A stretch of 64,000 nt of DNA, taken from contig NZ_CP077062.1 in assembly GCF_019039255.1 (NCBI RefSeq), positions 1,488,001 through 1,552,000 of the forward strand. The letters are read 5' to 3'. The position numbers were made by a program, and so were the translations under genes. The notes under the pieces were generated by a model, which was given only the letters and a program-made list of their open reading frames with translations, had not been told where the DNA came from and searched no databases. Numbering within the stretch: position 1 is the stretch's first letter; every line of letters begins with the position of its first letter. This stretch comes from Nocardioides panacis. GTDB lineage: Bacteria > Actinomycetota > Actinomycetes > Propionibacteriales > Nocardioidaceae. Shown piece after piece: positions 1 to 64,000 of this stretch.

Positions 1-418
1 GGTCCTTGACGACCTCGACCTCGTCGTCGTGCAGCCGGAACGGCATCGCCAGCTGACTCAGCGGCGTCGACAGGTCCAGGTCGGTGTACGTCGCGCTCAG
101 CCGGTCGCGGTAGTCCGGGCCGAGCGCCTCGACGAGGGCCCGGTCGACGTGCTCCTGGGCGCGGGCGGACTGGGCCACCACGGCCGCGAGCGCGAGCGCG
201 GACCCGGCGGCCAGCGCGAGGGCGGGCCGGTCGCGGCGGCCGCGGGCCAGCTCGCGGACGGCGTCGGCGACGGTCAGCGCGAGCAGGTGCGGCGCGAGCT
301 CGCTGGTGAGCCAGCCGGCCGCCATCGAGGGCACCGCGACCTGGTAGCCCGGGACCGGCCGCACCGCGTTCGCGGTGAGCGCCGCGGTGGCGAGCTGGCG
401 CAGCAGGAATCCCGGCAT
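1..418 (-). CDS. Partial protein, probable N-terminus of an alpha/beta hydrolase (esterase-like)
   Basis: The ATG at 418 (minus strand) opens a frame that stays open for 139 codons and runs off the window edge, so only the N-terminus is seen. It begins MPGFLLRQLATAALTANAVR and contains an Ala/Leu-rich hydrophobic stretch around residues 64-80, then an acidic segment ending DDEVEVVKD. I recall this N-terminal pattern from actinobacterial alpha/beta hydrolases, where a helical or membrane-associated region precedes the catalytic domain. The nucleophile elbow would lie outside the window, so the enzymatic call is recollection plus inference. It is divergent from the next gene, with 116 bp between the two starts. 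Confidence 0.5.
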   Translation of the reverse strand, partial: MPGFLLRQLATAALTANAVRPVPGYQVAVPSMAAGWLTSELAPHLLALTVADAVRELARGRRDRPALALAAGSALALAAVVAQSARAQEHVDRALVEALGPDYRDRLSATYTDLDLSTPLSQLAMPFRLHDDEVEVVKD

Positions 419-534
419 GCGCGCAGCCTACCGACGGCTAGAACGTGTTGCAGGGTGTGCCCGGTCACACGTGCCGCGTAGCCTCGGCCCCAGGGCCCTG
501 CGCCGTGTGGCGCCCAACTGAAGGAGGCCCTTCG

Positions 535-1677
535 ATGGATCAGCTCACGCTCGGTGTCATGTCGCAGTCGGCGAAGGAGAACGAGCACCGCCGGCCGATC
601 CATCCCCAGCACCTGGACCGGATCGACCCCGCGCTGCGGTCCCGGATCTTCCTCGAGCACGGCTACGGCGAGCGCTTCGGCGTCGACGACGAGCAGCTCG
701 CCGCGTCGGTCGCCGGCATGCGCACCCGCGAGCAGCTGCTCGCGCAGTGCGACGTGATCCTCCTGCCCAAGCCGCAGCACGCCGACCTCGCGGACATGCG
801 CGACGGACAGACCCTGTGGGGCTGGCCGCACTGCGTGCAGGACGAGAAGCTGACCCAGCTCGCGATCGACCGCCGGCTCACGCTGATCGCCTTCGAGGCG
901 ATGAACCACCGGCACCCCGACGGCACCTTCGCGCTGCACGTCTTCCACAAGAACAACGAGCTGGCCGGCTACTCCTCGGTGCTGCACGCCCTCCAGCTCG
1001 TCGGCCTGACCGGTGACTACGGCCGGCGGCTGCGGGCCGCGGTGATCGGCTTCGGCGCCACCGCCCGCGGGGCGGTGACCGCCCTGAAGGCGCACGGCAT
1101 CCACGACGTCGACGTGCTGACCAACCGCGAGGTCGCCGCCGTCGGGTCACCGATCCACTCCGCGCGGATCATGCACTTCCACCACGACGACGAGAACCCC
1201 CGCCGCAGCCAGGTGATGACCGAGGAGGGCCTCGCCCCGCTGCCGGTGTTCCTCGCCGAGCACGACCTGATCGTGAACTGCGTGCTGCAGGACACCGACG
1301 CCCCGCTCACCTTCCTGGTCGACGAGGACCTCCCGACCCTGGCACCCGGCACCCTGATCGTCGACGTCTCCTGCGACCTCGGCATGGGCTTCAGCTGGGC
1401 CCGGCCGACGTCCTTCGAGCAGCCGATGTTCACCGTCGGCGACAACGTGCACTACTACGGGGTCGACCACACCCCGTCGTACCTCTGGGACTCCGCGACG
1501 TGGGAGAACAGCGAGGCGCTGCTGCCCTACCTGCCCGTCGTGATGGCCGGAGGTGACCGCTGGGACGCCGACGAGACGATCCGCCGGGCGATCGAGATCC
1601 GCGAGGGCGTGGTGCAGAACCCGGACATCCTGTCCTTCCAGCACCGTTCCGCCGACTTCCCGCACCCGCACGCCTGA
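535..1677 (+). CDS. Alanine dehydrogenase/PNT-family enzyme, N5-(carboxyethyl)ornithine synthase-like
   Basis: This 380-residue protein fits the alanine dehydrogenase/transhydrogenase family, most like N5-(carboxyethyl)ornithine synthase, which reductively couples pyruvate to the ornithine side chain with NADPH. The N-terminal half carries KENEHRRPIHP, the substrate-side motif of the family. A Rossmann motif, AVIGFGATARGAV, lies near residues 168-180. The C-terminal part has IVDVSCDLGMGFSWA and VDHTPSYLW, typical of these enzymes. The ATG at 535 was chosen because AAGGAGG (521-527) sits 7 bases upstream; the frame stays open further upstream without a comparable ribosome site. Lysine or another amino acid could be the true substrate. 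The family is clear, the substrate is inference. Confidence 0.72.
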   Translation: MDQLTLGVMSQSAKENEHRRPIHPQHLDRIDPALRSRIFLEHGYGERFGVDDEQLAASVAGMRTREQLLAQCDVILLPKPQHADLADMRDGQTLWGWPHCVQDEKLTQLAIDRRLTLIAFEAMNHRHPDGTFALHVFHKNNELAGYSSVLHALQLVGLTGDYGRRLRAAVIGFGATARGAVTALKAHGIHDVDVLTNREVAAVGSPIHSARIMHFHHDDENPRRSQVMTEEGLAPLPVFLAEHDLIVNCVLQDTDAPLTFLVDEDLPTLAPGTLIVDVSCDLGMGFSWARPTSFEQPMFTVGDNVHYYGVDHTPSYLWDSATWENSEALLPYLPVVMAGGDRWDADETIRRAIEIREGVVQNPDILSFQHRSADFPHPHA

Positions 1678-1704
1678 GGACCGCGTGCGTGCCACGATGA
1701 CCCG

Positions 1705-2163
1705 GTGAGCACCGCGAGACCGCACGGCGTCCTGCAGAACGGCTTCGACCTGGTCGACGACGACGAGCGGGTGCTGGCCACGTTCGACGGCTCCGTGTGG
1801 GGGGAGCGCGGCACCGTCACCGTCGCCGGACGGGAGTGGGGCTTCACCCGGGGTGCCGGCCGGCTGCTGCTCACCGAGGCCGGCCGACCGGTGGCCCACG
1901 CGCGCCGGCGCGGGCTGCTCTCGCCCAGCTGGGAGATCGGGTACGACGGGCGGGTGGGCACGCTCACCAAGCGCGGGGTCCGCTCGCCGCGCTACGAGCT
2001 GTGCGACGGCGCCGGCACCCCGCTGGGGGCCGTCGCGCAGAGGTCGTGGACCGGTCGCGCGCTCGACGTACGCCTGCCGGACGCGCTGCGGCCCGAGACC
2101 CAGGCGTTCGTCGCCGCGGTCGTGCTGACCCTGATGCGGCGCGCGCGGAGCGCCGGCGCGTAG
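1705..2163 (+). CDS. Hypothetical protein, 152 residues
   Basis: A GTG start 27 bases after the preceding stop opens a 152-codon frame with strong G/C third-position bias, so it looks coding. I do not recognise the family. The protein alternates short beta-prone segments with Gly and Arg (WGERGTVTVAGREWGFTRG, GRLLLTEAGRPVAHARRRG) and ends in a helix, TQAFVAAVVLTLMRRARS. This resembles a small antiparallel-beta fold with a C-terminal helix, in the style of LURP-one/tubby-like proteins, but that is only a structural impression. There is no signal peptide and no convincing membrane span. It is co-directional with the enzyme before it and may share its transcript. Confidence 0.55.
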   Translation: MSTARPHGVLQNGFDLVDDDERVLATFDGSVWGERGTVTVAGREWGFTRGAGRLLLTEAGRPVAHARRRGLLSPSWEIGYDGRVGTLTKRGVRSPRYELCDGAGTPLGAVAQRSWTGRALDVRLPDALRPETQAFVAAVVLTLMRRARSAGA

Positions 2164-2207
2164 GCTCCGGCCCAAGGAGCCTCCGCGCTCCACCAGGGAG
2201 CAACGCC

Positions 2208-2352
2208 ATGGCAGACAAGTCCCCCCCGACAGAACATGTCGAAGAAAGACGGCAAGTCCCTGAAGGAGAAGCGGGCCGACAAGCACGCCAAGGCCGACGC
2301 CAAGCACACCTCCGCCACCGCCGAGATCGTCACCAAGGGCAAGAAGCGCTGA
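2208..2352 (+). pseudogene. Small lysine-rich protein with frame broken at a C7 run
   Basis: The ATG at 2208 has a GGGAG site 7 bases upstream and begins MADKSP; the stop is at 2350-2352 in another frame. If the run of seven C at 2221-2227 had six, the gene would read MADKSPRQNMSKKDGKSLKE and continue to KGKKR, a 47-residue, very basic protein. I recognise MADKSPRQ-x-MSKK-x-GKS as the start of a conserved small actinobacterial protein of unknown function. As printed, only an internal ATG at 2236 could make the last 38 residues, and no ribosome site precedes it. Gene identity is reasonably firm; whether the break is real or a sequence error is open. Confidence 0.62.
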
Positions 2353-2415
2353 GCCGGGTCACGTCACACCCGTAATTGGGTCGCGCCGGGGCCCGCGGCG
2401 CGTCAGCCTGGACCC

Positions 2416-3423
2416 ATGTCCGACCTCGAGATCCACCGGTTCACGCCCGACGACGACGACGACGTCCGCGCCTCGTTCGAGATCAGCAACGCGGTGGCCG
2501 CCGCCGACGCGCCGTGGGAGCACCCCTGGCTGCCCGACCGGTTCCGCCTGTTCCTCGAGCGTGGCTGGGACGGCGAGCCGCCGGCGTGCTACCTCGCCCG
2601 CGTCGACGGCACCCCGGTGGGCGACGCCCTCGTCTTCACCTCCGAGCGCGACAACACCCACCTCGCCTGGCTGTGGCTGGGGATCCTGCCCGAGCACCGG
2701 CGCCGCGGCTACGGGACGGCGCTGTTCGAGCGCCTGGTGGAGGAGGTCCGGGCGCTGGGCCGCACCAGCGTCGGCACCGACGGCTGGGAGTCCGAGCGGG
2801 CGCTGGGCTTCGCGGCCCGGCACGGTCTCGAGAGGAAGTCCCAGGCGATCATGCGGCGCCAGCACCTGGCCGAGCTCGAGCCCGGCCGCGTGCGACGGCT
2901 GTACGACGAGGCGGCCGCCGCCGCGACCGACTACGAGCTGGTCCGGATCACCGGGCGGACGCCCCCCGAGCTGGTCGACGCCATGGTCGAGCTGGTGTCG
3001 GCGATCAACGACGCACCCACCGACGACCTGGACATCGAGGACGAGGTGTTCTCACCCGAGCGGCTGGCCGCCTACGAGGACGCGGCGCTGGCCAGCGGCA
3101 ACCGGCTCTACCGGCTGGTGGCGCGGCACCGGGGGACCGGCGAGCTGGGCGGCCACACCGTGGTGGCGGTCGAGGTGCAGCGTCCCGAGATCGCCGACCA
3201 GCACGACACCGCCGTGGCGAAGGCGCACCGCGGCCACCGGCTCGGTCTGCTGCTGAAGGCCGGGATGCTGCTGTGGCTGGCCGAGGCCGAGCCCCAGGTC
3301 GCGACCGTCGACACCTGGAACGCCGAGTCGAACGACCACATGATCGCGGTCAACGAGGCGCTGGGCTACCGGGTGATGGGACGCGAGCTGCAGTTCCAGA
3401 AGTCGCTGGTCACCGGGCGGTGA
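2416..3423 (+). CDS. GNAT family N-acetyltransferase with two tandem GNAT domains
   Basis: This 335-residue protein is a tandem GNAT. The first domain has the acetyl-CoA pyrophosphate-binding motif PEHRRRGYGTAL around residues 93-104. The second has KAHRGHRLGLLLK near residue 267 and ends with VNEALGYRVM and a final strand, the usual GNAT finish. Double-domain GNATs of this length are common in actinobacteria; in the mycothiol synthase MshD only one half is catalytic, so the same is possible here. The gene does not otherwise match MshD closely. The acceptor substrate cannot be read from sequence. The 3' end overlaps the convergent methionine aminopeptidase gene by 14 bases. Confidence 0.82.
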   Translation: MSDLEIHRFTPDDDDDVRASFEISNAVAAADAPWEHPWLPDRFRLFLERGWDGEPPACYLARVDGTPVGDALVFTSERDNTHLAWLWLGILPEHRRRGYGTALFERLVEEVRALGRTSVGTDGWESERALGFAARHGLERKSQAIMRRQHLAELEPGRVRRLYDEAAAAATDYELVRITGRTPPELVDAMVELVSAINDAPTDDLDIEDEVFSPERLAAYEDAALASGNRLYRLVARHRGTGELGGHTVVAVEVQRPEIADQHDTAVAKAHRGHRLGLLLKAGMLLWLAEAEPQVATVDTWNAESNDHMIAVNEALGYRVMGRELQFQKSLVTGR

Positions 3424-4138
3424 GCACCAGCGGGCCGTCCTCCGTGATGGCGATGGTGTGCTCCATGTGCGCGCCGCGGGAGCCGTCGCCGCTGCGCAGC
3501 GTCCAGCCGTCCGGGTCGGTCCACAGCACGTCGGAGGTCTGCAGGAACCACGGCTCGATGGCGATCACCAGTCCCGGCTTCAACGGGTACCCGCGACCGG
3601 GGCGGCCGTCGTTCGGCACGTGCGGGTCGCCGTGCATCGTGCGGCCGACGCCGTGACCGCCGAAGTCGGTGTTCACCGAGAGGCCGTCGGCGTGGGCCAC
3701 CGCGGAGATGGCGGCGGAGATGTCCCCGATCCGGGACCCGGCCTGGGCGGCCGCGATGCCGGCGTCCAGCGCCCGGCTGGCGGTGTCGATCAGGTCGAGG
3801 TCCTGCTGCGCGGGGGTGCCGACCACGACGCTGAGCGCGGAGTCGGAGACCCAGCCGTCGACGGAGGCGGCGAAGTCCACGCTGAGCAGGTCCCCGTCGG
3901 CGAGCACGTAGTCGTGGGGGAGGCCGTGCAGCACCGCGTCGTTGACCGAGGTGCACAGCACCTTGCCGAACGGCATCGCGCCGAAGGACGGGTGGTAGTC
4001 GATGTAGCAGGACTCGGCACCGCGGTCCCGGATCATCCGGTGCGCGAGCGCGTCGAGCTCCAGCAGGTTGACGCCCACGTCGGCGGCCTCCTGGAGACGG
4101 GTCAGCACATCGGCGACGAAACGCCCGGCGGGCTTCAT
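3410..4138 (-). CDS. map: Type I methionine aminopeptidase; true start probably GTG 4175 with a frameshift
   Basis: The enzyme removes the initiator Met from nascent proteins. Counted from the ATG at 4138, all five metal ligands are present: D88 (SVDFA), D99 (VSDSA), H162 (GGHGVG), E195 (AIEPW) and E226 (HMEHT). The protein is 242 residues, slightly short. Just upstream, a GTG at 4175 reads MIELRTP. If the six-G run at 4154-4159 had five, this would continue AEIEQMKPAGRF, exactly the missing N-terminus of the family. So the natural start is probably 4175 and the shift may be an error. That start lies only 17 bases from the divergent GTG at 4193. The ATG at 4138 could still give a nearly full enzyme. 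Confidence 0.85.
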   Translation of the reverse strand: MKPAGRFVADVLTRLQEAADVGVNLLELDALAHRMIRDRGAESCYIDYHPSFGAMPFGKVLCTSVNDAVLHGLPHDYVLADGDLLSVDFAASVDGWVSDSALSVVVGTPAQQDLDLIDTASRALDAGIAAAQAGSRIGDISAAISAVAHADGLSVNTDFGGHGVGRTMHGDPHVPNDGRPGRGYPLKPGLVIAIEPWFLQTSDVLWTDPDGWTLRSGDGSRGAHMEHTIAITEDGPLVLTAR

Positions 4139-4192
4139 CTGCTCGATCTCGGCGGGGGGTTCGCAGCTCGATCACGCAGAGAGCCTACGGCG

Positions 4193-5191
4193 GTGAGCGT
4201 CGGGACCTGGACCAGCCCCGCCTTCGCGGAGGAGGCGCGGGCGTGGGTCGCGGACCGGCTCGTCCCGCTCGAGGTCGCGCTGACGGGCGAGGGCGTCCAG
4301 CCGCACGCCCGCCCGTGGTCCAGCACGATCCGCTTCGAGACCACGGCGGGACGCGTGTGGTTCAAGGTGAACGGTCCGGGCACCCGGCACGAGGCGACCC
4401 TGGTCCGCGAGCTCGACCGGCTGGTCCCGGGCCTGCTGCCCGAGGTCCTCGCGGTCGACGCGGCGCGGGGCTGGTCGTTGGCCCGGGACGCCGGCCCGGT
4501 GCTGCGCGAGGCGCTGCCGGCCGACGAGCTGTGGGACGCGTGGGAGCGGCTGCTGCCGCGCTACGCCGAGGCGCAGGTGGCGCTGGCCGGGCACCGTGAC
4601 GAGGTGCTCGCCACCGGCATCGCCGAGGTGTCGCCCGCGACGGTTCCCGGGCTGGCCCGCCGGCTGCTCGACGAGCTGGCCGGCACCCCCGAGGACGAGG
4701 GCGGCCTGTCGTTCGGGCAGGCCGCCGCCCTGGAGCGGGCGCTGCCGGTCGTCGCCGAGCAGTGCGCGGAGCTCCGCGCCTGCGGGGTGCCGGACTCGGT
4801 GCAGCACGACGACCTGCACTCCGCGAACGTCTGCTGGCCCGGGACCCCCGCCGACGCCCGGGTGATCGACTGGGGCGACGCGACGTGGGGGCACCCGCTC
4901 GGCACCATGCTGGCCACGCTGAACTCGATCGCCTTCCACGCCGGCACGTACGTCGACGGGCGGCCCGCGCCGACCCCCGAGCTCCTGCGGGTGCGCGACG
5001 CCTACCTCGAGCCGTTCACCCGGTACGCCGCCCGCGCCGACCTCGTGCGCTGCGTCGACCTGGCCCGTCGTACGGGATGTGTCGGGAAGGCGCTGGCCTA
5101 CCGCGCGGCGCTGGCCGGGGAGCCGCTGTCGACGCATGCCGAGAACGAGTTCCCGGTCCGCGACTGGTTCCTGGGGCTGCTGGAGGACTGA
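4193..5191 (+). CDS. Aminoglycoside phosphotransferase-family kinase
   Basis: This is a 332-residue APH/choline-kinase-type protein. The catalytic loop SVQHDDLHSANVCW lies near residues 202-215 and the Mg-binding segment VIDWGDATWGHP near 223-234, both in the order expected for the fold. An N-terminal nucleotide-binding region precedes them (STIRFETTAGRVWFKVNG; the K would contact ATP). The C-terminal helices are those of a substrate-binding lobe. The natural substrate is unknown; most chromosomal actinobacterial members are not antibiotic-resistance enzymes. The start is a GTG that diverges from the methionine aminopeptidase start with only 17 bases between. The stop is 4 bases from the stop of the convergent collagen-like gene. 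Confidence 0.75.
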   Translation: MSVGTWTSPAFAEEARAWVADRLVPLEVALTGEGVQPHARPWSSTIRFETTAGRVWFKVNGPGTRHEATLVRELDRLVPGLLPEVLAVDAARGWSLARDAGPVLREALPADELWDAWERLLPRYAEAQVALAGHRDEVLATGIAEVSPATVPGLARRLLDELAGTPEDEGGLSFGQAAALERALPVVAEQCAELRACGVPDSVQHDDLHSANVCWPGTPADARVIDWGDATWGHPLGTMLATLNSIAFHAGTYVDGRPAPTPELLRVRDAYLEPFTRYAARADLVRCVDLARRTGCVGKALAYRAALAGEPLSTHAENEFPVRDWFLGLLED

Positions 5192-5195
5192 GCGG

Positions 5196-5552
5196 CTACT
5201 TGACCACGCAGACGTTCTTCTTGGTCAGCCTGAGCTTCTGGCCGGCGGTGACGGTCACGTCGGTGATCACCTGGACCGACCGGCCCGAGCACCCGGTCGA
5301 GCCGAGGTCCACGGGCTTCACCTGCACCTTCGCGGCCTTGCCCGTCTTGCCGGCCTTCCCGTCCTTGCCGTCCTTCCCGTCGAGGCCGTCGGCCCCGTCC
5401 TGCCCCGCAGGACCGGTCGGGCCGGGGGCACCGGTGAGCCCCGTCTCGCCCTGCGCACCCTGCAGCGACCCCTGGAACGTCGCCACGGCGCCGAACGCGC
5501 CCACGAATCCGAACACCAGCGCCAGGACGCAGGTCACCACCATCTTTCCCAT
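5196..5552 (-). CDS. Small membrane-anchored collagen-like protein
   Basis: This 118-residue protein has a hydrophobic N-terminus (residues 4-26, signal-anchor or signal peptide). It is followed by about 14 consecutive Gly-X-Y triplets (residues 32-73), including GAPGPTGPAG and lysine/aspartate triplets such as GKDGKDGKAGK. The C-terminal domain has two cysteines (C88, C115) and reads like a small exported beta domain. Bacterial collagen-like proteins form surface triple helices; here the Pro-rich front and the charged Lys-Asp back could stabilise a trimer. No sortase signal is present, so the N-terminal helix is the likely anchor. Function is unknown. The frame is intact despite the repeats. 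Confidence 0.75.
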   Translation of the reverse strand: MGKMVVTCVLALVFGFVGAFGAVATFQGSLQGAQGETGLTGAPGPTGPAGQDGADGLDGKDGKDGKAGKTGKAAKVQVKPVDLGSTGCSGRSVQVITDVTVTAGQKLRLTKKNVCVVK

Positions 5553-5643
5553 GGGGCCAAGGTAAAGGTGCCTGGCCGGTCCCGTCCGGGCTTCGCCCGA
5601 AGTGCGGCCGTTCGGCCGGGCCGCCCGGCTGCCGGCACCGCCG
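5553..5643. terminator. Hairpin-rich gap between the collagen-like gene and the MBL gene
   Basis: This short spacer holds two strong inverted repeats, CGGGCTTCGCCCG with a tight TTCG-like loop and CGGCCGTTCGGCCG. They could act as a terminator for the MBL transcript or lie within the collagen-like gene's leader. There is no U-tract, so the terminator assignment is tentative. Confidence 0.35.
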
Positions 5644-6297
5644 TCACCAGCCGCGCTCGCGCCACTCCGCGAGGTGCGGGCGCTGCTCGCCGAGCGTGGA
5701 GTCGTCGCCGTGGCCGGGGTAGAACCAGGTCTCGTCCGGCAACCGGTCGAACACCTTGGCCGACACGTCTCCGATCAGCGACGCGAAGTCCTCGGGGGAG
5801 CGGGTCCCGCCCACGCCGCCGGGGAAGAGGCAGTCACCGGTCCACAGGTGCGGGGCGCCCTCGGGGTCGTCGTACAGCAGCGCGATGGACCCGGGGGTGT
5901 GGCCGACGAGGTGGATCACCTCGAGCCGGCAGTCGCCGACCTCGACGACGTCGCCGTCGGAGACCCTGCGGTCCACGGGGACCGGCAGCTCGTCGGCGTC
6001 CTCCTCGCCCGCGACCGTCTCGGCGCCGGTGGCCCGGACGACCTCGGCCAGCGCGCGGTGGTGGTCCCAGTGCTGGTGGGTGGTGACCACCCGGCGCAGG
6101 CCACCGTCGCCGACGACCTGCAGGATCCGTGCGGCGTCGTCCGCGGCGTCGACGAGCACCTGCTCGTCGGTCGCGCGGCAGTGCAGCAGGTAGACGTTGT
6201 TGTCCATCTCGCTGACCGAGAACTTCGTGATGATCAGCGCCGGGAGCTCCCGGACGTCCGGCGCGCTGCCGGGACTGACCTTGCCGTGATAGCTCAT
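5644..6297 (-). CDS. MBL-fold metallo-hydrolase (glyoxalase II-like)
   Basis: This 217-residue metallo-beta-lactamase-fold hydrolase carries the zinc motif THQHWDHH at residues 73-80, then HTPGSIALL, GDCLFPGG and the C-terminal YPGHGDD. These are the metal-ligand blocks of glyoxalase II-like thiolesterases. Actinobacteria use mycothiol, so a mycothiol-conjugate or general thioester substrate is plausible but not shown. The start ATG at 6297 overlaps the stop of the upstream MDMPI-like gene (ATGA), so the pair is probably co-transcribed and coupled. In many actinobacteria a similar hydrolase lies next to uvrA, as here. Confidence 0.8.
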   Translation of the reverse strand: MSYHGKVSPGSAPDVRELPALIITKFSVSEMDNNVYLLHCRATDEQVLVDAADDAARILQVVGDGGLRRVVTTHQHWDHHRALAEVVRATGAETVAGEEDADELPVPVDRRVSDGDVVEVGDCRLEVIHLVGHTPGSIALLYDDPEGAPHLWTGDCLFPGGVGGTRSPEDFASLIGDVSAKVFDRLPDETWFYPGHGDDSTLGEQRPHLAEWRERGW

Positions 6298-7019
6298 CTC
6301 CACCTTCCCAGGATCGGCAGAACGCCTGCCGAGCAGGCTAGCCCGCGCCCGTCGCCCCGGCCGACCAGCCACCAGGCCAGGTCGCCGGCGGCGCCGCGGA
6401 TCTCCGGTCCCTGGCCGACGCCGAACTTCCAGAGCCCGTCGACGTCGGTGGCGGACAGCACCATCGACGGCCCGCCGCCCGGCAGCGCCGCCAGCTCGCC
6501 CTGCCGCTGGCGGACCACCGCGCGGGAGAAGTCCGGCGGCCAGCCGGCCGGCTCGTAGCCGAGGTCCAGGTCGGCGTGGTGGATCTCCACCTCGGCCCGG
6601 CGGCGCGGCCCCAGGGTGTCCAGCGCGAAGGTGGGCTCGCCGCCGGCGGTCCGGGCGTACGGCGTGGCCGGGTCGGCGGTGCACGTCCAGAACGCCTCGG
6701 TGAGCCGGGCGACCGACGCCGTGGCGTCCTCCACCAGACCGGCGAGGTCGTGGGAGCGGACGGTCTCCTCGATCTCGGCGTCCCGGGCGTCGCTCGAGGG
6801 GTACATCGAGGCGGGCTCGCCGGCCGCCGCCTGGGCGAGCACCCGGGTGAACGCGTCGGCGTTGCGGGACAGGTGCGCCACCACGTGCGCGCGGGTCCAG
6901 CCGGGCAGCACGGAGGGCCGCCGTACGGACTCGTCGTCGAGGACTGTCAGTGCCTGCAGATACCGTGTCGTGGCAAGCAGCGTCTCGTCGATCTGCGGAA
7001 GGGCCGAGGACGTGGTCAT
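6294..7019 (-). CDS. Maleylpyruvate isomerase-family (MDMPI/DinB-like) protein
   Basis: This 241-residue protein resembles mycothiol-dependent maleylpyruvate isomerase. The N-terminal four-helix DinB-like domain has PGWTRAHVVAHLSRNADAF, and AEVEIHHADLDLGY supplies the Glu and His that, with the first His, bind the divalent metal in the family. A smaller C-terminal MDMPI-type domain follows. The substrate is not deducible; many members are general mycothiol S-transferases. I chose the ATG at 7019 (MTTSSALPQ), as an upstream in-frame ATG at 7055 would intrude on the uvrA promoter and adds an unconserved N-terminus. It overlaps the MBL gene at its 3' end. Confidence 0.75.
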   Translation of the reverse strand: MTTSSALPQIDETLLATTRYLQALTVLDDESVRRPSVLPGWTRAHVVAHLSRNADAFTRVLAQAAAGEPASMYPSSDARDAEIEETVRSHDLAGLVEDATASVARLTEAFWTCTADPATPYARTAGGEPTFALDTLGPRRRAEVEIHHADLDLGYEPAGWPPDFSRAVVRQRQGELAALPGGGPSMVLSATDVDGLWKFGVGQGPEIRGAAGDLAWWLVGRGDGRGLACSAGVLPILGRWR

Positions 7020-7067
7020 CACCCCATCCAAGCCTGCGGGCGCCGCTTGTTCCACCCGCTATCATGG

Positions 7068-7081
7068 CGAACGTTTGTTCG
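7068..7081 (+). promoter_or_regulatory. LexA/SOS box upstream of uvrA
   Basis: The sequence CGAACGTTTGTTCG is a perfect match to the core actinobacterial/Gram-positive SOS box CGAAC-N4-GTTCG. It lies 24 bases before the uvrA GTG. LexA bound there would block uvrA transcription until DNA damage triggers RecA-stimulated LexA cleavage. The site is 48 bases upstream of the divergent MDMPI-like gene and could influence that promoter too. Confidence 0.82.
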
Positions 7082-7105
7082 AACGCGACCTATTGAGGAT
7101 GTGCC

Positions 7106-10114
<3,009 letters not shown>

Positions 10115-10146
10115 CCAGACTGTCACCCGATCCTCAGTGACCTTTC

Positions 10147-10170
10147 AGGTGCTCCGACGGAGCGCCTTCT
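10147..10170 (+). terminator. Terminator-like hairpin after uvrA
   Basis: A 9-bp stem (AGGTGCTCC / GGAGCGCCT, one G-U pair) with a 3-base loop starts 33 bases after the uvrA stop and is followed by TTCT. It probably ends uvrA transcription. The U-tract is weak, as is usual in high-GC genomes. Confidence 0.5.
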
Positions 10171-10212
10171 AGTGTGAGCTTCAACCGACCCCCTCACCTC
10201 CCGGGAGCTGCG

Positions 10213-10638
10213 ATGAGCGACCAGAGCACCGACCCGAGCCGCCGGACCGTGCTGCGCGGGGCCGCCGTCGGCGGGGCGGCCCTGCCCCTGCTGGCCGCCT
10301 GCGGCAGCGGGAGCGGGAGCAGCAGCGCCTCGGCGCCGAGCGCGTCCGCCGCCCCCGTGACCGTCGCGGCCAAGGACGTCCCGGTGGGCGGGGGGAAGAT
10401 CCTCACCGACCAGCAGGTCGTGGTCACCCAGCCCGAGAAGGGCACCTACAAGGCGTTCACGGCGATCTGCACGCACCAGGGCTGCACGGTGAACAAGGTG
10501 CTCGGCGGCAAGATCGTCTGCCCGTGCCACGGCAGCACGTTCTCGATCACCGACGGCTCGCCCCAGGGCGGTCCTGCTCAGTCGGCGCTGGCGGAGAAGA
10601 AGGTCTCCGTGGAGGGCGACCAGATCTCGGTCAGCTGA
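10213..10638 (+). CDS. Rieske [2Fe-2S] lipoprotein with Tat signal
   Basis: This 141-residue exported Rieske protein begins with a twin-arginine signal, SRRTVLRG (residues 9-16). A hydrophobic segment and the lipobox LAAC follow (lipid-modified C30), then a Ser/Ala linker. The cluster ligands are in CTHQGC (86-91: C86, H88) and CPCHGS (103-108: C103, H106); C91 and C105 can form the structural disulfide. It is the short, soluble-domain type, not the cytochrome bc1 subunit, and its electron partner is unknown. The ATG at 10213 was chosen for the Tat signal and an upstream GGGAG. Its last 24 bases lie inside the 27-bp repeat that flanks the polysaccharide island. Confidence 0.88.
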   Translation: MSDQSTDPSRRTVLRGAAVGGAALPLLAACGSGSGSSSASAPSASAAPVTVAAKDVPVGGGKILTDQQVVVTQPEKGTYKAFTAICTHQGCTVNKVLGGKIVCPCHGSTFSITDGSPQGGPAQSALAEKKVSVEGDQISVS

Positions 10639-10641
10639 GCC
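10615..10641 (+). repeat. 27-bp direct repeat, left copy (candidate attL)
   Basis: This 27-bp segment starts GGCGACCAGATC and ends at GAGCC, and is identical to 31439-31465 in the same orientation. It covers the last 24 bases of the Rieske gene, including its stop, plus three more. Similarity continues leftward at 26 of 37 bases to position 10578. A perfect 27-bp match at this spacing is not expected by chance, and its position at a gene's 3' end is the classic setting for site-specific integration. Confidence 0.85.
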
Positions 10642-11311
10642 CGGACCCCCGAGACGGGCCGGCCCATGCCCACCTGCCCGCGGACGCCACCCCGGCTGCA
10701 CCCGCGAGTCGCGGCACATGTCGTGAAAGACAGACTCCTGAGCGCCGACGCCTAGCCATCTGGGCCACACCCGAGCACGTGCCTCCGCTGGTGCAGGTGT
10801 GACTGATGAACTAGTCCACTCCGTAAATCTTCCTGCACGAGATGCCCGTGTCTGAGGCCCCACGTGCGGGGGGATCTGGCACGGCTAGGTAGGTAGTGAC
10901 CGTCGTTGCGCACCTGCGACGGGCCACTAGTGCGTTCGGGTTCGCCAGGGGGGCCCTCGTGCGGAGGTCTTGCCCTGTTTGCAGAGGGCTGTGCTCGTTG
11001 GGGCATGGGAGCGCATCTGGCCTCAACTGGTCATTGAGCGCGATTGCAGTCGACACGCATGCTCGTTCAGTACGAGGCGGCAGACGATCACCCCGCAATC
11101 CGGCAAAGGCTCGAGACAGCGCACCACCATCTCCGCTGAGGATCGCGAGCCATGTCGTGTGGGGGTCGGACATGCCGTCAGTGCTTTCCGGGGGTCCATC
11201 GCCACAGGGGGTCCGTCGACAGGAAGCGCGCCCATCCAACCAACACGGCTGAGACATAGTGCTTTGACCCTTATGGCCGTGACATCGAGATGCGTCACCC
11301 ATGAGGTCAAC
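10642..11311. other. Non-coding left end of the island
   Basis: Roughly 670 bases without a convincing gene. A long frame continuous with the next gene is open from about 10970, but it has no family-like sequence or ribosome site until the ATG at 11312. Composition is more mixed than in the flanking chromosome. It presumably holds the promoter for the plus-strand sugar operon; I could not pick a clear -35/-10 pair. Confidence 0.5.
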
Positions 11312-12448
11312 ATGAACGAATTCACAGGACTCCGAGTCGGCGTCGTCGGATGCGGCTACTGGGGCTCGAAGCACGTCAGAGCACTGTCGGCCCTCGACGT
11401 GGTCGACAAGGTCGTCGTGATTGAGCCGAGCCTTCCCAGACTCGAGGCACTGAGCCGGACGTTCCCGAACGTCGAGACCTGCCCGGCGCTGCCTCTCGCC
11501 TTGGACGACGTGGACGCCGTGGTCATCGCCACGCCGCCGGGGACGCACCGGACGCTCGCGCTGGCAGCGATCCAAGCCGGGAAGCACGTCTTGGTGGAGA
11601 AGCCCCTGGCTGCCAGCGCCAAGGACGCCCGGTCGATCGTTGCGGCTGCCCGAAGAGCTGGTGTGGTGCTGATGGTGGGACACACCTTTGCCTACCACTC
11701 GGCGGTCCGGACGTTGCGCGAGATGGTGCAGGGCGGCACGATCGGGGTCCCGTACTACCTGGACAGCGCCCGGCTCAACCTCGGCCTCTACCAGCGCGAC
11801 GTGAACGTGATCTTCGATCTCGCTCCGCACGACGTGTCGATAGCCAACTACGTCTTCGGCGCGAGTCCGGTGAAGGTGGAGTGCTGGGCCAGCCGGCACG
11901 CGCACCGCTGGCTGGAGGACGTGGCTCACCTCCGCCTGCACTACGCGGATCCAGCAGTGATCGCGAACGTGCACGTCAGCTGGCTCGATCCGTGCAAGGT
12001 CCGCCGCGTCACGGTCGTCGGCAGCAGCAAGATGGTGGTCTTCGACGACCTCGCCACCGAGGAGCGCATCCGGGTCCACAACAAGGGCGTGGTCGAGAAC
12101 AGCCGGGCTGTCGAGACGCCTCCTGTCGACGTGGATCTCAGCCAACCGCCCATGTCCTACCGCTACGGCGAGGTCGTCACCCCCTACCTCTCGCTCAAGG
12201 AGCCCTTGACCGTCGAGGACGAGCACTTCACCGACTGCGTTCTCAACGGTACGAGAGCCCTGACGGACGGAGAGTCCGGCCTCGCGGTGGTGGAGGTGCT
12301 CGAGGCGGCGCAGCTGTCGCACGAAGAGGGACGTGCGGTCGACATGCGGGAGGTTCGGGAGGAGCTGACGGATACGTCGGATCTCAGCATGCCCAGCCAG
12401 GTTCCACCGCGCTTCGCGGTCTCCGGCCGGGCCTCCACCACGGACTGA
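11312..12448 (+). CDS. Gfo/Idh/MocA-family sugar oxidoreductase (WbpB/WlbA-like)
   Basis: This is a 378-residue NAD(P)-dependent oxidoreductase. The Rossmann motif GVVGCGYWGSKH is at residues 9-20 and the family's EKP catalytic motif at 96-98 (LVEKPLAAS). GHTFAYH and DLAPHDVS follow, as in nucleotide-sugar members. Together with the next two genes it matches the wbpB-wbpE-wbpD order used to make UDP-2,3-diacetamido-2,3-dideoxy-uronic acid, where this enzyme oxidises C3 of the UDP-sugar. That pathway assignment is inference. The ATG at 11312 was chosen for the GAGGT site and the start of the conserved fold; the open frame upstream is not conserved-looking. Confidence 0.85.
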   Translation: MNEFTGLRVGVVGCGYWGSKHVRALSALDVVDKVVVIEPSLPRLEALSRTFPNVETCPALPLALDDVDAVVIATPPGTHRTLALAAIQAGKHVLVEKPLAASAKDARSIVAAARRAGVVLMVGHTFAYHSAVRTLREMVQGGTIGVPYYLDSARLNLGLYQRDVNVIFDLAPHDVSIANYVFGASPVKVECWASRHAHRWLEDVAHLRLHYADPAVIANVHVSWLDPCKVRRVTVVGSSKMVVFDDLATEERIRVHNKGVVENSRAVETPPVDVDLSQPPMSYRYGEVVTPYLSLKEPLTVEDEHFTDCVLNGTRALTDGESGLAVVEVLEAAQLSHEEGRAVDMREVREELTDTSDLSMPSQVPPRFAVSGRASTTD

Positions 12449-12458
12449 GGGGCTTGAG

Positions 12459-13604
12459 ATGCATCAGGAGGCGATGGACACAGACCGCTCGTCGATACCG
12501 TTCCTCGACCTGTCCGCCACGACGGACGAGGTTCGTCCCGAGGTCATGACGCGCTGGGCCGAGCTCCTCGACTCCAACGCCTTCATCGGGGGGGACGCAG
12601 TGGCCCGCTTCGAGCATCAATGGGCGGCCTACTGCGGCACGAGCCATGCGGTCGGGGTCGCCAACGGGACGGACGCCCTGCATCTCACCCTTCGGGCGCT
12701 CGGGATCGGGCCCGGCGACGAGGTCCTCGTCCCGGCCAACACGTTCGTAGCCACGGTCGAGGGTGTCGTCCTCGCCGGCGCGTCGCCCCGATTCGTGGAC
12801 GTGGACCCCGACACCCTGCTCGTCACGCCGGAGATCATCGAGGAGGCGGTGACGGCGAACACCCGAGCGGTCGTGGTCGTGCACCTCTACGGGCAGATGC
12901 CGGACATGGAGCGCATCATGTCCACGGCTCGTCGACTGCAGCTCCACGTGGTCGAGGACGCAGCCCAGGCCCATGGCGCCACCTGGGGGACGGGCCGCGC
13001 CGGGTCCTTCGGTGACGCGGGCTGCTTCAGCTTCTACCCAGGCAAGAACCTGGGGGCTTTCGGTGACGCGGGCGCTGTGGTGACGGGCGACCCGGTGCTG
13101 GCGGAGAGGTTGTCGTCACTTCGCGACCACGGGCGCTCACGGTCGGGCCATCACGAGCACACCTGCCTCGGTTCGAACAGCAGACTGGACGCCCTGCAAG
13201 CGGTCGTCCTGAGCGCGAAGCTGGGCAGGCTGGACTCATGGAACCGGGCACGACGTGCGCTGGCGGGCTTGTACCGGGAGCTCCTCGACGAGGACGTCGT
13301 CACGATGGTTCAGGAGCGCCCAGGTGCGACCGGCGTTCACCATCTCGCGGTCGCACGTGTGGCTCAGCGAGAGCGGGTCAGGGAGCAGCTGGCCACCGTC
13401 GGCGTGACAACCGGCATCCACTACCCGACGCCTTGTCACCTGGTCCCGCCGTTCAGGCGCTTCGGACACGCCAGGCTCCCGGTCGTCGAGCGGGCCGCAG
13501 GGCAGATCCTGTCTCTCCCGATGTACCCCCACATGTCGATCGAGAAGGTCGAGCGCGTGGCGACAGCGAGCAACCGGATCGCATCGGGCGTGTCGAACCG
13601 ATGA
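12459..13604 (+). CDS. DegT/DnrJ/EryC1/StrS-family sugar aminotransferase (WbpE-like)
   Basis: This 381-residue PLP-dependent aminotransferase acts on keto-nucleotide sugars. The PLP lysine is K196 in FSFYPGKNLGAFGDAGAV. VEDAAQAHGA (the Asp that contacts the pyridine nitrogen), GVANGTDALHL and a C-terminal IHYPTPCHL are all typical. It probably aminates the 3-keto sugar made by the preceding oxidoreductase. It follows that gene by 10 bases. The ATG at 12459 has GAGGGG at suitable spacing; an ATG at 12474 sits only 2 bases after AGGAGG, too close. The stop overlaps the next start. Confidence 0.9.
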   Translation: MHQEAMDTDRSSIPFLDLSATTDEVRPEVMTRWAELLDSNAFIGGDAVARFEHQWAAYCGTSHAVGVANGTDALHLTLRALGIGPGDEVLVPANTFVATVEGVVLAGASPRFVDVDPDTLLVTPEIIEEAVTANTRAVVVVHLYGQMPDMERIMSTARRLQLHVVEDAAQAHGATWGTGRAGSFGDAGCFSFYPGKNLGAFGDAGAVVTGDPVLAERLSSLRDHGRSRSGHHEHTCLGSNSRLDALQAVVLSAKLGRLDSWNRARRALAGLYRELLDEDVVTMVQERPGATGVHHLAVARVAQRERVREQLATVGVTTGIHYPTPCHLVPPFRRFGHARLPVVERAAGQILSLPMYPHMSIEKVERVATASNRIASGVSNR

Positions 13605-14224
13605 GGTCGGGCGTGTCCATCGGTCCAGGGCTCTCGGCCGGCCAGGACGTGATCCTCGGTCATCCGGGAAGTCGGTCCGCTCCGTCCACACTCCGGCTCG
13701 GCAAGGACGCAGTCCTCCGCAGCGGGTCGGTGGTGTACCTCGGAAGCCGCATCGGAGACCGGTTCGAGACCGGTCACCACGTCGTGGTGCGCGAGGAGTG
13801 CGCGGTCGGCGACGACGTATCGGTGTGGAGCAACACCGTCGTGGACTACGGATGCCGCATCGGCAACCGCGTCAAGATCCACACGAACTGCTACATCGCC
13901 CAGTACACGGACATCGGTGACGAGGCGTTCCTCGCGCCAGGGGTCACGCTCGCGAACGACTTGTATCCCGGCCAACGCGCATCCGCCGAGGTCATGTCCG
14001 GGCCCTCGATCCGACAAGGGGCACAGCTCGGGGTCAACGTGACCGTTCTTCCGTACGTGGTCATCGGCGAGGGCTGCCTGGTCGGGGCCGGATCGGTGGT
14101 CACACGAGACCTGCCGGCCGGATCGGTCGCGTTCGGCAACCCAGCGACGGTTCGCGGCCGTGTCGAGGACCTGCCCGACATCTCCACGAGGGTGAGAGCA
14201 CACGAGATCGGGAGGCGAGCATGA
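13601..14224 (+). CDS. Left-handed beta-helix (hexapeptide) acyltransferase (WbpD-like)
   Basis: This 207-residue protein is made of hexapeptide repeats. Examples are repeated [I/V]-G-[D/N] turns (RIGDRFETG, AVGDDVSV, RIGNRVKI, DIGDEAFL) ending in VIGEGCLVGAGSVVTRDLPAGSVAFGNPA, the standard end of LpxA-like acetyltransferases. It would N-acetylate the amino sugar produced by the previous enzyme, as WbpD does. The start ATG overlaps the preceding stop (ATGA), and its stop overlaps the next start in the same way, so these genes are tightly coupled. The acetyl acceptor is inferred from context. Confidence 0.87.
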   Translation: MRSGVSIGPGLSAGQDVILGHPGSRSAPSTLRLGKDAVLRSGSVVYLGSRIGDRFETGHHVVVREECAVGDDVSVWSNTVVDYGCRIGNRVKIHTNCYIAQYTDIGDEAFLAPGVTLANDLYPGQRASAEVMSGPSIRQGAQLGVNVTVLPYVVIGEGCLVGAGSVVTRDLPAGSVAFGNPATVRGRVEDLPDISTRVRAHEIGRRA

Positions 14225-14883
14225 CCGATGCCTGGACGGCGCGAGGGTCACTGAGCTGGGTGCGTGCGGCCGACCTGGCGGTCAAACGCCTCATCGACGT
14301 CACCGTCGCCGCGGTCGCACTGGTGTGCCTGTCGCCGCTGTACCTCCTCCTGGTCGTGCTGGTGAGGTGCTCGGGGCCTGGCGGCGCGATCTTCCGGCAG
14401 ACCCGACTTGGAGCCAGCCGCAAGCCCTTCGTGATGTACAAGTTCCGGACCATGCAGTCAGACTGCGACGCCACGTTGCACCAGGACTACGTGCGGCGCC
14501 TGCTGGCCGGCGAGGTCACGGCGGAAGGCGGCCTCTACAAGCTTCCCAGCGATCCGCGAGTGACGAGGATCGGCTCCTTCCTGCGGCGCAGCAGCCTGGA
14601 CGAGCTTCCCCAGCTGTTCAACGTGCTGCGTGGTGACATGTCCCTGGTCGGGCCGCGACCCGCTCTCCCGTACGAGGTGGAGCGGTTCCCGCCCTGGGCG
14701 GATCCCCGTTTCACGGTGCGGCCAGGCATCACCGGTCTCTGGCAGGTGAGTGGACGGAACCGCCTGCCGATGCTCGAGGGGATCCGGCTCGATCTCGAGT
14801 ACGTGGCGCGCCGCAACCTCTGGACAGACCTCGTGATCCTCGCGAGGACCGCCCACGCAGTCCTGGAAGGGGGGGCGCGGTGA
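14221..14883 (+). CDS. Undecaprenyl-phosphate sugar-1-phosphate transferase
   Basis: This 220-residue bacterial sugar transferase starts polysaccharide repeat-unit synthesis by moving a sugar-1-phosphate onto undecaprenyl phosphate at the inner membrane face. One hydrophobic segment lies at residues 23-43. The catalytic part has IFRQTRLGASRKPFVMYKFR, SSLDELPQLFNVLRGDMSLV and GPRP, then PGITGLWQVSGR. This is the monotopic, catalytic-domain-only size class, not the five-TM WbaP form. Start and stop both overlap neighbouring genes by 4 bases. Confidence 0.92.
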   Translation: MTDAWTARGSLSWVRAADLAVKRLIDVTVAAVALVCLSPLYLLLVVLVRCSGPGGAIFRQTRLGASRKPFVMYKFRTMQSDCDATLHQDYVRRLLAGEVTAEGGLYKLPSDPRVTRIGSFLRRSSLDELPQLFNVLRGDMSLVGPRPALPYEVERFPPWADPRFTVRPGITGLWQVSGRNRLPMLEGIRLDLEYVARRNLWTDLVILARTAHAVLEGGAR

Positions 14884-16529
14884 CGGTTCGACCCGGTGTC
14901 GGCATCTCCCGCGCGGACGAGACCGCCCGTGACTCGTTCGTCATCGGCACCTTCACATTCCTCAGCCGGGCAACCGGGGTGGTGCGCGTGGTCGTGCTCG
15001 GCGCCGTGCTGGGACCGACCTTCCTGGGAAACACCTTCCAGATCACGAACACCCTGCCCAACCTCATCTACTTCGGCTTCCTGGCCGGCTCGATGTTCTC
15101 CTCGCTGCTCGTTCCGGCACTCGTGCTGCACATCGACAGGCACGACTCGAGGCACGCCGCGCTCATCAGCGGGGGATTCCTCGGGGTCGCGTGGATGGTC
15201 TTGCTTCCAGTCGTCCCGCTTGCAGTCCTGCTCCTCCCGGAGCTGTTGCACGTCGTCGGGACGGATGCCGGGTCGAGTGCGGAGCACCTGCCGGTCGTGC
15301 GACTGCTCGTCCTGCTCACGGTGCCGCAGGTCTTTCTGTACGCCGTGGTGGGCTCCTCGACCGCCGCCATGAACGCTCACCGCCGTTTCGCACTCGCCAG
15401 TGCTGCCCCGGCCGTCGAGAACATCGGCGTCACCGCGGTCCTTGGTGCGGTGGGCGTGCTCTACGGACGCGGCTCGAGCCAAGGGGCCTCGCCGGCACTC
15501 GGTGAGATCCTGCTGCTCGGCATCGGCTCGACGGCAGCTGTGGCCGTGCACGCGGGGCTCCAGTGGTGGGGGGCCTACCGGAACGGTGTCACGATTCTCC
15601 CTCGGCGCGGCTGGCGCCAGCCCGAAGTCGTCGAGATCATCGGACGCTCACTGCGATCGGTGACCCAGGCCGGTCTTCTGGCGGCGCAGACGCTCATGCT
15701 TCTCGTGCTGGCCAGTCGCGTCGGCGGTGGCAGCGTGGCCATGCAGATGGGCCTCAACTTCTTCTTCCTCCCTGTCGCTCTGTTCGCCACACCCGTCGGA
15801 CTGGCGCTCCTCCCTCGACTGTCCCGGCTCCACCTCGGGGGAGAGACGACCGAGTTCGGCCGGGTCTTCATCGACGGACTCGGCCTGGCGCTGTTCCTCG
15901 CCGTCCCGGCTGCGTTGGGGTACGTCGTTCTCGCCGGCCCGTTGGCCCGAGCGGTCTCGGCCGGCCAGATGAACACGGTCTTCGCTGTCCACATCATCGC
16001 GGAGTCGATCGGAACCCTGGCGCTCGGCTTGATCGGCTACACGTGCTTCTTCGTGTCGACGCAGGCCGCGTACGCGCGCGGTGACACCCGCTCGCCGCTT
16101 CGCTCGACCTTCCTGCAGGCCCTCGTCTTCCTTTCGATCTGTGCCCTCTCCCCGTGGATCCCGGACCCCCGTCTGAACGCGTTCCTGGGAGGGGCCTTCG
16201 CGGTCGCATCACTGGTGGCCGGCGCCCATCTTCTCCGCCGCGTCACCCGTAACGAGCACGTGTCGCTCCGCCCGCTGGCGGGATCACTCGCGCGCGCGAG
16301 CCTCGGGGCACTCGTGATGGCGGTGATCGTCTGGCTGGCTGCGAGGGCGGTCGTGCCGAGTGGCTCGGCGCGCACGGGGTGGATCCTCACGTTGCTGGTG
16401 GGATCCGGTGTCGGTCTGGCGGCCTACCTGCTGCCTCAAGCCATGTTGCGCTCCCCGGAGCTGGCCAGGCTGCGCTCTGCGGTTCGCGGCAAGGCAGTCA
16501 CCTCTGGCCGACGTCGAAGGACCACGTGA
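14880..16529 (+). CDS. MurJ/MviN-type lipid-linked oligosaccharide flippase
   Basis: This 549-residue polytopic protein has about 14 predicted hydrophobic helices. It starts with FTFLSRATGVVRVVVLGAVLG followed by NTLPNLIYFGFLAGSMFSSLL, the hallmark beginning of the MurJ/MviN family. MurJ homologues outside the cell-wall cluster often export polysaccharide or glycolipid repeat units. Since this gene follows the initiating transferase and precedes a polymerase, it is the likely repeat-unit flippase (Wzx role). GTG start overlapping the previous stop (GTGA). The C-terminus is basic. Confidence 0.87.
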   Translation: MTVRPGVGISRADETARDSFVIGTFTFLSRATGVVRVVVLGAVLGPTFLGNTFQITNTLPNLIYFGFLAGSMFSSLLVPALVLHIDRHDSRHAALISGGFLGVAWMVLLPVVPLAVLLLPELLHVVGTDAGSSAEHLPVVRLLVLLTVPQVFLYAVVGSSTAAMNAHRRFALASAAPAVENIGVTAVLGAVGVLYGRGSSQGASPALGEILLLGIGSTAAVAVHAGLQWWGAYRNGVTILPRRGWRQPEVVEIIGRSLRSVTQAGLLAAQTLMLLVLASRVGGGSVAMQMGLNFFFLPVALFATPVGLALLPRLSRLHLGGETTEFGRVFIDGLGLALFLAVPAALGYVVLAGPLARAVSAGQMNTVFAVHIIAESIGTLALGLIGYTCFFVSTQAAYARGDTRSPLRSTFLQALVFLSICALSPWIPDPRLNAFLGGAFAVASLVAGAHLLRRVTRNEHVSLRPLAGSLARASLGALVMAVIVWLAARAVVPSGSARTGWILTLLVGSGVGLAAYLLPQAMLRSPELARLRSAVRGKAVTSGRRRRTT

Positions 16530-16533
16530 CGCC

Positions 16534-17991
16534 GTGACCATGACGAGTGAAGTCTTCGAGAGCCCACGGCTCAAGGCGGGCGCGCTGCTCGGCTTGACGG
16601 GGATGGCTGCTGTCGTCGCCGGCGCCCTCGCCTCGGTTCGGCCCGCGCTAGCGGTTGCCGGCATGGTCGGCGCCGGTCTTGCGGTCGGCGTCTGGAGGCG
16701 ACCCGCGGTAGCAGCCGTGCTGTACGTGGGCATCACTCCGTTCGTCGTCGGCATCGACCGTGGCAAGCTCATCCCGCTGCTGAGACCGAACGAGGCCGTG
16801 CTCCTCGCGCTCGCTGCCATTCTCGCGGCGAGGGGGTTGGTTCGCGCCCCGAGTCGCGTCAGGATGAGGGACCGGCTGGGTCCCCTGGACTGGTCCCTGG
16901 TGCTGATGGCGGTCGCCGCCTCCTTCGTCCCTCTGGTCTGGATGGCAGCCCGAGGGCAGTCTCCGACCGGCGACGACATCAGCTATGCGTTGGTTCTCTG
17001 GAAGTTCCTCGCTGTCTACGTCCTCGTGCGTGTCTCTGTCCGGGCCGATCGCGAGGTGCTGTGGTGTCTGGTCGCCTCGGTTGCCGCCGCCACGGTGGTC
17101 GGGGTGATCGGGATTCTGCAGGCGCTCGACCTGCTGGGGATCCGTGGACTGTTGATGGACTGGTACATCCCTGAGGGGACCAACCAGGTGGCCATCGAGG
17201 CGCCCCGCGCCGGCGCGACGGTGGCGTTGCCGGCCGCGGCTGCGGACCTCCTCGTCTTCAACCTCGCGATCGTGGCGGGGATCTGGTACCGAGTCCGACG
17301 TCACGGCTTCCTGTTGGCCGTACCCGTTGCGGTCTATCTGCCCGGGGTCTTCGCGGCAGGCGAGTTCTCCAGCGTCCTTGCTCTCCTGGTCGGGGTCATC
17401 GCCGTGGCGGCGGCTCTGCGTCGGCTCGACCTCCTGCGCTACGCGCCGTTCCTTCTCGTCGGCACAGGAGTGATGATGTGGCCGGTGATCGAGCACCGGC
17501 TCATCGGTTTCCAGGGCGTGAGCGGACTGCCGGTGAGCTGGACCACCCGGCTCTCCAACCTGCGCACGTACTTCTGGCCGGAGATCTTCTCCGGACCGGA
17601 CATCCTGCTCGGGGTTCGGCCGGCGGCCAGGGTGCGCGTCCCGACGCAGGACACCGGCTACGTCTGGATCGAGAGCGGCTACACGTGGTTGTTGTGGGGC
17701 GGCGGAATCCCGCTTCTGGCGGCTTTCGTCCATTTCGCACGCACCGCTGGAGGAATGACTCTGCGTCGGTGCCGAAGCCTGTCCAGCTGGAGCAGCGTAG
17801 CGGCCCTGGCTTCCTTCGCCGCGGTGAACGTCGTCGTGGTCACGATGATCTTCGATCCCCACCTCACCTACCGCGGTTCCGCGGACGCCTTGTTCGCCTT
17901 GTTGGCGCTCTCGATGACCGCAGGAGCCGAGAAGACCGCGGGTGCCGACATCCCGGCCGCACGTCAGTCAGTCGAAGGAGGAGACCGTTGA
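16534..17991 (+). CDS. O-antigen ligase/Wzy-like polysaccharide polymerase
   Basis: This roughly 485-residue membrane protein has about 11-12 hydrophobic helices. A longer soluble loop (ENIEHRLIGF-like region through SGPDILLGVRPA and DTGYVWIESGYTWLLWGGG) matches the periplasmic loop of the O-antigen polymerase/ligase superfamily. It should polymerise flipped repeat units on the outer face of the membrane. A GTG at 16534 or an ATG at 16540 could start it; GAAGGA upstream favours the former. The stop TGA overlaps a TTG that may start the next gene. Sequence conservation in this superfamily is low, so the call rests on topology plus neighbours. Confidence 0.75.
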   Translation: MTMTSEVFESPRLKAGALLGLTGMAAVVAGALASVRPALAVAGMVGAGLAVGVWRRPAVAAVLYVGITPFVVGIDRGKLIPLLRPNEAVLLALAAILAARGLVRAPSRVRMRDRLGPLDWSLVLMAVAASFVPLVWMAARGQSPTGDDISYALVLWKFLAVYVLVRVSVRADREVLWCLVASVAAATVVGVIGILQALDLLGIRGLLMDWYIPEGTNQVAIEAPRAGATVALPAAAADLLVFNLAIVAGIWYRVRRHGFLLAVPVAVYLPGVFAAGEFSSVLALLVGVIAVAAALRRLDLLRYAPFLLVGTGVMMWPVIEHRLIGFQGVSGLPVSWTTRLSNLRTYFWPEIFSGPDILLGVRPAARVRVPTQDTGYVWIESGYTWLLWGGGIPLLAAFVHFARTAGGMTLRRCRSLSSWSSVAALASFAAVNVVVVTMIFDPHLTYRGSADALFALLALSMTAGAEKTAGADIPAARQSVEGGDR

Positions 17992-18000
17992 AACCCGACG

Positions 18001-18696
18001 ATGGAACTCGCCCCCCGCTCCCGGGGCTTCCTGGAAGCGCACGTGTGGATCATCCTGTTCGCGATGGTGGTGAGCGTGCTCGCGGCCGTGGCGATCTTCA
18101 CGCTCCGTCCGACGAAGTACGTCGCGAGCGCGAGCGTCAGCGTCAAACCGCAAGTGTTCAACGGAGTGCCCACGGATGCGAACATGAGCACCGAGGCGGC
18201 CATCGCCGCGTCGGGCGACGTGTTGCTGAGAGCAGCACATGGCTTGCACGAGCCGGTGCAGGTCGTGCAGCAAGGCCTCTCGGTGGCTAACCCGGTGAAC
18301 ACCACGGTGCTCGAGATCAGCTTCAGGGCGGCGACGCCCACTGCTGCGTTCAACGGCACGGACGCGGTCACTCGCGCCTACGTCGACTACCGGAACAGCG
18401 GGGGCGACGCACGTGTGGCTGATGTGATCACGACTCCGACCATGCCCACGGGGCCCACCGCAGTGAACTACACGCTCGTTGTCGCTGTCGCTGCCCTGTG
18501 TGGGTTGCTGATAGGGATCGCGGCCTCGCTCGTCTGGGACTGGGCGCTCGATGCTCGACCCGGTGGACGACGTGCCGGCGGGCACTCGGACAGTCCGCCG
18601 CCTCGGGAAGAGCCGACGGATTCCTGGCTGAAACCGCGTCGACAGGCGAACGCAACCGGGCGGCGCGACGCACATAGTCCTGACATCAAGGGTTAG
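18001..18696 (+). CDS. Wzz-like chain-length determinant / polysaccharide co-polymerase
   Basis: A short cytoplasmic N-terminus and a membrane helix (VWIILFAMVVSVLAAVAIFT) lead into an external domain starting RPTKYVASASVSVKP. A second helix (LVVAVAALCGLLIGIAASLV) and a Lys/Arg-rich cytoplasmic tail follow. This is the two-TM layout of Wzz/Wzc-type chain-length regulators, without a kinase domain. The ATG used here has no ribosome site. A TTG at 17988 has AAGGAGGAG a few bases upstream and overlaps the previous stop (TTGA). It would read MKPDDGTRPRSRGFLEAH if the six-C run at 18011-18016 had five, so the real start is probably 17988. Confidence 0.75.
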   Translation: MELAPRSRGFLEAHVWIILFAMVVSVLAAVAIFTLRPTKYVASASVSVKPQVFNGVPTDANMSTEAAIAASGDVLLRAAHGLHEPVQVVQQGLSVANPVNTTVLEISFRAATPTAAFNGTDAVTRAYVDYRNSGGDARVADVITTPTMPTGPTAVNYTLVVAVAALCGLLIGIAASLVWDWALDARPGGRRAGGHSDSPPPREEPTDSWLKPRRQANATGRRDAHSPDIKG

Positions 18697-18702
18697 CCGG
18701 CC

Positions 18703-19691
18703 ATGCTCTTCCCTCGTACTCGCCCTCAGCGGGTGGCAGCGGCACTGGCGGTGGTCATGGGCACGATGACGTTCGCATGGCTGGCGTTCGCCGCGGTCGA
18801 CAAGCCCCCGGTCGACGGATCGCCTCCGCGCGCGTCCGGGTACTTCGCGACGATCCCCCCCCGGGTGCGTGGAAGAGCGCCCCGAGCGATGCCGCCTGCG
18901 GCAAGAGGGTCCATCGCTCCACGTGGGAGCCACGACCGGACAACTGGGTTCCCAACCACGCCATGCCGGTCGAGCGGGAGGTGCAGGCTTCGTTTGCCGA
19001 GCGGTCGCAGTGGACGCATTCCAGGTGGGACTCGCGGTTGCTTGCCCGGGTCACGGGCCGTCACAGCGGCACGACGGACGAGAACATCCAGTGGGCTGCC
19101 TGCAAGTGGGGCATCTCGGACAACGTGTTGCGGGCCGTCGCAGTCCGAGCGTCCAACTGGTACCAGTACGAGGTTTACCCGAACGGCACCTGCGTGCTGA
19201 CCTTCGGGTGCGCGGACCTGCTGCGCACGCCGGATCGAGCCTCGCGTCTGTACTGTGCGGAGATCAGTCGAGCCGGCCACGACTACGAGCGGGACTTCGG
19301 TGCCGGTCGCTGTCCGAAGACCTTCTCGGTCGTCGGCGTGATGTCGTGGCAGGACCCCTCGTGGGATCGGTCACCACGGCTCCAGAACGGCACCTTTCCC
19401 TTCAACCGGGACTCGACCGCCTTTGCGCTGGACTACTTCTCGTCCTACCTCCGCGCGTGCGACGAAGGGTGGGTCCACTGGTTGAAGAAGACCGGTGACG
19501 GTACGTACGGCCGCGGTGACCTGTGGGGGTGCGTGGGGTCCTGGTACGCCGGAGCCTGGCACACGAAGCCGGCGCGTGCCTACGTCGCGGATGTCCGCCA
19601 CGACCTTCGACACCAGACCTGGCTCGACCCCGCGTGGGGGGAGTTCCGACCTCCGTGTACCTCACGATCCGGTTGTCCACATGGCCTCTGA
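18703..19691 (+). pseudogene. Secreted lysozyme-fold-like protein, copy 1: frame broken at a C8 run, presumed catalytic Glu absent
   Basis: The ATG at 18703 starts a signal-anchor (VAAALAVVMGTMTFAWLAFAA). At the eight-C run 18855-18862 the frame is lost; with six or nine C it continues PGAWKSAPSDAACGKRVH and runs to the stop at 19691. The restored mature domain is a close paralogue of the protein at 21039-22136, sharing EPRPDN, NIQWAACKWG, ISRAGHDYERD and GTFPFNRDSTAFALDY. Where the second copy has AVHESTW, this copy has AVRASNW, so the Glu that resembles a lytic-transglycosylase catalytic residue is lost. With both a broken frame and this substitution, the gene may be decaying or may have a non-enzymatic role. 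Confidence 0.7.
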
Positions 19692-19769
19692 CCGTGACGG
19701 CGGCCACACAACGTCCATGCCGAGCGCAACTCGCGCGCGGGACCAACTCTTCGGGAAGAAGGTGCGCGC

Positions 19770-21042
19770 ATGACGAGACGCGTCCGCTGCGCCCGTTTCT
19801 ACCAGCTCGCCGGGCTGGCGATGGCGCTGGTCCTCGCGGTGCCTGCTCTGGGTTCGGCTGCGACCGCGGGGACCGCCTCCGGGTCGACGGGACCGACGAC
19901 GCCGGCGAAGACCGTCGTCAGCATCACGTTCGACGACGGACAGGCCACCCAGTACTCGACGCTCCCGGTCCTGCGATCACACGCGATGGCCGGAACCTTC
20001 TATGTGAACTCAGGAATGGTGGGCAGCAGCAGCTTCTACATGGGATGGCAGCAGCTCTACCAGCTGGCCAACGCCGGCAACGAGATCGGCGGTCACACCT
20101 CGCACCACGCAGTCCTCGACCAGGTCAGTGAGCAGACCGCCGTCAAGGAGGTGTGTGACGACCGGGCGCACTTGATCCGGGAGGGCTTCGCTCCTGTGAC
20201 GTCCTTCGCCTATCCCACCGCTGCGGTACCACGGAGCACGTCGATGGTGAGGTCGTGCGGCTACAGCAGCGCGAGGGGGGTGGGCCAGGCAGCGGGGCAG
20301 TACTGGGAGAACATGCCGCCCGTCGACGCGTACAAGCTGCGCACCCCGCAGGAAGCCAGGATCGACACGAACGTCCAGGACCTCGAGCGGGTCGTCACCA
20401 ACGCTGAGCAGCAGAACGGTACGCGCTGGGTGATCCTAGTGTTCCACGGCATCTGTGACAGCTCGTGCACCTCGCAGGAGTCGACCACGTCGTCGCGCTT
20501 CGAGCAGCTCGTGGCGTGGCTGGACGCCCAGCGATCCGCGGGCAAGCTCGAGGTGCGCACCGTCGGGGACGTCATCGCGAACGGCTCGCAGGCATCCTCG
20601 GCCCCACCGCACACGAAGGTCGCGTGCACACCGTCGCCGTGCTCGGACCCCAGGTCTGGCCCGAGCGGTGTCCGGATCAGCATGCATGTCACCGGCGGGG
20701 CCGGCCCTGCTGCCACGTACTACACGACCGACGGGACGGACCCGAAGACCAGCGCCTCCTGGCAGCGCTACGTTCATCCGTTCGTCGTCTCGGGATCGAC
20801 GACGCTCAGGTTCTACTCCAGGGATGCGGCCAGCCACTCCGAGACGGCTCGGACACAGCGCATCCACGCGGTCCTCACGGACGTGGCTGGTGGCGAGGGA
20901 CCGGGCCAGACTCTCGGCGTCACCCCCCGCTCGACGCATCGTCGCAGGCACCTCTTTCGCGTTGCTCGTGGTGACCGTCCTCGGAGGCACGGGTCTGCTG
21001 TGGAGAAACGCTGCTCGCGGTCGCCTGCAGCCGAGACGATGA
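19770..21042 (+). pseudogene. Polysaccharide deacetylase with C-terminal chitobiase-like domain and membrane anchor; frameshifted
   Basis: A signal peptide (residues 1-33) precedes a NodB-type deacetylase domain: SITFDDGQAT with the catalytic D55-D56, GGHTSHHAVL with the metal histidines, and FAYPTAAV. A chitobiase C-terminal-like segment (ATYYTTDGTDPKTS...TLRFYSRDAA) follows. The frame then breaks at the six-C run 20933-20938. With five C it continues ARRIVAGTSFALLVVTVLGG as a membrane helix and stops at 21042, overlapping the next ATG (ATGA). As printed, the frame instead runs straight into the next gene, giving a false 788-residue fusion. It would trim N-acetyl groups from the exported polysaccharide at the cell surface. 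Confidence 0.78.
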
Positions 21043-22136
21043 GGCGGAGAGCGATGCGGGTGGTCGGTGCCGCTCGCTCTCAGTGTGCTCACTGGTCCCT
21101 TGACCGGAGGGTCGCCTACGGTGGGCTGTCGGCCGTGGCGGTCATGGCGCTTGCTCTGCTGGTGACAGCCACGCTGGCGTACATCCGCCTTCCGCCACCG
21201 TCAGGGCAGGGGGCGGAGTCGGAGCACCCGTCGGGCTTCCCACCTCCTCCGCCGTCCGGCTACTTCTCCACCCTTCCACCGGGGTCGTGGTCACAGCTAC
21301 CAAGGGATGCGAGATGCGCGCAGCGAGTGCATGCATCGACGTGGGAGCCACGACCCGACAACTACGGACCGAACCACACGATGCCGCCGCGACACGTGAT
21401 CCACACCTCGTTGGTCACGCTGCCGCGAGACCGCAGCTACGCGGCGAAGTGGTACAGCTGGCTGCTTCCCCGCGTGACCGGGGCCCACAGGGGAACGACC
21501 GACCAGAACATCCAGTGGGCCGCGTGCAAGTGGGGAGTCTCGGACAACCTGCTGCGCGCCATCGCGGTGCACGAGTCGACATGGACCCAGTACGACACCT
21601 ATCGATCGGGTCGATGCGTCCTGAAGATGGGTTGCGGAGACTTGATCACGCAGCCAACCGCAGCGAGCCGGAGGTACTGTGCGTTCATCAGCCGAGCAGG
21701 CCATGACTACGAGCGGGACTACGGGCGAGGACGCTGCCCTGCGACGTTCTCGATCGTCGGTGTGAAGTCGTGGCAGGACCCCACGTGGGGAGCCATGCCG
21801 CACAACCAGAACGGCACCTTCCCGTTCAACCGTGACTCCACTGCGTTCGCCCTCGACTATCTGGGCTCGTTCCTCCGCGGTTGCTATGAGGGATGGGTCC
21901 CGTGGCTGGCCAACACCGGTGACCACAGCTACGCGGCCGGCGACATCTGGGGCTGCGTCGGCGCCTGGTACGCAGGAGCGTGGAGGTCCGCTCAGGCCGC
22001 GACGTACATCGGCCTCGTGAGGGGGGACCTGCACCGCCGCTCCTGGCTGGAACCGACTTTCGCCCGTCAGGCTCCCCCCTGCTCCGCCGCGTTCGGCTGC
22101 CCGCTTTCCCGAGTGGTGCGGGGACGGTCGGACTGA
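21039..22136 (+). CDS. Membrane-anchored extracellular lysozyme-fold-like protein, copy 2
   Basis: This 365-residue protein has one N-terminal helix (about residues 26-48), a Pro/Ser linker, and a Cys-rich external domain. NLLRAIAVHESTWTQYD (E179) resembles the helix-Glu of lytic transglycosylases. It lies between NIQWAACKWG and FNRDSTAFALDY, the latter like the C-terminal lysozyme-fold motif. At least eight cysteines suggest disulfides. I do not recognise an established family name. A glycosidase or lyase acting on the island's polysaccharide or on peptidoglycan is inference. The ATG at 21039 overlaps the restored stop of the deacetylase. It is paralogous to the gene at 18703. Confidence 0.7.
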   Translation: MRRRAMRVVGAARSQCAHWSLDRRVAYGGLSAVAVMALALLVTATLAYIRLPPPSGQGAESEHPSGFPPPPPSGYFSTLPPGSWSQLPRDARCAQRVHASTWEPRPDNYGPNHTMPPRHVIHTSLVTLPRDRSYAAKWYSWLLPRVTGAHRGTTDQNIQWAACKWGVSDNLLRAIAVHESTWTQYDTYRSGRCVLKMGCGDLITQPTAASRRYCAFISRAGHDYERDYGRGRCPATFSIVGVKSWQDPTWGAMPHNQNGTFPFNRDSTAFALDYLGSFLRGCYEGWVPWLANTGDHSYAAGDIWGCVGAWYAGAWRSAQAATYIGLVRGDLHRRSWLEPTFARQAPPCSAAFGCPLSRVVRGRSD

Positions 22137-22367
22137 GCAACGAGCAGGTGCTCGCGCAGCAAGGCGTTCCTCCCTGGCGGTGGCCGCGTTCTGCGCGGCT
22201 CCTGCGTGCCATCGTGAGGCACCGCTGCGTGCGTGTCTTTTGACGGCATACCCGCAGGTCAAGCCGTCGCGAGGCTCATACCGGTTACGTCTGATTTGCC
22301 AGGTAAAATATATCTACGCTAGATTTGGGGAGCCCTCGGGGGAAACCGATTCACACCGGAGGCATCC
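22137..22367. other. Intergenic region with AT-rich promoter
   Basis: About 230 bases without a gene. The left part is GC-rich; the right part, 22295-22330, is strikingly AT-rich for this genome and contains the promoter listed separately. No terminator with a T-run is visible after the preceding gene. Confidence 0.55.
22296..22325 (+). promoter_or_regulatory. Sigma-70-type promoter for the beta-helix gene
   Basis: TTGCCA (22296-22301) and TAGATT (22320-22325) are separated by 18 bases, close to the actinobacterial housekeeping consensus TTGAC(A)/TA-n3-T. The spacer is AT-rich (AAAATATATC). Transcription would start near 22332, about 36 bases before the GTG, with GGAGG in between. Confidence 0.6.
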
Positions 22368-24311
22368 GTGCCGAAGACCCCAAAGACCCTTGCTCTGTTA
22401 AGCCTCGCAGGCGTGGTGATGCTCGCCCTCGTCTCCTCGCTGGGGCTCACGACTGCCAGCGCGACGACCACGATTCTGAACCGCTCGCTGGAGCAGGCGG
22501 GGCAGACCGCCGCGCCGGACTGTTGGCGGCAGGACGGTTACGGCACGAACAGCTCACGCTTCGCGCGAACGTCTGACGCGCACTCCGGCTCCTGGGCCGG
22601 GAACGTGACGATCTCCTCGTACACATCGGGTGCCCGGCGGCTGGTCGTCGACAGGGCCGACCGGTGCTCCCTGAACGTGACGCCGGGTCAGCGGTACACG
22701 GTCAGCGGCTGGTCCAAGCTCACCGGGACCGCGCAGTGGGTCTTGTTCACCCGCAACGCCACCACCGGTGCTTGGAGCTGGCAGGAGAGCGGCACGTTCG
22801 CCCCCGCGAGCAATGGATGGTCCCACTCGGCCTATACCTCCAAGCCGATCCCGGCGGGCGTCGACCGGGTCAGCTTCGGGCTCGCACTGCAGTCGAAGGG
22901 CAGTCTGACCGTCGACGACATGGACTTCGCACGGGCCGGCTCGACGCCGACACCGACAGCGACAGGCACACCGACCGCGACGGCCACACCGAGCCCGACC
23001 GGCCATACCTGGTACGTCTCCCGGCGCGGCAGCAACGCGGACGGGAAGTCGTGGTCGAGCGCGTGGAGCGAGCTGTCGGCCATCAATTGGGCTGCGGTCC
23101 AGCCTGGTGACACTGTGCTGATCGACGGCGGCTCGAGCCGCTGCGCCAGCGCCTACGACTTCACCACGACCCGCCCAGGTGTCTCCTGCGGCATGACCTA
23201 CTCGACGACGCTGACGGTCGGGCGCTCCGGCACCTCGGCGGCTCCCGTCACCATCCGTCGGGCCACGGAGCCGGGACGCGACGGGACCGTCGTGCTGTTC
23301 GGCGGTCGTGACGTCCCACTGCCCTACTGCCACCAGTCGTCCTACACTGCACCCGCCGGCCGCAGCCGGTTGGTCGACCTCAACGGGCAGTCCTACGTCA
23401 CCCTCGACGGCGTCGCCCGGTCGGGCATCATGGCATACGGCGCGCAGAACGGCGTCGCCTTCGGGTCCGACAGTGCGAACCACATCACGCTGCGCAACCT
23501 CGAGATCTTCGACAACGGCGTTCCTACCACGATCTCCAACGGCTACAACTCCGACGGGGAGAACATCACCCTGCGCGGCCACCACCTGACCTTCGACCGC
23601 TTGCTGGTGCACGACGGTGGCCAGGACGACTTCCAGGACCAGACCCACGCGAACGGCACTCTGCACGACCTGACGTTCCAGAACTCGTGGATCTATTTCG
23701 CGCGGGAGAACCCGCAGTACCCCGGTTACTCGTTCAACGAGCCCCAGTCGACCGGCTGCACGCACGCCGACGGTATCCAGATCTACTCGGGCGGCCAGCA
23801 GTCCGCGATCACGGTCGACCACATGCTCTTCGGTCCGGGCGGCAACCAGGGCTTCTACCCGGGCGACAGCGGCACCGGAGCGAAGTACGACAACGTGTCG
23901 ATCACCAACACGCTGTTCCTGGCCTCCGCCTCGCACAACGTGATGACGGATCTCGCGGTCAGCGGCTGGACGATGGACCACAACACCATCTACGCCCCCC
24001 AGGGTGGCTCCGAAGTGCCGGCGAACGGACCGATGAGGCTCACCAACACCATCAAGTACGGTGGCTACTGGAGTGCTCCAGGCGGGACCTGGACAGCGTC
24101 GGGGAACGTCTCGTACGGGGGCGACCCGATCCCTGGAAGCACGTCCACGAACCCGGGCTTCGTGGGACCGATGCCCACGTCGAGCCCGCCGCGCTTCTCG
24201 CAGCTCCGGGCGTCCAACTTCACGCCCACCTGCGCGGCCTGCTCCACGGCTGGTGCCCCGCTGCACAAGGTCGGAGACATCCTGAGCCGGATCGACGCCC
24301 TCAACCAGTGA
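22368..24311 (+). CDS. Secreted right-handed beta-helix protein with N-terminal carbohydrate-binding-like domain
   Basis: The 647-residue exported protein has a signal peptide (residues 1-32). A beta-sandwich domain follows (residues about 35-190, in the style of CBM/cell-surface domains: TPGQRYTVSGWSKLTG, VDRVSFGLAL). A Thr/Pro-rich linker near 193-213 leads into a parallel beta-helix from about residue 215, starting TWYVSRRGSNADGKSWSSAW and repeating NITLRGHHLTFDRLLVHDGG-type coils. Such proteins are commonly polysaccharide lyases or epimerases. Catalytic residues are not identifiable by eye. The GTG start has GGAGG 5 bases upstream and a clear promoter of its own. It probably trims or modifies the exported polysaccharide. 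Confidence 0.78.
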   Translation: MPKTPKTLALLSLAGVVMLALVSSLGLTTASATTTILNRSLEQAGQTAAPDCWRQDGYGTNSSRFARTSDAHSGSWAGNVTISSYTSGARRLVVDRADRCSLNVTPGQRYTVSGWSKLTGTAQWVLFTRNATTGAWSWQESGTFAPASNGWSHSAYTSKPIPAGVDRVSFGLALQSKGSLTVDDMDFARAGSTPTPTATGTPTATATPSPTGHTWYVSRRGSNADGKSWSSAWSELSAINWAAVQPGDTVLIDGGSSRCASAYDFTTTRPGVSCGMTYSTTLTVGRSGTSAAPVTIRRATEPGRDGTVVLFGGRDVPLPYCHQSSYTAPAGRSRLVDLNGQSYVTLDGVARSGIMAYGAQNGVAFGSDSANHITLRNLEIFDNGVPTTISNGYNSDGENITLRGHHLTFDRLLVHDGGQDDFQDQTHANGTLHDLTFQNSWIYFARENPQYPGYSFNEPQSTGCTHADGIQIYSGGQQSAITVDHMLFGPGGNQGFYPGDSGTGAKYDNVSITNTLFLASASHNVMTDLAVSGWTMDHNTIYAPQGGSEVPANGPMRLTNTIKYGGYWSAPGGTWTASGNVSYGGDPIPGSTSTNPGFVGPMPTSSPPRFSQLRASNFTPTCAACSTAGAPLHKVGDILSRIDALNQ

Positions 24312-24377
24312 GCGGGGGAGCCCTGGTCGCTTCACGCGGGACGGGTCAGTCTGTGCATAGCGGAAGCTGGACAGGGT

Positions 24378-25118
24378 CTACGCGCTCGCGTTCGTGGCTT
24401 CCCGCGCGACCTTGTGCTCGTTCGAGCACCGCACGGCCTCGAGGAGCGGCGCGTCCGCGATGCCCTTCAGGATCTCGATGTTCGGCATCACACAGTGTCC
24501 GCCGATGACGCCCGGGAAGAACTTCACGGGCGGAAGGTAGCCGACCTGCTCATAGAACGCGACGACCTCGTCGTAGTCGACACCAACGGCCTCGCAATAC
24601 CGCTCGACCTCCTGTGACCAAGCGATCAGCACACCGAAGTACGTCGTCTCGGTGAGCTTCGCAAGCTCGCTGGCTTCGGGCGAGGACAGGACGGTCGTCC
24701 CCATGCCGAGCGACTCGAAGTGCTGCGTCGCGAGATCTCCCGCGTCGGCGTCGATCGGACCGATGAACTTGTCGTAGTACGTCAGGTCCTCAAGCATCCG
24801 AGCGTGTTTTCCGCGGATCGGACTGTGGACGGTTCGTCCGCCGGTCCGCCCGTGGACGGCCCGAGTCGTTCCGACCCCCACCGTGCTGTTGATCACCGTC
24901 AGCTCCGGGCGCAGGCGGTCCACGTAGCGAGCGGTCTCGCCGACGAAGTCGTCGATCTCGAACGGTATGCACACGTGCATGACCCCGACAGTGCCGGGCC
25001 GCGGCAGCTCACCCGGGGCGACGTCGATGCCGAGCACGTCGGCCTCTGTCTGCCCGATCAGCTCGTAGAGAGGTCGACCGACCTCACCGAGTCCTATCAC
25101 CGCTGTCTTCTTGGCCAT
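24378..25118 (-). CDS. Short UDP-glucose/GDP-mannose dehydrogenase-like protein lacking the C-terminal domain
   Basis: The 246-residue protein has a Rossmann motif, AVIGLGEVGRPLY, at residues 6-18, then VINSTVGVGTT and SPEASELAKLTETTYFG. GVIGGHCVMPN carries C209 at the place of the catalytic Cys of nucleotide-sugar dehydrogenases. Typical enzymes are about 420-440 residues and end with a UDP-binding domain; here the protein stops soon after the Cys block. The frame ends cleanly, so this is a short form, not an obvious break. It is the last gene of the minus-strand operon and its start overlaps the GT4 gene by 35 bases. It could make uronic acids for the island or be a distinct reductase. Confidence 0.7.
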   Translation of the reverse strand: MAKKTAVIGLGEVGRPLYELIGQTEADVLGIDVAPGELPRPGTVGVMHVCIPFEIDDFVGETARYVDRLRPELTVINSTVGVGTTRAVHGRTGGRTVHSPIRGKHARMLEDLTYYDKFIGPIDADAGDLATQHFESLGMGTTVLSSPEASELAKLTETTYFGVLIAWSQEVERYCEAVGVDYDEVVAFYEQVGYLPPVKFFPGVIGGHCVMPNIEILKGIADAPLLEAVRCSNEHKVAREATNASA

Positions 25119-26400
25119 GAGTCCGCTCCTTGAGTAGGTTGCGCATCGATCTCAATCCCGTGAACCGGGTAGTGCGTGAGGCGGCGAGTCCTTCGATCAG
25201 GCTGTGGTACTGCTCGCTCTCGTGGGCCCACGAGTAGTGCTCGAGGAACGTGTCCGCGTTGCGAACCAGCGAATCGCGCAGCTCCGGATCCCGTCGGAGA
25301 GCTACGATCTTCGCGGCCAGGTCGGCGATGTCGCCGGGGCGGACGAACGCGACCATCGTCTCGTCGAAGTACGCACGAATGGTTGACGTCTCGGACGAGA
25401 TGACAGGAAGACCTAGCGCAACGTCCTCGAGCAGCTTCACCGGCAGCATGTACCGCGTGAATGGGTCCTCGACATAGGGGACGATGCCTGCTGACGCGCG
25501 CTCGAACAGCGGTCGTAGCTGCTCGACCGGCCGCATGCCCTCGAAGCGAACCGCCTGACCGAGTCCGCGCGCGTCGACGATGCCCTTGAGCCGCTCCACG
25601 TCGTCGCCCTCGCCGACGATCAGGAGCTCGATGTCGTCGTACGTCTGCCGAGCGATCTCGACGGCACGGACAGCAGTCTCGAGGCCGTGTCGACGCGAGA
25701 CCGTTCCGTGGTACAGAAGCACGAACGGTCCCGAGAGCGAAGGCTCGTTCCGTCGAGAGAAGAACCGCATGTCGGGCGTGTTCATCACGATGCTGAACTT
25801 GGTCTCGCGGTTGCCGTGACGCAGCAGGGCCTCGAGATGCGGGCGGTGCACCGCGAGCGCGCGATCGGCGAGGCGGACGCAGCATCGCTCGACGAAGGTC
25901 ACCAGCTTGATGACCAGACTGCTCTCGTCCACTCCGAACTTGGCTGCGTAGAGCTCGGGAACGAGGTCGTGCACGTCGAGCACGACCTTGGCGCCCAGCA
26001 GCTTCGGCAGCGCCGCAGCCGCGACGAGGTAGTCCGGCATCGTGTTCACCTGGACGACGTCGTACCGGTTCCGGACCTGCAGTCGCAGGGCGGCGACGGC
26101 CGCGCGCACGACGAATGCGACATCACGCTGGATGTAAGCCAGGGGACTCAGCTCGTGCTGCAGCTCGAGCGTCCCGACTGGATGGACGGTAACGCCGTCG
26201 ATCCACCGCCGCCCCCCGAGGCTCGGTGTCCAGGGGCAGATCACGTCCACGCTCATGCCGCGTGCGACGAGCGCTTCCGCCTCCCGGCGAACTCGCGTGT
26301 CCACGGGATAGTTCGTGAAGGCGATCGAGAGCACCCGGTGCTTCCGGCCAGGTGCAGACGCCGTCGCAGGGTCACCGCGGACGGACCAGCGGACCGTCAT
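25084..26400 (-). CDS. Glycosyltransferase family 4
   Basis: This 438-residue GT-B enzyme has an N-terminal acceptor domain (FTNYPVDTRVRREAEALVARG; VVQVNTMPDYLVAAAALPKLLG). The donor domain has LLYHGTVSRRHGLETAVRAV and the EX7E-like region (VPYVEDPFTRYMLPVKLLEDVALGLPVISSE) that contacts the nucleotide sugar. Cytoplasmic, it adds one sugar to the lipid-linked repeat unit. The start ATG overlaps the stop of the FemAB-like gene (ATGA), and the 3' end overlaps the dehydrogenase start by 35 bases. Sugar specificity is not readable. Confidence 0.88.
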   Translation of the reverse strand: MTVRWSVRGDPATASAPGRKHRVLSIAFTNYPVDTRVRREAEALVARGMSVDVICPWTPSLGGRRWIDGVTVHPVGTLELQHELSPLAYIQRDVAFVVRAAVAALRLQVRNRYDVVQVNTMPDYLVAAAALPKLLGAKVVLDVHDLVPELYAAKFGVDESSLVIKLVTFVERCCVRLADRALAVHRPHLEALLRHGNRETKFSIVMNTPDMRFFSRRNEPSLSGPFVLLYHGTVSRRHGLETAVRAVEIARQTYDDIELLIVGEGDDVERLKGIVDARGLGQAVRFEGMRPVEQLRPLFERASAGIVPYVEDPFTRYMLPVKLLEDVALGLPVISSETSTIRAYFDETMVAFVRPGDIADLAAKIVALRRDPELRDSLVRNADTFLEHYSWAHESEQYHSLIEGLAASRTTRFTGLRSMRNLLKERTHGQEDSGDRTR

Positions 26401-27491
26401 GCCGCGAAGTCCCGGTAGAGCAGCTCGCCGGCGAACCTACCCACGAAGGGCGGTGAGCGGCGGATGACCGTCGCCGCCAGGACGTGGCCGCGTCGAGCCG
26501 GGACGTCGTCGCCTGCCAGCGTGCTGTAGGCGAGCGACGTCTCCGCCGCTCCGAACGAACGCTTGAAGGAGCACAGGCTGTCGTGGTCTGCATCCGTCCG
26601 CCCGAAGTCCAGACGCTCGAGTCCGTGCTCGCACGCCCAGCGGATCGTGTCCATGAAGAGCAGGTTGTTCGGGCGCTTGGCCAGAAGGCGAGGGTCTGAG
26701 GCGCCGTACTTGTAGATGAGTGTCCCGTTGGAGGACAAGAACACGGCCGCGGTGGCGGGGACGCGGCCGTCGCGCACGACGACGACGAACCCGAGACCCT
26801 CCGCGAAGAGGTCCTCGAGGGCCATGATGAAGCGACGCGGCTGTGTCGGCACGCCCTGGCGCTTGCGTGTGCGTACGTGCAGGTCGAAGAACTCGCCAAG
26901 GGCACCGCCGTCGGTCCGGAACTCGACGCGCAAACCTTCGCGGCGAGCGCGCCGCTCACCCCGGGCCACCTGCGGCTTCATGCCGCTTACCACCGCCTCG
27001 TAGCCTTGTGTCAGGGAAAGCAGATGATGTCGATAGGTCGAGATCGCCTCCCGCGGGACGCCGGGGAACTCACCGCGCAGCTCGATCGAGAGTGCGTTCT
27101 GTTGCCGGAACTGGTCCAACGCGATCCTCAGCCGGTGCCACTGACTCGCGCGGGCGTCGCGTGCAAGGGGAACGACCACGTCACTGAACGGCAGTGCGAC
27201 GAGCCGGGCTCTGTTCACGCGGCCGCCGACCAGCGCCATCGGCAAGCCGGCCTCGAACCTTCCATCGCCGTCGAGGACTGCGCAGGCGATGACCTGGTAG
27301 CCGTAGACCCGTTCGAGCATCGCGAGCCAGGCTGGGTGGTGGAACGCGCAACTGCCCGAGGCGGTCTGCGCGAGGGCCGCCCAGCGCGGGTCGCGGACCG
27401 GGTCGACGACCGCGAAGCTGGACGGGGGCACGAGCGCGCGCTGCAGGGTTCTGCGGCGGGGGTGCACGAGCGACTCAACCGACATGACCAT
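26397..27491 (-). CDS. FemAB-like GNAT acyltransferase
   Basis: The roughly 362-364-residue protein has the double-GNAT architecture of FemAB/'BioF2-like' proteins. The second GNAT half shows FFDLHVRTRKRQGVPTQPRR, VVVRDGRVPATAAVFLSSNG and LLFMDTIRWACEHGLERLDF, ending with SFKRSFG. FemAB-type enzymes transfer an acyl or aminoacyl group; in exopolysaccharide loci they may add amino acids or acyl groups to sugars. The donor and acceptor here are unknown. It starts inside the ATP-grasp gene's 3' end (ATG 27491 or 27485). It shares an operon with ATP-grasp and deacetylase-like genes, suggesting a joint modification step. Confidence 0.78.
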   Translation of the reverse strand: MVMSVESLVHPRRRTLQRALVPPSSFAVVDPVRDPRWAALAQTASGSCAFHHPAWLAMLERVYGYQVIACAVLDGDGRFEAGLPMALVGGRVNRARLVALPFSDVVVPLARDARASQWHRLRIALDQFRQQNALSIELRGEFPGVPREAISTYRHHLLSLTQGYEAVVSGMKPQVARGERRARREGLRVEFRTDGGALGEFFDLHVRTRKRQGVPTQPRRFIMALEDLFAEGLGFVVVVRDGRVPATAAVFLSSNGTLIYKYGASDPRLLAKRPNNLLFMDTIRWACEHGLERLDFGRTDADHDSLCSFKRSFGAAETSLAYSTLAGDDVPARRGHVLAATVIRRSPPFVGRFAGELLYRDFAA

Positions 27492-28651
27492 GGCGGAGCC
27501 TGGAAGCGAAGATCGAGCCGAGGAGAACGGTGTCGAGCAGGCCGGGCACGGGGTCGTCCGCGGCGATGACCGCGTGCACGAGGGGGCGACGGAAGGACCG
27601 CAGGTAGTCGCGCACCGTCAGCTGCCCGGTGCGCACAGCGGATGCGGCGGCCGGGACGTCGAAGACCAGCCGCATCCAGCCGACACCCGGCCGCGCGTCG
27701 AGGGCACGGACGGGCAGTGCACACGCCATGAGCCACAACAGGTACGGGAAGTCCACGCCGGCCCTCGCACCGAGCGACTGCCAGCCCCACGCACGCGCGT
27801 TGACGTCGAGCAGCAGATTCGCGCCGGTCGTCGGGTCCCGCTTGAACTCGACCTCGACGAGTCCGGTGAGCCGCATCGCCGCCAGCAGTCGGCGTGCGTC
27901 ATCCTCGACGGTCCGGTCCTCGATCGTCTGCACGAACGTGCTGGCTCTCCCGAAGTCCAGTGGGTACTGGCGTGTACGCCGGGCAGTGAGCGAGGCGAGC
28001 ACGCGGCCGTCCCGACACAGCGCGGCAAACGAGTACTGGCCGTCGCCGGCAACGAGTTCCTGGACCATCAACGCCCTCGCTTCCATGAGCCGGCACGCAC
28101 GTTGGTAGAGCGCCGACAAGGTCACCCGGTCGTCGGCGCGCCAGCACTTCGCTGCCGTCAGCTCGTTCGGCACTGCTTTGTGGGCCGGCTTCACCACGAC
28201 GGGGAAACGCTCGACGTGGCTCAGCTGCTCGGCACTCCCGGGAAACATCGTCGCCGGCTGCGCGATCCCGGCCCGTGCTGCCACCTCGTGCATGACCCGT
28301 TTGTCGTAGGCCGCCTCCAGGACGTCCCACGGCGGGACCGTAAGGACCAGGTGCTCGGAGAGCGCCGGATGCAGGCGCGCGATCGTCGCCGCATCCTCGT
28401 CGTCCGTCGCGATCAGCGCCCATCCGGACAGCTGGTTGAGCTCGACGATTCGCAGCAGCTCGTCGTGCCGATCGGCATCGTCCCCCCCGCGGCCAGCGGG
28501 TCGCGCCCACCGTGAAGCGAGAGTACCGCGCAACCGAGTGTTCGTCGGTCTGCAGCACCCAGACGGGAACGCCGTGACGGCCCAGGCTCCTGACCACTGC
28601 GAGCGCCCTGTAAGACGCCCCGGCGACGATCGCGCCCGGACAGCTCGTCAT
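27475..28651 (-). pseudogene. ATP-grasp enzyme; frame broken at a 7-base G/C run
   Basis: The ATG at 28651 overlaps the upstream stop (ATGA) and begins MTSCPGAIVAGASYRALAVV, a pre-ATP-grasp Rossmann-like domain. The frame is lost at the C7 run 28482-28488 (G7 on the coding strand). With six G it continues RWPRGDDADRHDELLRIVEL and reaches the stop at 27475, about 391 residues. The ATP-grasp core shows VVKPAHKAVPN, LMVQELVAGDG and the Mg-binding EVEFKR...LLDVNARAW. This matches carbamoyl-phosphate-synthetase-like ATP-grasp proteins found in polysaccharide clusters; they ligate a carboxylate to an amine. The substrate is unknown. Apart from the one extra base the sequence looks functional. Confidence 0.78.
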
Positions 28652-29755
28652 GCTTCGATGTCGATTCGGTCTCCGACGAGCACCGCGTGCGCCACCGTCA
28701 CGGAAGCAGGAAGCCCGGAAGGAATCCGCCCGGCGAGATCCCGCTCGAGTGTGGCGCGCAGCCGCCACCACGCAGCCACCTCGCGCGGCAGCGCGTGCCA
28801 GCCACCTGCCTGGCCGGTCAGGTGCTCGAGCAGCTGGGCGTACACGTCGAGTCGGTGTGCGTCCGTGTAGTCCGGATGCACGAGGACGTTGACGAGCCCG
28901 CGATGCTTCACGAGCCAATCAGCCTTGGAGATCCAGATGTCCGACGTCCGCTGCTCGAGGATCTCGAAGAGCGTGTGGTCCTGCAGGAGCGTGATCGGTA
29001 GCTCGACCAGGTCGTGCAGGAAGAAGGGCAGGATCGAGCAGCAGCCGCCGGGTTGCGGCTCGAACGGGTCCGTGTCGGGGAACGAGCTGTCATAGAGACA
29101 GCCGAGCTCGTGCATCCACTCGGCCTTGCGGTGGGTGGCGGGCGAGCGAAAGCCCACCACCTCCCACTCGCGCATGTAACGGTGGATGCCGGGCAGCTGC
29201 GACTCGAAGCTGGCCCGGTCGCGGAAGAGAGTCCCCCCTGTGCGTGAGACCGTGCAGTCCGACCTCACCTCCCGCGGCGCGGATCAGCTCGAAGGTCCCC
29301 AGCGGGATCTCGTAGTCCTCCGCAACGAAGTACCACGCGGAGACGAGCCCGTGCCGGCGCTCGACCTCGAGGACCCGTGCGACGTTCGAGAGGCCGACGG
29401 GGCCCTCGACGTCGTGGGTGAGTACGAAGCCGAACCGCTTCGAGTCGGGCCAGAAGTTGAGGAACGGGATGCGGTCGGCTCCACGCCGCTCCATCTCCGC
29501 GCGAAAGAGCTCCTCTTGGAGGCGCACCAACGAGTCCTCGACCGGCCACGCGGGAAACCCGCGCGTCGACCGTCGTCGCCCGTGACGACGGCGGACAGCG
29601 AGTTGCACGCGACGCGGGATGAACGGCTTGAGTGCGTAGTAGGCGTCGAGCCACCGCGAACGCGGCTTCGTCACGTCGTGTGCGCCGTCGAGAAATCCTG
29701 TTGCGTCGAAGAGCGGCTCGGCTTCGTGCGGCCCCTCCGCCGCCGCAGCGGTCAC
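28648..29755 (-). pseudogene. Polysaccharide deacetylase-like protein; frameshifted at a C6 run
   Basis: The GTG at 29755 overlaps the stop of the FAD gene (GTGA). The N-terminal part reads RFGFVLTHDVEGPVGLSNVA (the HD pair resembles deacetylase metal/catalytic residues) and GEVGLHGLTHRG. The frame breaks at 29233-29238. With five bases in the run it continues GTLFRDRASFESQLPGIHRY and WEVVGFRSPATHRKAEWMHE to the stop at 28648, about 368 residues. The H-x3-H-like GLHGLTH and RSP motifs fit the NodB superfamily, in the long cytosolic form seen beside ATP-grasp genes in glycan loci. There is no signal peptide, so it would act on a precursor inside the cell. Confidence 0.74.
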
Positions 29756-30961
29756 AGCTCCTCGCCAACGGGCGCAAGACCCGGAGCAGCAGGCGCCCGT
29801 GACCCAGCGACCTGTTGGGCGAGGGACGCGGCGCCGAACCAGCTGCCGCACACGAACCGCATGACAGGGCCGAAGCTCCAGGCTGCCGGGGCCCCCACGA
29901 AGTGGAGGCCGTGAACGCTGGACTCCATCCCGCTCCGCAGGACCGGATACCCGTTGACCTGCACGACACGACGGGTCAACGACTCCGGCAAGAAGCCGTA
30001 CTTCGACACGTCCACCCGGTAGCCGGTGCCGAACATGACGTGGTCGACCACCCGGCTCGTCCCACGGTTGAAGCGGACGTCCACGCGGTCGCCGTGGGCG
30101 TGCGCTGCCACGACCGTCCGATCCACGTGGATGGGCACGTCCGTGAGGCGCGGTCGCAGCCAGTCCGCACCAGCGGGACGGATCGCACGGTAGGCCATGC
30201 GGTCCTGGACGGGGCGGGGGAGGCGACGGAACAGGTTCGGCACCGAGACGATGCGCGAGATTCCCATAGGACCCACGTCTGTGGGGGCGTACGCCAAGGG
30301 CTCGAACCTGCCGAGCTTCTGGTGGTACTTCGCGCCGTGCAGCCAGTTGATCCTGGGCGCGCGTGCGAAGACCTCGACGGACGCGCCGGCCTCACGCATC
30401 AGGGCGGCACACTCCAAAGCGCTCTGGCCCCCGCCGACCACCAGGACCTGCTTGCCCGAGAAGCGGCTGAAGTCTCGGTGGTCTGCAGTGTGCGAAAGGA
30501 GCTCAGGGGGGCAGCGAAGCGACCACCTCGGGCCGGTTGACGAAGGGCGCAATGCCGGCCGCCACGACCACCTTGTGGGCAGCGACGCGGTCGCCGTCCG
30601 CCAGCGCGACGACGAACCCTCGCGGCTCCTGCTCGACGCTCACGACACGGCGTCGGTCGACGTCCGGTGCTACCGTCGCGTGCACCCACATGCCGTAGTC
30701 GATGAAGCTGTCCAGCGGGACGGGACGCTGTACGTCGGTGCCGGTGGACTCGCAGTAGCTCGTCAGGGACAGAGGTCCCACGTGTTCCGCGATGCTCGTG
30801 GCCGTCCAGTTGGACCGGAGCAGCATCCCTGTGGGCATCGTTCGCCAGAAGCCCATCGGCTCACCGAACGTCAGGACCTCTGCGCCTGCTCGCTTGAGGT
30901 GAGCGGTGGCCGCGAGCCCGTGCGGTCCGGCACCGATGACGACGACCTGTGTGTGGTCCAT
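29752..30961 (-). pseudogene. FAD/NAD(P)-dependent oxidoreductase; frameshifted at a G6 run
   Basis: It begins MDHTQVVVIGAGPHGLAATA (FAD-binding GxGxxG) and continues with LLRSNWTATSIAEH. The printed frame stops at ASLPP because of six bases at 30506-30511. With five it reads ASLPPELLSHTADHRDFSRF, followed by the second dinucleotide motif KQVLVVGGGQSALECAALM. It ends with FVGAPAAWSFGPVMRFV near the C-terminus, about 402 residues. The two-motif layout is that of flavin monooxygenase/SidA-type oxidoreductases. As first gene of the minus-strand operon it may oxidise an amine or sugar before the ligation steps; that is inference. Its stop overlaps the next gene's GTG. Confidence 0.76.
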
Positions 30962-31401
30962 CCGGGATTTCCAATGTTCGTCAGGGGGTTACACAGGCCA
31001 AGTTTGCTTGCGGTTCTGCGATCGGTCACGGATGCGCAGGCAATGCGCACGGAATTGGCGACAGTGGGTGGGCGGAGGTGAGCCGAACGAGCCATATAGC
31101 CCTCAGACAGAGGTGGTCCGGTCGAGACCCGCGGTCCGGCTTCCCGGACAGCCCGCGGAACTCCCTAACATCCACAAGATCCGAGATCTAGTCCGGCGCA
31201 CCGGCGCGAGCGCGGGCGGTCAACCACGTGCCAAGCCCGGGTTACTTCCGGTCGGAATCTGCGGAGAGCCTGAGCATGGTGTTCGGCGCATCACCTCGAG
31301 GAATTGCGTGCCGAACAATTGACCACGACACGACTCGCGAGGAAACTCCGTTCTCGGAGGCGGCGCTTTTCGGCGCTTTCCGACCGGACTCCCCGGTGGT
31401 T
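30962..31401. other. Non-coding right end of the island
   Basis: About 440 bases with no credible gene on either strand and mixed composition. It should contain the promoter for the minus-strand FAD-to-dehydrogenase operon and the right end of the island. I could not assign a promoter with confidence. Confidence 0.5.
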
Positions 31402-32730
31402 TCAGGCGCCGCTGGCGTCGAAGAACCGAGCAGTGGACGGCGACCAGATCTCGGTCAGCTGAGCCTGCGCCTGGAACCACTCGTCGCGTCGGCACCGCCG
31501 CCGGTCCAGCCGCCCGTCGATGACGGTGAGCGCCTCGGGGTAGCGGCCGGCCTTCACCAGCGCGCATATCCGGGTCTCCTCGACGACCTCGCGCTGGGCG
31601 TCGCTGCCGCCCACCCGGCCCAGCTGCGGCGCCAGCGCGGCGATCGCGTCGGCGGCGCCCGACGGGTCGCCGAGCACCAGGCGGCGCAGCGCCCGGGCCA
31701 GCGGGGCGGTGACCTCGACGTGGGTGGGGTCGGTGCGAGCCGCGCAGGACCGCGCGAGCGTCGCCAGTCCCTCGGCGTCCTCGGCGGCGCACAGCACGAC
31801 CGCGGCGTGCATCGCCATGAACGGCGACTGGGGCGAGGCGAGCAGCGCGGAGTCGACGACCGCGAGCACCTCCTCGATCCTCGGCACCGCGGTGCTGCCC
31901 GGCGTCAGGGCCCAGCGCCACAGCAGCGAGCCGCTGTCCACGAGGTTGCGGCACCCCAGGCCGGGCTGCGGCCGGAGCTGTGCGTCGTACCGCAGGCGGA
32001 CGGCGTCCAGGTCGCCCATCGACAGCTCGTGCATGGCCGCGTGCCAGGAGAAGTGGCACAGGCTGTCGGCCTGCGCACCAGCGCCGGTGATCCAGCCGTC
32101 CATCCAGGCCAGGCCGCCGGTGTGGTCGCCGGTCTCGTAATGCGCGTGCGCCCGGGCGTGCGCCGAGTGGCCGGCGCCGGGCTCGACGTCGAGCGAGAGG
32201 CAGGACAGCTCCATGGCCTCGTCGAAGCGGCCCTGCTCCTGCCGCATGAACGCGAGCAGGCCGGTGAACCACCAGTCGTCGCCGTAGGCGGGGGCGCACC
32301 GCTCGACGATCTCCCAGGCGTCCCGGGGAACGGTCGTGACCCCGGCGAAGGCGATCGTCGGGACCGCGACCGAGAGCAGCAGGGCGTCGGTGGGGTGCCG
32401 GCGCAGGTGCCGGACCAGCGGCCCGGAGTCGCCGCCGACGTGCCGGGCGACCGCCTCGACGTGGCTGCGCTCACGCTCCGTGCTGCGGCGGGCGTGCAGC
32501 CGGGCGTCCCGCAACCGGGCCTCGATGTCGACGGGGGCGCAGAGCTCGTGGCCGAGCAGGGCCAGGGCCGCGTGGCCGAGCGCGAAGGTCGGGTCCAGGG
32601 CGACGGCGGCCGCGACCGCGTGCAGCGCGCCCTCCTCGAGCCGGAGCAGGTTGCCCACGCCTCGGTTGTAGGCCGCAACCGCTTCCACCCCGCCGGTGAG
32701 CGGAAGGCCGTACCGGTCCACACATCCCAT
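31402..32730 (-). CDS. Tetratricopeptide repeat protein 38 (TTC38)-like protein
   Basis: A 442-residue all-helical protein built from TPR-like pairs: DPTFALGHAALALLGHE, DDWWFTGLLAFMRQEQGRFD, HSAHARAHAHYETGDHTGGL and CHFSWHAAMHELSMGD. The conserved His-rich H-x-x-W-H pattern is characteristic of the TTC38 family. The family is widespread but its biochemical role is unknown. The last 19 residues (QLTEIWSPSTARFFDASGA) are encoded by the complement of the right-hand repeat. At the other repeat copy the complement would encode QLTEIWSPSTETFFSASAD with the stop at the same distance. Its natural partner downstream was therefore probably the Rieske gene. Confidence 0.75.
   Translation of the reverse strand: MGCVDRYGLPLTGGVEAVAAYNRGVGNLLRLEEGALHAVAAAVALDPTFALGHAALALLGHELCAPVDIEARLRDARLHARRSTERERSHVEAVARHVGGDSGPLVRHLRRHPTDALLLSVAVPTIAFAGVTTVPRDAWEIVERCAPAYGDDWWFTGLLAFMRQEQGRFDEAMELSCLSLDVEPGAGHSAHARAHAHYETGDHTGGLAWMDGWITGAGAQADSLCHFSWHAAMHELSMGDLDAVRLRYDAQLRPQPGLGCRNLVDSGSLLWRWALTPGSTAVPRIEEVLAVVDSALLASPQSPFMAMHAAVVLCAAEDAEGLATLARSCAARTDPTHVEVTAPLARALRRLVLGDPSGAADAIAALAPQLGRVGGSDAQREVVEETRICALVKAGRYPEALTVIDGRLDRRRCRRDEWFQAQAQLTEIWSPSTARFFDASGA
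31439..31465 (+). repeat. 27-bp direct repeat, right copy (candidate attR)
   Basis: Identical to 10615-10641 and in the same orientation. In the Rieske reading frame the sequence leading into it encodes QAPLASKNRAVDGDQISVS followed by a stop, a diverged version of the Rieske C-terminus (QSALAEKKVSVEGDQISVS). So the right end carries a second Rieske tail. Matches over the 37 bases to its left are 26 of 37. Confidence 0.85.
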
Positions 32731-33245
32731 GTAAGAACACTAAACAACTAGGGTTAGAACTCCAAGCCCGCCACTCCGCGGGATCGTCTCGCTTTCTGAG
32801 ACGCCGAGGCGGGCGACGCGCAAAATTTTTCGGTGTTTCCCGTTTGTTACCACCGCGGTCGTCGCCTGGTCGCCCTGCGTTTTCACGCCTGAAGGTCGGA
32901 TGATTCGTGTAGATCCTCCGACCCGCGCGGTTGCGGCGGTCCGGACCGGTTCGACCCGCTCGGCGGCATTCCGGGGACCGTGCGCCCTGTCGGCTAGCCA
33001 GTTTTGACTATGGCGGGGGCTCGCGGCCGATCCCAAGGATGGTTGCTCAGCACCGGGATCCGTCCCGGTGACAAGCAAAGCGGCCCGGGGAGCAGACGCC
33101 GTTTTTGGGGGAGGCCCGGGGGGGGCATCCATCAGAGTCAGCGCCGGGTACGTGCGGGAACTCGACTCCACGCACGCACCCGGCCACGTCGTTCCAACTC
33201 CTCCACGGTGAGTCCCTGCGGTCGCGCTCTTCCCGGAGGCGTTAC
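32731..33245. other. Intergenic region with structured leader upstream of the second glycan operon
   Basis: About 515 bases without a gene. The part next to the TPR gene is AT-rich (AACACTAAACAACTAGGGTT) and probably holds its promoter. At 33051-33070 there is a perfect 8-bp hairpin, CACCGGGA-TCCG-TCCCGGTG, followed by ACAAGCAAAGCGGCCCGGGG and a short T-run at 33101-33105. This could be a structured leader or attenuator for the glycan operon beginning at 33246. CCCGGAGGCGTTAC is the ribosome site for that gene. Confidence 0.45.
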
Positions 33246-34136
33246 ATGGAGACACAGCGGCAAGATGTGGAACCCGCGGACATCATCATTCCCCAAGACC
33301 TCCTGCCTGCGCAGCCCAACGGTCACAGGGTGGTCCCCGGGGTCAACGGCGGGGAACGGGCCACGACCGGCGCCACGGCGCCCTCGCCGCTGCACCCCGT
33401 CCCCTCGGACCAGCGGGTCGGGCTGCGCGTCAGCGTGGTGATCCCGACCCTCAACGAGGTCGGCAACATCGCGGCGGTGCTGGAGCAGATGCGCCGGTTC
33501 GACGACATCATCATCGTCGACGGGTTCTCCCAGGACGGCACCGTCGAGAAGGCCCGCTCGGTGCGACCGGACGTCCGGGTCGTCGAACGGCCGCCCCGCG
33601 GGAAGGGCGACGCCCTGCGGGCCGGCTTCGAGGCGGCGACCGGCGACGTCATCGTGATGATGGACGCCGACGGGAGCATGGACCCCGGAGAGGCCGACGT
33701 CTTCGTCGCGATGCTCAACGTGGGCTTCGACCTGGTGAAGGGCTCCCGGCTCGCCTGCGGCGGTGGGTCCCACGACCTGACCACCGTGCGCTGGCTGGGC
33801 AACCGGGCGCTGTGCGGGCTGGCCAACGCGTTGTTCCACACGCAGTGGACCGACCTCTGCTACGGGTACGTCGCCTTCCGGCGTTCGGCCCTGCCGCGGC
33901 TCGCGCTGACCGCGAACGGGTTCGAGATCGAGTCCCAGATCCTCAGCCACGCCGCACTGGCCGGCCTGCGGATCGCGGAGATCCCGAGCGTGGAGTTCCC
34001 GCGGATCACCGGTGACTCGCACCTCAACGCCCGCAAGGACGGCACCCGCGTCCTGAAGGAGATCCTCACCGCGCGCTTCTCGCCCCGGGCCCGGCGCTCC
34101 GCCGTCGCCCTCCGACCGATGATCCCCGTCGAGTAG
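33246..34136 (+). CDS. Glycosyltransferase family 2 (polyprenyl-phosphate-sugar synthase type)
   Basis: A 296-residue GT-A enzyme. After a 60-residue unstructured N-terminus the catalytic domain begins RVSVVIPTLNEVGNIAAVLE. IIVDGFSQDGT, PPRGKGDALRAGFEAATGDV and the DxD-like VMMDADGSMDPGE follow. This is the dolichol-phosphate-mannose-synthase-like subgroup, which commonly makes polyprenyl-phospho-sugars used by membrane glycosyltransferases. A membrane GT-like protein is encoded later in the same operon (40723), consistent with that role. GGAGG lies 5 bases before the ATG. First gene of the operon. Confidence 0.85.
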   Translation: METQRQDVEPADIIIPQDLLPAQPNGHRVVPGVNGGERATTGATAPSPLHPVPSDQRVGLRVSVVIPTLNEVGNIAAVLEQMRRFDDIIIVDGFSQDGTVEKARSVRPDVRVVERPPRGKGDALRAGFEAATGDVIVMMDADGSMDPGEADVFVAMLNVGFDLVKGSRLACGGGSHDLTTVRWLGNRALCGLANALFHTQWTDLCYGYVAFRRSALPRLALTANGFEIESQILSHAALAGLRIAEIPSVEFPRITGDSHLNARKDGTRVLKEILTARFSPRARRSAVALRPMIPVE

Positions 34137-34150
34137 GCGGGAACTGGGGG

Positions 34151-36598
34151 ATGTTCGACATGCATCGCACACACGTCCTGCGACGCGGCATCGCCGCGCT
34201 GACCACGCTGCTGCTGGCCGCGAGCGGCATCAGCCTGGTGGCTACGAAGGCCTCGGCCGCCGTCGACGTCGGCTACGTCGGTCCGTCGTACGCCGGAACC
34301 ACCCAGCAACCGAACGCGCCGACGGCGGAGAAGCCGCAGAGCAAGCTGTGGTATGCCCAGGACAAGTGGTGGGGGGCGATGTGGGACACCGCGTCCAACG
34401 ACTACGTCGTGTGGGGCTACGACTGGACCAAGCACGAGTGGGCCAAGACCCCCACGGTGCTCGAGACCCGCACCCGGGTGGACATGGACGTCCTGTGGGA
34501 CGGAACCCACCTGTATGTCGTGTCCACCCCCAAGACCAGCGGACCGAATCCCCCGGCCGACACCACCACGCTGTTGCGGCGATTCTCCTTCGACGCGGTC
34601 AAAGGGTCATGGATCTCCGACGGGACACCGGTCCAGCTCGCCTCCGGCCTGAGCTACTCGCCGGTGATCGACAAGGACAGCACGGGCACGCTCTGGGTGA
34701 CCTACACGACCGGCGTCCCGGGCGTCGACCCGGTGCACGACCCGACCGCCGACACGACGCGCGCCGCCAGGGTGATGATCACGCACTCGCAGCCCACCGA
34801 CGACCGGGCCTGGGTGGCGCCCTACCAGCTGCCGACCCCCGACGACTCCTCGACCGTCACCTTCGACCCAGCCAAGGACCCCGGAGGGCAGCCGTCGAGC
34901 GACATCGCCGCAGTCGTCTCCTTCGACGGCAACAAGGTGGGTGTGCTGTGGAGCAACCAGCGCACGCAGAAGGTGCACTGGGCGACCCACGTCGACGGCG
35001 ACCCCGACCAGACCTGGGCCACGAGCGTGGCGTACGACAATCCTCAGGGGTCCGACGACCACCTCAACATCAAGTCGGTCGCCGGCGGCAACGCCGGCCG
35101 CGTCTTCGCGGTCGCGAAGACCTCCCACACGGGGGCGACCGATCCGCTGATCAACCTGCTCTACCTCGACCTCCAGGGCAACTGGAGCGCTCGGCCGTTC
35201 GCCACCGTCGCCGACAACGTCACCCGGGCCAGCGTGGTCATCGACTCGGACCACCACGACCTGTACGTCTTCGCGGCCGGTCCCTGCTGCGCCGGCGGCA
35301 CGATCTACTACAAGAAGACCCCACTGGCCAACCCGACGTTCGGATCCGGCCCAGGCACCCCGTTCATCTTCAGCAACGCGAACCCCGAAGCGAACAACGT
35401 CACGACGACCAAGCAGACGGTCACCTCAGCCTCGGGCCTGCTGGCCCTGGCAGGTGACGACCAGACCCGCACCTACCTCTACAACCAGCTCGAGCTCGGC
35501 ACGGGCACGACGATCTCCACCAAACCCGCGGCCTCGGTGGCGACGGGGGACGCCACGTTCGAGTTCACGGCCACCGAGCCGGGTGCCACGTTCCTGTGCT
35601 CGCTCGACGGCGCGGTCCCAGCGGCTTGCACCTCTCCTCAGAGCTACACCGGGCTCACGAACGGCAACCACACGTTCTCCGTGCGGGGCGTCGGGGCGGC
35701 CGGGGCGCAGGACGGGACCCCCGTGACGTACACCTGGAACGTCGCCGTGCCGGCCGGTGACACGGTCGCGCCGAGCACGGGGATCTCGCTGCGGCCGAAG
35801 GCCGTGAGCACGGCGCGCGAGGCGGCGTTCACGCTGGTCTCCGACGAGGCCGGCTCGACCTTCCGGTGCTCGCTCGACGGCAAGCCCGCCGTGGTCTGCA
35901 CGTCGCCGGTGGTCTACCGCGGCCTCGCGGACGGCGACCACACGTTCGCGGCGGCCGCCGTGGACGCGGCCGGCAACGCCGACGCCACGCCGGACGTGTA
36001 CTCCTGGAAGATCACCCCGTGGTTCTTCGACGGCTTCTCGTCGAAGAACTTCACGCACGGCGGCTGGCTGGCGCGGCACTCCCGCACCGGCAGCACCGCC
36101 GTCGTCAAGAACGCGGTGTACCCCGGTGACACCGGCGCCCGGATCCGCAGCGTGGCCCGCCGCGGCTCCACGGCATCGATCACCAAGCGGCTCCCGGCCG
36201 CGAGCAGCACCCTGGGCTTCTCCTGGGTGGGCCGCGTCGGCCGCCCGGGACTGCGCGGCCAGACCGTCGACGTGGCCAGCCTGCGCAACGCCGCCGGGAA
36301 GGTGGTGCTCAGCGTGGAGCGCGTCTCCTCGAACGGCAAGCTGCGGGTCCGGCTCCCGGGCGGCGTCACCCCGGCGGTGAAGGGGCCGGCGGTGGCCCAG
36401 CGTGCCCGGTTCATGCTGGACGTGACCGTCAACCCACGGGGCAAGGACGCCTGGGCGTTGTCGGTGGACGGTCGCACCGTGCTGAAGCGGAGCGCGTCGA
36501 ACCTCGGCAGCTCCGGACTGCGCAGCCTGCGGTTCGGCAGCGTCGCCGGGGGCCGGAGCCTCGACTACCGCGTCGACAGCGTGAAGGTGTGGCAATGA
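34151..36598 (+). CDS. Large secreted protein with propeller-like domain, two Ig-like repeats and a C-terminal sandwich-like domain
   Basis: 815 residues with a signal peptide (1-36, cleavage near ASA-A). Residues about 60-450 form a repeated beta domain with KLWYAQDKWWGAMWD (WWGAMWD at 73-79), VLWDGTHLYVVS, LWVTYTTG, VGVLWSNQRTQKVHWATH and LYVFAAGPCC (C379-C380). The same pattern occurs in the protein at 42546. Two Ig-like repeats follow (TFLCSLDGAVPAACTSP; TFRCSLDGKPAVVCTSP), then a roughly 180-residue domain like a carbohydrate-binding sandwich. I do not recognise a named family for the first domain. It may bind or process the exported glycan. It starts 14 bases after the GT2 stop and its own stop overlaps the next ATG. 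Confidence 0.72.
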   Translation: MFDMHRTHVLRRGIAALTTLLLAASGISLVATKASAAVDVGYVGPSYAGTTQQPNAPTAEKPQSKLWYAQDKWWGAMWDTASNDYVVWGYDWTKHEWAKTPTVLETRTRVDMDVLWDGTHLYVVSTPKTSGPNPPADTTTLLRRFSFDAVKGSWISDGTPVQLASGLSYSPVIDKDSTGTLWVTYTTGVPGVDPVHDPTADTTRAARVMITHSQPTDDRAWVAPYQLPTPDDSSTVTFDPAKDPGGQPSSDIAAVVSFDGNKVGVLWSNQRTQKVHWATHVDGDPDQTWATSVAYDNPQGSDDHLNIKSVAGGNAGRVFAVAKTSHTGATDPLINLLYLDLQGNWSARPFATVADNVTRASVVIDSDHHDLYVFAAGPCCAGGTIYYKKTPLANPTFGSGPGTPFIFSNANPEANNVTTTKQTVTSASGLLALAGDDQTRTYLYNQLELGTGTTISTKPAASVATGDATFEFTATEPGATFLCSLDGAVPAACTSPQSYTGLTNGNHTFSVRGVGAAGAQDGTPVTYTWNVAVPAGDTVAPSTGISLRPKAVSTAREAAFTLVSDEAGSTFRCSLDGKPAVVCTSPVVYRGLADGDHTFAAAAVDAAGNADATPDVYSWKITPWFFDGFSSKNFTHGGWLARHSRTGSTAVVKNAVYPGDTGARIRSVARRGSTASITKRLPAASSTLGFSWVGRVGRPGLRGQTVDVASLRNAAGKVVLSVERVSSNGKLRVRLPGGVTPAVKGPAVAQRARFMLDVTVNPRGKDAWALSVDGRTVLKRSASNLGSSGLRSLRFGSVAGGRSLDYRVDSVKVWQ

Positions 36599-37522
36599 GC
36601 CGGATCTCCACCAGCGTGGTGGTCTGCGCATGGACCGTGGACCGCTGGTCCCAGATGGTCGCCGCGCTGGCGTCCGCGCTGGACCAGCGGCCCGGGCCGG
36701 ACCAGGTGGTCCTGGTGGTCGACCACAGCGACGAGCTGCTGTCCCGGTCGGCCGCCTCGCTGGACCCGCGGGTCCAGGTGATAGCCAGCACGGGGTCCCG
36801 GGGGCTGTCCGGTGCCAGGAACACCGGCGTCGCCGCCGCCACCGGGGAGGTGGTGCTGTTCCTCGACGACGACGCCGAGGCGCACCCCGGTTGGCTGGCC
36901 GGCCACGTCCGGCACTACGAGGACCCCTCGGTCCTCGGCGTCGGAGGGCTGGTCGTCCCCGCGTGGGCCGACCGGCGCCCGACCTGGTTCCCGCCGGAGT
37001 TCGGCTGGGTGGTCGGCTGCTCGTACGTCGGCCAGCCCACCGCCACCGCCGAGATCCGCAACCCGATCGGGGCGAACATGTCCTTCCGCCGGGACGCGGT
37101 GCGGACCGTCGGCGGCTTCTCGGAGTCGATGGGCCGGATCGGGGCCGGTGGGCAGGGCTGCGAGGAGACCGAGATCAGCCTCCGGCTGGCCCGGGCCTTC
37201 CCGCAGGGCCGGATCCTCTTCGAGCCTGCCGCCGGCGCGCACCACCACGTCGCCGCGGAGCGCGGCACCTGGACCTACTTCCGCCGGCGCTGCTTCGCCG
37301 AAGGGCGCAGCAAGGCCACCATGCGCCGGCTGGAGGGCTCGCGGGCCGCGCTGGGCGCGGAGCGCGACTACGTGCGCAGGACCCTGCCGCGCGGGCTGCG
37401 CACCCACCCCGCACGGGCCTTCGCGGTCGCCGCGGGTCTCGCCCTCACGAGTGCCGGGTTCGTCGTGGAGACGAGCCGCCGGCACCCCACGAGTCTCGAT
37501 CACGAACAGGGGACATCCATGA
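36595..37522 (+). CDS. Glycosyltransferase family 2; C-terminal end uncertain
   Basis: About 300 residues. The GT-A fold begins STSVVVCAWTVDRWSQMVAA and has RGLSGARNTGVAAATGEVVL, FLDDDAEAHPGW (metal-binding acids), GANMSFRRDAV and GCEETEISLR. It matches actinobacterial GT2 proteins of about 300 residues. The printed frame has no stop and runs into the next gene. If one C is removed from CACCCCACG near 37485-37490, the protein ends RHPRVSITNRGHP with a TGA at 37520-37522, overlapping the next ATG (ATGA) as elsewhere in this operon. So an indel is likely, but a true fusion is not excluded. Confidence 0.75.
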
Positions 37523-38632
37523 GGCACGAGACGGCACCGCCCGACCGGTGGCTGCACTTCGACCTGCACGGGCTGCTCGGCATCCGTGTCGAGCGGGACG
37601 CCCCCGCGGCCGCCCAGCTGCGCATGATGCTGGCCTGCTTCGCCAGCGACACCGAGGTCCCGGCCGACATCGTCGTCTCCCGTGAGTTCGAGGACGTCGG
37701 GGTCACCTGCCAGCTCGAGGACGAGCTGAACTACTCCCCGCACAGCGTGGAGCTCGTCCAGGACCGGGTCCAGGTCGTCCGGGACGGGGACCAGGTCCGC
37801 ATCCACGGCGACGGCGAGCTGCTCACCACGCTCGTGCCGCTGCTGGACCGGGCGATGGTCGGGCGCGGCGCGGGCATGATCCACGCCGCCACCGTGGCGT
37901 ACCGCGGCTACGCGATCGCGCTGCCGGCCGGTGGCGGGACCGGCAAGACCAGCAGCATCGCCAAGCTGATGCGCCGGGACGGCTACTCCTTCCATGGGCG
38001 ACGACTGGGCCTTCCTGGGCGACGACCGGACGCTGCTCGGCTACGCCAAGCCGATGTTCATCAGGTCGCACCACCGGACGATCTACCCGCACCTGTTCCA
38101 GGGCGTCCGCAAGCCGATGGTGCCGACGGTGCTCTCCCGCCCGCTCGGCCGGCTGAGCACGGCCGTGCACCCGCACATCATCCGGTACCCCCAGCTGGCC
38201 GACCTCGCCCGGCGCTGGTCGCCCGAGCACCGGATGGTCGACGCCGCCCTCGCGCTGCCGGGGGTACCGGTGACGACGCACGCCCCGCTGCTGGCCTCGA
38301 TCTACGTCGAGCGGCACTCCGGGCCGACGGTCGAGCTGACCGAGGTCACGCGGGACTGGATGGTCGACCGGGTGATGGGCAACTTCCACCTCGAGATGCC
38401 CGGCTTCTCCCAGACCCTGGTGACCGCCCTGGCCGCGACGTCGATGACGTCGTGGCGGGACCTGGTCACGGCGAAGAGCGACGTGCTGGCCAAGGGCCTG
38501 GACGGGCTGCCGTGCTACCTGCTGCAGGTCCCGAGCCGGCTGTCGGCCGACCAGGCCTCCGACGAGGTCGTCACCGTCCTGGACGAGCTGGTGCCGTCCT
38601 TGCTCGACGCCGAGGCGAGCGCCGCCTCATGA
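37519..38632 (+). pseudogene. HprK-like kinase/P-loop protein of a glycan locus; frameshifted near 37993
   Basis: The ATG at 37519 has AGGGGAC upstream. The protein reads DRWLHFDLHGLLGIRVERD and later MIHAATVAYRGYAIALPAG, then GGTGKTSSIAKLM (Walker A). Just after, GGCTACTCCTTCCATGGGC has one base too many: removing one C gives GYSFMGDDWAFLGDDRTLLG, which joins a second frame ending at 38632. The restored protein is about 370 residues. The Walker A followed by F-x-GDDW-x-F resembles HPr-kinase/phosphorylase-like proteins in glycan and lasso-peptide loci. A role in phosphorylating a sugar or controlling the machinery is inference. Confidence 0.65.
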
Positions 38633-39450
38633 GCCGGGCCGTCCCCACCGCCGCCGGCATCACCGCCGTCGTACCGGTGCGCAACGCCGAGGCGCTGGTG
38701 GGCCCCTGCCTCGAGTCGCTGCGCCGCAACGGCGTGACCCGGGTGGTGGTGGTCGACGGGCTGTCCACCGACTGCTCGCGGGAGGTGGCCCGGGCGCACG
38801 GCGCCACGGTGCTCAGCGACGAGGGCGGCGGCCTGCCGCTGGCCCGCACGCTCGGCGCCCAGGCGGCCGACACCCGGTGGGTGCTGATGGTCGACACCGA
38901 CGTCGTGGTCCCGGACGGGGTCCTGGACCGGCTGCTCGAGGAGTACCACCTCGGCGGGTACGCCGCGCTGCAGGCGGGCCTGGAGAGCGTCTCGGGGCCC
39001 GGCTACTGGGGCCAGGCGCTGGCCTACCACCACCTGCACGGACGCAGCCGCTGGTGGTTCGGCCTGGTCGCCACCGTCATCGAGCGCGACCTGCTGCTGC
39101 GCACCGGCTTCGACCCCCGCTTCGAGTCCGGCGAGGACATCGAGCTGCGCTGGCGGCTGGAGTCGCAGGGGCACAAGGTCGGCGTCTCCCGCAGCGCCCT
39201 GGTCTCGCACCACTTCGCCGGCGACGACTTCGCCTTCGCCAAGGACCAGTTCCTGATGGACGGGACCGGCCTGGGCCTGATGGTGCGCAAGCACGGCTGG
39301 CGGGGGAGCCGGCTCTTCGCGCTGCCGGTGGCGGCGGCCGCACGCGGGGTGGCGCTGAGCGTCCGGGACCGGCAGCCGCAGTGGGCGCGGTACTTCGCGG
39401 CGTACTGCTGGTTCAACTACGTCGGCATGCGACGGGGGCTGGCCCGGTGA
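38629..39450 (+). CDS. Glycosyltransferase family 2
   Basis: 273 residues. GT-A motifs are ITAVVPVRNAEALVGPCLES, VVVDGLSTDCSREVARAHGA, VLMVDTDVVVPDGVLDRLL (DxD) and FDPRFESGEDIELRWRLESQ. The start ATG overlaps the stop of the kinase-like gene (ATGA), and its stop overlaps the flippase GTG (GTGA). It presumably adds one residue to the lipid-linked unit exported by the next gene's product. There is no clear membrane span. Donor and acceptor are unknown. Confidence 0.87.
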   Translation: MSRAVPTAAGITAVVPVRNAEALVGPCLESLRRNGVTRVVVVDGLSTDCSREVARAHGATVLSDEGGGLPLARTLGAQAADTRWVLMVDTDVVVPDGVLDRLLEEYHLGGYAALQAGLESVSGPGYWGQALAYHHLHGRSRWWFGLVATVIERDLLLRTGFDPRFESGEDIELRWRLESQGHKVGVSRSALVSHHFAGDDFAFAKDQFLMDGTGLGLMVRKHGWRGSRLFALPVAAAARGVALSVRDRQPQWARYFAAYCWFNYVGMRRGLAR

Positions 39451-40730
39451 ACGCGGGGACCGCCGACACGCTCGCCGCGGGGAACGCCCGGCTCTCGCTG
39501 CCGGCCCGCTCGGTCTGGCTGGTGTGCGCCAAGGGCGTGCAGATGGGCGGCGGCTTCCTGTTCTGGATCGTGGCCGCGCGGAGCGCGACGGTGCCCGACG
39601 TGGGCCTCGCCGTCGCCACCGTCTCCGCGGTGATGCTCTGCACCCAGCTGGGCATCCTCGGCGTGGGGTCGGCCGCGATCATCGCCCTGGGCGGTGGACG
39701 TCCGGTCCGGCAGGTGCTGGACAGCTCGTTCACCGTCGTCGTGGCGGCGAGCCTGCTGTGCGGCGCCGGCTACCTCGTGTTCGCCCGCGTGGGTGACTCG
39801 CCCGCCGCGGCGTCCGGCGTGCTGTTCGTGCTGCTGTTCCTGGTGGCGGCGAGCGCCGGGACCTGCGTGATCTGCCTGGACCAGGTCTCGATCGCCCTGC
39901 ACCACACCGAGGGCGCCGCGCTCCGCTACGCGCTCGGCAGCGTCGTCGCGCTGTCCGCCGTCGGCGCGCTGGCCCTGGCGCCGGGTCGCGCCACTCCGTT
40001 CGAGCTGGTCGCCACGTGGACGCTGGGCTCGGTGGTGTCGGTGGCCGTGGGCACCTTCCAGCTGCGCCGCTGGGCCGGCTACCGGTTCCGCCCGAGCCTG
40101 AGCCGCCGTCCCGCCTGGATGCTGGTCCGCACCGGCGTGCCCAACCAGATGCTCACCCTCACCGAGCGGCTCTCCCCGGTCCTGGTGCCGCTGATCCTCG
40201 CGCACGTGGTGTCGCCGACGCAGGCGGCGTACTGGTACCCCGCCTGGATGATGGTCTGGGCCGCCTTCACCGCGCCGATCAGCGTCGGCATGGTGCAGTT
40301 CGCCGACATCGTGCGTCGTCCGCAGGACGCCGGGAGGATCGTCCTGCTCGGGCTCAAGTGGTCGCTGCTGCTCGGCGGCTGCCTGTGCCTGGTGCTGGTC
40401 GTCGCGGCCGGCCCGCTCCTCGGCCTGCTCGGCGGCGTGTACGCCGACGCGTCGACCGGCGCCCTGCGGGTGCTGACGCTCGGGCTGGCCCCGTTCGTCG
40501 TCCTGCAGGCCTACAACGCCTACTGCCGGGCCACCGCCCGGACCCGTGAGGCGACGCTGCTCGGGCTGCTGCTCCTCGTCGTGGTGTCCGTGGGCACCGC
40601 GGCGGTGGGGTCGCACGGCCCGCTCGCCGTAGCCGTGGTCTGGGTCTCCGCGACCGCGCTCGCGTCGGTCTTCGCCGGCACCCGCCTGTTGTCCGTGCTC
40701 CACCGAACCGAGGACGCCGTCCATGGCTGA
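39447..40730 (+). CDS. Wzx-type polysaccharide flippase (MATE/PST superfamily)
   Basis: 427 residues with about 12 hydrophobic helices. N-terminal LPARSVWLVCAKGVQMGGGF followed by FWIVAARSATVPDVGLAVA is the usual start of oligosaccharide flippases. Charged loops such as RLSPVLVPLILAHVVSPTQA separate the two six-helix halves. It would flip the lipid-linked oligosaccharide made by the three GT2 enzymes of this operon. It is a different family from the MurJ-type flippase of the island, supporting two separate export systems. GTGA overlap with the upstream gene. Confidence 0.83.
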   Translation: MNAGTADTLAAGNARLSLPARSVWLVCAKGVQMGGGFLFWIVAARSATVPDVGLAVATVSAVMLCTQLGILGVGSAAIIALGGGRPVRQVLDSSFTVVVAASLLCGAGYLVFARVGDSPAAASGVLFVLLFLVAASAGTCVICLDQVSIALHHTEGAALRYALGSVVALSAVGALALAPGRATPFELVATWTLGSVVSVAVGTFQLRRWAGYRFRPSLSRRPAWMLVRTGVPNQMLTLTERLSPVLVPLILAHVVSPTQAAYWYPAWMMVWAAFTAPISVGMVQFADIVRRPQDAGRIVLLGLKWSLLLGGCLCLVLVVAAGPLLGLLGGVYADASTGALRVLTLGLAPFVVLQAYNAYCRATARTREATLLGLLLLVVVSVGTAAVGSHGPLAVAVVWVSATALASVFAGTRLLSVLHRTEDAVHG

Positions 40731-42549
40731 CACGTTGCTGACCCGTCCGACCACCGTCGTCGAGCAGATGATGCCGAGACAGCTGCGCGGGCGGGTGCCC
40801 GTCATCGTGCTCGCCGTCGCCGGAGCCGCTCTCGCGGTCTGGGGGGCGTCCACGGTGAACGCCCCGATCGCCAGCGACTACGGCCTCGTGGCCGTCCTGC
40901 CGGCGAGGTTCTGGGTCGGTGTCGCGGTCCTGAACGTCGCCGTCGCGATCCAGCTCGCCCGGCCCGTCGTACGACGCCCCGACATCGTGGTCACGCTCGG
41001 GCTGCTCGTCGTGGTGCTGTACGGCGCCGCCGCGATCGCCACGGGCACGCCCCGGACCGAGGTCGCCTGGCGGCACCTCGGCATCATGAAGGCGCTGCTG
41101 GGGACCGGCACCGTGAACCCCCTGATCGACGGCTACTTCAACTGGCCGGGGTTCTTCGCCGGTCTCGGGGCGCTCCTGCAGGTGACCCACCTGCCGCCGG
41201 TGGCGCTCGCCCTGGTGGCGCCGGTCCTGAACGGGCTGCTGTGGATGCTCGGCGTCTGCCTGGTGGTCCGCGCGCTCACCCCGCAGCCGCACCACATCTG
41301 GCTGGCGGCGTGGCTGTTCACGCTGTTCAACTGGATCGACCAGGACTACCTCTCGCCGCAGGCCTTCGCCTACTTCAGCTACCTGGTGGCGACGGGGCTG
41401 CTGCTGCACACCCTCGCCGCCCGGCCCGGCACCACCCTGCGCAGCGCGGTCTCCGAGCACGGCCTCCGGGAGGGCTGGTGGACCTGGTGGAGCTCACGCA
41501 CCCCGGTCGAGCGCGACCCCCGGCGCCGGGTCGCGGGACTGTGGGTGGTCGTGCTGCTGTCGGTGGTGATCCTGGTCAGCCACCAGCTCACCCCGTTCTT
41601 CCTGCTCGGCACGGTGGCGCTGCTCACCGTCACCGGCCGGTGCTGGACGCCGCGGCTGCTCCCGGTGCTGGGCGCGCTGATCGTGATCTGGCTGACCACC
41701 GGAGCCTCGGCCTACCTCGGCGGCCACCCCGTGCTGTTCGTGCAGAGCGCCCACGAGGTGACCTCCGCGACGGTGCAGGACCGGATCCGCGGCACCGCCG
41801 GTCACCTGCACGTGATCGACGTGCGCTTCGCCATGACGCTCGGTGTGATGGCGCTCGCCGGCCTCGGCGTCCTGCGGCTGTGGCGGGCCGGCCACCGGGA
41901 CTTCCGCCCGGTGATGCTGATGATCTTCCCGTTCCTGATGGTCCCGCTGCAGTCCTACGGCGGCGAGATGCTGATGCGGGCGACGCTGTTCGCGCTCCCG
42001 TTCGCGGCCTACTACGCGGCGGTGCCGTTCCTGCGCACCGAGCGCCGGAACGGCCGGGTGACCCGGCAGCAGGTGTCGGTGGTGGTGCTCGTGGTGGCGG
42101 CCCTCGGCAGCGTCGGCGTGATCGGGGCCCGCTACGGCAACGCCGGCTTCGACACCTTCACCGCCGACGAGATCGCCGGCACCCAGGCGCTCTACCGGCT
42201 CGCCACCCCGGGTGACGTCCTGGTCACGCCGGCCCACCCGACCCCGTGGAAGTACCGCGGGTACCTGGACCACGACTACGTGGTGCTCACCGAGCAGTGC
42301 GGCCCGAGCACCAGCTCCGACGACTGCTACCAGATGGTCGTGGACCGGGCGAAGGAGAGCACCGGCGGGGCGCTGCTGATGTTCACCCGCGCGACCAGCG
42401 AGGCGATGCGGATCCAGGGCGAGCAGCGGGACTGGTCGACCGACGGCCTGCAGAGCTCGGTCGCCCACGACCCGCTGGCGCGCCTGGTCTACAAGAACCG
42501 TGACGTCCAGATCTACCGCGTGCCGTCGACCGCCGAGATGGGGCAATGA
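40723..42549 (+). CDS. Polytopic membrane glycosyltransferase/polymerase-like protein
   Basis: 608 residues with roughly 12-13 hydrophobic helices and an external C-terminal segment (ATPGDVLVTPAHPTPWKYRG...). The loop after the first helices has YGAAAIATGTPRTEVAWRHL and NPLIDGYFNWPGFFAG, resembling GT-C-type enzymes whose first external loop holds the catalytic acids. I do not recognise a precise family. Position after a flippase suggests it polymerises or decorates the exported glycan, perhaps with the polyprenyl-phosphate sugar made by the first gene. It overlaps the genes on both sides. Confidence 0.62.
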   Translation: MADTLLTRPTTVVEQMMPRQLRGRVPVIVLAVAGAALAVWGASTVNAPIASDYGLVAVLPARFWVGVAVLNVAVAIQLARPVVRRPDIVVTLGLLVVVLYGAAAIATGTPRTEVAWRHLGIMKALLGTGTVNPLIDGYFNWPGFFAGLGALLQVTHLPPVALALVAPVLNGLLWMLGVCLVVRALTPQPHHIWLAAWLFTLFNWIDQDYLSPQAFAYFSYLVATGLLLHTLAARPGTTLRSAVSEHGLREGWWTWWSSRTPVERDPRRRVAGLWVVVLLSVVILVSHQLTPFFLLGTVALLTVTGRCWTPRLLPVLGALIVIWLTTGASAYLGGHPVLFVQSAHEVTSATVQDRIRGTAGHLHVIDVRFAMTLGVMALAGLGVLRLWRAGHRDFRPVMLMIFPFLMVPLQSYGGEMLMRATLFALPFAAYYAAVPFLRTERRNGRVTRQQVSVVVLVVAALGSVGVIGARYGNAGFDTFTADEIAGTQALYRLATPGDVLVTPAHPTPWKYRGYLDHDYVVLTEQCGPSTSSDDCYQMVVDRAKESTGGALLMFTRATSEAMRIQGEQRDWSTDGLQSSVAHDPLARLVYKNRDVQIYRVPSTAEMGQ

Positions 42550-44441
42550 TGACGACCTCGACCACCCCACCGCCCGGCTCCGGGCTGCAGGAGGACCCCT
42601 CCGCCCAGGTGGACGCCCCCCGACCGTCGCCGGACCGTGGCGTCGTCGTCGCGGCGATCCTCGCGGTGGCGGTCCCGGTGCTCGGCGCCATCGACGTGCT
42701 CCGGCCGGTCGCGGGCGTGCTCGGCGTGCTGCTGCTCCTGGCCGGCCCTGGCTACTGCGTGGTGGTGGCGGCGGGGTTCCGCAACGTGGGCCTCCGGCTG
42801 GCGGTGACCTTCGCCGTCAGCCTCGGGACGGTCGTGCTGCTGGCCAGCACCCTGCTCTACCTCGGGCTGTGGAGCGTCTCCGCGTTCGCGTTCTGCTTCG
42901 GGACCGTCACGCTGCTGCTCGCCGCCACCGCCCTTCCCGCGCCTGGCCGGCGGCGGGCCGTTCGCCGGTTCGCGGTGCTCGCGGCCGGTCCGGTCGCCCT
43001 CGGCCTGGTGATCGGGCTGCTGCTCCCCGGCGGCGGCGCGGAGCCGGGACAGGCCGGGACGAGCCGTCCGGCGCCCCGGGCCGTCGGGCTGCCGCAGACG
43101 ACCACGGCCCGGGTCTGGTCCGTGGGCACGCAGTGGTGGGGCCTCATGTGGGACCAGGGCTCCGGCAGCTACACGTTCCAGCGCCGTACGAGGGCCGGGG
43201 GGAGCTGGCAGTACGGCGGACTCACCCTCAAGGCTGCCCGCGGGGACGCGATCGACGTGGTGTGGACCGGCACCCGGCTCGTGGTCGTCGCGGCCGGCTC
43301 GGCCTCCGGAGACCGGCCACCCGCGCTGCGGGCGCTCACGTTCGTGCCCAGCGCCGACGGGTCGGGCTGGGTCCAGGACAGCGCGCCACCGGCCGCCCTC
43401 GCCACCGGCGAGACCACCGCGCCCAGCCTCGAGCGGGACGGCTCCGGCCGGTTCTGGGTCTCCTACGTCCAGGACGGCCGCGTCTGGCTCACCCACACCC
43501 TCGCCGTGGACGCCCGGACCTGGACCGCTCCGGTGCCGGTCTCCGCGCGTCCCACGGACCGGGTGAGCAGCGGGGACGCGACCGCGCTGGTCCGCCTCGG
43601 CGGGGGACAGCTGGGCCTGCTCTGGAGCGACGGCGCGGCCCGTCGGCTGTTCTGGGCCACCGGCTTCGCAGCAAGCGGCCGGCCGGCGGCACCCCAGGTC
43701 TCCCTGGTGCCTGTCCGTGGCCTCGACGCCGGCCCGGTCGCCCTCGAAGGCGTCACCGCCGACGGTGCGGGTCGCGTCTACGTGGTCGCGCGGGGCGGGC
43801 GGACCATAGTGAACGGTGCGGCCAGACCTCTGCGGGTGCTGCTCAGCCGGGACCAGCAGGACCGGTGGCGGGCCAGCCGGCTCCCCTTGTCCGACACGGT
43901 CACCGGCACGGCCCTCGCGACGGACGCCGGGACGCGGACGCTGTACGTCTTCGCCGCGAACACCTGCTGCCCCCGCGCCGCGACCGGCTACCTCACCACC
44001 AGCATGGACGACCCCGTCCCGACCGCGCCCTCGGTGAAGGTCACGCCGGTGTCGACCGGCGAGACCGGCCTGAACCGCGACCTGGTCCGGCTGACCGGGG
44101 GAGACCCGGCCGCCGCGCGGATGCTTCGCGACGACGTGCTCAGCCCGTTGCCCCCAGCGGCGTCCCCGCCCCCGGTGGCGTCGCGCTCGGGACAGGCCGC
44201 TGCGGAGCCCAGCCGCGCCTTCCGGGTGCGTGACCTCATCGTGGGGCTCGCCGTGCTGGCCACCGTGGCACTGATGGTGATGCTGCTCCGGGCCGAGACC
44301 GTCGCCGCCCGCCGGTCGACCGTGCGGGCCGCCGACGAACCGGCGGGAGGACGGCTCCGGGCCACGTCCTGGGTCGGGTTGACCCTGGTGGTGGTGTCCT
44401 GCGGCGTGCTGCTGCCGCGGCTGTGGGGACTGCTGACATGA
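42546..44441 (+). CDS. Membrane-anchored paralogue of the secreted propeller-like protein
   Basis: 631 residues. Residues 32-165 contain four to five hydrophobic helices. After them comes an external beta domain with VWSVGTQWWGLMWD (WWGLMWD at 197-203), VVWTGTRLVVVAAG, RFWVSYVQDGRVWLTHT, LGLLWSDGAARRLFWATG and LYVFAANTCC (C474-C475), in the same order as in the protein at 34151. A Pro-rich linker and two C-terminal helices follow (VLATVALMVMLLRAE; SWVGLTLVVVSCGVLL). Family unnamed to me. The design suggests a membrane receptor or tether matching the secreted paralogue. Overlaps at both ends indicate coupling in the operon. Confidence 0.7.
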   Translation: MMTTSTTPPPGSGLQEDPSAQVDAPRPSPDRGVVVAAILAVAVPVLGAIDVLRPVAGVLGVLLLLAGPGYCVVVAAGFRNVGLRLAVTFAVSLGTVVLLASTLLYLGLWSVSAFAFCFGTVTLLLAATALPAPGRRRAVRRFAVLAAGPVALGLVIGLLLPGGGAEPGQAGTSRPAPRAVGLPQTTTARVWSVGTQWWGLMWDQGSGSYTFQRRTRAGGSWQYGGLTLKAARGDAIDVVWTGTRLVVVAAGSASGDRPPALRALTFVPSADGSGWVQDSAPPAALATGETTAPSLERDGSGRFWVSYVQDGRVWLTHTLAVDARTWTAPVPVSARPTDRVSSGDATALVRLGGGQLGLLWSDGAARRLFWATGFAASGRPAAPQVSLVPVRGLDAGPVALEGVTADGAGRVYVVARGGRTIVNGAARPLRVLLSRDQQDRWRASRLPLSDTVTGTALATDAGTRTLYVFAANTCCPRAATGYLTTSMDDPVPTAPSVKVTPVSTGETGLNRDLVRLTGGDPAAARMLRDDVLSPLPPAASPPPVASRSGQAAAEPSRAFRVRDLIVGLAVLATVALMVMLLRAETVAARRSTVRAADEPAGGRLRATSWVGLTLVVVSCGVLLPRLWGLLT

Positions 44442-44632
44442 GTTCCGCGCGGCGCCTCCTCAGCGACCCGCACCTCGCGCTGCGGCGCCGCAACCGATCC
44501 CCCCGGGTGGTGGCGGCCGACGATCTCCCGCCGACCCCGCTTGCCGCGTGGGCCGGCCGTGCGCAGGGACCGCTCCCGGTCCTGCGCGCGCTGTCGGCCG
44601 CCCCGTCCGGGGAACGACGGGCGAGACCTTAG
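44438..44632 (+). CDS. Small hypothetical protein at the end of the glycan operon
   Basis: A 64-residue frame whose ATG overlaps the stop of the membrane propeller protein (ATGA), the spacing used by the other genes of this operon. It is Arg/Pro/Ala-rich (MSSARRLLSDPHLALRRRNR) with no membrane helix. Nothing in it is recognisable. It could be a small accessory protein or chance, since high-GC DNA gives long open frames. Confidence 0.35.
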   Translation: MSSARRLLSDPHLALRRRNRSPRVVAADDLPPTPLAAWAGRAQGPLPVLRALSAAPSGERRARP

Positions 44633-44788
44633 GTCCCGCGCGACGGCCGCTCCGGCCGCCGTTGCGCCGCGGAGGTGCACTGACCGGTCGGTCCCTCCGC
44701 CGTGGGGGCGGGCAGCGCGCCGACGTCGCGGCCCCCGGCGACACCGTCGAGTGCGCTGCCGCGTCCGCCCCGGTCCTGCCGACCGGGC
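44633..44788. terminator. Hairpin-containing gap between convergent glycan operon and manC
   Basis: The spacer between convergent genes contains GACGGCCGCTCCGGCCGCCGT, an imperfect inverted repeat of about 8 bp, which may terminate transcription from one or both sides. No T-run follows. Otherwise I see nothing in this stretch. Confidence 0.35.
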
Positions 44789-46226
44789 TCAGCGGGGTTC
44801 GTGCCGGCCGTAGTCGTCCGCGAGCCGGACGATGTCGTCCTCGCCGAGGTAGGTCCCGGTCTGCACCTCCACGAGGTGCAGCAGTCCCGGGCCCGGGTTC
44901 CCCAGCCGGTGCGGGCAGCCCACGGGTACGTCGACCGACATCGTCTCGGTCAGCAGCAGGCTCTCCTCGCCGCGGACCACGTCCGCGACCCCGCTGATCA
45001 CCACCCAGTGCTCCGCGCGCTGCTGGTGGGTCTGCAGGGACAGCGTGTGCCCGGGCTTCACGGTGATGTGCTTGACCTGGTACCCGGGGCCGGAGTCGAC
45101 CGACTCGTAGCTGCCCCACGGCCGGTAGACCACCCGGTGGCTGGACGCCTCGATGCGGCCGCGCTCCTTGAGCTTCTGCACGACCTCCCGGACCTGCTGG
45201 TCGTGGCTCCGGTCGGCGACCAGCACCACGTCGGAGGTGGCCACCACGATGGTGTCCTCGAGCCCGACGGTGGCCAGCAGCACCCCGTCGGCGCGGAGGT
45301 AGCAGCCGCTGCTGCCGTCGGCGATCACGTCGCCGAGGACCACGTTGCCCGACTGGTCCTGGTCGCCCATCTGCCACAGGCCCGACCAGCTGCCGACGTC
45401 GTTCCAGCCGAAGTCGGCGTTGACGACGGCCGCCCGGTCTGTGTGCTCCATCACCGCGTGGTCCACCGAGACCGTCGGCGACCGCGTGAACTCCCGGTCG
45501 TCGAGGCGGACGAAGTCCAGGTCGACCCGCGCGGTCCGCAGGGCCCCGGTGACCGCCTCCAGGACGTCGGGCCGCAACCGCTCGAGCTCCTCGAGGAACA
45601 GCCGGGGCGGGAACACGTACATCCCGCTGTTCCAGCTCCAGTCGCCGGCGGCCACCAGGTCGCGGGCGAAGGCGCGGGAGGGCTTCTCCACGAAGTCCTT
45701 GACCTCGAAGGCGGCGTCGTGTCCGGCGAGCCCCACCCCGGAGCGGATGTAGCCGAACCCGGTCTCGGGACGCGTCGCGGGCACCCCGAAGGCGACGAGG
45801 TGCCCCTCGGCGGCCACCCCGGCTGCGGCCCGTACGGTGTTTGCGAAGGCAGCCGGGTCGCCGACCGCGTGGTCGGAGGGCAGCACGAGCATCACGGCGT
45901 CGCGGTCGTCGGCCGCGACCAGCCGGGCGGCCACGGCGATCGGGGGAGCGGTGCCCCGGCCGACCGGCTCGAGGACGATCGCACGCGGCTCGATGCCGAG
46001 CTCCCGCATCTGCTGCGCCACGGCGAAGCGGTGCTCCTCCCCGCACATCAGCAGGGGCGCGGCGAACTCGTGGCCCTGGACCCGCCAGGCGGTCTGCTGC
46101 AGCAGGCTGACCTCGGCGAGCAGGGGGGAGGAGCTGCTTGGGGAAGAGCTCCCGGGACATCGGCCACAACCCGGTGCCCGTCCCCCCGGACAGGATGACG
46201 GGCACGACGCGGACGTCGGTGTTCAT
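44789..46226 (-). pseudogene. manC: Mannose-1-phosphate guanylyltransferase / mannose-6-phosphate isomerase type II; frameshifted and with an altered signature
   Basis: The ATG at 46226 starts MNTDVRVVPVILSGGTGTGL, the nucleotidyltransferase domain that makes GDP-mannose. The frame breaks at the G6 run 46123-46128. With five it reads KQLLPLLAEVSLLQQT and joins the long frame ending at 44789, about 478 residues. FGYIR, FVEKP, WNSGMYVF and NADFGWNDVGSW are typical ManC motifs. The C-terminal cupin (RPWGSYESVD, GHTLSLQTHQQRAEHWVV) is the isomerase part. The usual GTRLWP signature reads GTGLWP: residue 19 is Gly instead of the catalytic Arg. GDP-mannose would feed the glycan operon facing it. Confidence 0.85.
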
Positions 46227-46356
46227 GGCTCCCCCCTGAGCGGTGGCGAGACGATCGGCTCCACCGTAGACCGGGCCGGCGGGGGCGCCCATCCCCACAG
46301 ATGACCAGGTTTCGCCCGCCCGGTCGGGTGTCGGGTCTCGCCCGTAGGCTTGGGAC

Positions 46357-48348
46357 GTGGCCGACCCGTCGACGTACCGCCCGGCTCCCGGGTCCATCCC
46401 CACCTCTCCGGGGGTCTACCGGTTCCGGGACGAGAACCGCCGCGTGGTCTACGTCGGCAAGGCGAAGAACCTGCGCTCGCGGCTCACGTCGTACTTCCAG
46501 GACATCGTCAACCTGCACCCGCGCACCGCCACCATGGTGACCAGCGCGGCCAGCGTCGAGTGGACCGTGGTCAACACCGAGGTCGAGGCGCTCCAGCTGG
46601 AGTACTCCTGGATCAAGGAGTACGACCCGCGCTTCAACGTGAAGTACCGCGACGACAAGTCCTACCCCTGGCTGGCGGTGACCCTCAACGAGGAGTACCC
46701 CCGGGTGATGGTCGGCCGCGGCGCCAAGAAGCGCGGCGTCCGCTACTTCGGTCCCTACTCGCACGCCTGGGCGATCCGGGAGACCGTCGACCTGCTGCTC
46801 CGGGTGTTCCCGATGCGCTCGTGCAGCAACGGGGTGTTCAAGCGGTCCGAGCAGATCGGCCGGCCCTGCCTGCTCGGCTACATCGGCAAGTGCTCCGCGC
46901 CCTGCGTCGGCCGGGTGAGCCCGGAGGAGCACCGCGCGATCGTCGACGACTTCTGCGACTTCATGGGCGGCCAGACCGCCGGCTTCGTCAAGCGCCTGGA
47001 GAAGGAGATGTACGCCGCCTCCACCGCCCAGGACTACGAGAAGGCCGCCCGGCTCCGCGACGACATCGGCGCCCTGAACCGCGCGATGGAGAAGCAGCAG
47101 GTGGTCCTCGGGGACGGCACGGACGCCGACGTGGTCGCGCTGGCCGAGGACCCGCTCGAGGTCGCGGTGCAGATCTTCTACGTGCGCGGCGGCCGGATCC
47201 GCGGGCAGCGCGGCTGGGTGGCCGACAAGGTCGACGACGCCGACACCGCCGGCCTGGTCGAGCGCTTCCTCCTCCAGCTGTACGACGGGGAGCTCGGCGA
47301 CTCGATCCCGCGCGAGGTGCTGGTCCCCGCGCTCCCCGAGGACACCCCGGCCCTGGAGGACTGGCTCAGCGACCTCCGCGGTGGCGCACGGGTCTCCCTC
47401 AAGGTCCCGCAGCGCGGCGACAAGAAGGCGCTGCAGGAGACCGTCGGCCGCAACGCGCTCCAGGCACTCGGCCTGCACAAGACCAAGCGGGCCAGCGACC
47501 TGACCACCCGCAACCGGGCCCTGGAGGAGATCCAGCTGGCCCTCGACCTGCCGACGGCGCCGCTGCGCGTGGAGTGCTACGACATCTCGAACCTGCAGGG
47601 CACCGAGGTGGTCGCCTCGATGGTGGTGTTCGAGGACGGGCTGGCCCGCAAGAGCGAGTACCGCCGCTTCGTGATCAAGGGCGTCGAGGGGCAGAACGAC
47701 GTCGCCTCGATGCACGAGGTGATCACCCGGCGGTTCCGCCGGCTGCTCGACGAGCGGGTGGAGAGCGGGGAGCTCGCGGGGGACCAGGGCACGGCGGACG
47801 ACCCGCAGGACGGCCCGCTGCTGATCGACCCCGACACCGGCCGGCCGAAGAAGTTCGCCTACGTCCCGGGCCTCGTGGTCGTGGACGGCGGCCCGCCGCA
47901 GGTGGCCGCCGCGCAGCGCGCGCTCGACGAGCTCGGCATCGACGACGTGCCCGTGTGCGGCCTCGCGAAGCGTCTCGAGGAGGTCTGGCTGCCCAGCCAG
48001 GAGGACCCGGTGATCCTGCCGCGGACCAGCGAGGGCCTCTACCTCCTCCAGCGGATCCGCGACGAGGCGCACCGCTTCGCGATCACCCACCACCGCTCCC
48101 GCCGGTCCAAGACCATGGTCGAGAGCGTGCTCGACGACGTGCCGGGCCTGGGCGAGGTGCGCCGCAAGAGCCTCCTCAAGCGGTTCGGCTCGCTGAAGAA
48201 GCTCCGGGCTGCCACAGTGGAGGAGATCGCGGAGGTTCCGGGCATCGGGGCCCGGACCGCCGAGGCGATCGCGTCCGCGCTGGCCGAGACCAAGGGCCGC
48301 GCGGCGGTGAGCGTGAACACCGCGACCGGAGAGATCGAGGAGTCCTGA
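46357..48348 (+). CDS. uvrC: Excinuclease ABC subunit UvrC
   Basis: 663 residues. UvrC makes both incisions in nucleotide excision repair. The N-terminal GIY-YIG nuclease domain shows [20 protein letters not shown]. The UVR motif [16 protein letters not shown] binds UvrB; the RNase-H-like domain has [20 protein letters not shown]. The C-terminal helix-hairpin-helix pair is [18 protein letters not shown] and [16 protein letters not shown] start. The stop overlaps the rapZ start by one base. I see no SOS box upstream, unlike uvrA. Confidence 0.97.
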
Positions 48349-49250
48349 TGGCAGACGTCGACGCGTCCGGGAGGCTGGTCGAGGACCCCGACCACCGGGG
48401 CGAGGTGGTGGTGGTCACCGGGATGACCGGTGCCGGCCGCAGCACCGCCGCCAAGGAGCTCGAGGACCTCGGCTACTTCGTGGTCGACAACCTGCCGCCG
48501 CAGCTGGTCGCCGACGTGGTCCGGCTGGTCGACGAGACCCGCGGCCCGCTCCAGCCGGTGGCCGTCGTGGTCGACGTACGCTCCGGGTCGTTCTTCGCCG
48601 GGCTGCAGGAGGTCATCGCGCGCGGCTCCACCGGCCGGCGCACGACGCTGCTGTTCCTCGAGGCCACCGACGACGTGCTGGTGCGCCGCCAGGAGGCCGC
48701 GCGCCGGCCGCACCCGCTGCAGGAGGGCGGCCGGCTGCTCGACGGCCTGCGGCGCGAGCGCACCGCGCTCGACGACCTGCGCGCCGACGCCGACCTGGTG
48801 ATCGACACCACCGGACTCAACGTGCACCAGCTCACCGACAAGGTGGCGCGGGCCTTCGGCACCGAGCAGACCACCTCGCTCAAGGCGACGATCGTCAGCT
48901 TCGGCTTCAAGTACGGCATCCCGGTCGACGCCGACCTGGTCGCCGACATGCGCTTCCTGCCCAACCCGCACTGGGTGCCCGAGCTGCGTCCGCTCTCGGG
49001 GCGCGACGCCTCGGTGGCCGCCTACGTCCTGGAGCGCAAGGGCGCCCAGGAGTTCCTGGACCAGTACGTCCCGCTGCTGCAGACCGTCGCCGAGGGCTAC
49101 CTCGTCGAGGGCAAGCGGTTCATGACGGTCGCGGTCGGCTGCACCGGCGGCAAGCACCGCAGCGTCGCGATGACCGAGGAGATCGCCGACCGGCTGTCCG
49201 CCGCGGGCATGGACGCGCGGGCGATGCACCGCGACCTGGGACGGGAGTGA
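48348..49250 (+). CDS. rapZ: RapZ/YvcJ-family nucleotide-binding protein
   Basis: 300 residues. The Walker A region is VVTGMTGAGRSTAAKELEDL, with Arg in place of the usual Lys. DLGYFVVDNLPPQLV follows, and the C-terminal domain has FKYGIPVDADLVADMRFLPN and VGCTGGKHRSVA. In E. coli RapZ controls GlmZ/GlmY small RNAs; in actinobacteria and Firmicutes the homologue (YvcJ) binds nucleotides and its RNA targets are unclear. It is the conserved partner of uvrC, yvcK and whiA. Start overlaps the uvrC stop. Confidence 0.93.
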   Translation: MADVDASGRLVEDPDHRGEVVVVTGMTGAGRSTAAKELEDLGYFVVDNLPPQLVADVVRLVDETRGPLQPVAVVVDVRSGSFFAGLQEVIARGSTGRRTTLLFLEATDDVLVRRQEAARRPHPLQEGGRLLDGLRRERTALDDLRADADLVIDTTGLNVHQLTDKVARAFGTEQTTSLKATIVSFGFKYGIPVDADLVADMRFLPNPHWVPELRPLSGRDASVAAYVLERKGAQEFLDQYVPLLQTVAEGYLVEGKRFMTVAVGCTGGKHRSVAMTEEIADRLSAAGMDARAMHRDLGRE

Positions 49251-49252
49251 CG

Positions 49253-50221
49253 ATGTCCCAGGCCGCGCAGGGCGACGCCCTGGACCTCCGGGTCGTTGCC
49301 CTCGGGGGCGGGCACGGCCTGTCCGCGTCCCTGGCCGCGCTGCGGCACGTCGTCAAGGACCTCACGGCGGTCGTCACGGTCGCCGACAACGGCGGGTCGT
49401 CGGGCCGGCTGCGCCGCGAGTTCGGCGTGCTGCCCCCCGGCGACCTGCGGCAGGCCCTCTCGGCGCTGTGCGGCGACGACGACTGGGGCCGCACCTGGGC
49501 CCGGGTGCTCCAGCACCGGTTCGCCAGCGACGGCGAGATGGACAACCACGCGGTCGGCAACCTGCTGATCGTCACGCTGTGGCAGCTGCTCGGCGACCAC
49601 GTCGGCGCGCTGGACTGGGTCGGCCGGCTGCTGGGCGCCCAGGGCCGGGTGCTGCCGATGGCGGTGACCCCGCTCGACATCGTCGCGCAGGTCCGCGGGG
49701 CCGACCCGGCCGACCGCGACGCGCTCACCACCGTCCGCGGCCAGGTCCAGGTCGCCTCCACCGACGGCCAGGTCACCGAGGTGCACCTTGAGCCCGCCGA
49801 CCCGCCGGCCTGCGTCGAGGCGATCGCGGCGATCCACGACGCGGACTGGGTGGTGCTCGGCCCGGGCTCCTGGTTCACCAGCGTGATCCCGCACCTCCTG
49901 CTGCCGGAGCTCCGCCGGGCCCTGGTGGGCTCCACGGCGCGCAAGGTGGTGACCCTCAACCTGGAGCCCCAGGCGGGGGAGACCGACGGGTTCTCGCCCG
50001 AGACGCACCTTGAGGTGCTCGCCGAGCACGCCCCCGACCTGCGCCTCGACGTGGTGCTCGCCGACCAGGGCTCGGTGGTCGACCACGACCAGCTCGAGGC
50101 GGTGGCGCGGTCGTTGGGCGCCCGTCTGGTGGTCGCCGACCTCGCCGTCGGGGACGGCACCCCGCGTCACGACCCTGTCAAGCTGGCCGATGCCTATGCG
50201 GGCTTTCTCGGACAGGCATAA
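49253..50221 (+). CDS. yvcK: YvcK/CofD-like protein (gluconeogenesis factor family)
   Basis: 322 residues. The nucleotide-sugar-binding signature is VVALGGGHGLSASLAALRHV with TVADNGGSSGRLRREFGVLP. DNHAVGNLLIV and VLGPGSWFTSVIPHLLLPEL follow, both typical of YvcK. In Bacillus and mycobacteria YvcK/CuvA is needed for growth on gluconeogenic carbon and for cell-wall synthesis localisation. The ATG at 49253 was chosen because GGGAG lies 6 bases upstream; a GTG at 49247 overlapping the rapZ stop is the alternative. Confidence 0.92.
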   Translation: MSQAAQGDALDLRVVALGGGHGLSASLAALRHVVKDLTAVVTVADNGGSSGRLRREFGVLPPGDLRQALSALCGDDDWGRTWARVLQHRFASDGEMDNHAVGNLLIVTLWQLLGDHVGALDWVGRLLGAQGRVLPMAVTPLDIVAQVRGADPADRDALTTVRGQVQVASTDGQVTEVHLEPADPPACVEAIAAIHDADWVVLGPGSWFTSVIPHLLLPELRRALVGSTARKVVTLNLEPQAGETDGFSPETHLEVLAEHAPDLRLDVVLADQGSVVDHDQLEAVARSLGARLVVADLAVGDGTPRHDPVKLADAYAGFLGQA

Positions 50222-50299
50222 GGTTGCCCCCGGTCCAGCCCGCGCAGACGGTGTGAGGCGGACTTCGGGGAAGGTCGACGACGTGGCAGGATCGGACGC

Positions 50300-51292
50300 A
50301 TGGCGATGACGGCACAGGTGAAGGCGGAGCTGGCCAGCACGCAGGTGACCAAGGCCTGTTGCCGCAAGTCGGAGGTCTCCTCGATGCTGAGGTTCGCCGG
50401 CGGACTGCACATCGTGAGCGGCCGGATCGTGGTGGAGGCCGAGCTGGACACCGGCGCCGCTGCCCGTCGGCTGCGCCGCGACATCGCCGAGATCTACGGC
50501 CACCCCTCCGACGTCGTGATGGTGTCGGGCAACGGCATCCGCAAGGGCAGCCGGTACGTCGTCCGGGTCGTCCGGGACGGCGAGGCGCTCGCGCGTCAGA
50601 CCGGGCTGCTCGACGGTCGCGGCCGTCCCGTGCGGGGCCTGCCGCCCCAGGTGGTCTCCGGCGCCGGCTGCGACGCGGTCGCCGCGTGGCGCGGGGCGTT
50701 CCTGGCCCACGGCTCGCTCACCGAGCCCGGTCGCTCCTCCGCGCTGGAGGTCACCTGCCCCGGTCCCGAGGCCGCGCTCGCGCTGGTCGGCGCGGCCCGC
50801 CGGCTCGGCATCTCGGCCAAGGCCCGTGAGGTGCGCGGGGTCGACCGCGTGGTGATCCGTGACGGCGACGCCATCGGCGCGCTGCTCACCCGGCTCGGGG
50901 CGCACGAGTCCCTGATGGCCTGGGAGGAGCGCCGGATGCGCCGCGAGGTGCGGGCCACCGCCAACCGGCTCGCGAACTTCGACGACGCCAACCTGCGCCG
51001 CTCGGCCCGGGCCGCCGTCGCCGCCGGTGCCCGCGTGGAGCGGGCCCTGGAGATCCTCGCCGAGGAGGTCCCGGACCACCTGAAGATGGCCGGCGACCTG
51101 CGCCTGGAGCACAAGCAGGCCTCGCTGGAGGAGCTCGGCGCGCTGCACGTCCCCCCGCTCACCAAGGACGCCGTCGCGGGCCGCATCCGCCGGCTGCTGG
51201 CGATGGCCGACAAGCGCGCCCAGGACCTCGGCATCCCGGACACCGAGGCCAGCCTGACTCCCGACATGCTCGCCGACGTCGAAGAGGCGTAG
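50300..51292 (+). CDS. whiA: DNA-binding protein WhiA
   Basis: 330 residues. N-terminal LAGLIDADG-homing-endonuclease-like domains include [20 protein letters not shown] and [20 protein letters not shown]; the C-terminal helix-turn-helix region has [16 protein letters not shown]-type helices and [17 protein letters not shown]. WhiA is the sporulation/cell-division regulator of actinobacteria, acting with WhiB in streptomycetes; in non-sporulating relatives it affects division and chromosome segregation. Follows yvcK after a 78-base gap. ATG 50300 matches the usual MAMTA start. Confidence 0.95.
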
Positions 51293-52413
<1,121 letters not shown>

Positions 52414-52415
52414 GG

Positions 52416-53606
52416 ATGACCGGGATCGACGACCTGGGGGACCTCCGCGGCAAGCGGGTCCTCGTCCGCTCCGACCTCAACGTCCCGCTCGAGGACGGCC
52501 GGATCACCGACGACGGCCGGATCCGGGCCAGCGTGCCCACGATCCGCGCCCTCTCGGAGGCCGGTGCGCGGGTCGTGGTGACCGCGCACCTCGGCCGGCC
52601 CAAGGGCGCCCCGGACCCGCAGTACTCGCTGCGCCCGGTGGCCGCCCGGCTCGGTGAGCTGCTCGGCACCGAGGTGGCGTTCGCCGAGGACACGGTCGGC
52701 GAGTCCGCCCGTTCCACGGTCGACGCGCTCGAGGACGGCGGGGTCGCGGTGCTGGAGAACGTCCGGTTCAACGAGGGCGAGACCAGCAAGGACGACGCCG
52801 TTCGGGGTGCGTTCGCGGACCAGCTCGCCGCGCTCGCCGACGTCTTCGTCAGCGACGGCTTCGGGGTGGTGCACCGCAAGCAGGCCTCGGTGTACGACGT
52901 CGCCCAGCGCCTGCCGCACGCCATGGGTGCGCTGGTCGCCACCGAGATCGAGGTGCTCCGCCGGCTCACCGAGACCCCGGAGCGGCCCTACGTCGTGGTG
53001 CTCGGCGGCTCGAAGGTCTCCGACAAGCTCGGGGTCATCGACAACCTGCTCGGCAAGGCCGACAAGCTGCTGATCGGCGGCGGCATGGTGTTCACCTTCC
53101 TCAAGGCCCAGGGCCACGAGGTCGGCAGGAGCCTGCTCGAGGAGGACCAGCTCGACACCTGCCGCAGCTACCTGCGGCGGGCCGAGGAGTCCGGCGTGCA
53201 GATCCTGCTGCCCACCGACATCGTGGTGGCACCGGAGTTCAGCGCGGACTCCCCGGCCACGGTCGTCGCCGCCGACAAGATCCCGGCCGACCAGCTCGGG
53301 CTCGACATCGGGCCGGACTCGGGCCGGGCCTTCGCCGCGGCGCTCGCCGACGCGAAGACGGTGTTCTGGAACGGCCCGATGGGCGTGTTCGAGTTCGACG
53401 CCTTCGCCGAGGGCACCCGGGCGGTCGCCGAGGCGCTCACCCGGGTCGACGGCCTCTCGGTGGTCGGCGGGGGCGACTCGGCCGCCGCGGTGCGCCGGCT
53501 CGGCTTCGACGAGGCCGCCTTCGGGCACATCTCGACGGGTGGTGGAGCCAGCCTGGAGTACCTCGAGGGCAAGCACCTGCCCGGCATCGACGTACTCTCC
53601 GACTGA
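52416..53606 (+). CDS. pgk: Phosphoglycerate kinase
   Basis: 396 residues. ATP-forming step after gap. Substrate-binding [20 protein letters not shown] near the start, then [27 protein letters not shown] in the middle and [17 protein letters not shown] with [13 protein letters not shown] at the C-terminus: all conserved blocks in order. The ATG at 52416 follows the gap stop by 2 bases with TGAGG as part of the ribosome site. Confidence 0.97.
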
Positions 53607-53625
53607 CCTCGACCGAAGGACCTGC

Positions 53626-54423
53626 ATGCCCAAGCACAACCGCGTCCCGCTGATGGCGGGCAACTGGAAGATGAACCTCAACCACCAGGAGGCCGTCGTC
53701 CTGGTCCAGAAGCTCGCGTGGACGCTCTCGGACAAGAAGCACGACTACCGCAAGGTGGAGGTGGCCGTGCTGCCGCCGTTCACCGACCTGCGCAGCGTGC
53801 AGACGCTCGTCGACGGCGACCGCCTGGAGATCCGGTACGGCGCGCAGGACGTCTCCCCGCACGACAACGGCGCCTACACCGGGGACATCTCCGCGGGGAT
53901 GCTCGCCAAGCTGGGCTGCTCCTACGTCGTGGTCGGCCACTCCGAGCGGCGCGAGCACCACGCCGAGTCCGACGCGACCGTCAGCGCCAAGGCCGGGAAG
54001 GCGATCGCGGCCGGCATCACGCCGATCGTGTGCGTCGGCGAGGGCCTCGAGGTCCGCCAGGAGGGCCGGCACGTCGAGCACACCCTGGCCCAGCTCGACG
54101 GCTCGCTGGCCGGCCTGAGCGCCGAGCAGGTGGGCGCCCTGGTGGTGGCCTACGAGCCGGTCTGGGCCATCGGCACCGGCGAGGTCGCCACCCCGGACGA
54201 CGCGCAGGAGGTCTGCGCCGCCCTCCGCGGCCGGGTCGCCGAGGCCTGGTCCGAGGACGCCGCCGCCGCCGTGCGCATCCTGTACGGCGGTTCGGTGAAG
54301 GCCGCGAACGTCGCCGGCATCATGGAGAAGACCGACGTCGACGGCGCGCTCGTCGGCGGCGCGAGCCTGCAGCCCGACGAGTTCGGCGGCATCTGCCGGT
54401 TTTACGACATGCCCGTGATCTGA
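53626..54423 (+). CDS. tpiA: Triosephosphate isomerase
   Basis: 265 residues. Interconverts dihydroxyacetone phosphate and glyceraldehyde-3-phosphate. [11 protein letters not shown] with the substrate Lys, [12 protein letters not shown] with the catalytic His, [11 protein letters not shown] with the catalytic Glu, and the phosphate-binding [12 protein letters not shown] are all present. It follows pgk by 19 bases with GAAGGA upstream. Third gene of the gap-pgk-tpiA-secG operon. Confidence 0.97.
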
Positions 54424-54453
54424 CCGTCCCCCTGTGAGTTAGGCTTTCCCACC

Positions 54454-54690
54454 GTGGTTATCACCTTCACCGTGCTGCTCATCGCGACCAGCCTCCTGCT
54501 GATCCTGCTCGTCCTCCTGCACAAGGGCAGGGGCGGTGGGCTCTCCGACATGTTCGGCGGTGGGGTGTCCAGCGGGCTCGGGGGATCCTCGGTGGCCGAG
54601 CGCAACCTCGACCGCATCACGATCGGTGCCGGCGTCATCTGGTTCGCCTGCATCGTCGCGCTCGGGCTGCTGCTCAAGACCCAGGGCTGA
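54454..54690 (+). CDS. secG: Preprotein translocase subunit SecG
   Basis: 78 residues with two membrane helices (about residues 2-22 and 54-74) joined by a glycine-rich loop containing HKGRGGGLSDMFGGG. This is the SecG signature. SecG assists SecYE-dependent export in the cytoplasmic membrane. GTG start (VVITFTVLLIATS). Its placement after tpiA is conserved in many actinobacteria and Firmicutes. Confidence 0.93.
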   Translation: MVITFTVLLIATSLLLILLVLLHKGRGGGLSDMFGGGVSSGLGGSSVAERNLDRITIGAGVIWFACIVALGLLLKTQG

Positions 54691-54728
54691 CCGCCCGACC
54701 CACGCACTTCGCGACAGGAGCACCAAGA

Positions 54729-55091
54729 GTGGCATCAGGTGGAGGAAACGCCATCCGGGGAAGCCGGGTCGGCGCGGGACCGATGGGCGAGGCCGAGCGC
54801 GGCGAGGCCGCCGCCCGGCAGCGCGTCGTCTACTTCTGCTCGCACGAGCACGAGTCCGTGATCACCTTCGCCATCGAGGCGCAGATCCCCGACTCGTGGG
54901 ACTGCCCGCGCTGCGGCCTCCCGGCGAGCCTGGACTCGGACAACCCGCCGCCGGCGCCGAAGATCGAGCCCTACAAGACGCACCTGGCCTACGTGAAGGA
55001 GCGCCGCTCCGACAAGGAGGCCGAGGACATCCTCGACGAGGCGCTGCAGACCCTGCGTGCGCGCCGCAAGCGCGGCGAGATCATCTTCTAG
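54729..55091 (+). CDS. rbpA: RNA polymerase-binding protein RbpA
   Basis: 120 residues. Actinobacteria-specific activator that stabilises the open complex of housekeeping sigma-factor holoenzyme. The zinc-bearing core domain has YFCSHEHESVITFAIEA and WDCPRCGLPA, and the C-terminal sigma-interaction region has KERRSDKEAEDILDEALQTL. GTG start with a CAGGAG site 8 bases upstream. It converges with the pgl gene; the two stops overlap by 4 bases, so the transcripts must overlap. Confidence 0.95.
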   Translation: MASGGGNAIRGSRVGAGPMGEAERGEAAARQRVVYFCSHEHESVITFAIEAQIPDSWDCPRCGLPASLDSDNPPPAPKIEPYKTHLAYVKERRSDKEAEDILDEALQTLRARRKRGEIIF

Positions 55092-55834
55092 CCGAGCTTC
55101 GAGGCGGCTTCCTCGTCGAGGAACCACACGGTCGCGTCCCGGCCGTGCACCCCGACGGCGGGGAGGTCGTGCACGTCCGCCGCGTCGTCGCCGGTCGCGA
55201 GCGCCTGCGCGACCGCACCCGCCTTGCCGGTGCCGGTCACCACGAACCACACCTCGGCGGTGCGGTTCAGCGCACCGAACGTCAGGCTGACCCGCTCGGG
55301 CGGAGGCTTGGGGGAGTCGGTGACCGCCACCGCGACCGCGTCGCGCACGTCGAGCTGGGCGGACCCCGGGAACAGCGACGCCACGTGGCCGTCCGGACCG
55401 AGGCCGAGCATCACCACGTCGAACCCCTCACCGCCGCGGCTGCGGAGGGTCTCGCCGTACGCCTCCGCGGCCTCCTGGACGCTGTCGTGCGGACCGTCGG
55501 AGGCGGGCATCTCGTGCACCCGGCCGGGCGACACGTCGAGGTGCGAGAGCATCGCGTCCCACGCCTGCCCTGCGTTGCGCTCCGGGTCCTCCTCGGGGAG
55601 GTAGCGCTCGTCGCCCCACCAGATGTCCACGTTGCCCCAGTCGACGTCCTCGTGGCCCTCGGTCGCGGTGACCACGGCCTGGTGGATCTTCACCGCCACG
55701 GTGCCGCCGGTGAGCGCGATCGACGGGGTCCGGCCGGCCGCCTGGATCGCGGCGAGCCGCACCACCAGCCGGCCGGCGACCGCCGCCGCCAGGGCGTCGG
55801 GGGACGGGAAGGTCTCGATCTCGGGGTCGGTCAT
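55088..55834 (-). CDS. pgl: 6-phosphogluconolactonase
   Basis: 248 residues. Hydrolyses 6-phosphogluconolactone in the oxidative pentose-phosphate pathway. Family motifs: ALTGGTVAVKIHQAV near the N-terminus, DIWWGDERYLPEEDPERNAG and MLGLGPDGHVASLFPGS, with the catalytic His. Last gene of the tkt-tal-pgi-zwf-opcA-pgl run. The ATG overlaps the opcA stop (ATGA). Confidence 0.94.
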   Translation of the reverse strand: MTDPEIETFPSPDALAAAVAGRLVVRLAAIQAAGRTPSIALTGGTVAVKIHQAVVTATEGHEDVDWGNVDIWWGDERYLPEEDPERNAGQAWDAMLSHLDVSPGRVHEMPASDGPHDSVQEAAEAYGETLRSRGGEGFDVVMLGLGPDGHVASLFPGSAQLDVRDAVAVAVTDSPKPPPERVSLTFGALNRTAEVWFVVTGTGKAGAVAQALATGDDAADVHDLPAVGVHGRDATVWFLDEEAASKLG

Positions 55835-56769
55835 GTCAGTCCTTCTTCGGTTTCGGCGCCGCACGGCTGCCGGTCCTGGCCATCCGCTTCCACGGTCGCG
55901 GCGTACACGTCGTCCGGGTCGAGCCGGCGGAGCTCCTCCGACAGCAGCTCGTCGAGGTCGCGGCGCTTGAGGGCGACCGGACGGTCGGGAGCGTTGGGGG
56001 AGGACAGCGTGGCCAGCCGCCCGTCGGTGCGGGTCACCGAGATGTCGCCCAGCTTGGTGCGCAGCACCACCGCGGTGATGCCGGGCCCGGCCGAGTTCTG
56101 CCGGGAGACCTCGCACTTGAGCCGGTCCCCGAGCCACGCGGAGAGCAGGTCCGCGCTGGGGCTGACCCGCTCCGCCGTCACCGACGCGGACAGCACCTTG
56201 CCCGGGTTCTGGTCCAGGGCCGAGGCGAGCAGCGCGCGCCAGCCGGTGATCCGGGTCCAGGCCAGGTCGGTGTTGCCCGGCGCGTAGCTGGAGCACTGGG
56301 TGAGCATGGCCTGGGCCTTGCTGCTCGGCACCGAGGCGGCGTCGGTGATCCGGCGGGTGCCGAGGCGGCCCAGCGGGTCGGATGAGGGGTCCGCGGGGGC
56401 CCGGCCCGGCCACCAGACCACGACGGGCGAGTCGGGGAGGAGCAGCGGGAGGACGACGGACTCGGCGTGCCGGGTGACCTCGCCGGAGAGCCGCAGCACG
56501 GCCCGCTCGCCGGAGACGCCGGACCCGATGCCGACCTGCGCGTCGACCTGGCCGGCGCCCCGCCTGTCCCCGAAGACGACGACCAGGATGCGCGCCGGGT
56601 GCTCGCGCGACGCCGACCGGGCCGCGGCGAGCGCCTCGTCCGCGTCCGCCTTGTCGGCGACGATCACCAGGGTCATGATCATCCCCATCGCGGGGCTGCC
56701 CGAGCGGCGCCGGGACCGGACGAACTCCGCGGCGATGGCGCTGGCGTTGGTGTCGATGAGCTCGATCAT
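55831..56769 (-). CDS. opcA: Glucose-6-phosphate dehydrogenase assembly protein OpcA
   Basis: 312 residues. Actinobacterial and cyanobacterial helper of glucose-6-phosphate dehydrogenase. Recognised by its fixed position between zwf and pgl and by IVADKADADEALAAARSASR, PDSPVVVWWPG and LKRRDLDELLSEELRRLDPD. It has no catalytic motif, as is normal. Start and stop overlap both neighbours by 4 bases. Confidence 0.92.
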   Translation of the reverse strand: MIELIDTNASAIAAEFVRSRRRSGSPAMGMIMTLVIVADKADADEALAAARSASREHPARILVVVFGDRRGAGQVDAQVGIGSGVSGERAVLRLSGEVTRHAESVVLPLLLPDSPVVVWWPGRAPADPSSDPLGRLGTRRITDAASVPSSKAQAMLTQCSSYAPGNTDLAWTRITGWRALLASALDQNPGKVLSASVTAERVSPSADLLSAWLGDRLKCEVSRQNSAGPGITAVVLRTKLGDISVTRTDGRLATLSSPNAPDRPVALKRRDLDELLSEELRRLDPDDVYAATVEADGQDRQPCGAETEEGLT

Positions 56770-58301
56770 GGCCGCCTCCAGGTCCGTCCGTCGCGGGCCA
56801 GCATCTTGTCCGCGGACTCCGGACCCCAGGTGCCCGAGTCGTAGGTGTCGGGCTGACCGTGCTTGGCCCAGTACTGCACGATCGGGTCGAGGATCTTCCA
56901 GGACAGCTCGACCTCCACGTGCTGGGGGAACAGCGGCGGGTCGCCGAGCAGCACGTCGAGGATCAGCCGCTCGTAGGCCTCGGGCGAGGACTCGGTGAAC
57001 GAGCCGCCGTACGCGAAGTCCATGTTGACGTCGCGGATCTCCATCGCGCTGCCGGGCACCTTGGAGCCGAAGCGGATCGTGATGCCCTCGTCGGGCTGCA
57101 CCCGGATGACCAGCGCGTTCTGGGTGAGCTCCTCGGTCGCGGTCTCGGTGAACGGCAGGTGCGGCGCGCGCTTGAAGACCACGGCCACCTCGGTGACCCG
57201 GCGGCCCAGGCGCTTGCCGTGCCGGAGGTAGAACGGCACGCCGGCCCAGCGCCGGTTCTCGATCTCCAGCTTGATCGCCGCGAAGGTCTCGGTGGTCGAG
57301 TCCTGCGGGATGTCCTGCTCCTGCTTGTAGCCGATCACCTTCTCGCCGCCGGCCCAGCCCTCGAGGTACTGGCCGCGGGCGGTGTGCAGGTCCAGGCGGC
57401 GGGGGAGCACGACGGAGGACAGCACCTTCTGCTTCTCCAGCCGGAGGTTGTCCGCCTCGAACGAGGTCGGCTCCTCCATCGCGATCAGAGCCATCAGCTG
57501 CAGCAGGTGGTTCTGGATCACGTCGCGGGCGGCGCCGATGCCGTCGTAGTAGCCGGCGCGGCCACCGATGCCGATGTCCTCGGCCATCGTGATCTGCACG
57601 TGATCGACGTAGTTGGAGTTCCAGATCGGCTCGAACATCGCGTTGGCGAACCGCATCGCCAGGATGTTCTGCACCGTCTCCTTGCCGAGGTAGTGGTCGA
57701 TGCGGAACACCGACTCCGGCGGGAACACCTCGTGGATGGTGGCGTTCAGCGCCTGGGCGCTCTTCAGGTCCGAGCCGAAGGGCTTCTCCACGACGACCCG
57801 CCGCCAGCTGTCGCGGCCGGGGTCGGCGAGCCCGTGCTCCTTGAGCTGGCCGATCACGTCGGGGAAGAACTTCGGCGGGATCGAGAGGTAGAACGCATGG
57901 TTGCCGCGCGTCCCGCGCACCCGGTCCAGGTCCAGGATCGTCTGGCGCAGGGTGTCGAACGCGACGTCGTCGCTGAAGTCGCCCTGCACGAAGCGGAAGC
58001 CCTCGGCGAGCTGCTCCCACACCTCCTCGCGGAACTCGGTCCGGGCGTACTGCTTGACCGAGTCGTGCACGACCTGGGCGAAGTCCTCGTCGGCCCAGTC
58101 GCGCCGGGCGTAGCCGACCAGGGAGAACCCCGGCGGCAGCAGCCCGCGGCTGGCCAGGTCGTAGATCGCCGGCATCACCTTCTTGCGCGACAGGTCGCCG
58201 GTCACGCCGAACAGCACGAGCCCGCAGGGGCCGGCGATCCGGGGGAGCCGCCGGTCCTGGGGGTCGCGCAGCGGGTTGCCTCCCACGTGCTCGGCCGTCA
58301 C
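56766..58301 (-). CDS. zwf: Glucose-6-phosphate 1-dehydrogenase
   Basis: 511 residues. First oxidative step of the pentose-phosphate pathway, making NADPH. N-terminal dinucleotide motif LVLFGVTGDLSRKKVMPAIY; substrate-binding and catalytic RIDHYLGKETVQNILAMRFA; C-terminal SWKILDPIVQYW. The GTG start at 58301 overlaps the pgi stop (GTGA); no other start fits the family N-terminus. Full length, no unusual feature. Confidence 0.96.
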   Translation of the reverse strand: MTAEHVGGNPLRDPQDRRLPRIAGPCGLVLFGVTGDLSRKKVMPAIYDLASRGLLPPGFSLVGYARRDWADEDFAQVVHDSVKQYARTEFREEVWEQLAEGFRFVQGDFSDDVAFDTLRQTILDLDRVRGTRGNHAFYLSIPPKFFPDVIGQLKEHGLADPGRDSWRRVVVEKPFGSDLKSAQALNATIHEVFPPESVFRIDHYLGKETVQNILAMRFANAMFEPIWNSNYVDHVQITMAEDIGIGGRAGYYDGIGAARDVIQNHLLQLMALIAMEEPTSFEADNLRLEKQKVLSSVVLPRRLDLHTARGQYLEGWAGGEKVIGYKQEQDIPQDSTTETFAAIKLEIENRRWAGVPFYLRHGKRLGRRVTEVAVVFKRAPHLPFTETATEELTQNALVIRVQPDEGITIRFGSKVPGSAMEIRDVNMDFAYGGSFTESSPEAYERLILDVLLGDPPLFPQHVEVELSWKILDPIVQYWAKHGQPDTYDSGTWGPESADKMLARDGRTWRRP

Positions 58302-59932
58302 TGCAGAGCCGCTCGTACGGCGGCCACGCCGGCCCCGAGGTCGGTCAGGTGCAGCCGGAGCACGGGGCGGCCGTGGTCGGCGAGCACGCTGGCGTCGCCG
58401 GCGGCCTGGGAGGCGATCAGCCGTCCGAAGGTGTACTCCTTGCCGGGCACGGCGAGGTCCTCGGTCGGGTCGGCGGTGATCTGCAGGTAGACGCCCTCGG
58501 CCGGTCCGCCCTTGTGGAACTGTCCCGTGGAGTGCAGGAAGCGGGGCCCCCAGCCGAACGTGACGGGGCGGCGTACCCGGTGGGCGAGGGTGTTGCGGAC
58601 GTCGGCGAGCTCGGCCTGCTCGAGCCGGTCGAGGTAGGCCATCACCGCGACGTAGCCCTGCTGGGGGTCGACCTGCGCGAGCAGCGCGGCGACTGCGTCG
58701 GGCAGGGTGCCGGCGTCGCCGAGCCAGTCCCCACCGAGCGCACGGACCTCGACGGGACCGTCGGTGAACGCGGGCGGGGTGCTGTCCGGGCTGCCCTCGA
58801 GCATCGAGCGGGCCGCGATCTTGGCGCTCTCCACGTCGGGCTGGTCGAACGGGTTGATCCCGAGGATCCGGCCCGCGGCGGCCGTAGCGACCTCCCACAG
58901 CAGGATCTGCGCGCCGAGCGGGCCGGTCACCGAGACGTCGCTGCCGGTGCCGTCGTGGTCACCGGGCGCCGTCTCGTCGGGGCCGTCCTCGTCGCCGACG
59001 AGGTGGGCGACGGTGACGTCGTGCGGGGGCAGCGCGACCTCGGGGGCGGAGTCGTCGGGCACGACCACCGGCAGCACGCCGGTGCCCTGCTTGCCGGTGC
59101 TCTCCGCGATCAGCTGCTCGGCCCAGTCGGCGAACCCGGGCAGCCCGGAGCCTTGGTCGACCAGCACGAGCTTGTTGCGCAGCGGCTCGGTGCCGGCCAT
59201 CGCCGCGCCGAGCCGCAGGCCCGGGTTGGCCTCGTCGTCGTCGGCCAGCAGGTCGGAGACCGCCTCGGCCTCGTCGAGCAGCCGGCCGATGTCCGCACCG
59301 GCGAGGCCGCTGGGGACCAGGCCGAACGCGGTCAGCGCGCTGTAGCGGCCGCCCACGTCGGGGTCGGCGTTGACGACCCGGTAACCGGCCTCGCGGGACT
59401 GCCGGTCCAGCGGGCTGCCCGGGTCGGTGACGATCACGAGGCGGCCGGCGGGGTCGATGCCGGCGTCGGTGAACGCCTGCTCGAACGCGCGGCGCTGCGA
59501 GTCGGTCTCCACCGTGGAGCCCGACTTGGACGACGCCACGACCACGGTGCGGTCGAGCCGGTCGGTGAGTGCCGCGCGGACCTGGTCCGGGCTGCTGGAG
59601 TCCAGCACGGTGAGCTCCACGCCGTACGACGCGCAGATCACCTCCGGCGCGAGCGACGAGCCGCCCATGCCGCAGAGCACGACGTGGTCGACGCCGTCCT
59701 CCTGCAGCTCGCTGCGCAGCGCCGAGACCTCGCCGACGAGGTGCCGCGACGTGCGGGGGAGGCCGACCCAGGAGAGCCGCTTCGCGGACTCCTCCTCGGC
59801 CTCGGGGCCCCACAGCGTCGCGTCCTTGGCGAACAGTCTTCCGGCGAACCCGTCGGCGACGAGCACCGGCACGTGCGTGCGGATCGCCTCCGCCGCGGCA
59901 CCGGTGGCCGACACCTCGAGGGTCTCGCTCAC
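58298..59932 (-). CDS. pgi: Glucose-6-phosphate isomerase (actinobacterial operon type)
   Basis: 544 residues. Two SIS-like sugar isomerase domains: [20 protein letters not shown] and [20 protein letters not shown] near the phosphate-binding site, with a second half including [18 protein letters not shown]. This is the divergent isomerase found between tal and zwf in actinobacteria, distinct from the E. coli-type pgi. Substrate assignment follows from that context. GTG start overlaps the tal stop. Confidence 0.88.
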
Positions 59933-61035
59933 TTCTGCGACCCCAGCTGCCCCTTGACCGTGGCGACGAGCTCGTCCCACGAGGCCACGAACTTCTGCAC
60001 GCCCTCGCGCTCGAGGGTCTCGATCACGTCGTCGTAGTCGACGCCGACCTTGGCCAGGTCGTCCATGACCTGCTGCGCCTCGGCGTACTTCGTGGTGACC
60101 TGGTCGCCCGCGACCTCGCCGTGGTCGGCGAAGGCCTGCAGGGTCTTCTCGGGCATGGTGTTCACGGTGTTCGGGGCCACCAGGTCGGTGACGTACATCG
60201 TGTCGCGGTAGTCCGGGTTCTTCACGCCGGTCGACGCCCACAGCGGCCGCTGCGTGTTGGCGCCGTCGGCGGCGAGGGCCGCGAAGCGCTCACCGGCGAA
60301 CTTCTTCTCGTAGGCCTGGTAGGCGAGCCGCGCGTTGGCGATGCCCGCGAGGCCCAGCAGGTTCGCGGCCTGCGGGTCGCCCGAGGCCTCGAGCCGCTTG
60401 TCGATCTCGGTGTCCACGCGGGACACGAAGAACGAGGCGACCGAGTGGATCTTGGAGAGGTCCTTGCCGTTGGCCTTGGCCTTCTCGAGGCCCTCGAGGT
60501 AGGCGTCCATCACCGCGTCGTAGCGGTCGAGGCCGAAGATCAGCGTGACGTTGACGCTGATGCCCTCGCCCAGCACGTCGCTGATCGCCGGGGCACCCTC
60601 GGTGGTGGCCGGGATCTTGATGAACAGGTTGTCCCGGCCCACCTCAGCCCACAGCTCCTTGGCCGAGGCGATGGTGGCCGCCTCGTCGTGCGCCAGGCCG
60701 GGGGAGACCTCGATCGACACGCGGCCGTCGACGCCGCCGGTGGCGTCGAAGGTGTCCTTGAGCACGTCGCAGGCGTCGCGGACGTCGGTCGTGGTGATCG
60801 CGAAGATCGTCTCGGCCTCGTCCTTGCCGGCCTGCGCGAGCTCGCGGACCTGCGCGTCGTACCGCTCGCCGTCGGCGAGGGCGGTGGCGAAGATCGTCGG
60901 GTTGGTGGTGACGCCGACGACCGAGCTGTTCTTCACCAGGTCGGCGAGGTTCCCCGTCTCGATGCGCTCGCGCGACAGGTCGTCGAGCCAGATGGATACC
61001 CCTGCGTCAGCAAGAGCCTTGAGTCGTTCGGACAT
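59929..61035 (-). CDS. tal: Transaldolase
   Basis: 368 residues. Transfers dihydroxyacetone between sugar phosphates. The Schiff-base Lys is in [26 protein letters not shown] near the N-terminus and [20 protein letters not shown] in the middle are family blocks. This is the long actinobacterial form. It follows tkt by 43 bases with GGGAGGAAT as ribosome site. The stop overlaps the pgi GTG. Confidence 0.96.
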
Positions 61036-61078
61036 CGGATTCCTCCCGGGTGTAACGGATGGTGGGTGGTGGGGCGGT

Positions 61079-63169
61079 TCAGCCCTGTGAGTCGGTGATG
61101 CTGCCCTCTGCGGCCAACGCCACGGCCTCGGCGGTGATTCCGAACTCGCGGTAGATCGTCTCGAAGTCGGCCGACGCCCCGTAGTGCTCGAGGGAGACGC
61201 AGCGGCCGGTGGAGCCGACCAGGTCGCGCCAGCTCATCGCGATGCCCGCCTCGACGCTCACGCGCGCCTTGACGATGGGGGGCAGCACGGTGTCGCGGTA
61301 GGACTGCTCCTGGCGGTCGAACCACTCGCGGCAGGGCATCGAGACGACCCGGGCGCGGATGCCCTTCTCGGCCAGCATCGTGCGCGCCTGCACCGCGAGC
61401 TGGACCTCGGAGCCGGAGCCCATCAGGACCACGTCGGGCGCGCCGCCCTCGGCGTCGAGCAGCACGTAGCCGCCGCGGGACACCTCGTCGGCGGGCGCGA
61501 ACCCGTCGGTGCCGCGCGGGTAGGTCGGCACGTTCTGCCGGGTCAGGATCAGGCCGGCGGGGTTGCCGGTGTTCTCCAGGATCGTCTTCCAGGCCGCGAC
61601 GGTCTCGTTGGCGTCCGCCGGGCGTACGACGTCCAGGCCCGGGATCGCGCGGAGGGCCGTGAGCTGCTCGACCGGCTGGTGGGTCGGGCCGTCCTCGCCG
61701 AGACCGATGGAGTCGTGGGTCCAGACGTAGGTGACCGGCAGCTGCATCAGCGCGGCGAGCCGGACGGCGCCTCGCATGTAGTCGGAGAACGTCAGGAAGG
61801 TGCCGCCGTACACGCGGGTGCCGCCGTGCAGGGCGATGCCGTTCATGATCGAGCCCATGCCGTGCTCGCGGATGCCGAAGTGCAGCACCCGGCCGTACTG
61901 GTCGCCGCTGAAGTCCTTGGTGGACAGCTCGGCGGGGATGAAGGACGGCTGGCCCTTGGGGGTGGTGTTGTTGGACTCGGCCAGGTCGGCCGAGCCGCCC
62001 CACAGCTCGGGGAGCTCGGGAGCGATCGCGGTGAGCACCTCGCCGGACGCCTTGCGGGTCGCGACGCCCTTCTCGTCGGCGGGGAAGGAGGGCAGTGCCT
62101 TCTCCCACCCGGCCGGAAGGGTGCGGGTGCGCATCCGGTCGAAGAGCTCCTTGCGCTGCCGGTAGCGGGCGGCCCAGGCGTCGAAGGACTCCTGCCACTC
62201 CGCCTCGGCCCGCTTGCCGCGCTCGATGGCGCCGCGGGTGTGGGCGATGACGTCGTCGGGGACCTCGAAGGTCTGCTCGGGGTCGAAGCCCATAATCTTC
62301 TTGGTGGCCGCCACCTCGGCCTCGCCGAGCGCGGACCCGTGCGACTTGCCGGTGCCCTGGGCGTTCGGGGCCGGCCAGGCGATGACGGTCTTGAGCGCGA
62401 TGAAGCTCGGGCGGTCGGTGACCCGGCGGGACTTCTCGAGCGCGTCCCACAGCTCCTGGACGTTCTCCTCGTAGCGGGTGCCGCCGTTGGTCCAGTCGAT
62501 GCGGTGCACGTCCCAGCCGTAGGCAGCGTAGCGCGCGGCCACGTCCTCGGTGAACGCGATGTCGGTGTCGCCCTCGATGGAGATGTCGTTGTCGTCGTAG
62601 ATCAGCGTCAGGTTGCCGAGCTGCTGGGTGCCGGCGATCGAGGAGGCCTCGGCCGACACGCCCTCCTCCAGGTCCCCGTCGCTGCAGATCGCGTAGATGT
62701 GGTGGTCGAAGGGGCTCTCGCCCGCGGGGGCCTCGGGGTCGAGGAGGCCGCGCTCGCGGCGGGCCGCCATCGCCATGCCGACCGCGTTGCCGACGCCCTG
62801 GCCCAGCGGGCCGGTCGTGGTCTCGACGCCGGCCGTGTGGCCGTGCTCGGGGTGGCCCGGGGTCTTGGAGCCCCAGGTGCGCAGCGCCTTCAGGTCGTCG
62901 AGCTCGAGGCCGAAGCCGGCGAGGTAGAGCTCGGTGTACAGCGTGATGCTGCTGTGCCCGGCCGAGAGGACGAACCGGTCGCGCCCGACCCAGTCGGGGT
63001 TGGCGGGGTTGTGCCGCATCGCCTTCTGGAAAAGCGTGTAGGCGACCGGCGCGAGGGCCATCGCCGTGCCGGGGTGGCCGTTGCCCACCTTCTGCACCGC
63101 GTCCATCGCGAGCACGCGTGCGGTGTCCACCGCGCGCTTGTCCAGGTCAGTCCAATCGAGCTTGGTCAC
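61079..63169 (-). CDS. tkt: Transketolase
   Basis: 696 residues. Thiamine-diphosphate enzyme moving two-carbon units in the pentose-phosphate pathway. [20 protein letters not shown], the ThDP-binding [40 protein letters not shown] and, in the pyrimidine-binding half, [18 protein letters not shown] are all conserved. First gene of the minus-strand operon. Its six-C run at VLPPIVKA is in frame, showing that not every such run in the window is affected. Confidence 0.97.
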
Positions 63170-63371
63170 GAGCGGGTCCTCTCAGAACACGGGGTGGTTC
63201 AACCGGACCCGAGCCTACTCAGCCCGGGTGAGCAGTGGCACACCGTCCCACCGTCGCCCGATGCCGGCCCCGAGGGCACGGCGCACTAGACTCACCGGTG
63301 CCCGTCGGGCGTTGCCGTAAACGCGTGCCGACGGAGCCGTTGCCAGAGTCTCCGACCAGCAGAGGTTCCTC
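63170..63371. promoter_or_regulatory. Divergent promoter region between tkt and ctaB
   Basis: About 200 bases between divergent genes. TAGACT at 63287-63292 fits a -10 for ctaB, but no good -35 is seen at 17-18 bases upstream. The CAGAGG at 63359-63364 is a weak ribosome site for the ctaB TTG. The tkt ribosome site is AGAGGACCCG on the other strand. Confidence 0.4.
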
Positions 63372-64000
63372 TTGACCGCCGTCGACCCCCAGGTGTCCGC
63401 GCCTCCACGGACCGACGGCCCGACCTCTGTGCGCGACGTGCTCGGTGCCTACGTCGGGCTGATGAAGCCCCGGATCATCGAGCTGCTGCTGCTCACCACG
63501 GTGCCGGTGATGTTCCTGGCGCAGCGCGGCGTGCCGCCCCTGGGCCTGGTGGTCGCCACCGTCCTCGGCGGCACCCTGTCGGCCGGCAGCGCCAACGCGC
63601 TGAACTGCGTGTACGACGCGGACATCGACCAGCGGATGCGCCGGACCCGGCGGCGTGCCCTGCCCCGGCACATGGTCAGCACCCGGGCCGCCCTCGTCTT
63701 CGGCCTCGCGCTCGGCGTGGTCTCCACGCTGTGGCTCGGGCTGCTCGTGAACTGGCTCTCGGCCGGCCTGGCGCTCGCCGCCAACGTCTTCTACGTGGTC
63801 GGCTACACGATGATCCTCAAGCGGCGCACCACCCAGAACATCGTCTGGGGCGGTGCCGCGGGCTGCTTCCCGGCGCTGATCGGCTGGACCGCCGTGACGA
63901 ACCAGCTGGCGTGGGCGCCGGTCGTGCTGTTCATGGTGGTGTTCTTCTGGACCCCGCCGCACTTCTGGGCGCTGGCGATCCGCTACCGCGAGGACTACGC
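63372..64000 (+). CDS. ctaB: Protoheme IX farnesyltransferase (heme O synthase), N-terminal part
   Basis: The frame is open from TTG 63372 to the window end (209 codons). It encodes an N-terminal cytoplasmic segment, then a UbiA-type prenyltransferase: [20 protein letters not shown], the Asp-rich farnesyl-diphosphate site [20 protein letters not shown], and [20 protein letters not shown]. CtaB makes heme O for heme-copper oxidases at the membrane. The TTG was chosen for position and the weak upstream AGAGG; a GTG at 63393 is an alternative. Placement opposite tkt is common in actinobacteria. Confidence 0.9.

Follow-up and report, generated by a model that had tools for sequence, protein, structure and literature searches.

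The convergent genes for a Rieske [2Fe-2S] protein and a TTC38-like protein are separated, in the window (the whole stretch of 64,000 nucleotides analysed here), by an exopolysaccharide island of 20,760 bp, both edges of which carry a direct copy of the Rieske 3' end. We lean towards an explanation in which the island would have entered through a single precise crossover within 27 bp, the donor carrying a Rieske tail that was already degenerate. The locus is made up as follows.

7106..10114, + strand: uvrA, left conserved anchor (Pfam UvrA domains; 74-93% identity over the best stretches at the relatives' loci examined)
10216..10638, + strand: Rieske [2Fe-2S] protein gene, intact, 140 aa (Pfam Rieske 4.7e-14; best relatives up to 63% identical)
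10578..10641, + strand: left copy of the 64-bp repeat (Rieske 3' end plus 3 bases past the stop)
10615..10641, + strand: left 27-bp identical core (presumed crossover segment)
10642..31401, no strand: exopolysaccharide island, 20,760 bp (composition; genes missing from the relatives' locus)
31402..31465, + strand: right copy of the 64-bp repeat (degenerate Rieske tail of 37 bp plus the 27-bp core)
31439..31465, + strand: right 27-bp identical core
31402..32730, - strand: TTC38-like gene, 442 aa (its C-terminal codons lie in the right repeat copy; 59-80% identity to nine aligned homologues)
32731..46356, no strand: second interruption, from TTC38 to uvrC (GT2, large proteins without Pfam match, a mannose-1-phosphate guanylyltransferase/isomerase-like protein)
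46357..48345, + strand: uvrC, right conserved anchor (Pfam UvrC domains; after TTC38 in the six relatives compared)

The names of uvrA, Rieske, uvrC and rapZ come from Pfam; the TTC38 name is that of an earlier note on this DNA only, and the protein had no Pfam or NCBIfam match.

The two copies of the repeat are identical at 53/64 bases (83%), with 26 of 37 positions matching in the 5' half and 27/27 in the 3' half. The 64-bp duplicated unit described in the earlier note was reproduced in its coordinates and in both match counts, and was also recovered independently by repeat finding as family D6 (64 nt, 83%). In the 4.9-Mb genome the 27-mer core has two sites only, even allowing 3 mismatches. 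Both copies translate forward as a Rieske end, as had been claimed: the left one reads QSALAEKKVSVEGDQISVS and the right one QAPLASKNRAVDGDQISVS, each followed by a stop codon, which ends at 31462 in the right copy. The reverse reading also agreed with the earlier description, both copies giving QLTEIWSPST, nine further residues and a stop 37 bases from the 27-mer; the present TTC38 ORF ends QLTEIWSPST-ARFFDASGA, with its stop at 31402-31404. A permissive gapped alignment continues the repeat to the left of 31402, but this extension was rejected, its anchored form giving P=0.30 against shuffles.

The island nature of the insert is apparent from its composition and from its absence elsewhere. 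G+C in 2-kb windows is about 65-69% in the island and 70-77% in most of the flanks, with shifts near both edges. None of the island genes lies between uvrA and uvrC in the same-genus genomes compared, and the other fetched Rieske/TTC38 loci are without them except for two weak single-gene matches.

The uninterrupted order can be read from relatives. TTC38-like genes were found in 16 of the 58 genomes searched, own genome counted, and the locus set comprised 79 distinct loci of named genomes, two of which (L094 and L095) come from one genome. TTC38 and a neighboring convergent Rieske gene share one stretch in 56/79 loci; the two ORFs overlap at 25 of these (two, L077 and L122, being inflated by read-through), are <200 bp apart at 18 and at least 200 bp apart at 13. 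The order in the relatives is uvrA and Rieske reading towards TTC38, then uvrC, and the six loci compared in detail have uvrA, Rieske, TTC38, uvrC and the following genes in that order. The window shows the same gene order broken twice, at 10.64-31.40 kb and at about 32.7-46.3 kb. Within the genus, three genomes (G001, G003, G006) have uvrA-Rieske-uvrC with TTC38 absent, and in another (G004) Rieske and TTC38 overlap on a short contig. A fifth (G002; L056, 4500-4960) has uvrA-TTC38-uvrC with no Rieske match at the locus, its Rieske gene having apparently been lost or relocated.

Joined in silico at the repeat, the window flanks yield a whole Rieske gene together with a TTC38 frame of 442 aa, overlapping by 61 bp; TTC38 would then end QLTEIWSPST-ETFFSASAD, with its length unchanged. 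The proposal that an insertion had split a convergent Rieske/TTC38 pair is therefore upheld by the order in relatives and by the two open frames. The predicted overlap in the uninterrupted state stands for the joined flanks; among the 56 convergent loci, the two ORFs overlap in 25 and do not in 31. It had further been suggested that the duplication preserves both proteins. Indeed, both frames are open with the island present or removed, but as a selective argument this is weak for TTC38, because its C-terminus is unconserved: conservation among the nine aligned homologues fades near residue 416, and the last ~19 residues are the unconserved part. Since conservation thins there, the TTC38 tail seems free to vary. 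At the right junction, 10 bases lie between the Rieske stop and conserved TTC38 sequence and L110 has 9, therefore no sequence seems to have been lost.

Genomic islands insert at gene 3' ends. The ancestral locus would have had the order uvrA-Rieske-TTC38-uvrC, with the two convergent 3' ends overlapping by about 61 bp. The 20.8-kb cluster might have entered it via one reciprocal (Campbell-type) crossover within the 27 bp at the Rieske 3' end, the incoming DNA bearing an already degenerate copy of the Rieske tail adjoining the same 27 bp. After insertion, the left junction would hold the whole Rieske gene, which stays whole because the 27-bp core ends 3 bases after its stop, and the right junction would supply TTC38 with a new nine-residue end and a stop. 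The donor would have been circular or repeated, and the recombination may have been carried out by RecA or by an integrase, either one acting in trans or one since lost. Where two sequences that differ beforehand cross over within a shared segment, perfect identity, here over 27 bp, is left abutting a diverged half, here by 30%. Such a juxtaposition is unlikely under uniform drift, and the model would explain it together with the precise junctions. The G+C shifts near both edges, the uninterrupted order in relatives and the patchy occurrence of the cluster, whose outer genes and order recur elsewhere, also favor it.

The state of the right copy was assessed by comparison with 124 Rieske tails (107 distinct), of which 96 in register were used and 11 out of register were excluded; P-A at a set position served to define the register, and P-A conservation was therefore not taken as evidence. 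A smaller set of 75 consisted of the 83 tails of TTC38 loci minus 6 out of register and minus two from a repeated genome. Against the 96 in-register tails, the nearest sequence to the right 37 bp is the resident left copy (26/37), the best other tail being L070 (24/37), followed by G029 (23/37) and by L013 and G006 (22/37). The G004 tail, one of the 11 excluded, is longer by a codon; once shifted by one codon, it is 22/37 identical to the right copy. Mean identity to the 96 tails is 16.5/37 for the right copy and 19.8 for the left one; the right copy is less typical than 95/96 of them, just one being less typical, and none of the 75 tails of TTC38 loci is as atypical. At tail column 18, two before the conserved V of V-x-G, it has Arg where I/V/F/L stands in 96/96 tails, and it so lacks the hydrophobic residue expected of a functional Rieske C-terminus. 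When the right tail was compared with 341 family genomes, two candidates being scored per genome, its own left copy was found at 2e-12 and nothing else was comparable, the next match being 1.6e-4 over 27 bases. Because it is atypical, carries Arg at column 18 and has the resident copy as its nearest match, the right copy is best described as a Rieske tail that has degenerated and is closest to the resident one, and it looks non-functional. By codon position, the 11 differences between the two copies fall 5/2/4, and functional tail pairs that differ at 9-13 positions average 4.5/2.9/4.3; likewise, at least 7 amino-acid changes occur between the two copies and in 37 of the 146 functional tail pairs with 11 differences. 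The codon-position pattern was discarded as uninformative, as functional tail pairs show a similar one.

To the earlier note, the diverged half looked like the Rieske tail of a different strain, such as an integrating element would carry; the version weighed here is that of an integrating element with a functional tail taken from another lineage. The right copy does keep the Rieske reading register, its P-L-A and V-D-G-D-Q-I being residues often seen in relatives, and the resident copy is nearest to it by a small margin, 26 against 24 of 37. However, it is the resident copy, not a different lineage, that is closest, and the Arg in a column that is otherwise I/V/F/L, a mean identity below that of 95/96 tails and the lack of a comparable match in the 341 family genomes (two candidates scored in each) all speak against this origin. 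A functional tail of another lineage is an unlikely source of the right copy and a degenerate tail from a related lineage a possible one; we find the version of the earlier note, taken as a whole, very improbable.

The closeness of the two copies could also be explained if the insertion had itself copied 64 bp, the left copy being held by selection on the Rieske gene and the right half having drifted. That the right 37 bp are atypical, and closer to the left copy than to any of the 96 tails, would suit such a history. Nevertheless, all 11 changes lie in one half: if 11 mismatches were scattered randomly over 64 positions, as under uniform drift, 27 matches in a row would arise at the 3' end with P=0.001 and at any position with P=0.014 (the boundary was set post hoc). 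Moreover, the TTC38 end is too poorly conserved to protect 27 bp including synonymous sites, and we judge this history unlikely.

Alternatively, the right copy might be what is left of a tandem gene. Two ancestral Rieske genes would have stood before TTC38, with the island between them; the second would have been lost except for the 64 bp overlapping TTC38, and the 27-bp identity would reflect a recent duplication or gene conversion. Rieske tandems are often met ahead of TTC38 (the locus set, with its 83 tails, has 25 A/B pairs), and the similarity of the right copy stops at the TTC38 stop codon, as expected if the overlap alone had been kept. In Nocardioides mangrovi (L094/L095, one genome) the tandem tails are 53/64 identical with a 21-base run, much as here, but the other 23 pairs are only 30-42/64 identical, with runs of at most 15. 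Against a tandem origin, too, all four same-genus genomes in which Rieske occurs here (G001, G003, G004 and G006; G005 was left out) have it as a single copy. This explanation appears somewhat unlikely to us. The two N. mangrovi loci, which both have tandem Rieske genes, are near-identical and lie on two scaffolds, and one of them may be an assembly duplicate.

A recombinase was sought in the window and around it. The genome has six tyrosine recombinases, all outside the window, and no recombinase Pfam match was obtained in the 18 island ORFs or the six end ORFs. Three of these six recombinases, used as queries against the fetched loci with all long ORFs over the matches, detected no integrase there. 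Rieske and TTC38 are separated by at least 120 bp in 18 loci, and a repeated-tail score exceeding every shuffle was obtained in two of these (L084, L122); in both, the compared stretch includes the tail of a second, tandem Rieske gene, which accounts for the score. The remaining 16 had no repeated tail above the highest shuffle, and reuse of the attachment site elsewhere was not found. The 21-base core did not occur in viral contigs, and the island was absent from phage and plasmid collections save for one 38-base match. Literature searches gave no report linking a Rieske gene with attB, integrase and a genomic island, beyond one broad review, and, judged by titles, no work on Nocardioides exopolysaccharide islands. 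Of the marks of a site-specifically integrated genomic island, three are present here: both edges repeat the 3' end of the target directly, the target is intact, and the site is uninterrupted in relatives. An integrase gene in the element, usually near one end, and use of the same attachment site in other genomes were not found.

These results bear on the crossover model as well, against which stand the absence of any recombinase match, of reuse of the site and of the core in viral contigs, as well as of long flanking repeats at the five gfo-to-fad clusters elsewhere. Likewise against it, six other tails match the left copy at least as well as the right copy does (26/37): G029 29/37, L070 28, three at 27 and one at 26. 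The insert is a candidate integrating element at most, as no recombinase was seen in the 18 island and six end ORFs and related clusters elsewhere are without long flanking repeats. For the same locus to represent a mobile exopolysaccharide cassette, whose attachment site would lie in the convergent-gene overlap and whose tail would complete the Rieske end on the left and the TTC38 end on the right, seems quite improbable.

The junction may be set beside known systems. PAISt is a genomic island at the bacA 3' end of Streptomyces turgidiscabies (PMC4057263); like the window island, it is a large cargo block placed where a protein-coding gene of an actinobacterial chromosome ends. PAISt has an 8-bp palindrome, and the window repeat consists of 27 identical bases and a degenerate extension. 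In the window, direct repeats lie at the edges and the target gene is whole; unlike in PAISt-type islands, the targeted Rieske gene overlaps a neighbor that converges on it, and unlike in these islands and ICEs, no integrase was found and no transfer genes appeared in Pfam scans. In homology-facilitated illegitimate recombination, foreign DNA is joined beside a homologous segment and no dedicated integrase is involved; one end is homologous and the other illegitimate (PMC3240628), in contrast to the window, where the same 27 bp stand at both junctions. We regard the junction as a tidy and fairly ordinary genomic-island junction, which leaves the understanding of island integration unchanged. 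It offers a precisely bounded example of a surface-polysaccharide cluster entering a chromosome at overlapping gene ends, neither gene being broken.

The island itself contains the following genes and domains.

11312..18696, + strand: Gfo/Idh/MocA oxidoreductase, DegT aminotransferase, hexapeptide transferase, sugar transferase, MurJ-like flippase (Pfam; NCBIfam below cut-offs)
within 11312..18696, + strand: 484-aa protein without Pfam match and chain-length-determinant-like protein (Pfam; NCBIfam below cut-offs)
18777-19691 and 21276-22103, + strand: two related domain copies (repeats D1-D3, D5)
19770-22136, + strand: ORF with the second domain copy and a polysaccharide deacetylase domain (Pfam)
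22368-24311, + strand: protein of no assigned family
24378..30961, - strand: UDP-sugar dehydrogenase-like, glycosyltransferase, FemAB/GNAT and ATP-grasp proteins (Pfam; cluster homologues)
24378..30961, - strand: gene without Pfam match, in two frames, and FAD/NAD oxidoreductase, in two frames (Pfam; cluster homologues)

The order of the genes at 11312..18696 is conserved in other family genomes. The proteins of the two domain copies are 61% identical and the copies are spaced by 2424 bp; L185 also has two places matching that domain, and the remaining matching fetched regions show one. The genes at 28648-29851 and 29752-30961 are each split over two frames, and their counterparts in L182 are open in one. 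Since each frame overlap contains a six-base homopolymer (C at 29233-29238, G at 30506-30511) and the L182 frames are open, the two splits may be sequencing errors or real frameshifts.

Relatives of the island protein encoded at 16537-17991 occur in 11/341 family genomes, own genome counted, and the cluster is patchy. Nine of ten other regions with matches were compared, four of these nine being shorter or cut by the stretch or contig. Five of the nine (L182, L185, L186, L187, L188) share the order from gfo to fad (gfo-degT-acylT-sugT-murJ...fad, a Nocardioidaceae cluster), with 14 or 15 of the 18 island ORFs matched. Three island ORFs (22368-24311, 24378-25118 and 26397-27491) are without counterpart throughout the nine regions, and the glycosyltransferase, where it is matched at all, has a single match of only 25-28% identity. 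Because no uvrA, Rieske, TTC38 or uvrC match was found in the compared stretches of the nine regions, these clusters sit elsewhere in their genomes. No match to the 27-bp core exceeded 19/27 in the nine regions, and the five gfo-to-fad clusters showed no exact flanking direct repeat of >14 bases in the stretches compared. From these comparisons, the cluster occurs as a unit at varied places and is not bound to the Rieske site.

At the second interruption, no exact direct repeats of at least 12 bases were found, nor were any between the Rieske tail of G029 and the stretch before uvrC in that genome. G029 has a GT2 that is 76% identical, together with weaker relatives (23-38%) of other genes of the second interruption, between Rieske and uvrC. 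Since G029 also has such genes at this position, the uvrA-uvrC interval may be a collecting place for polysaccharide genes, in the window and in G029.
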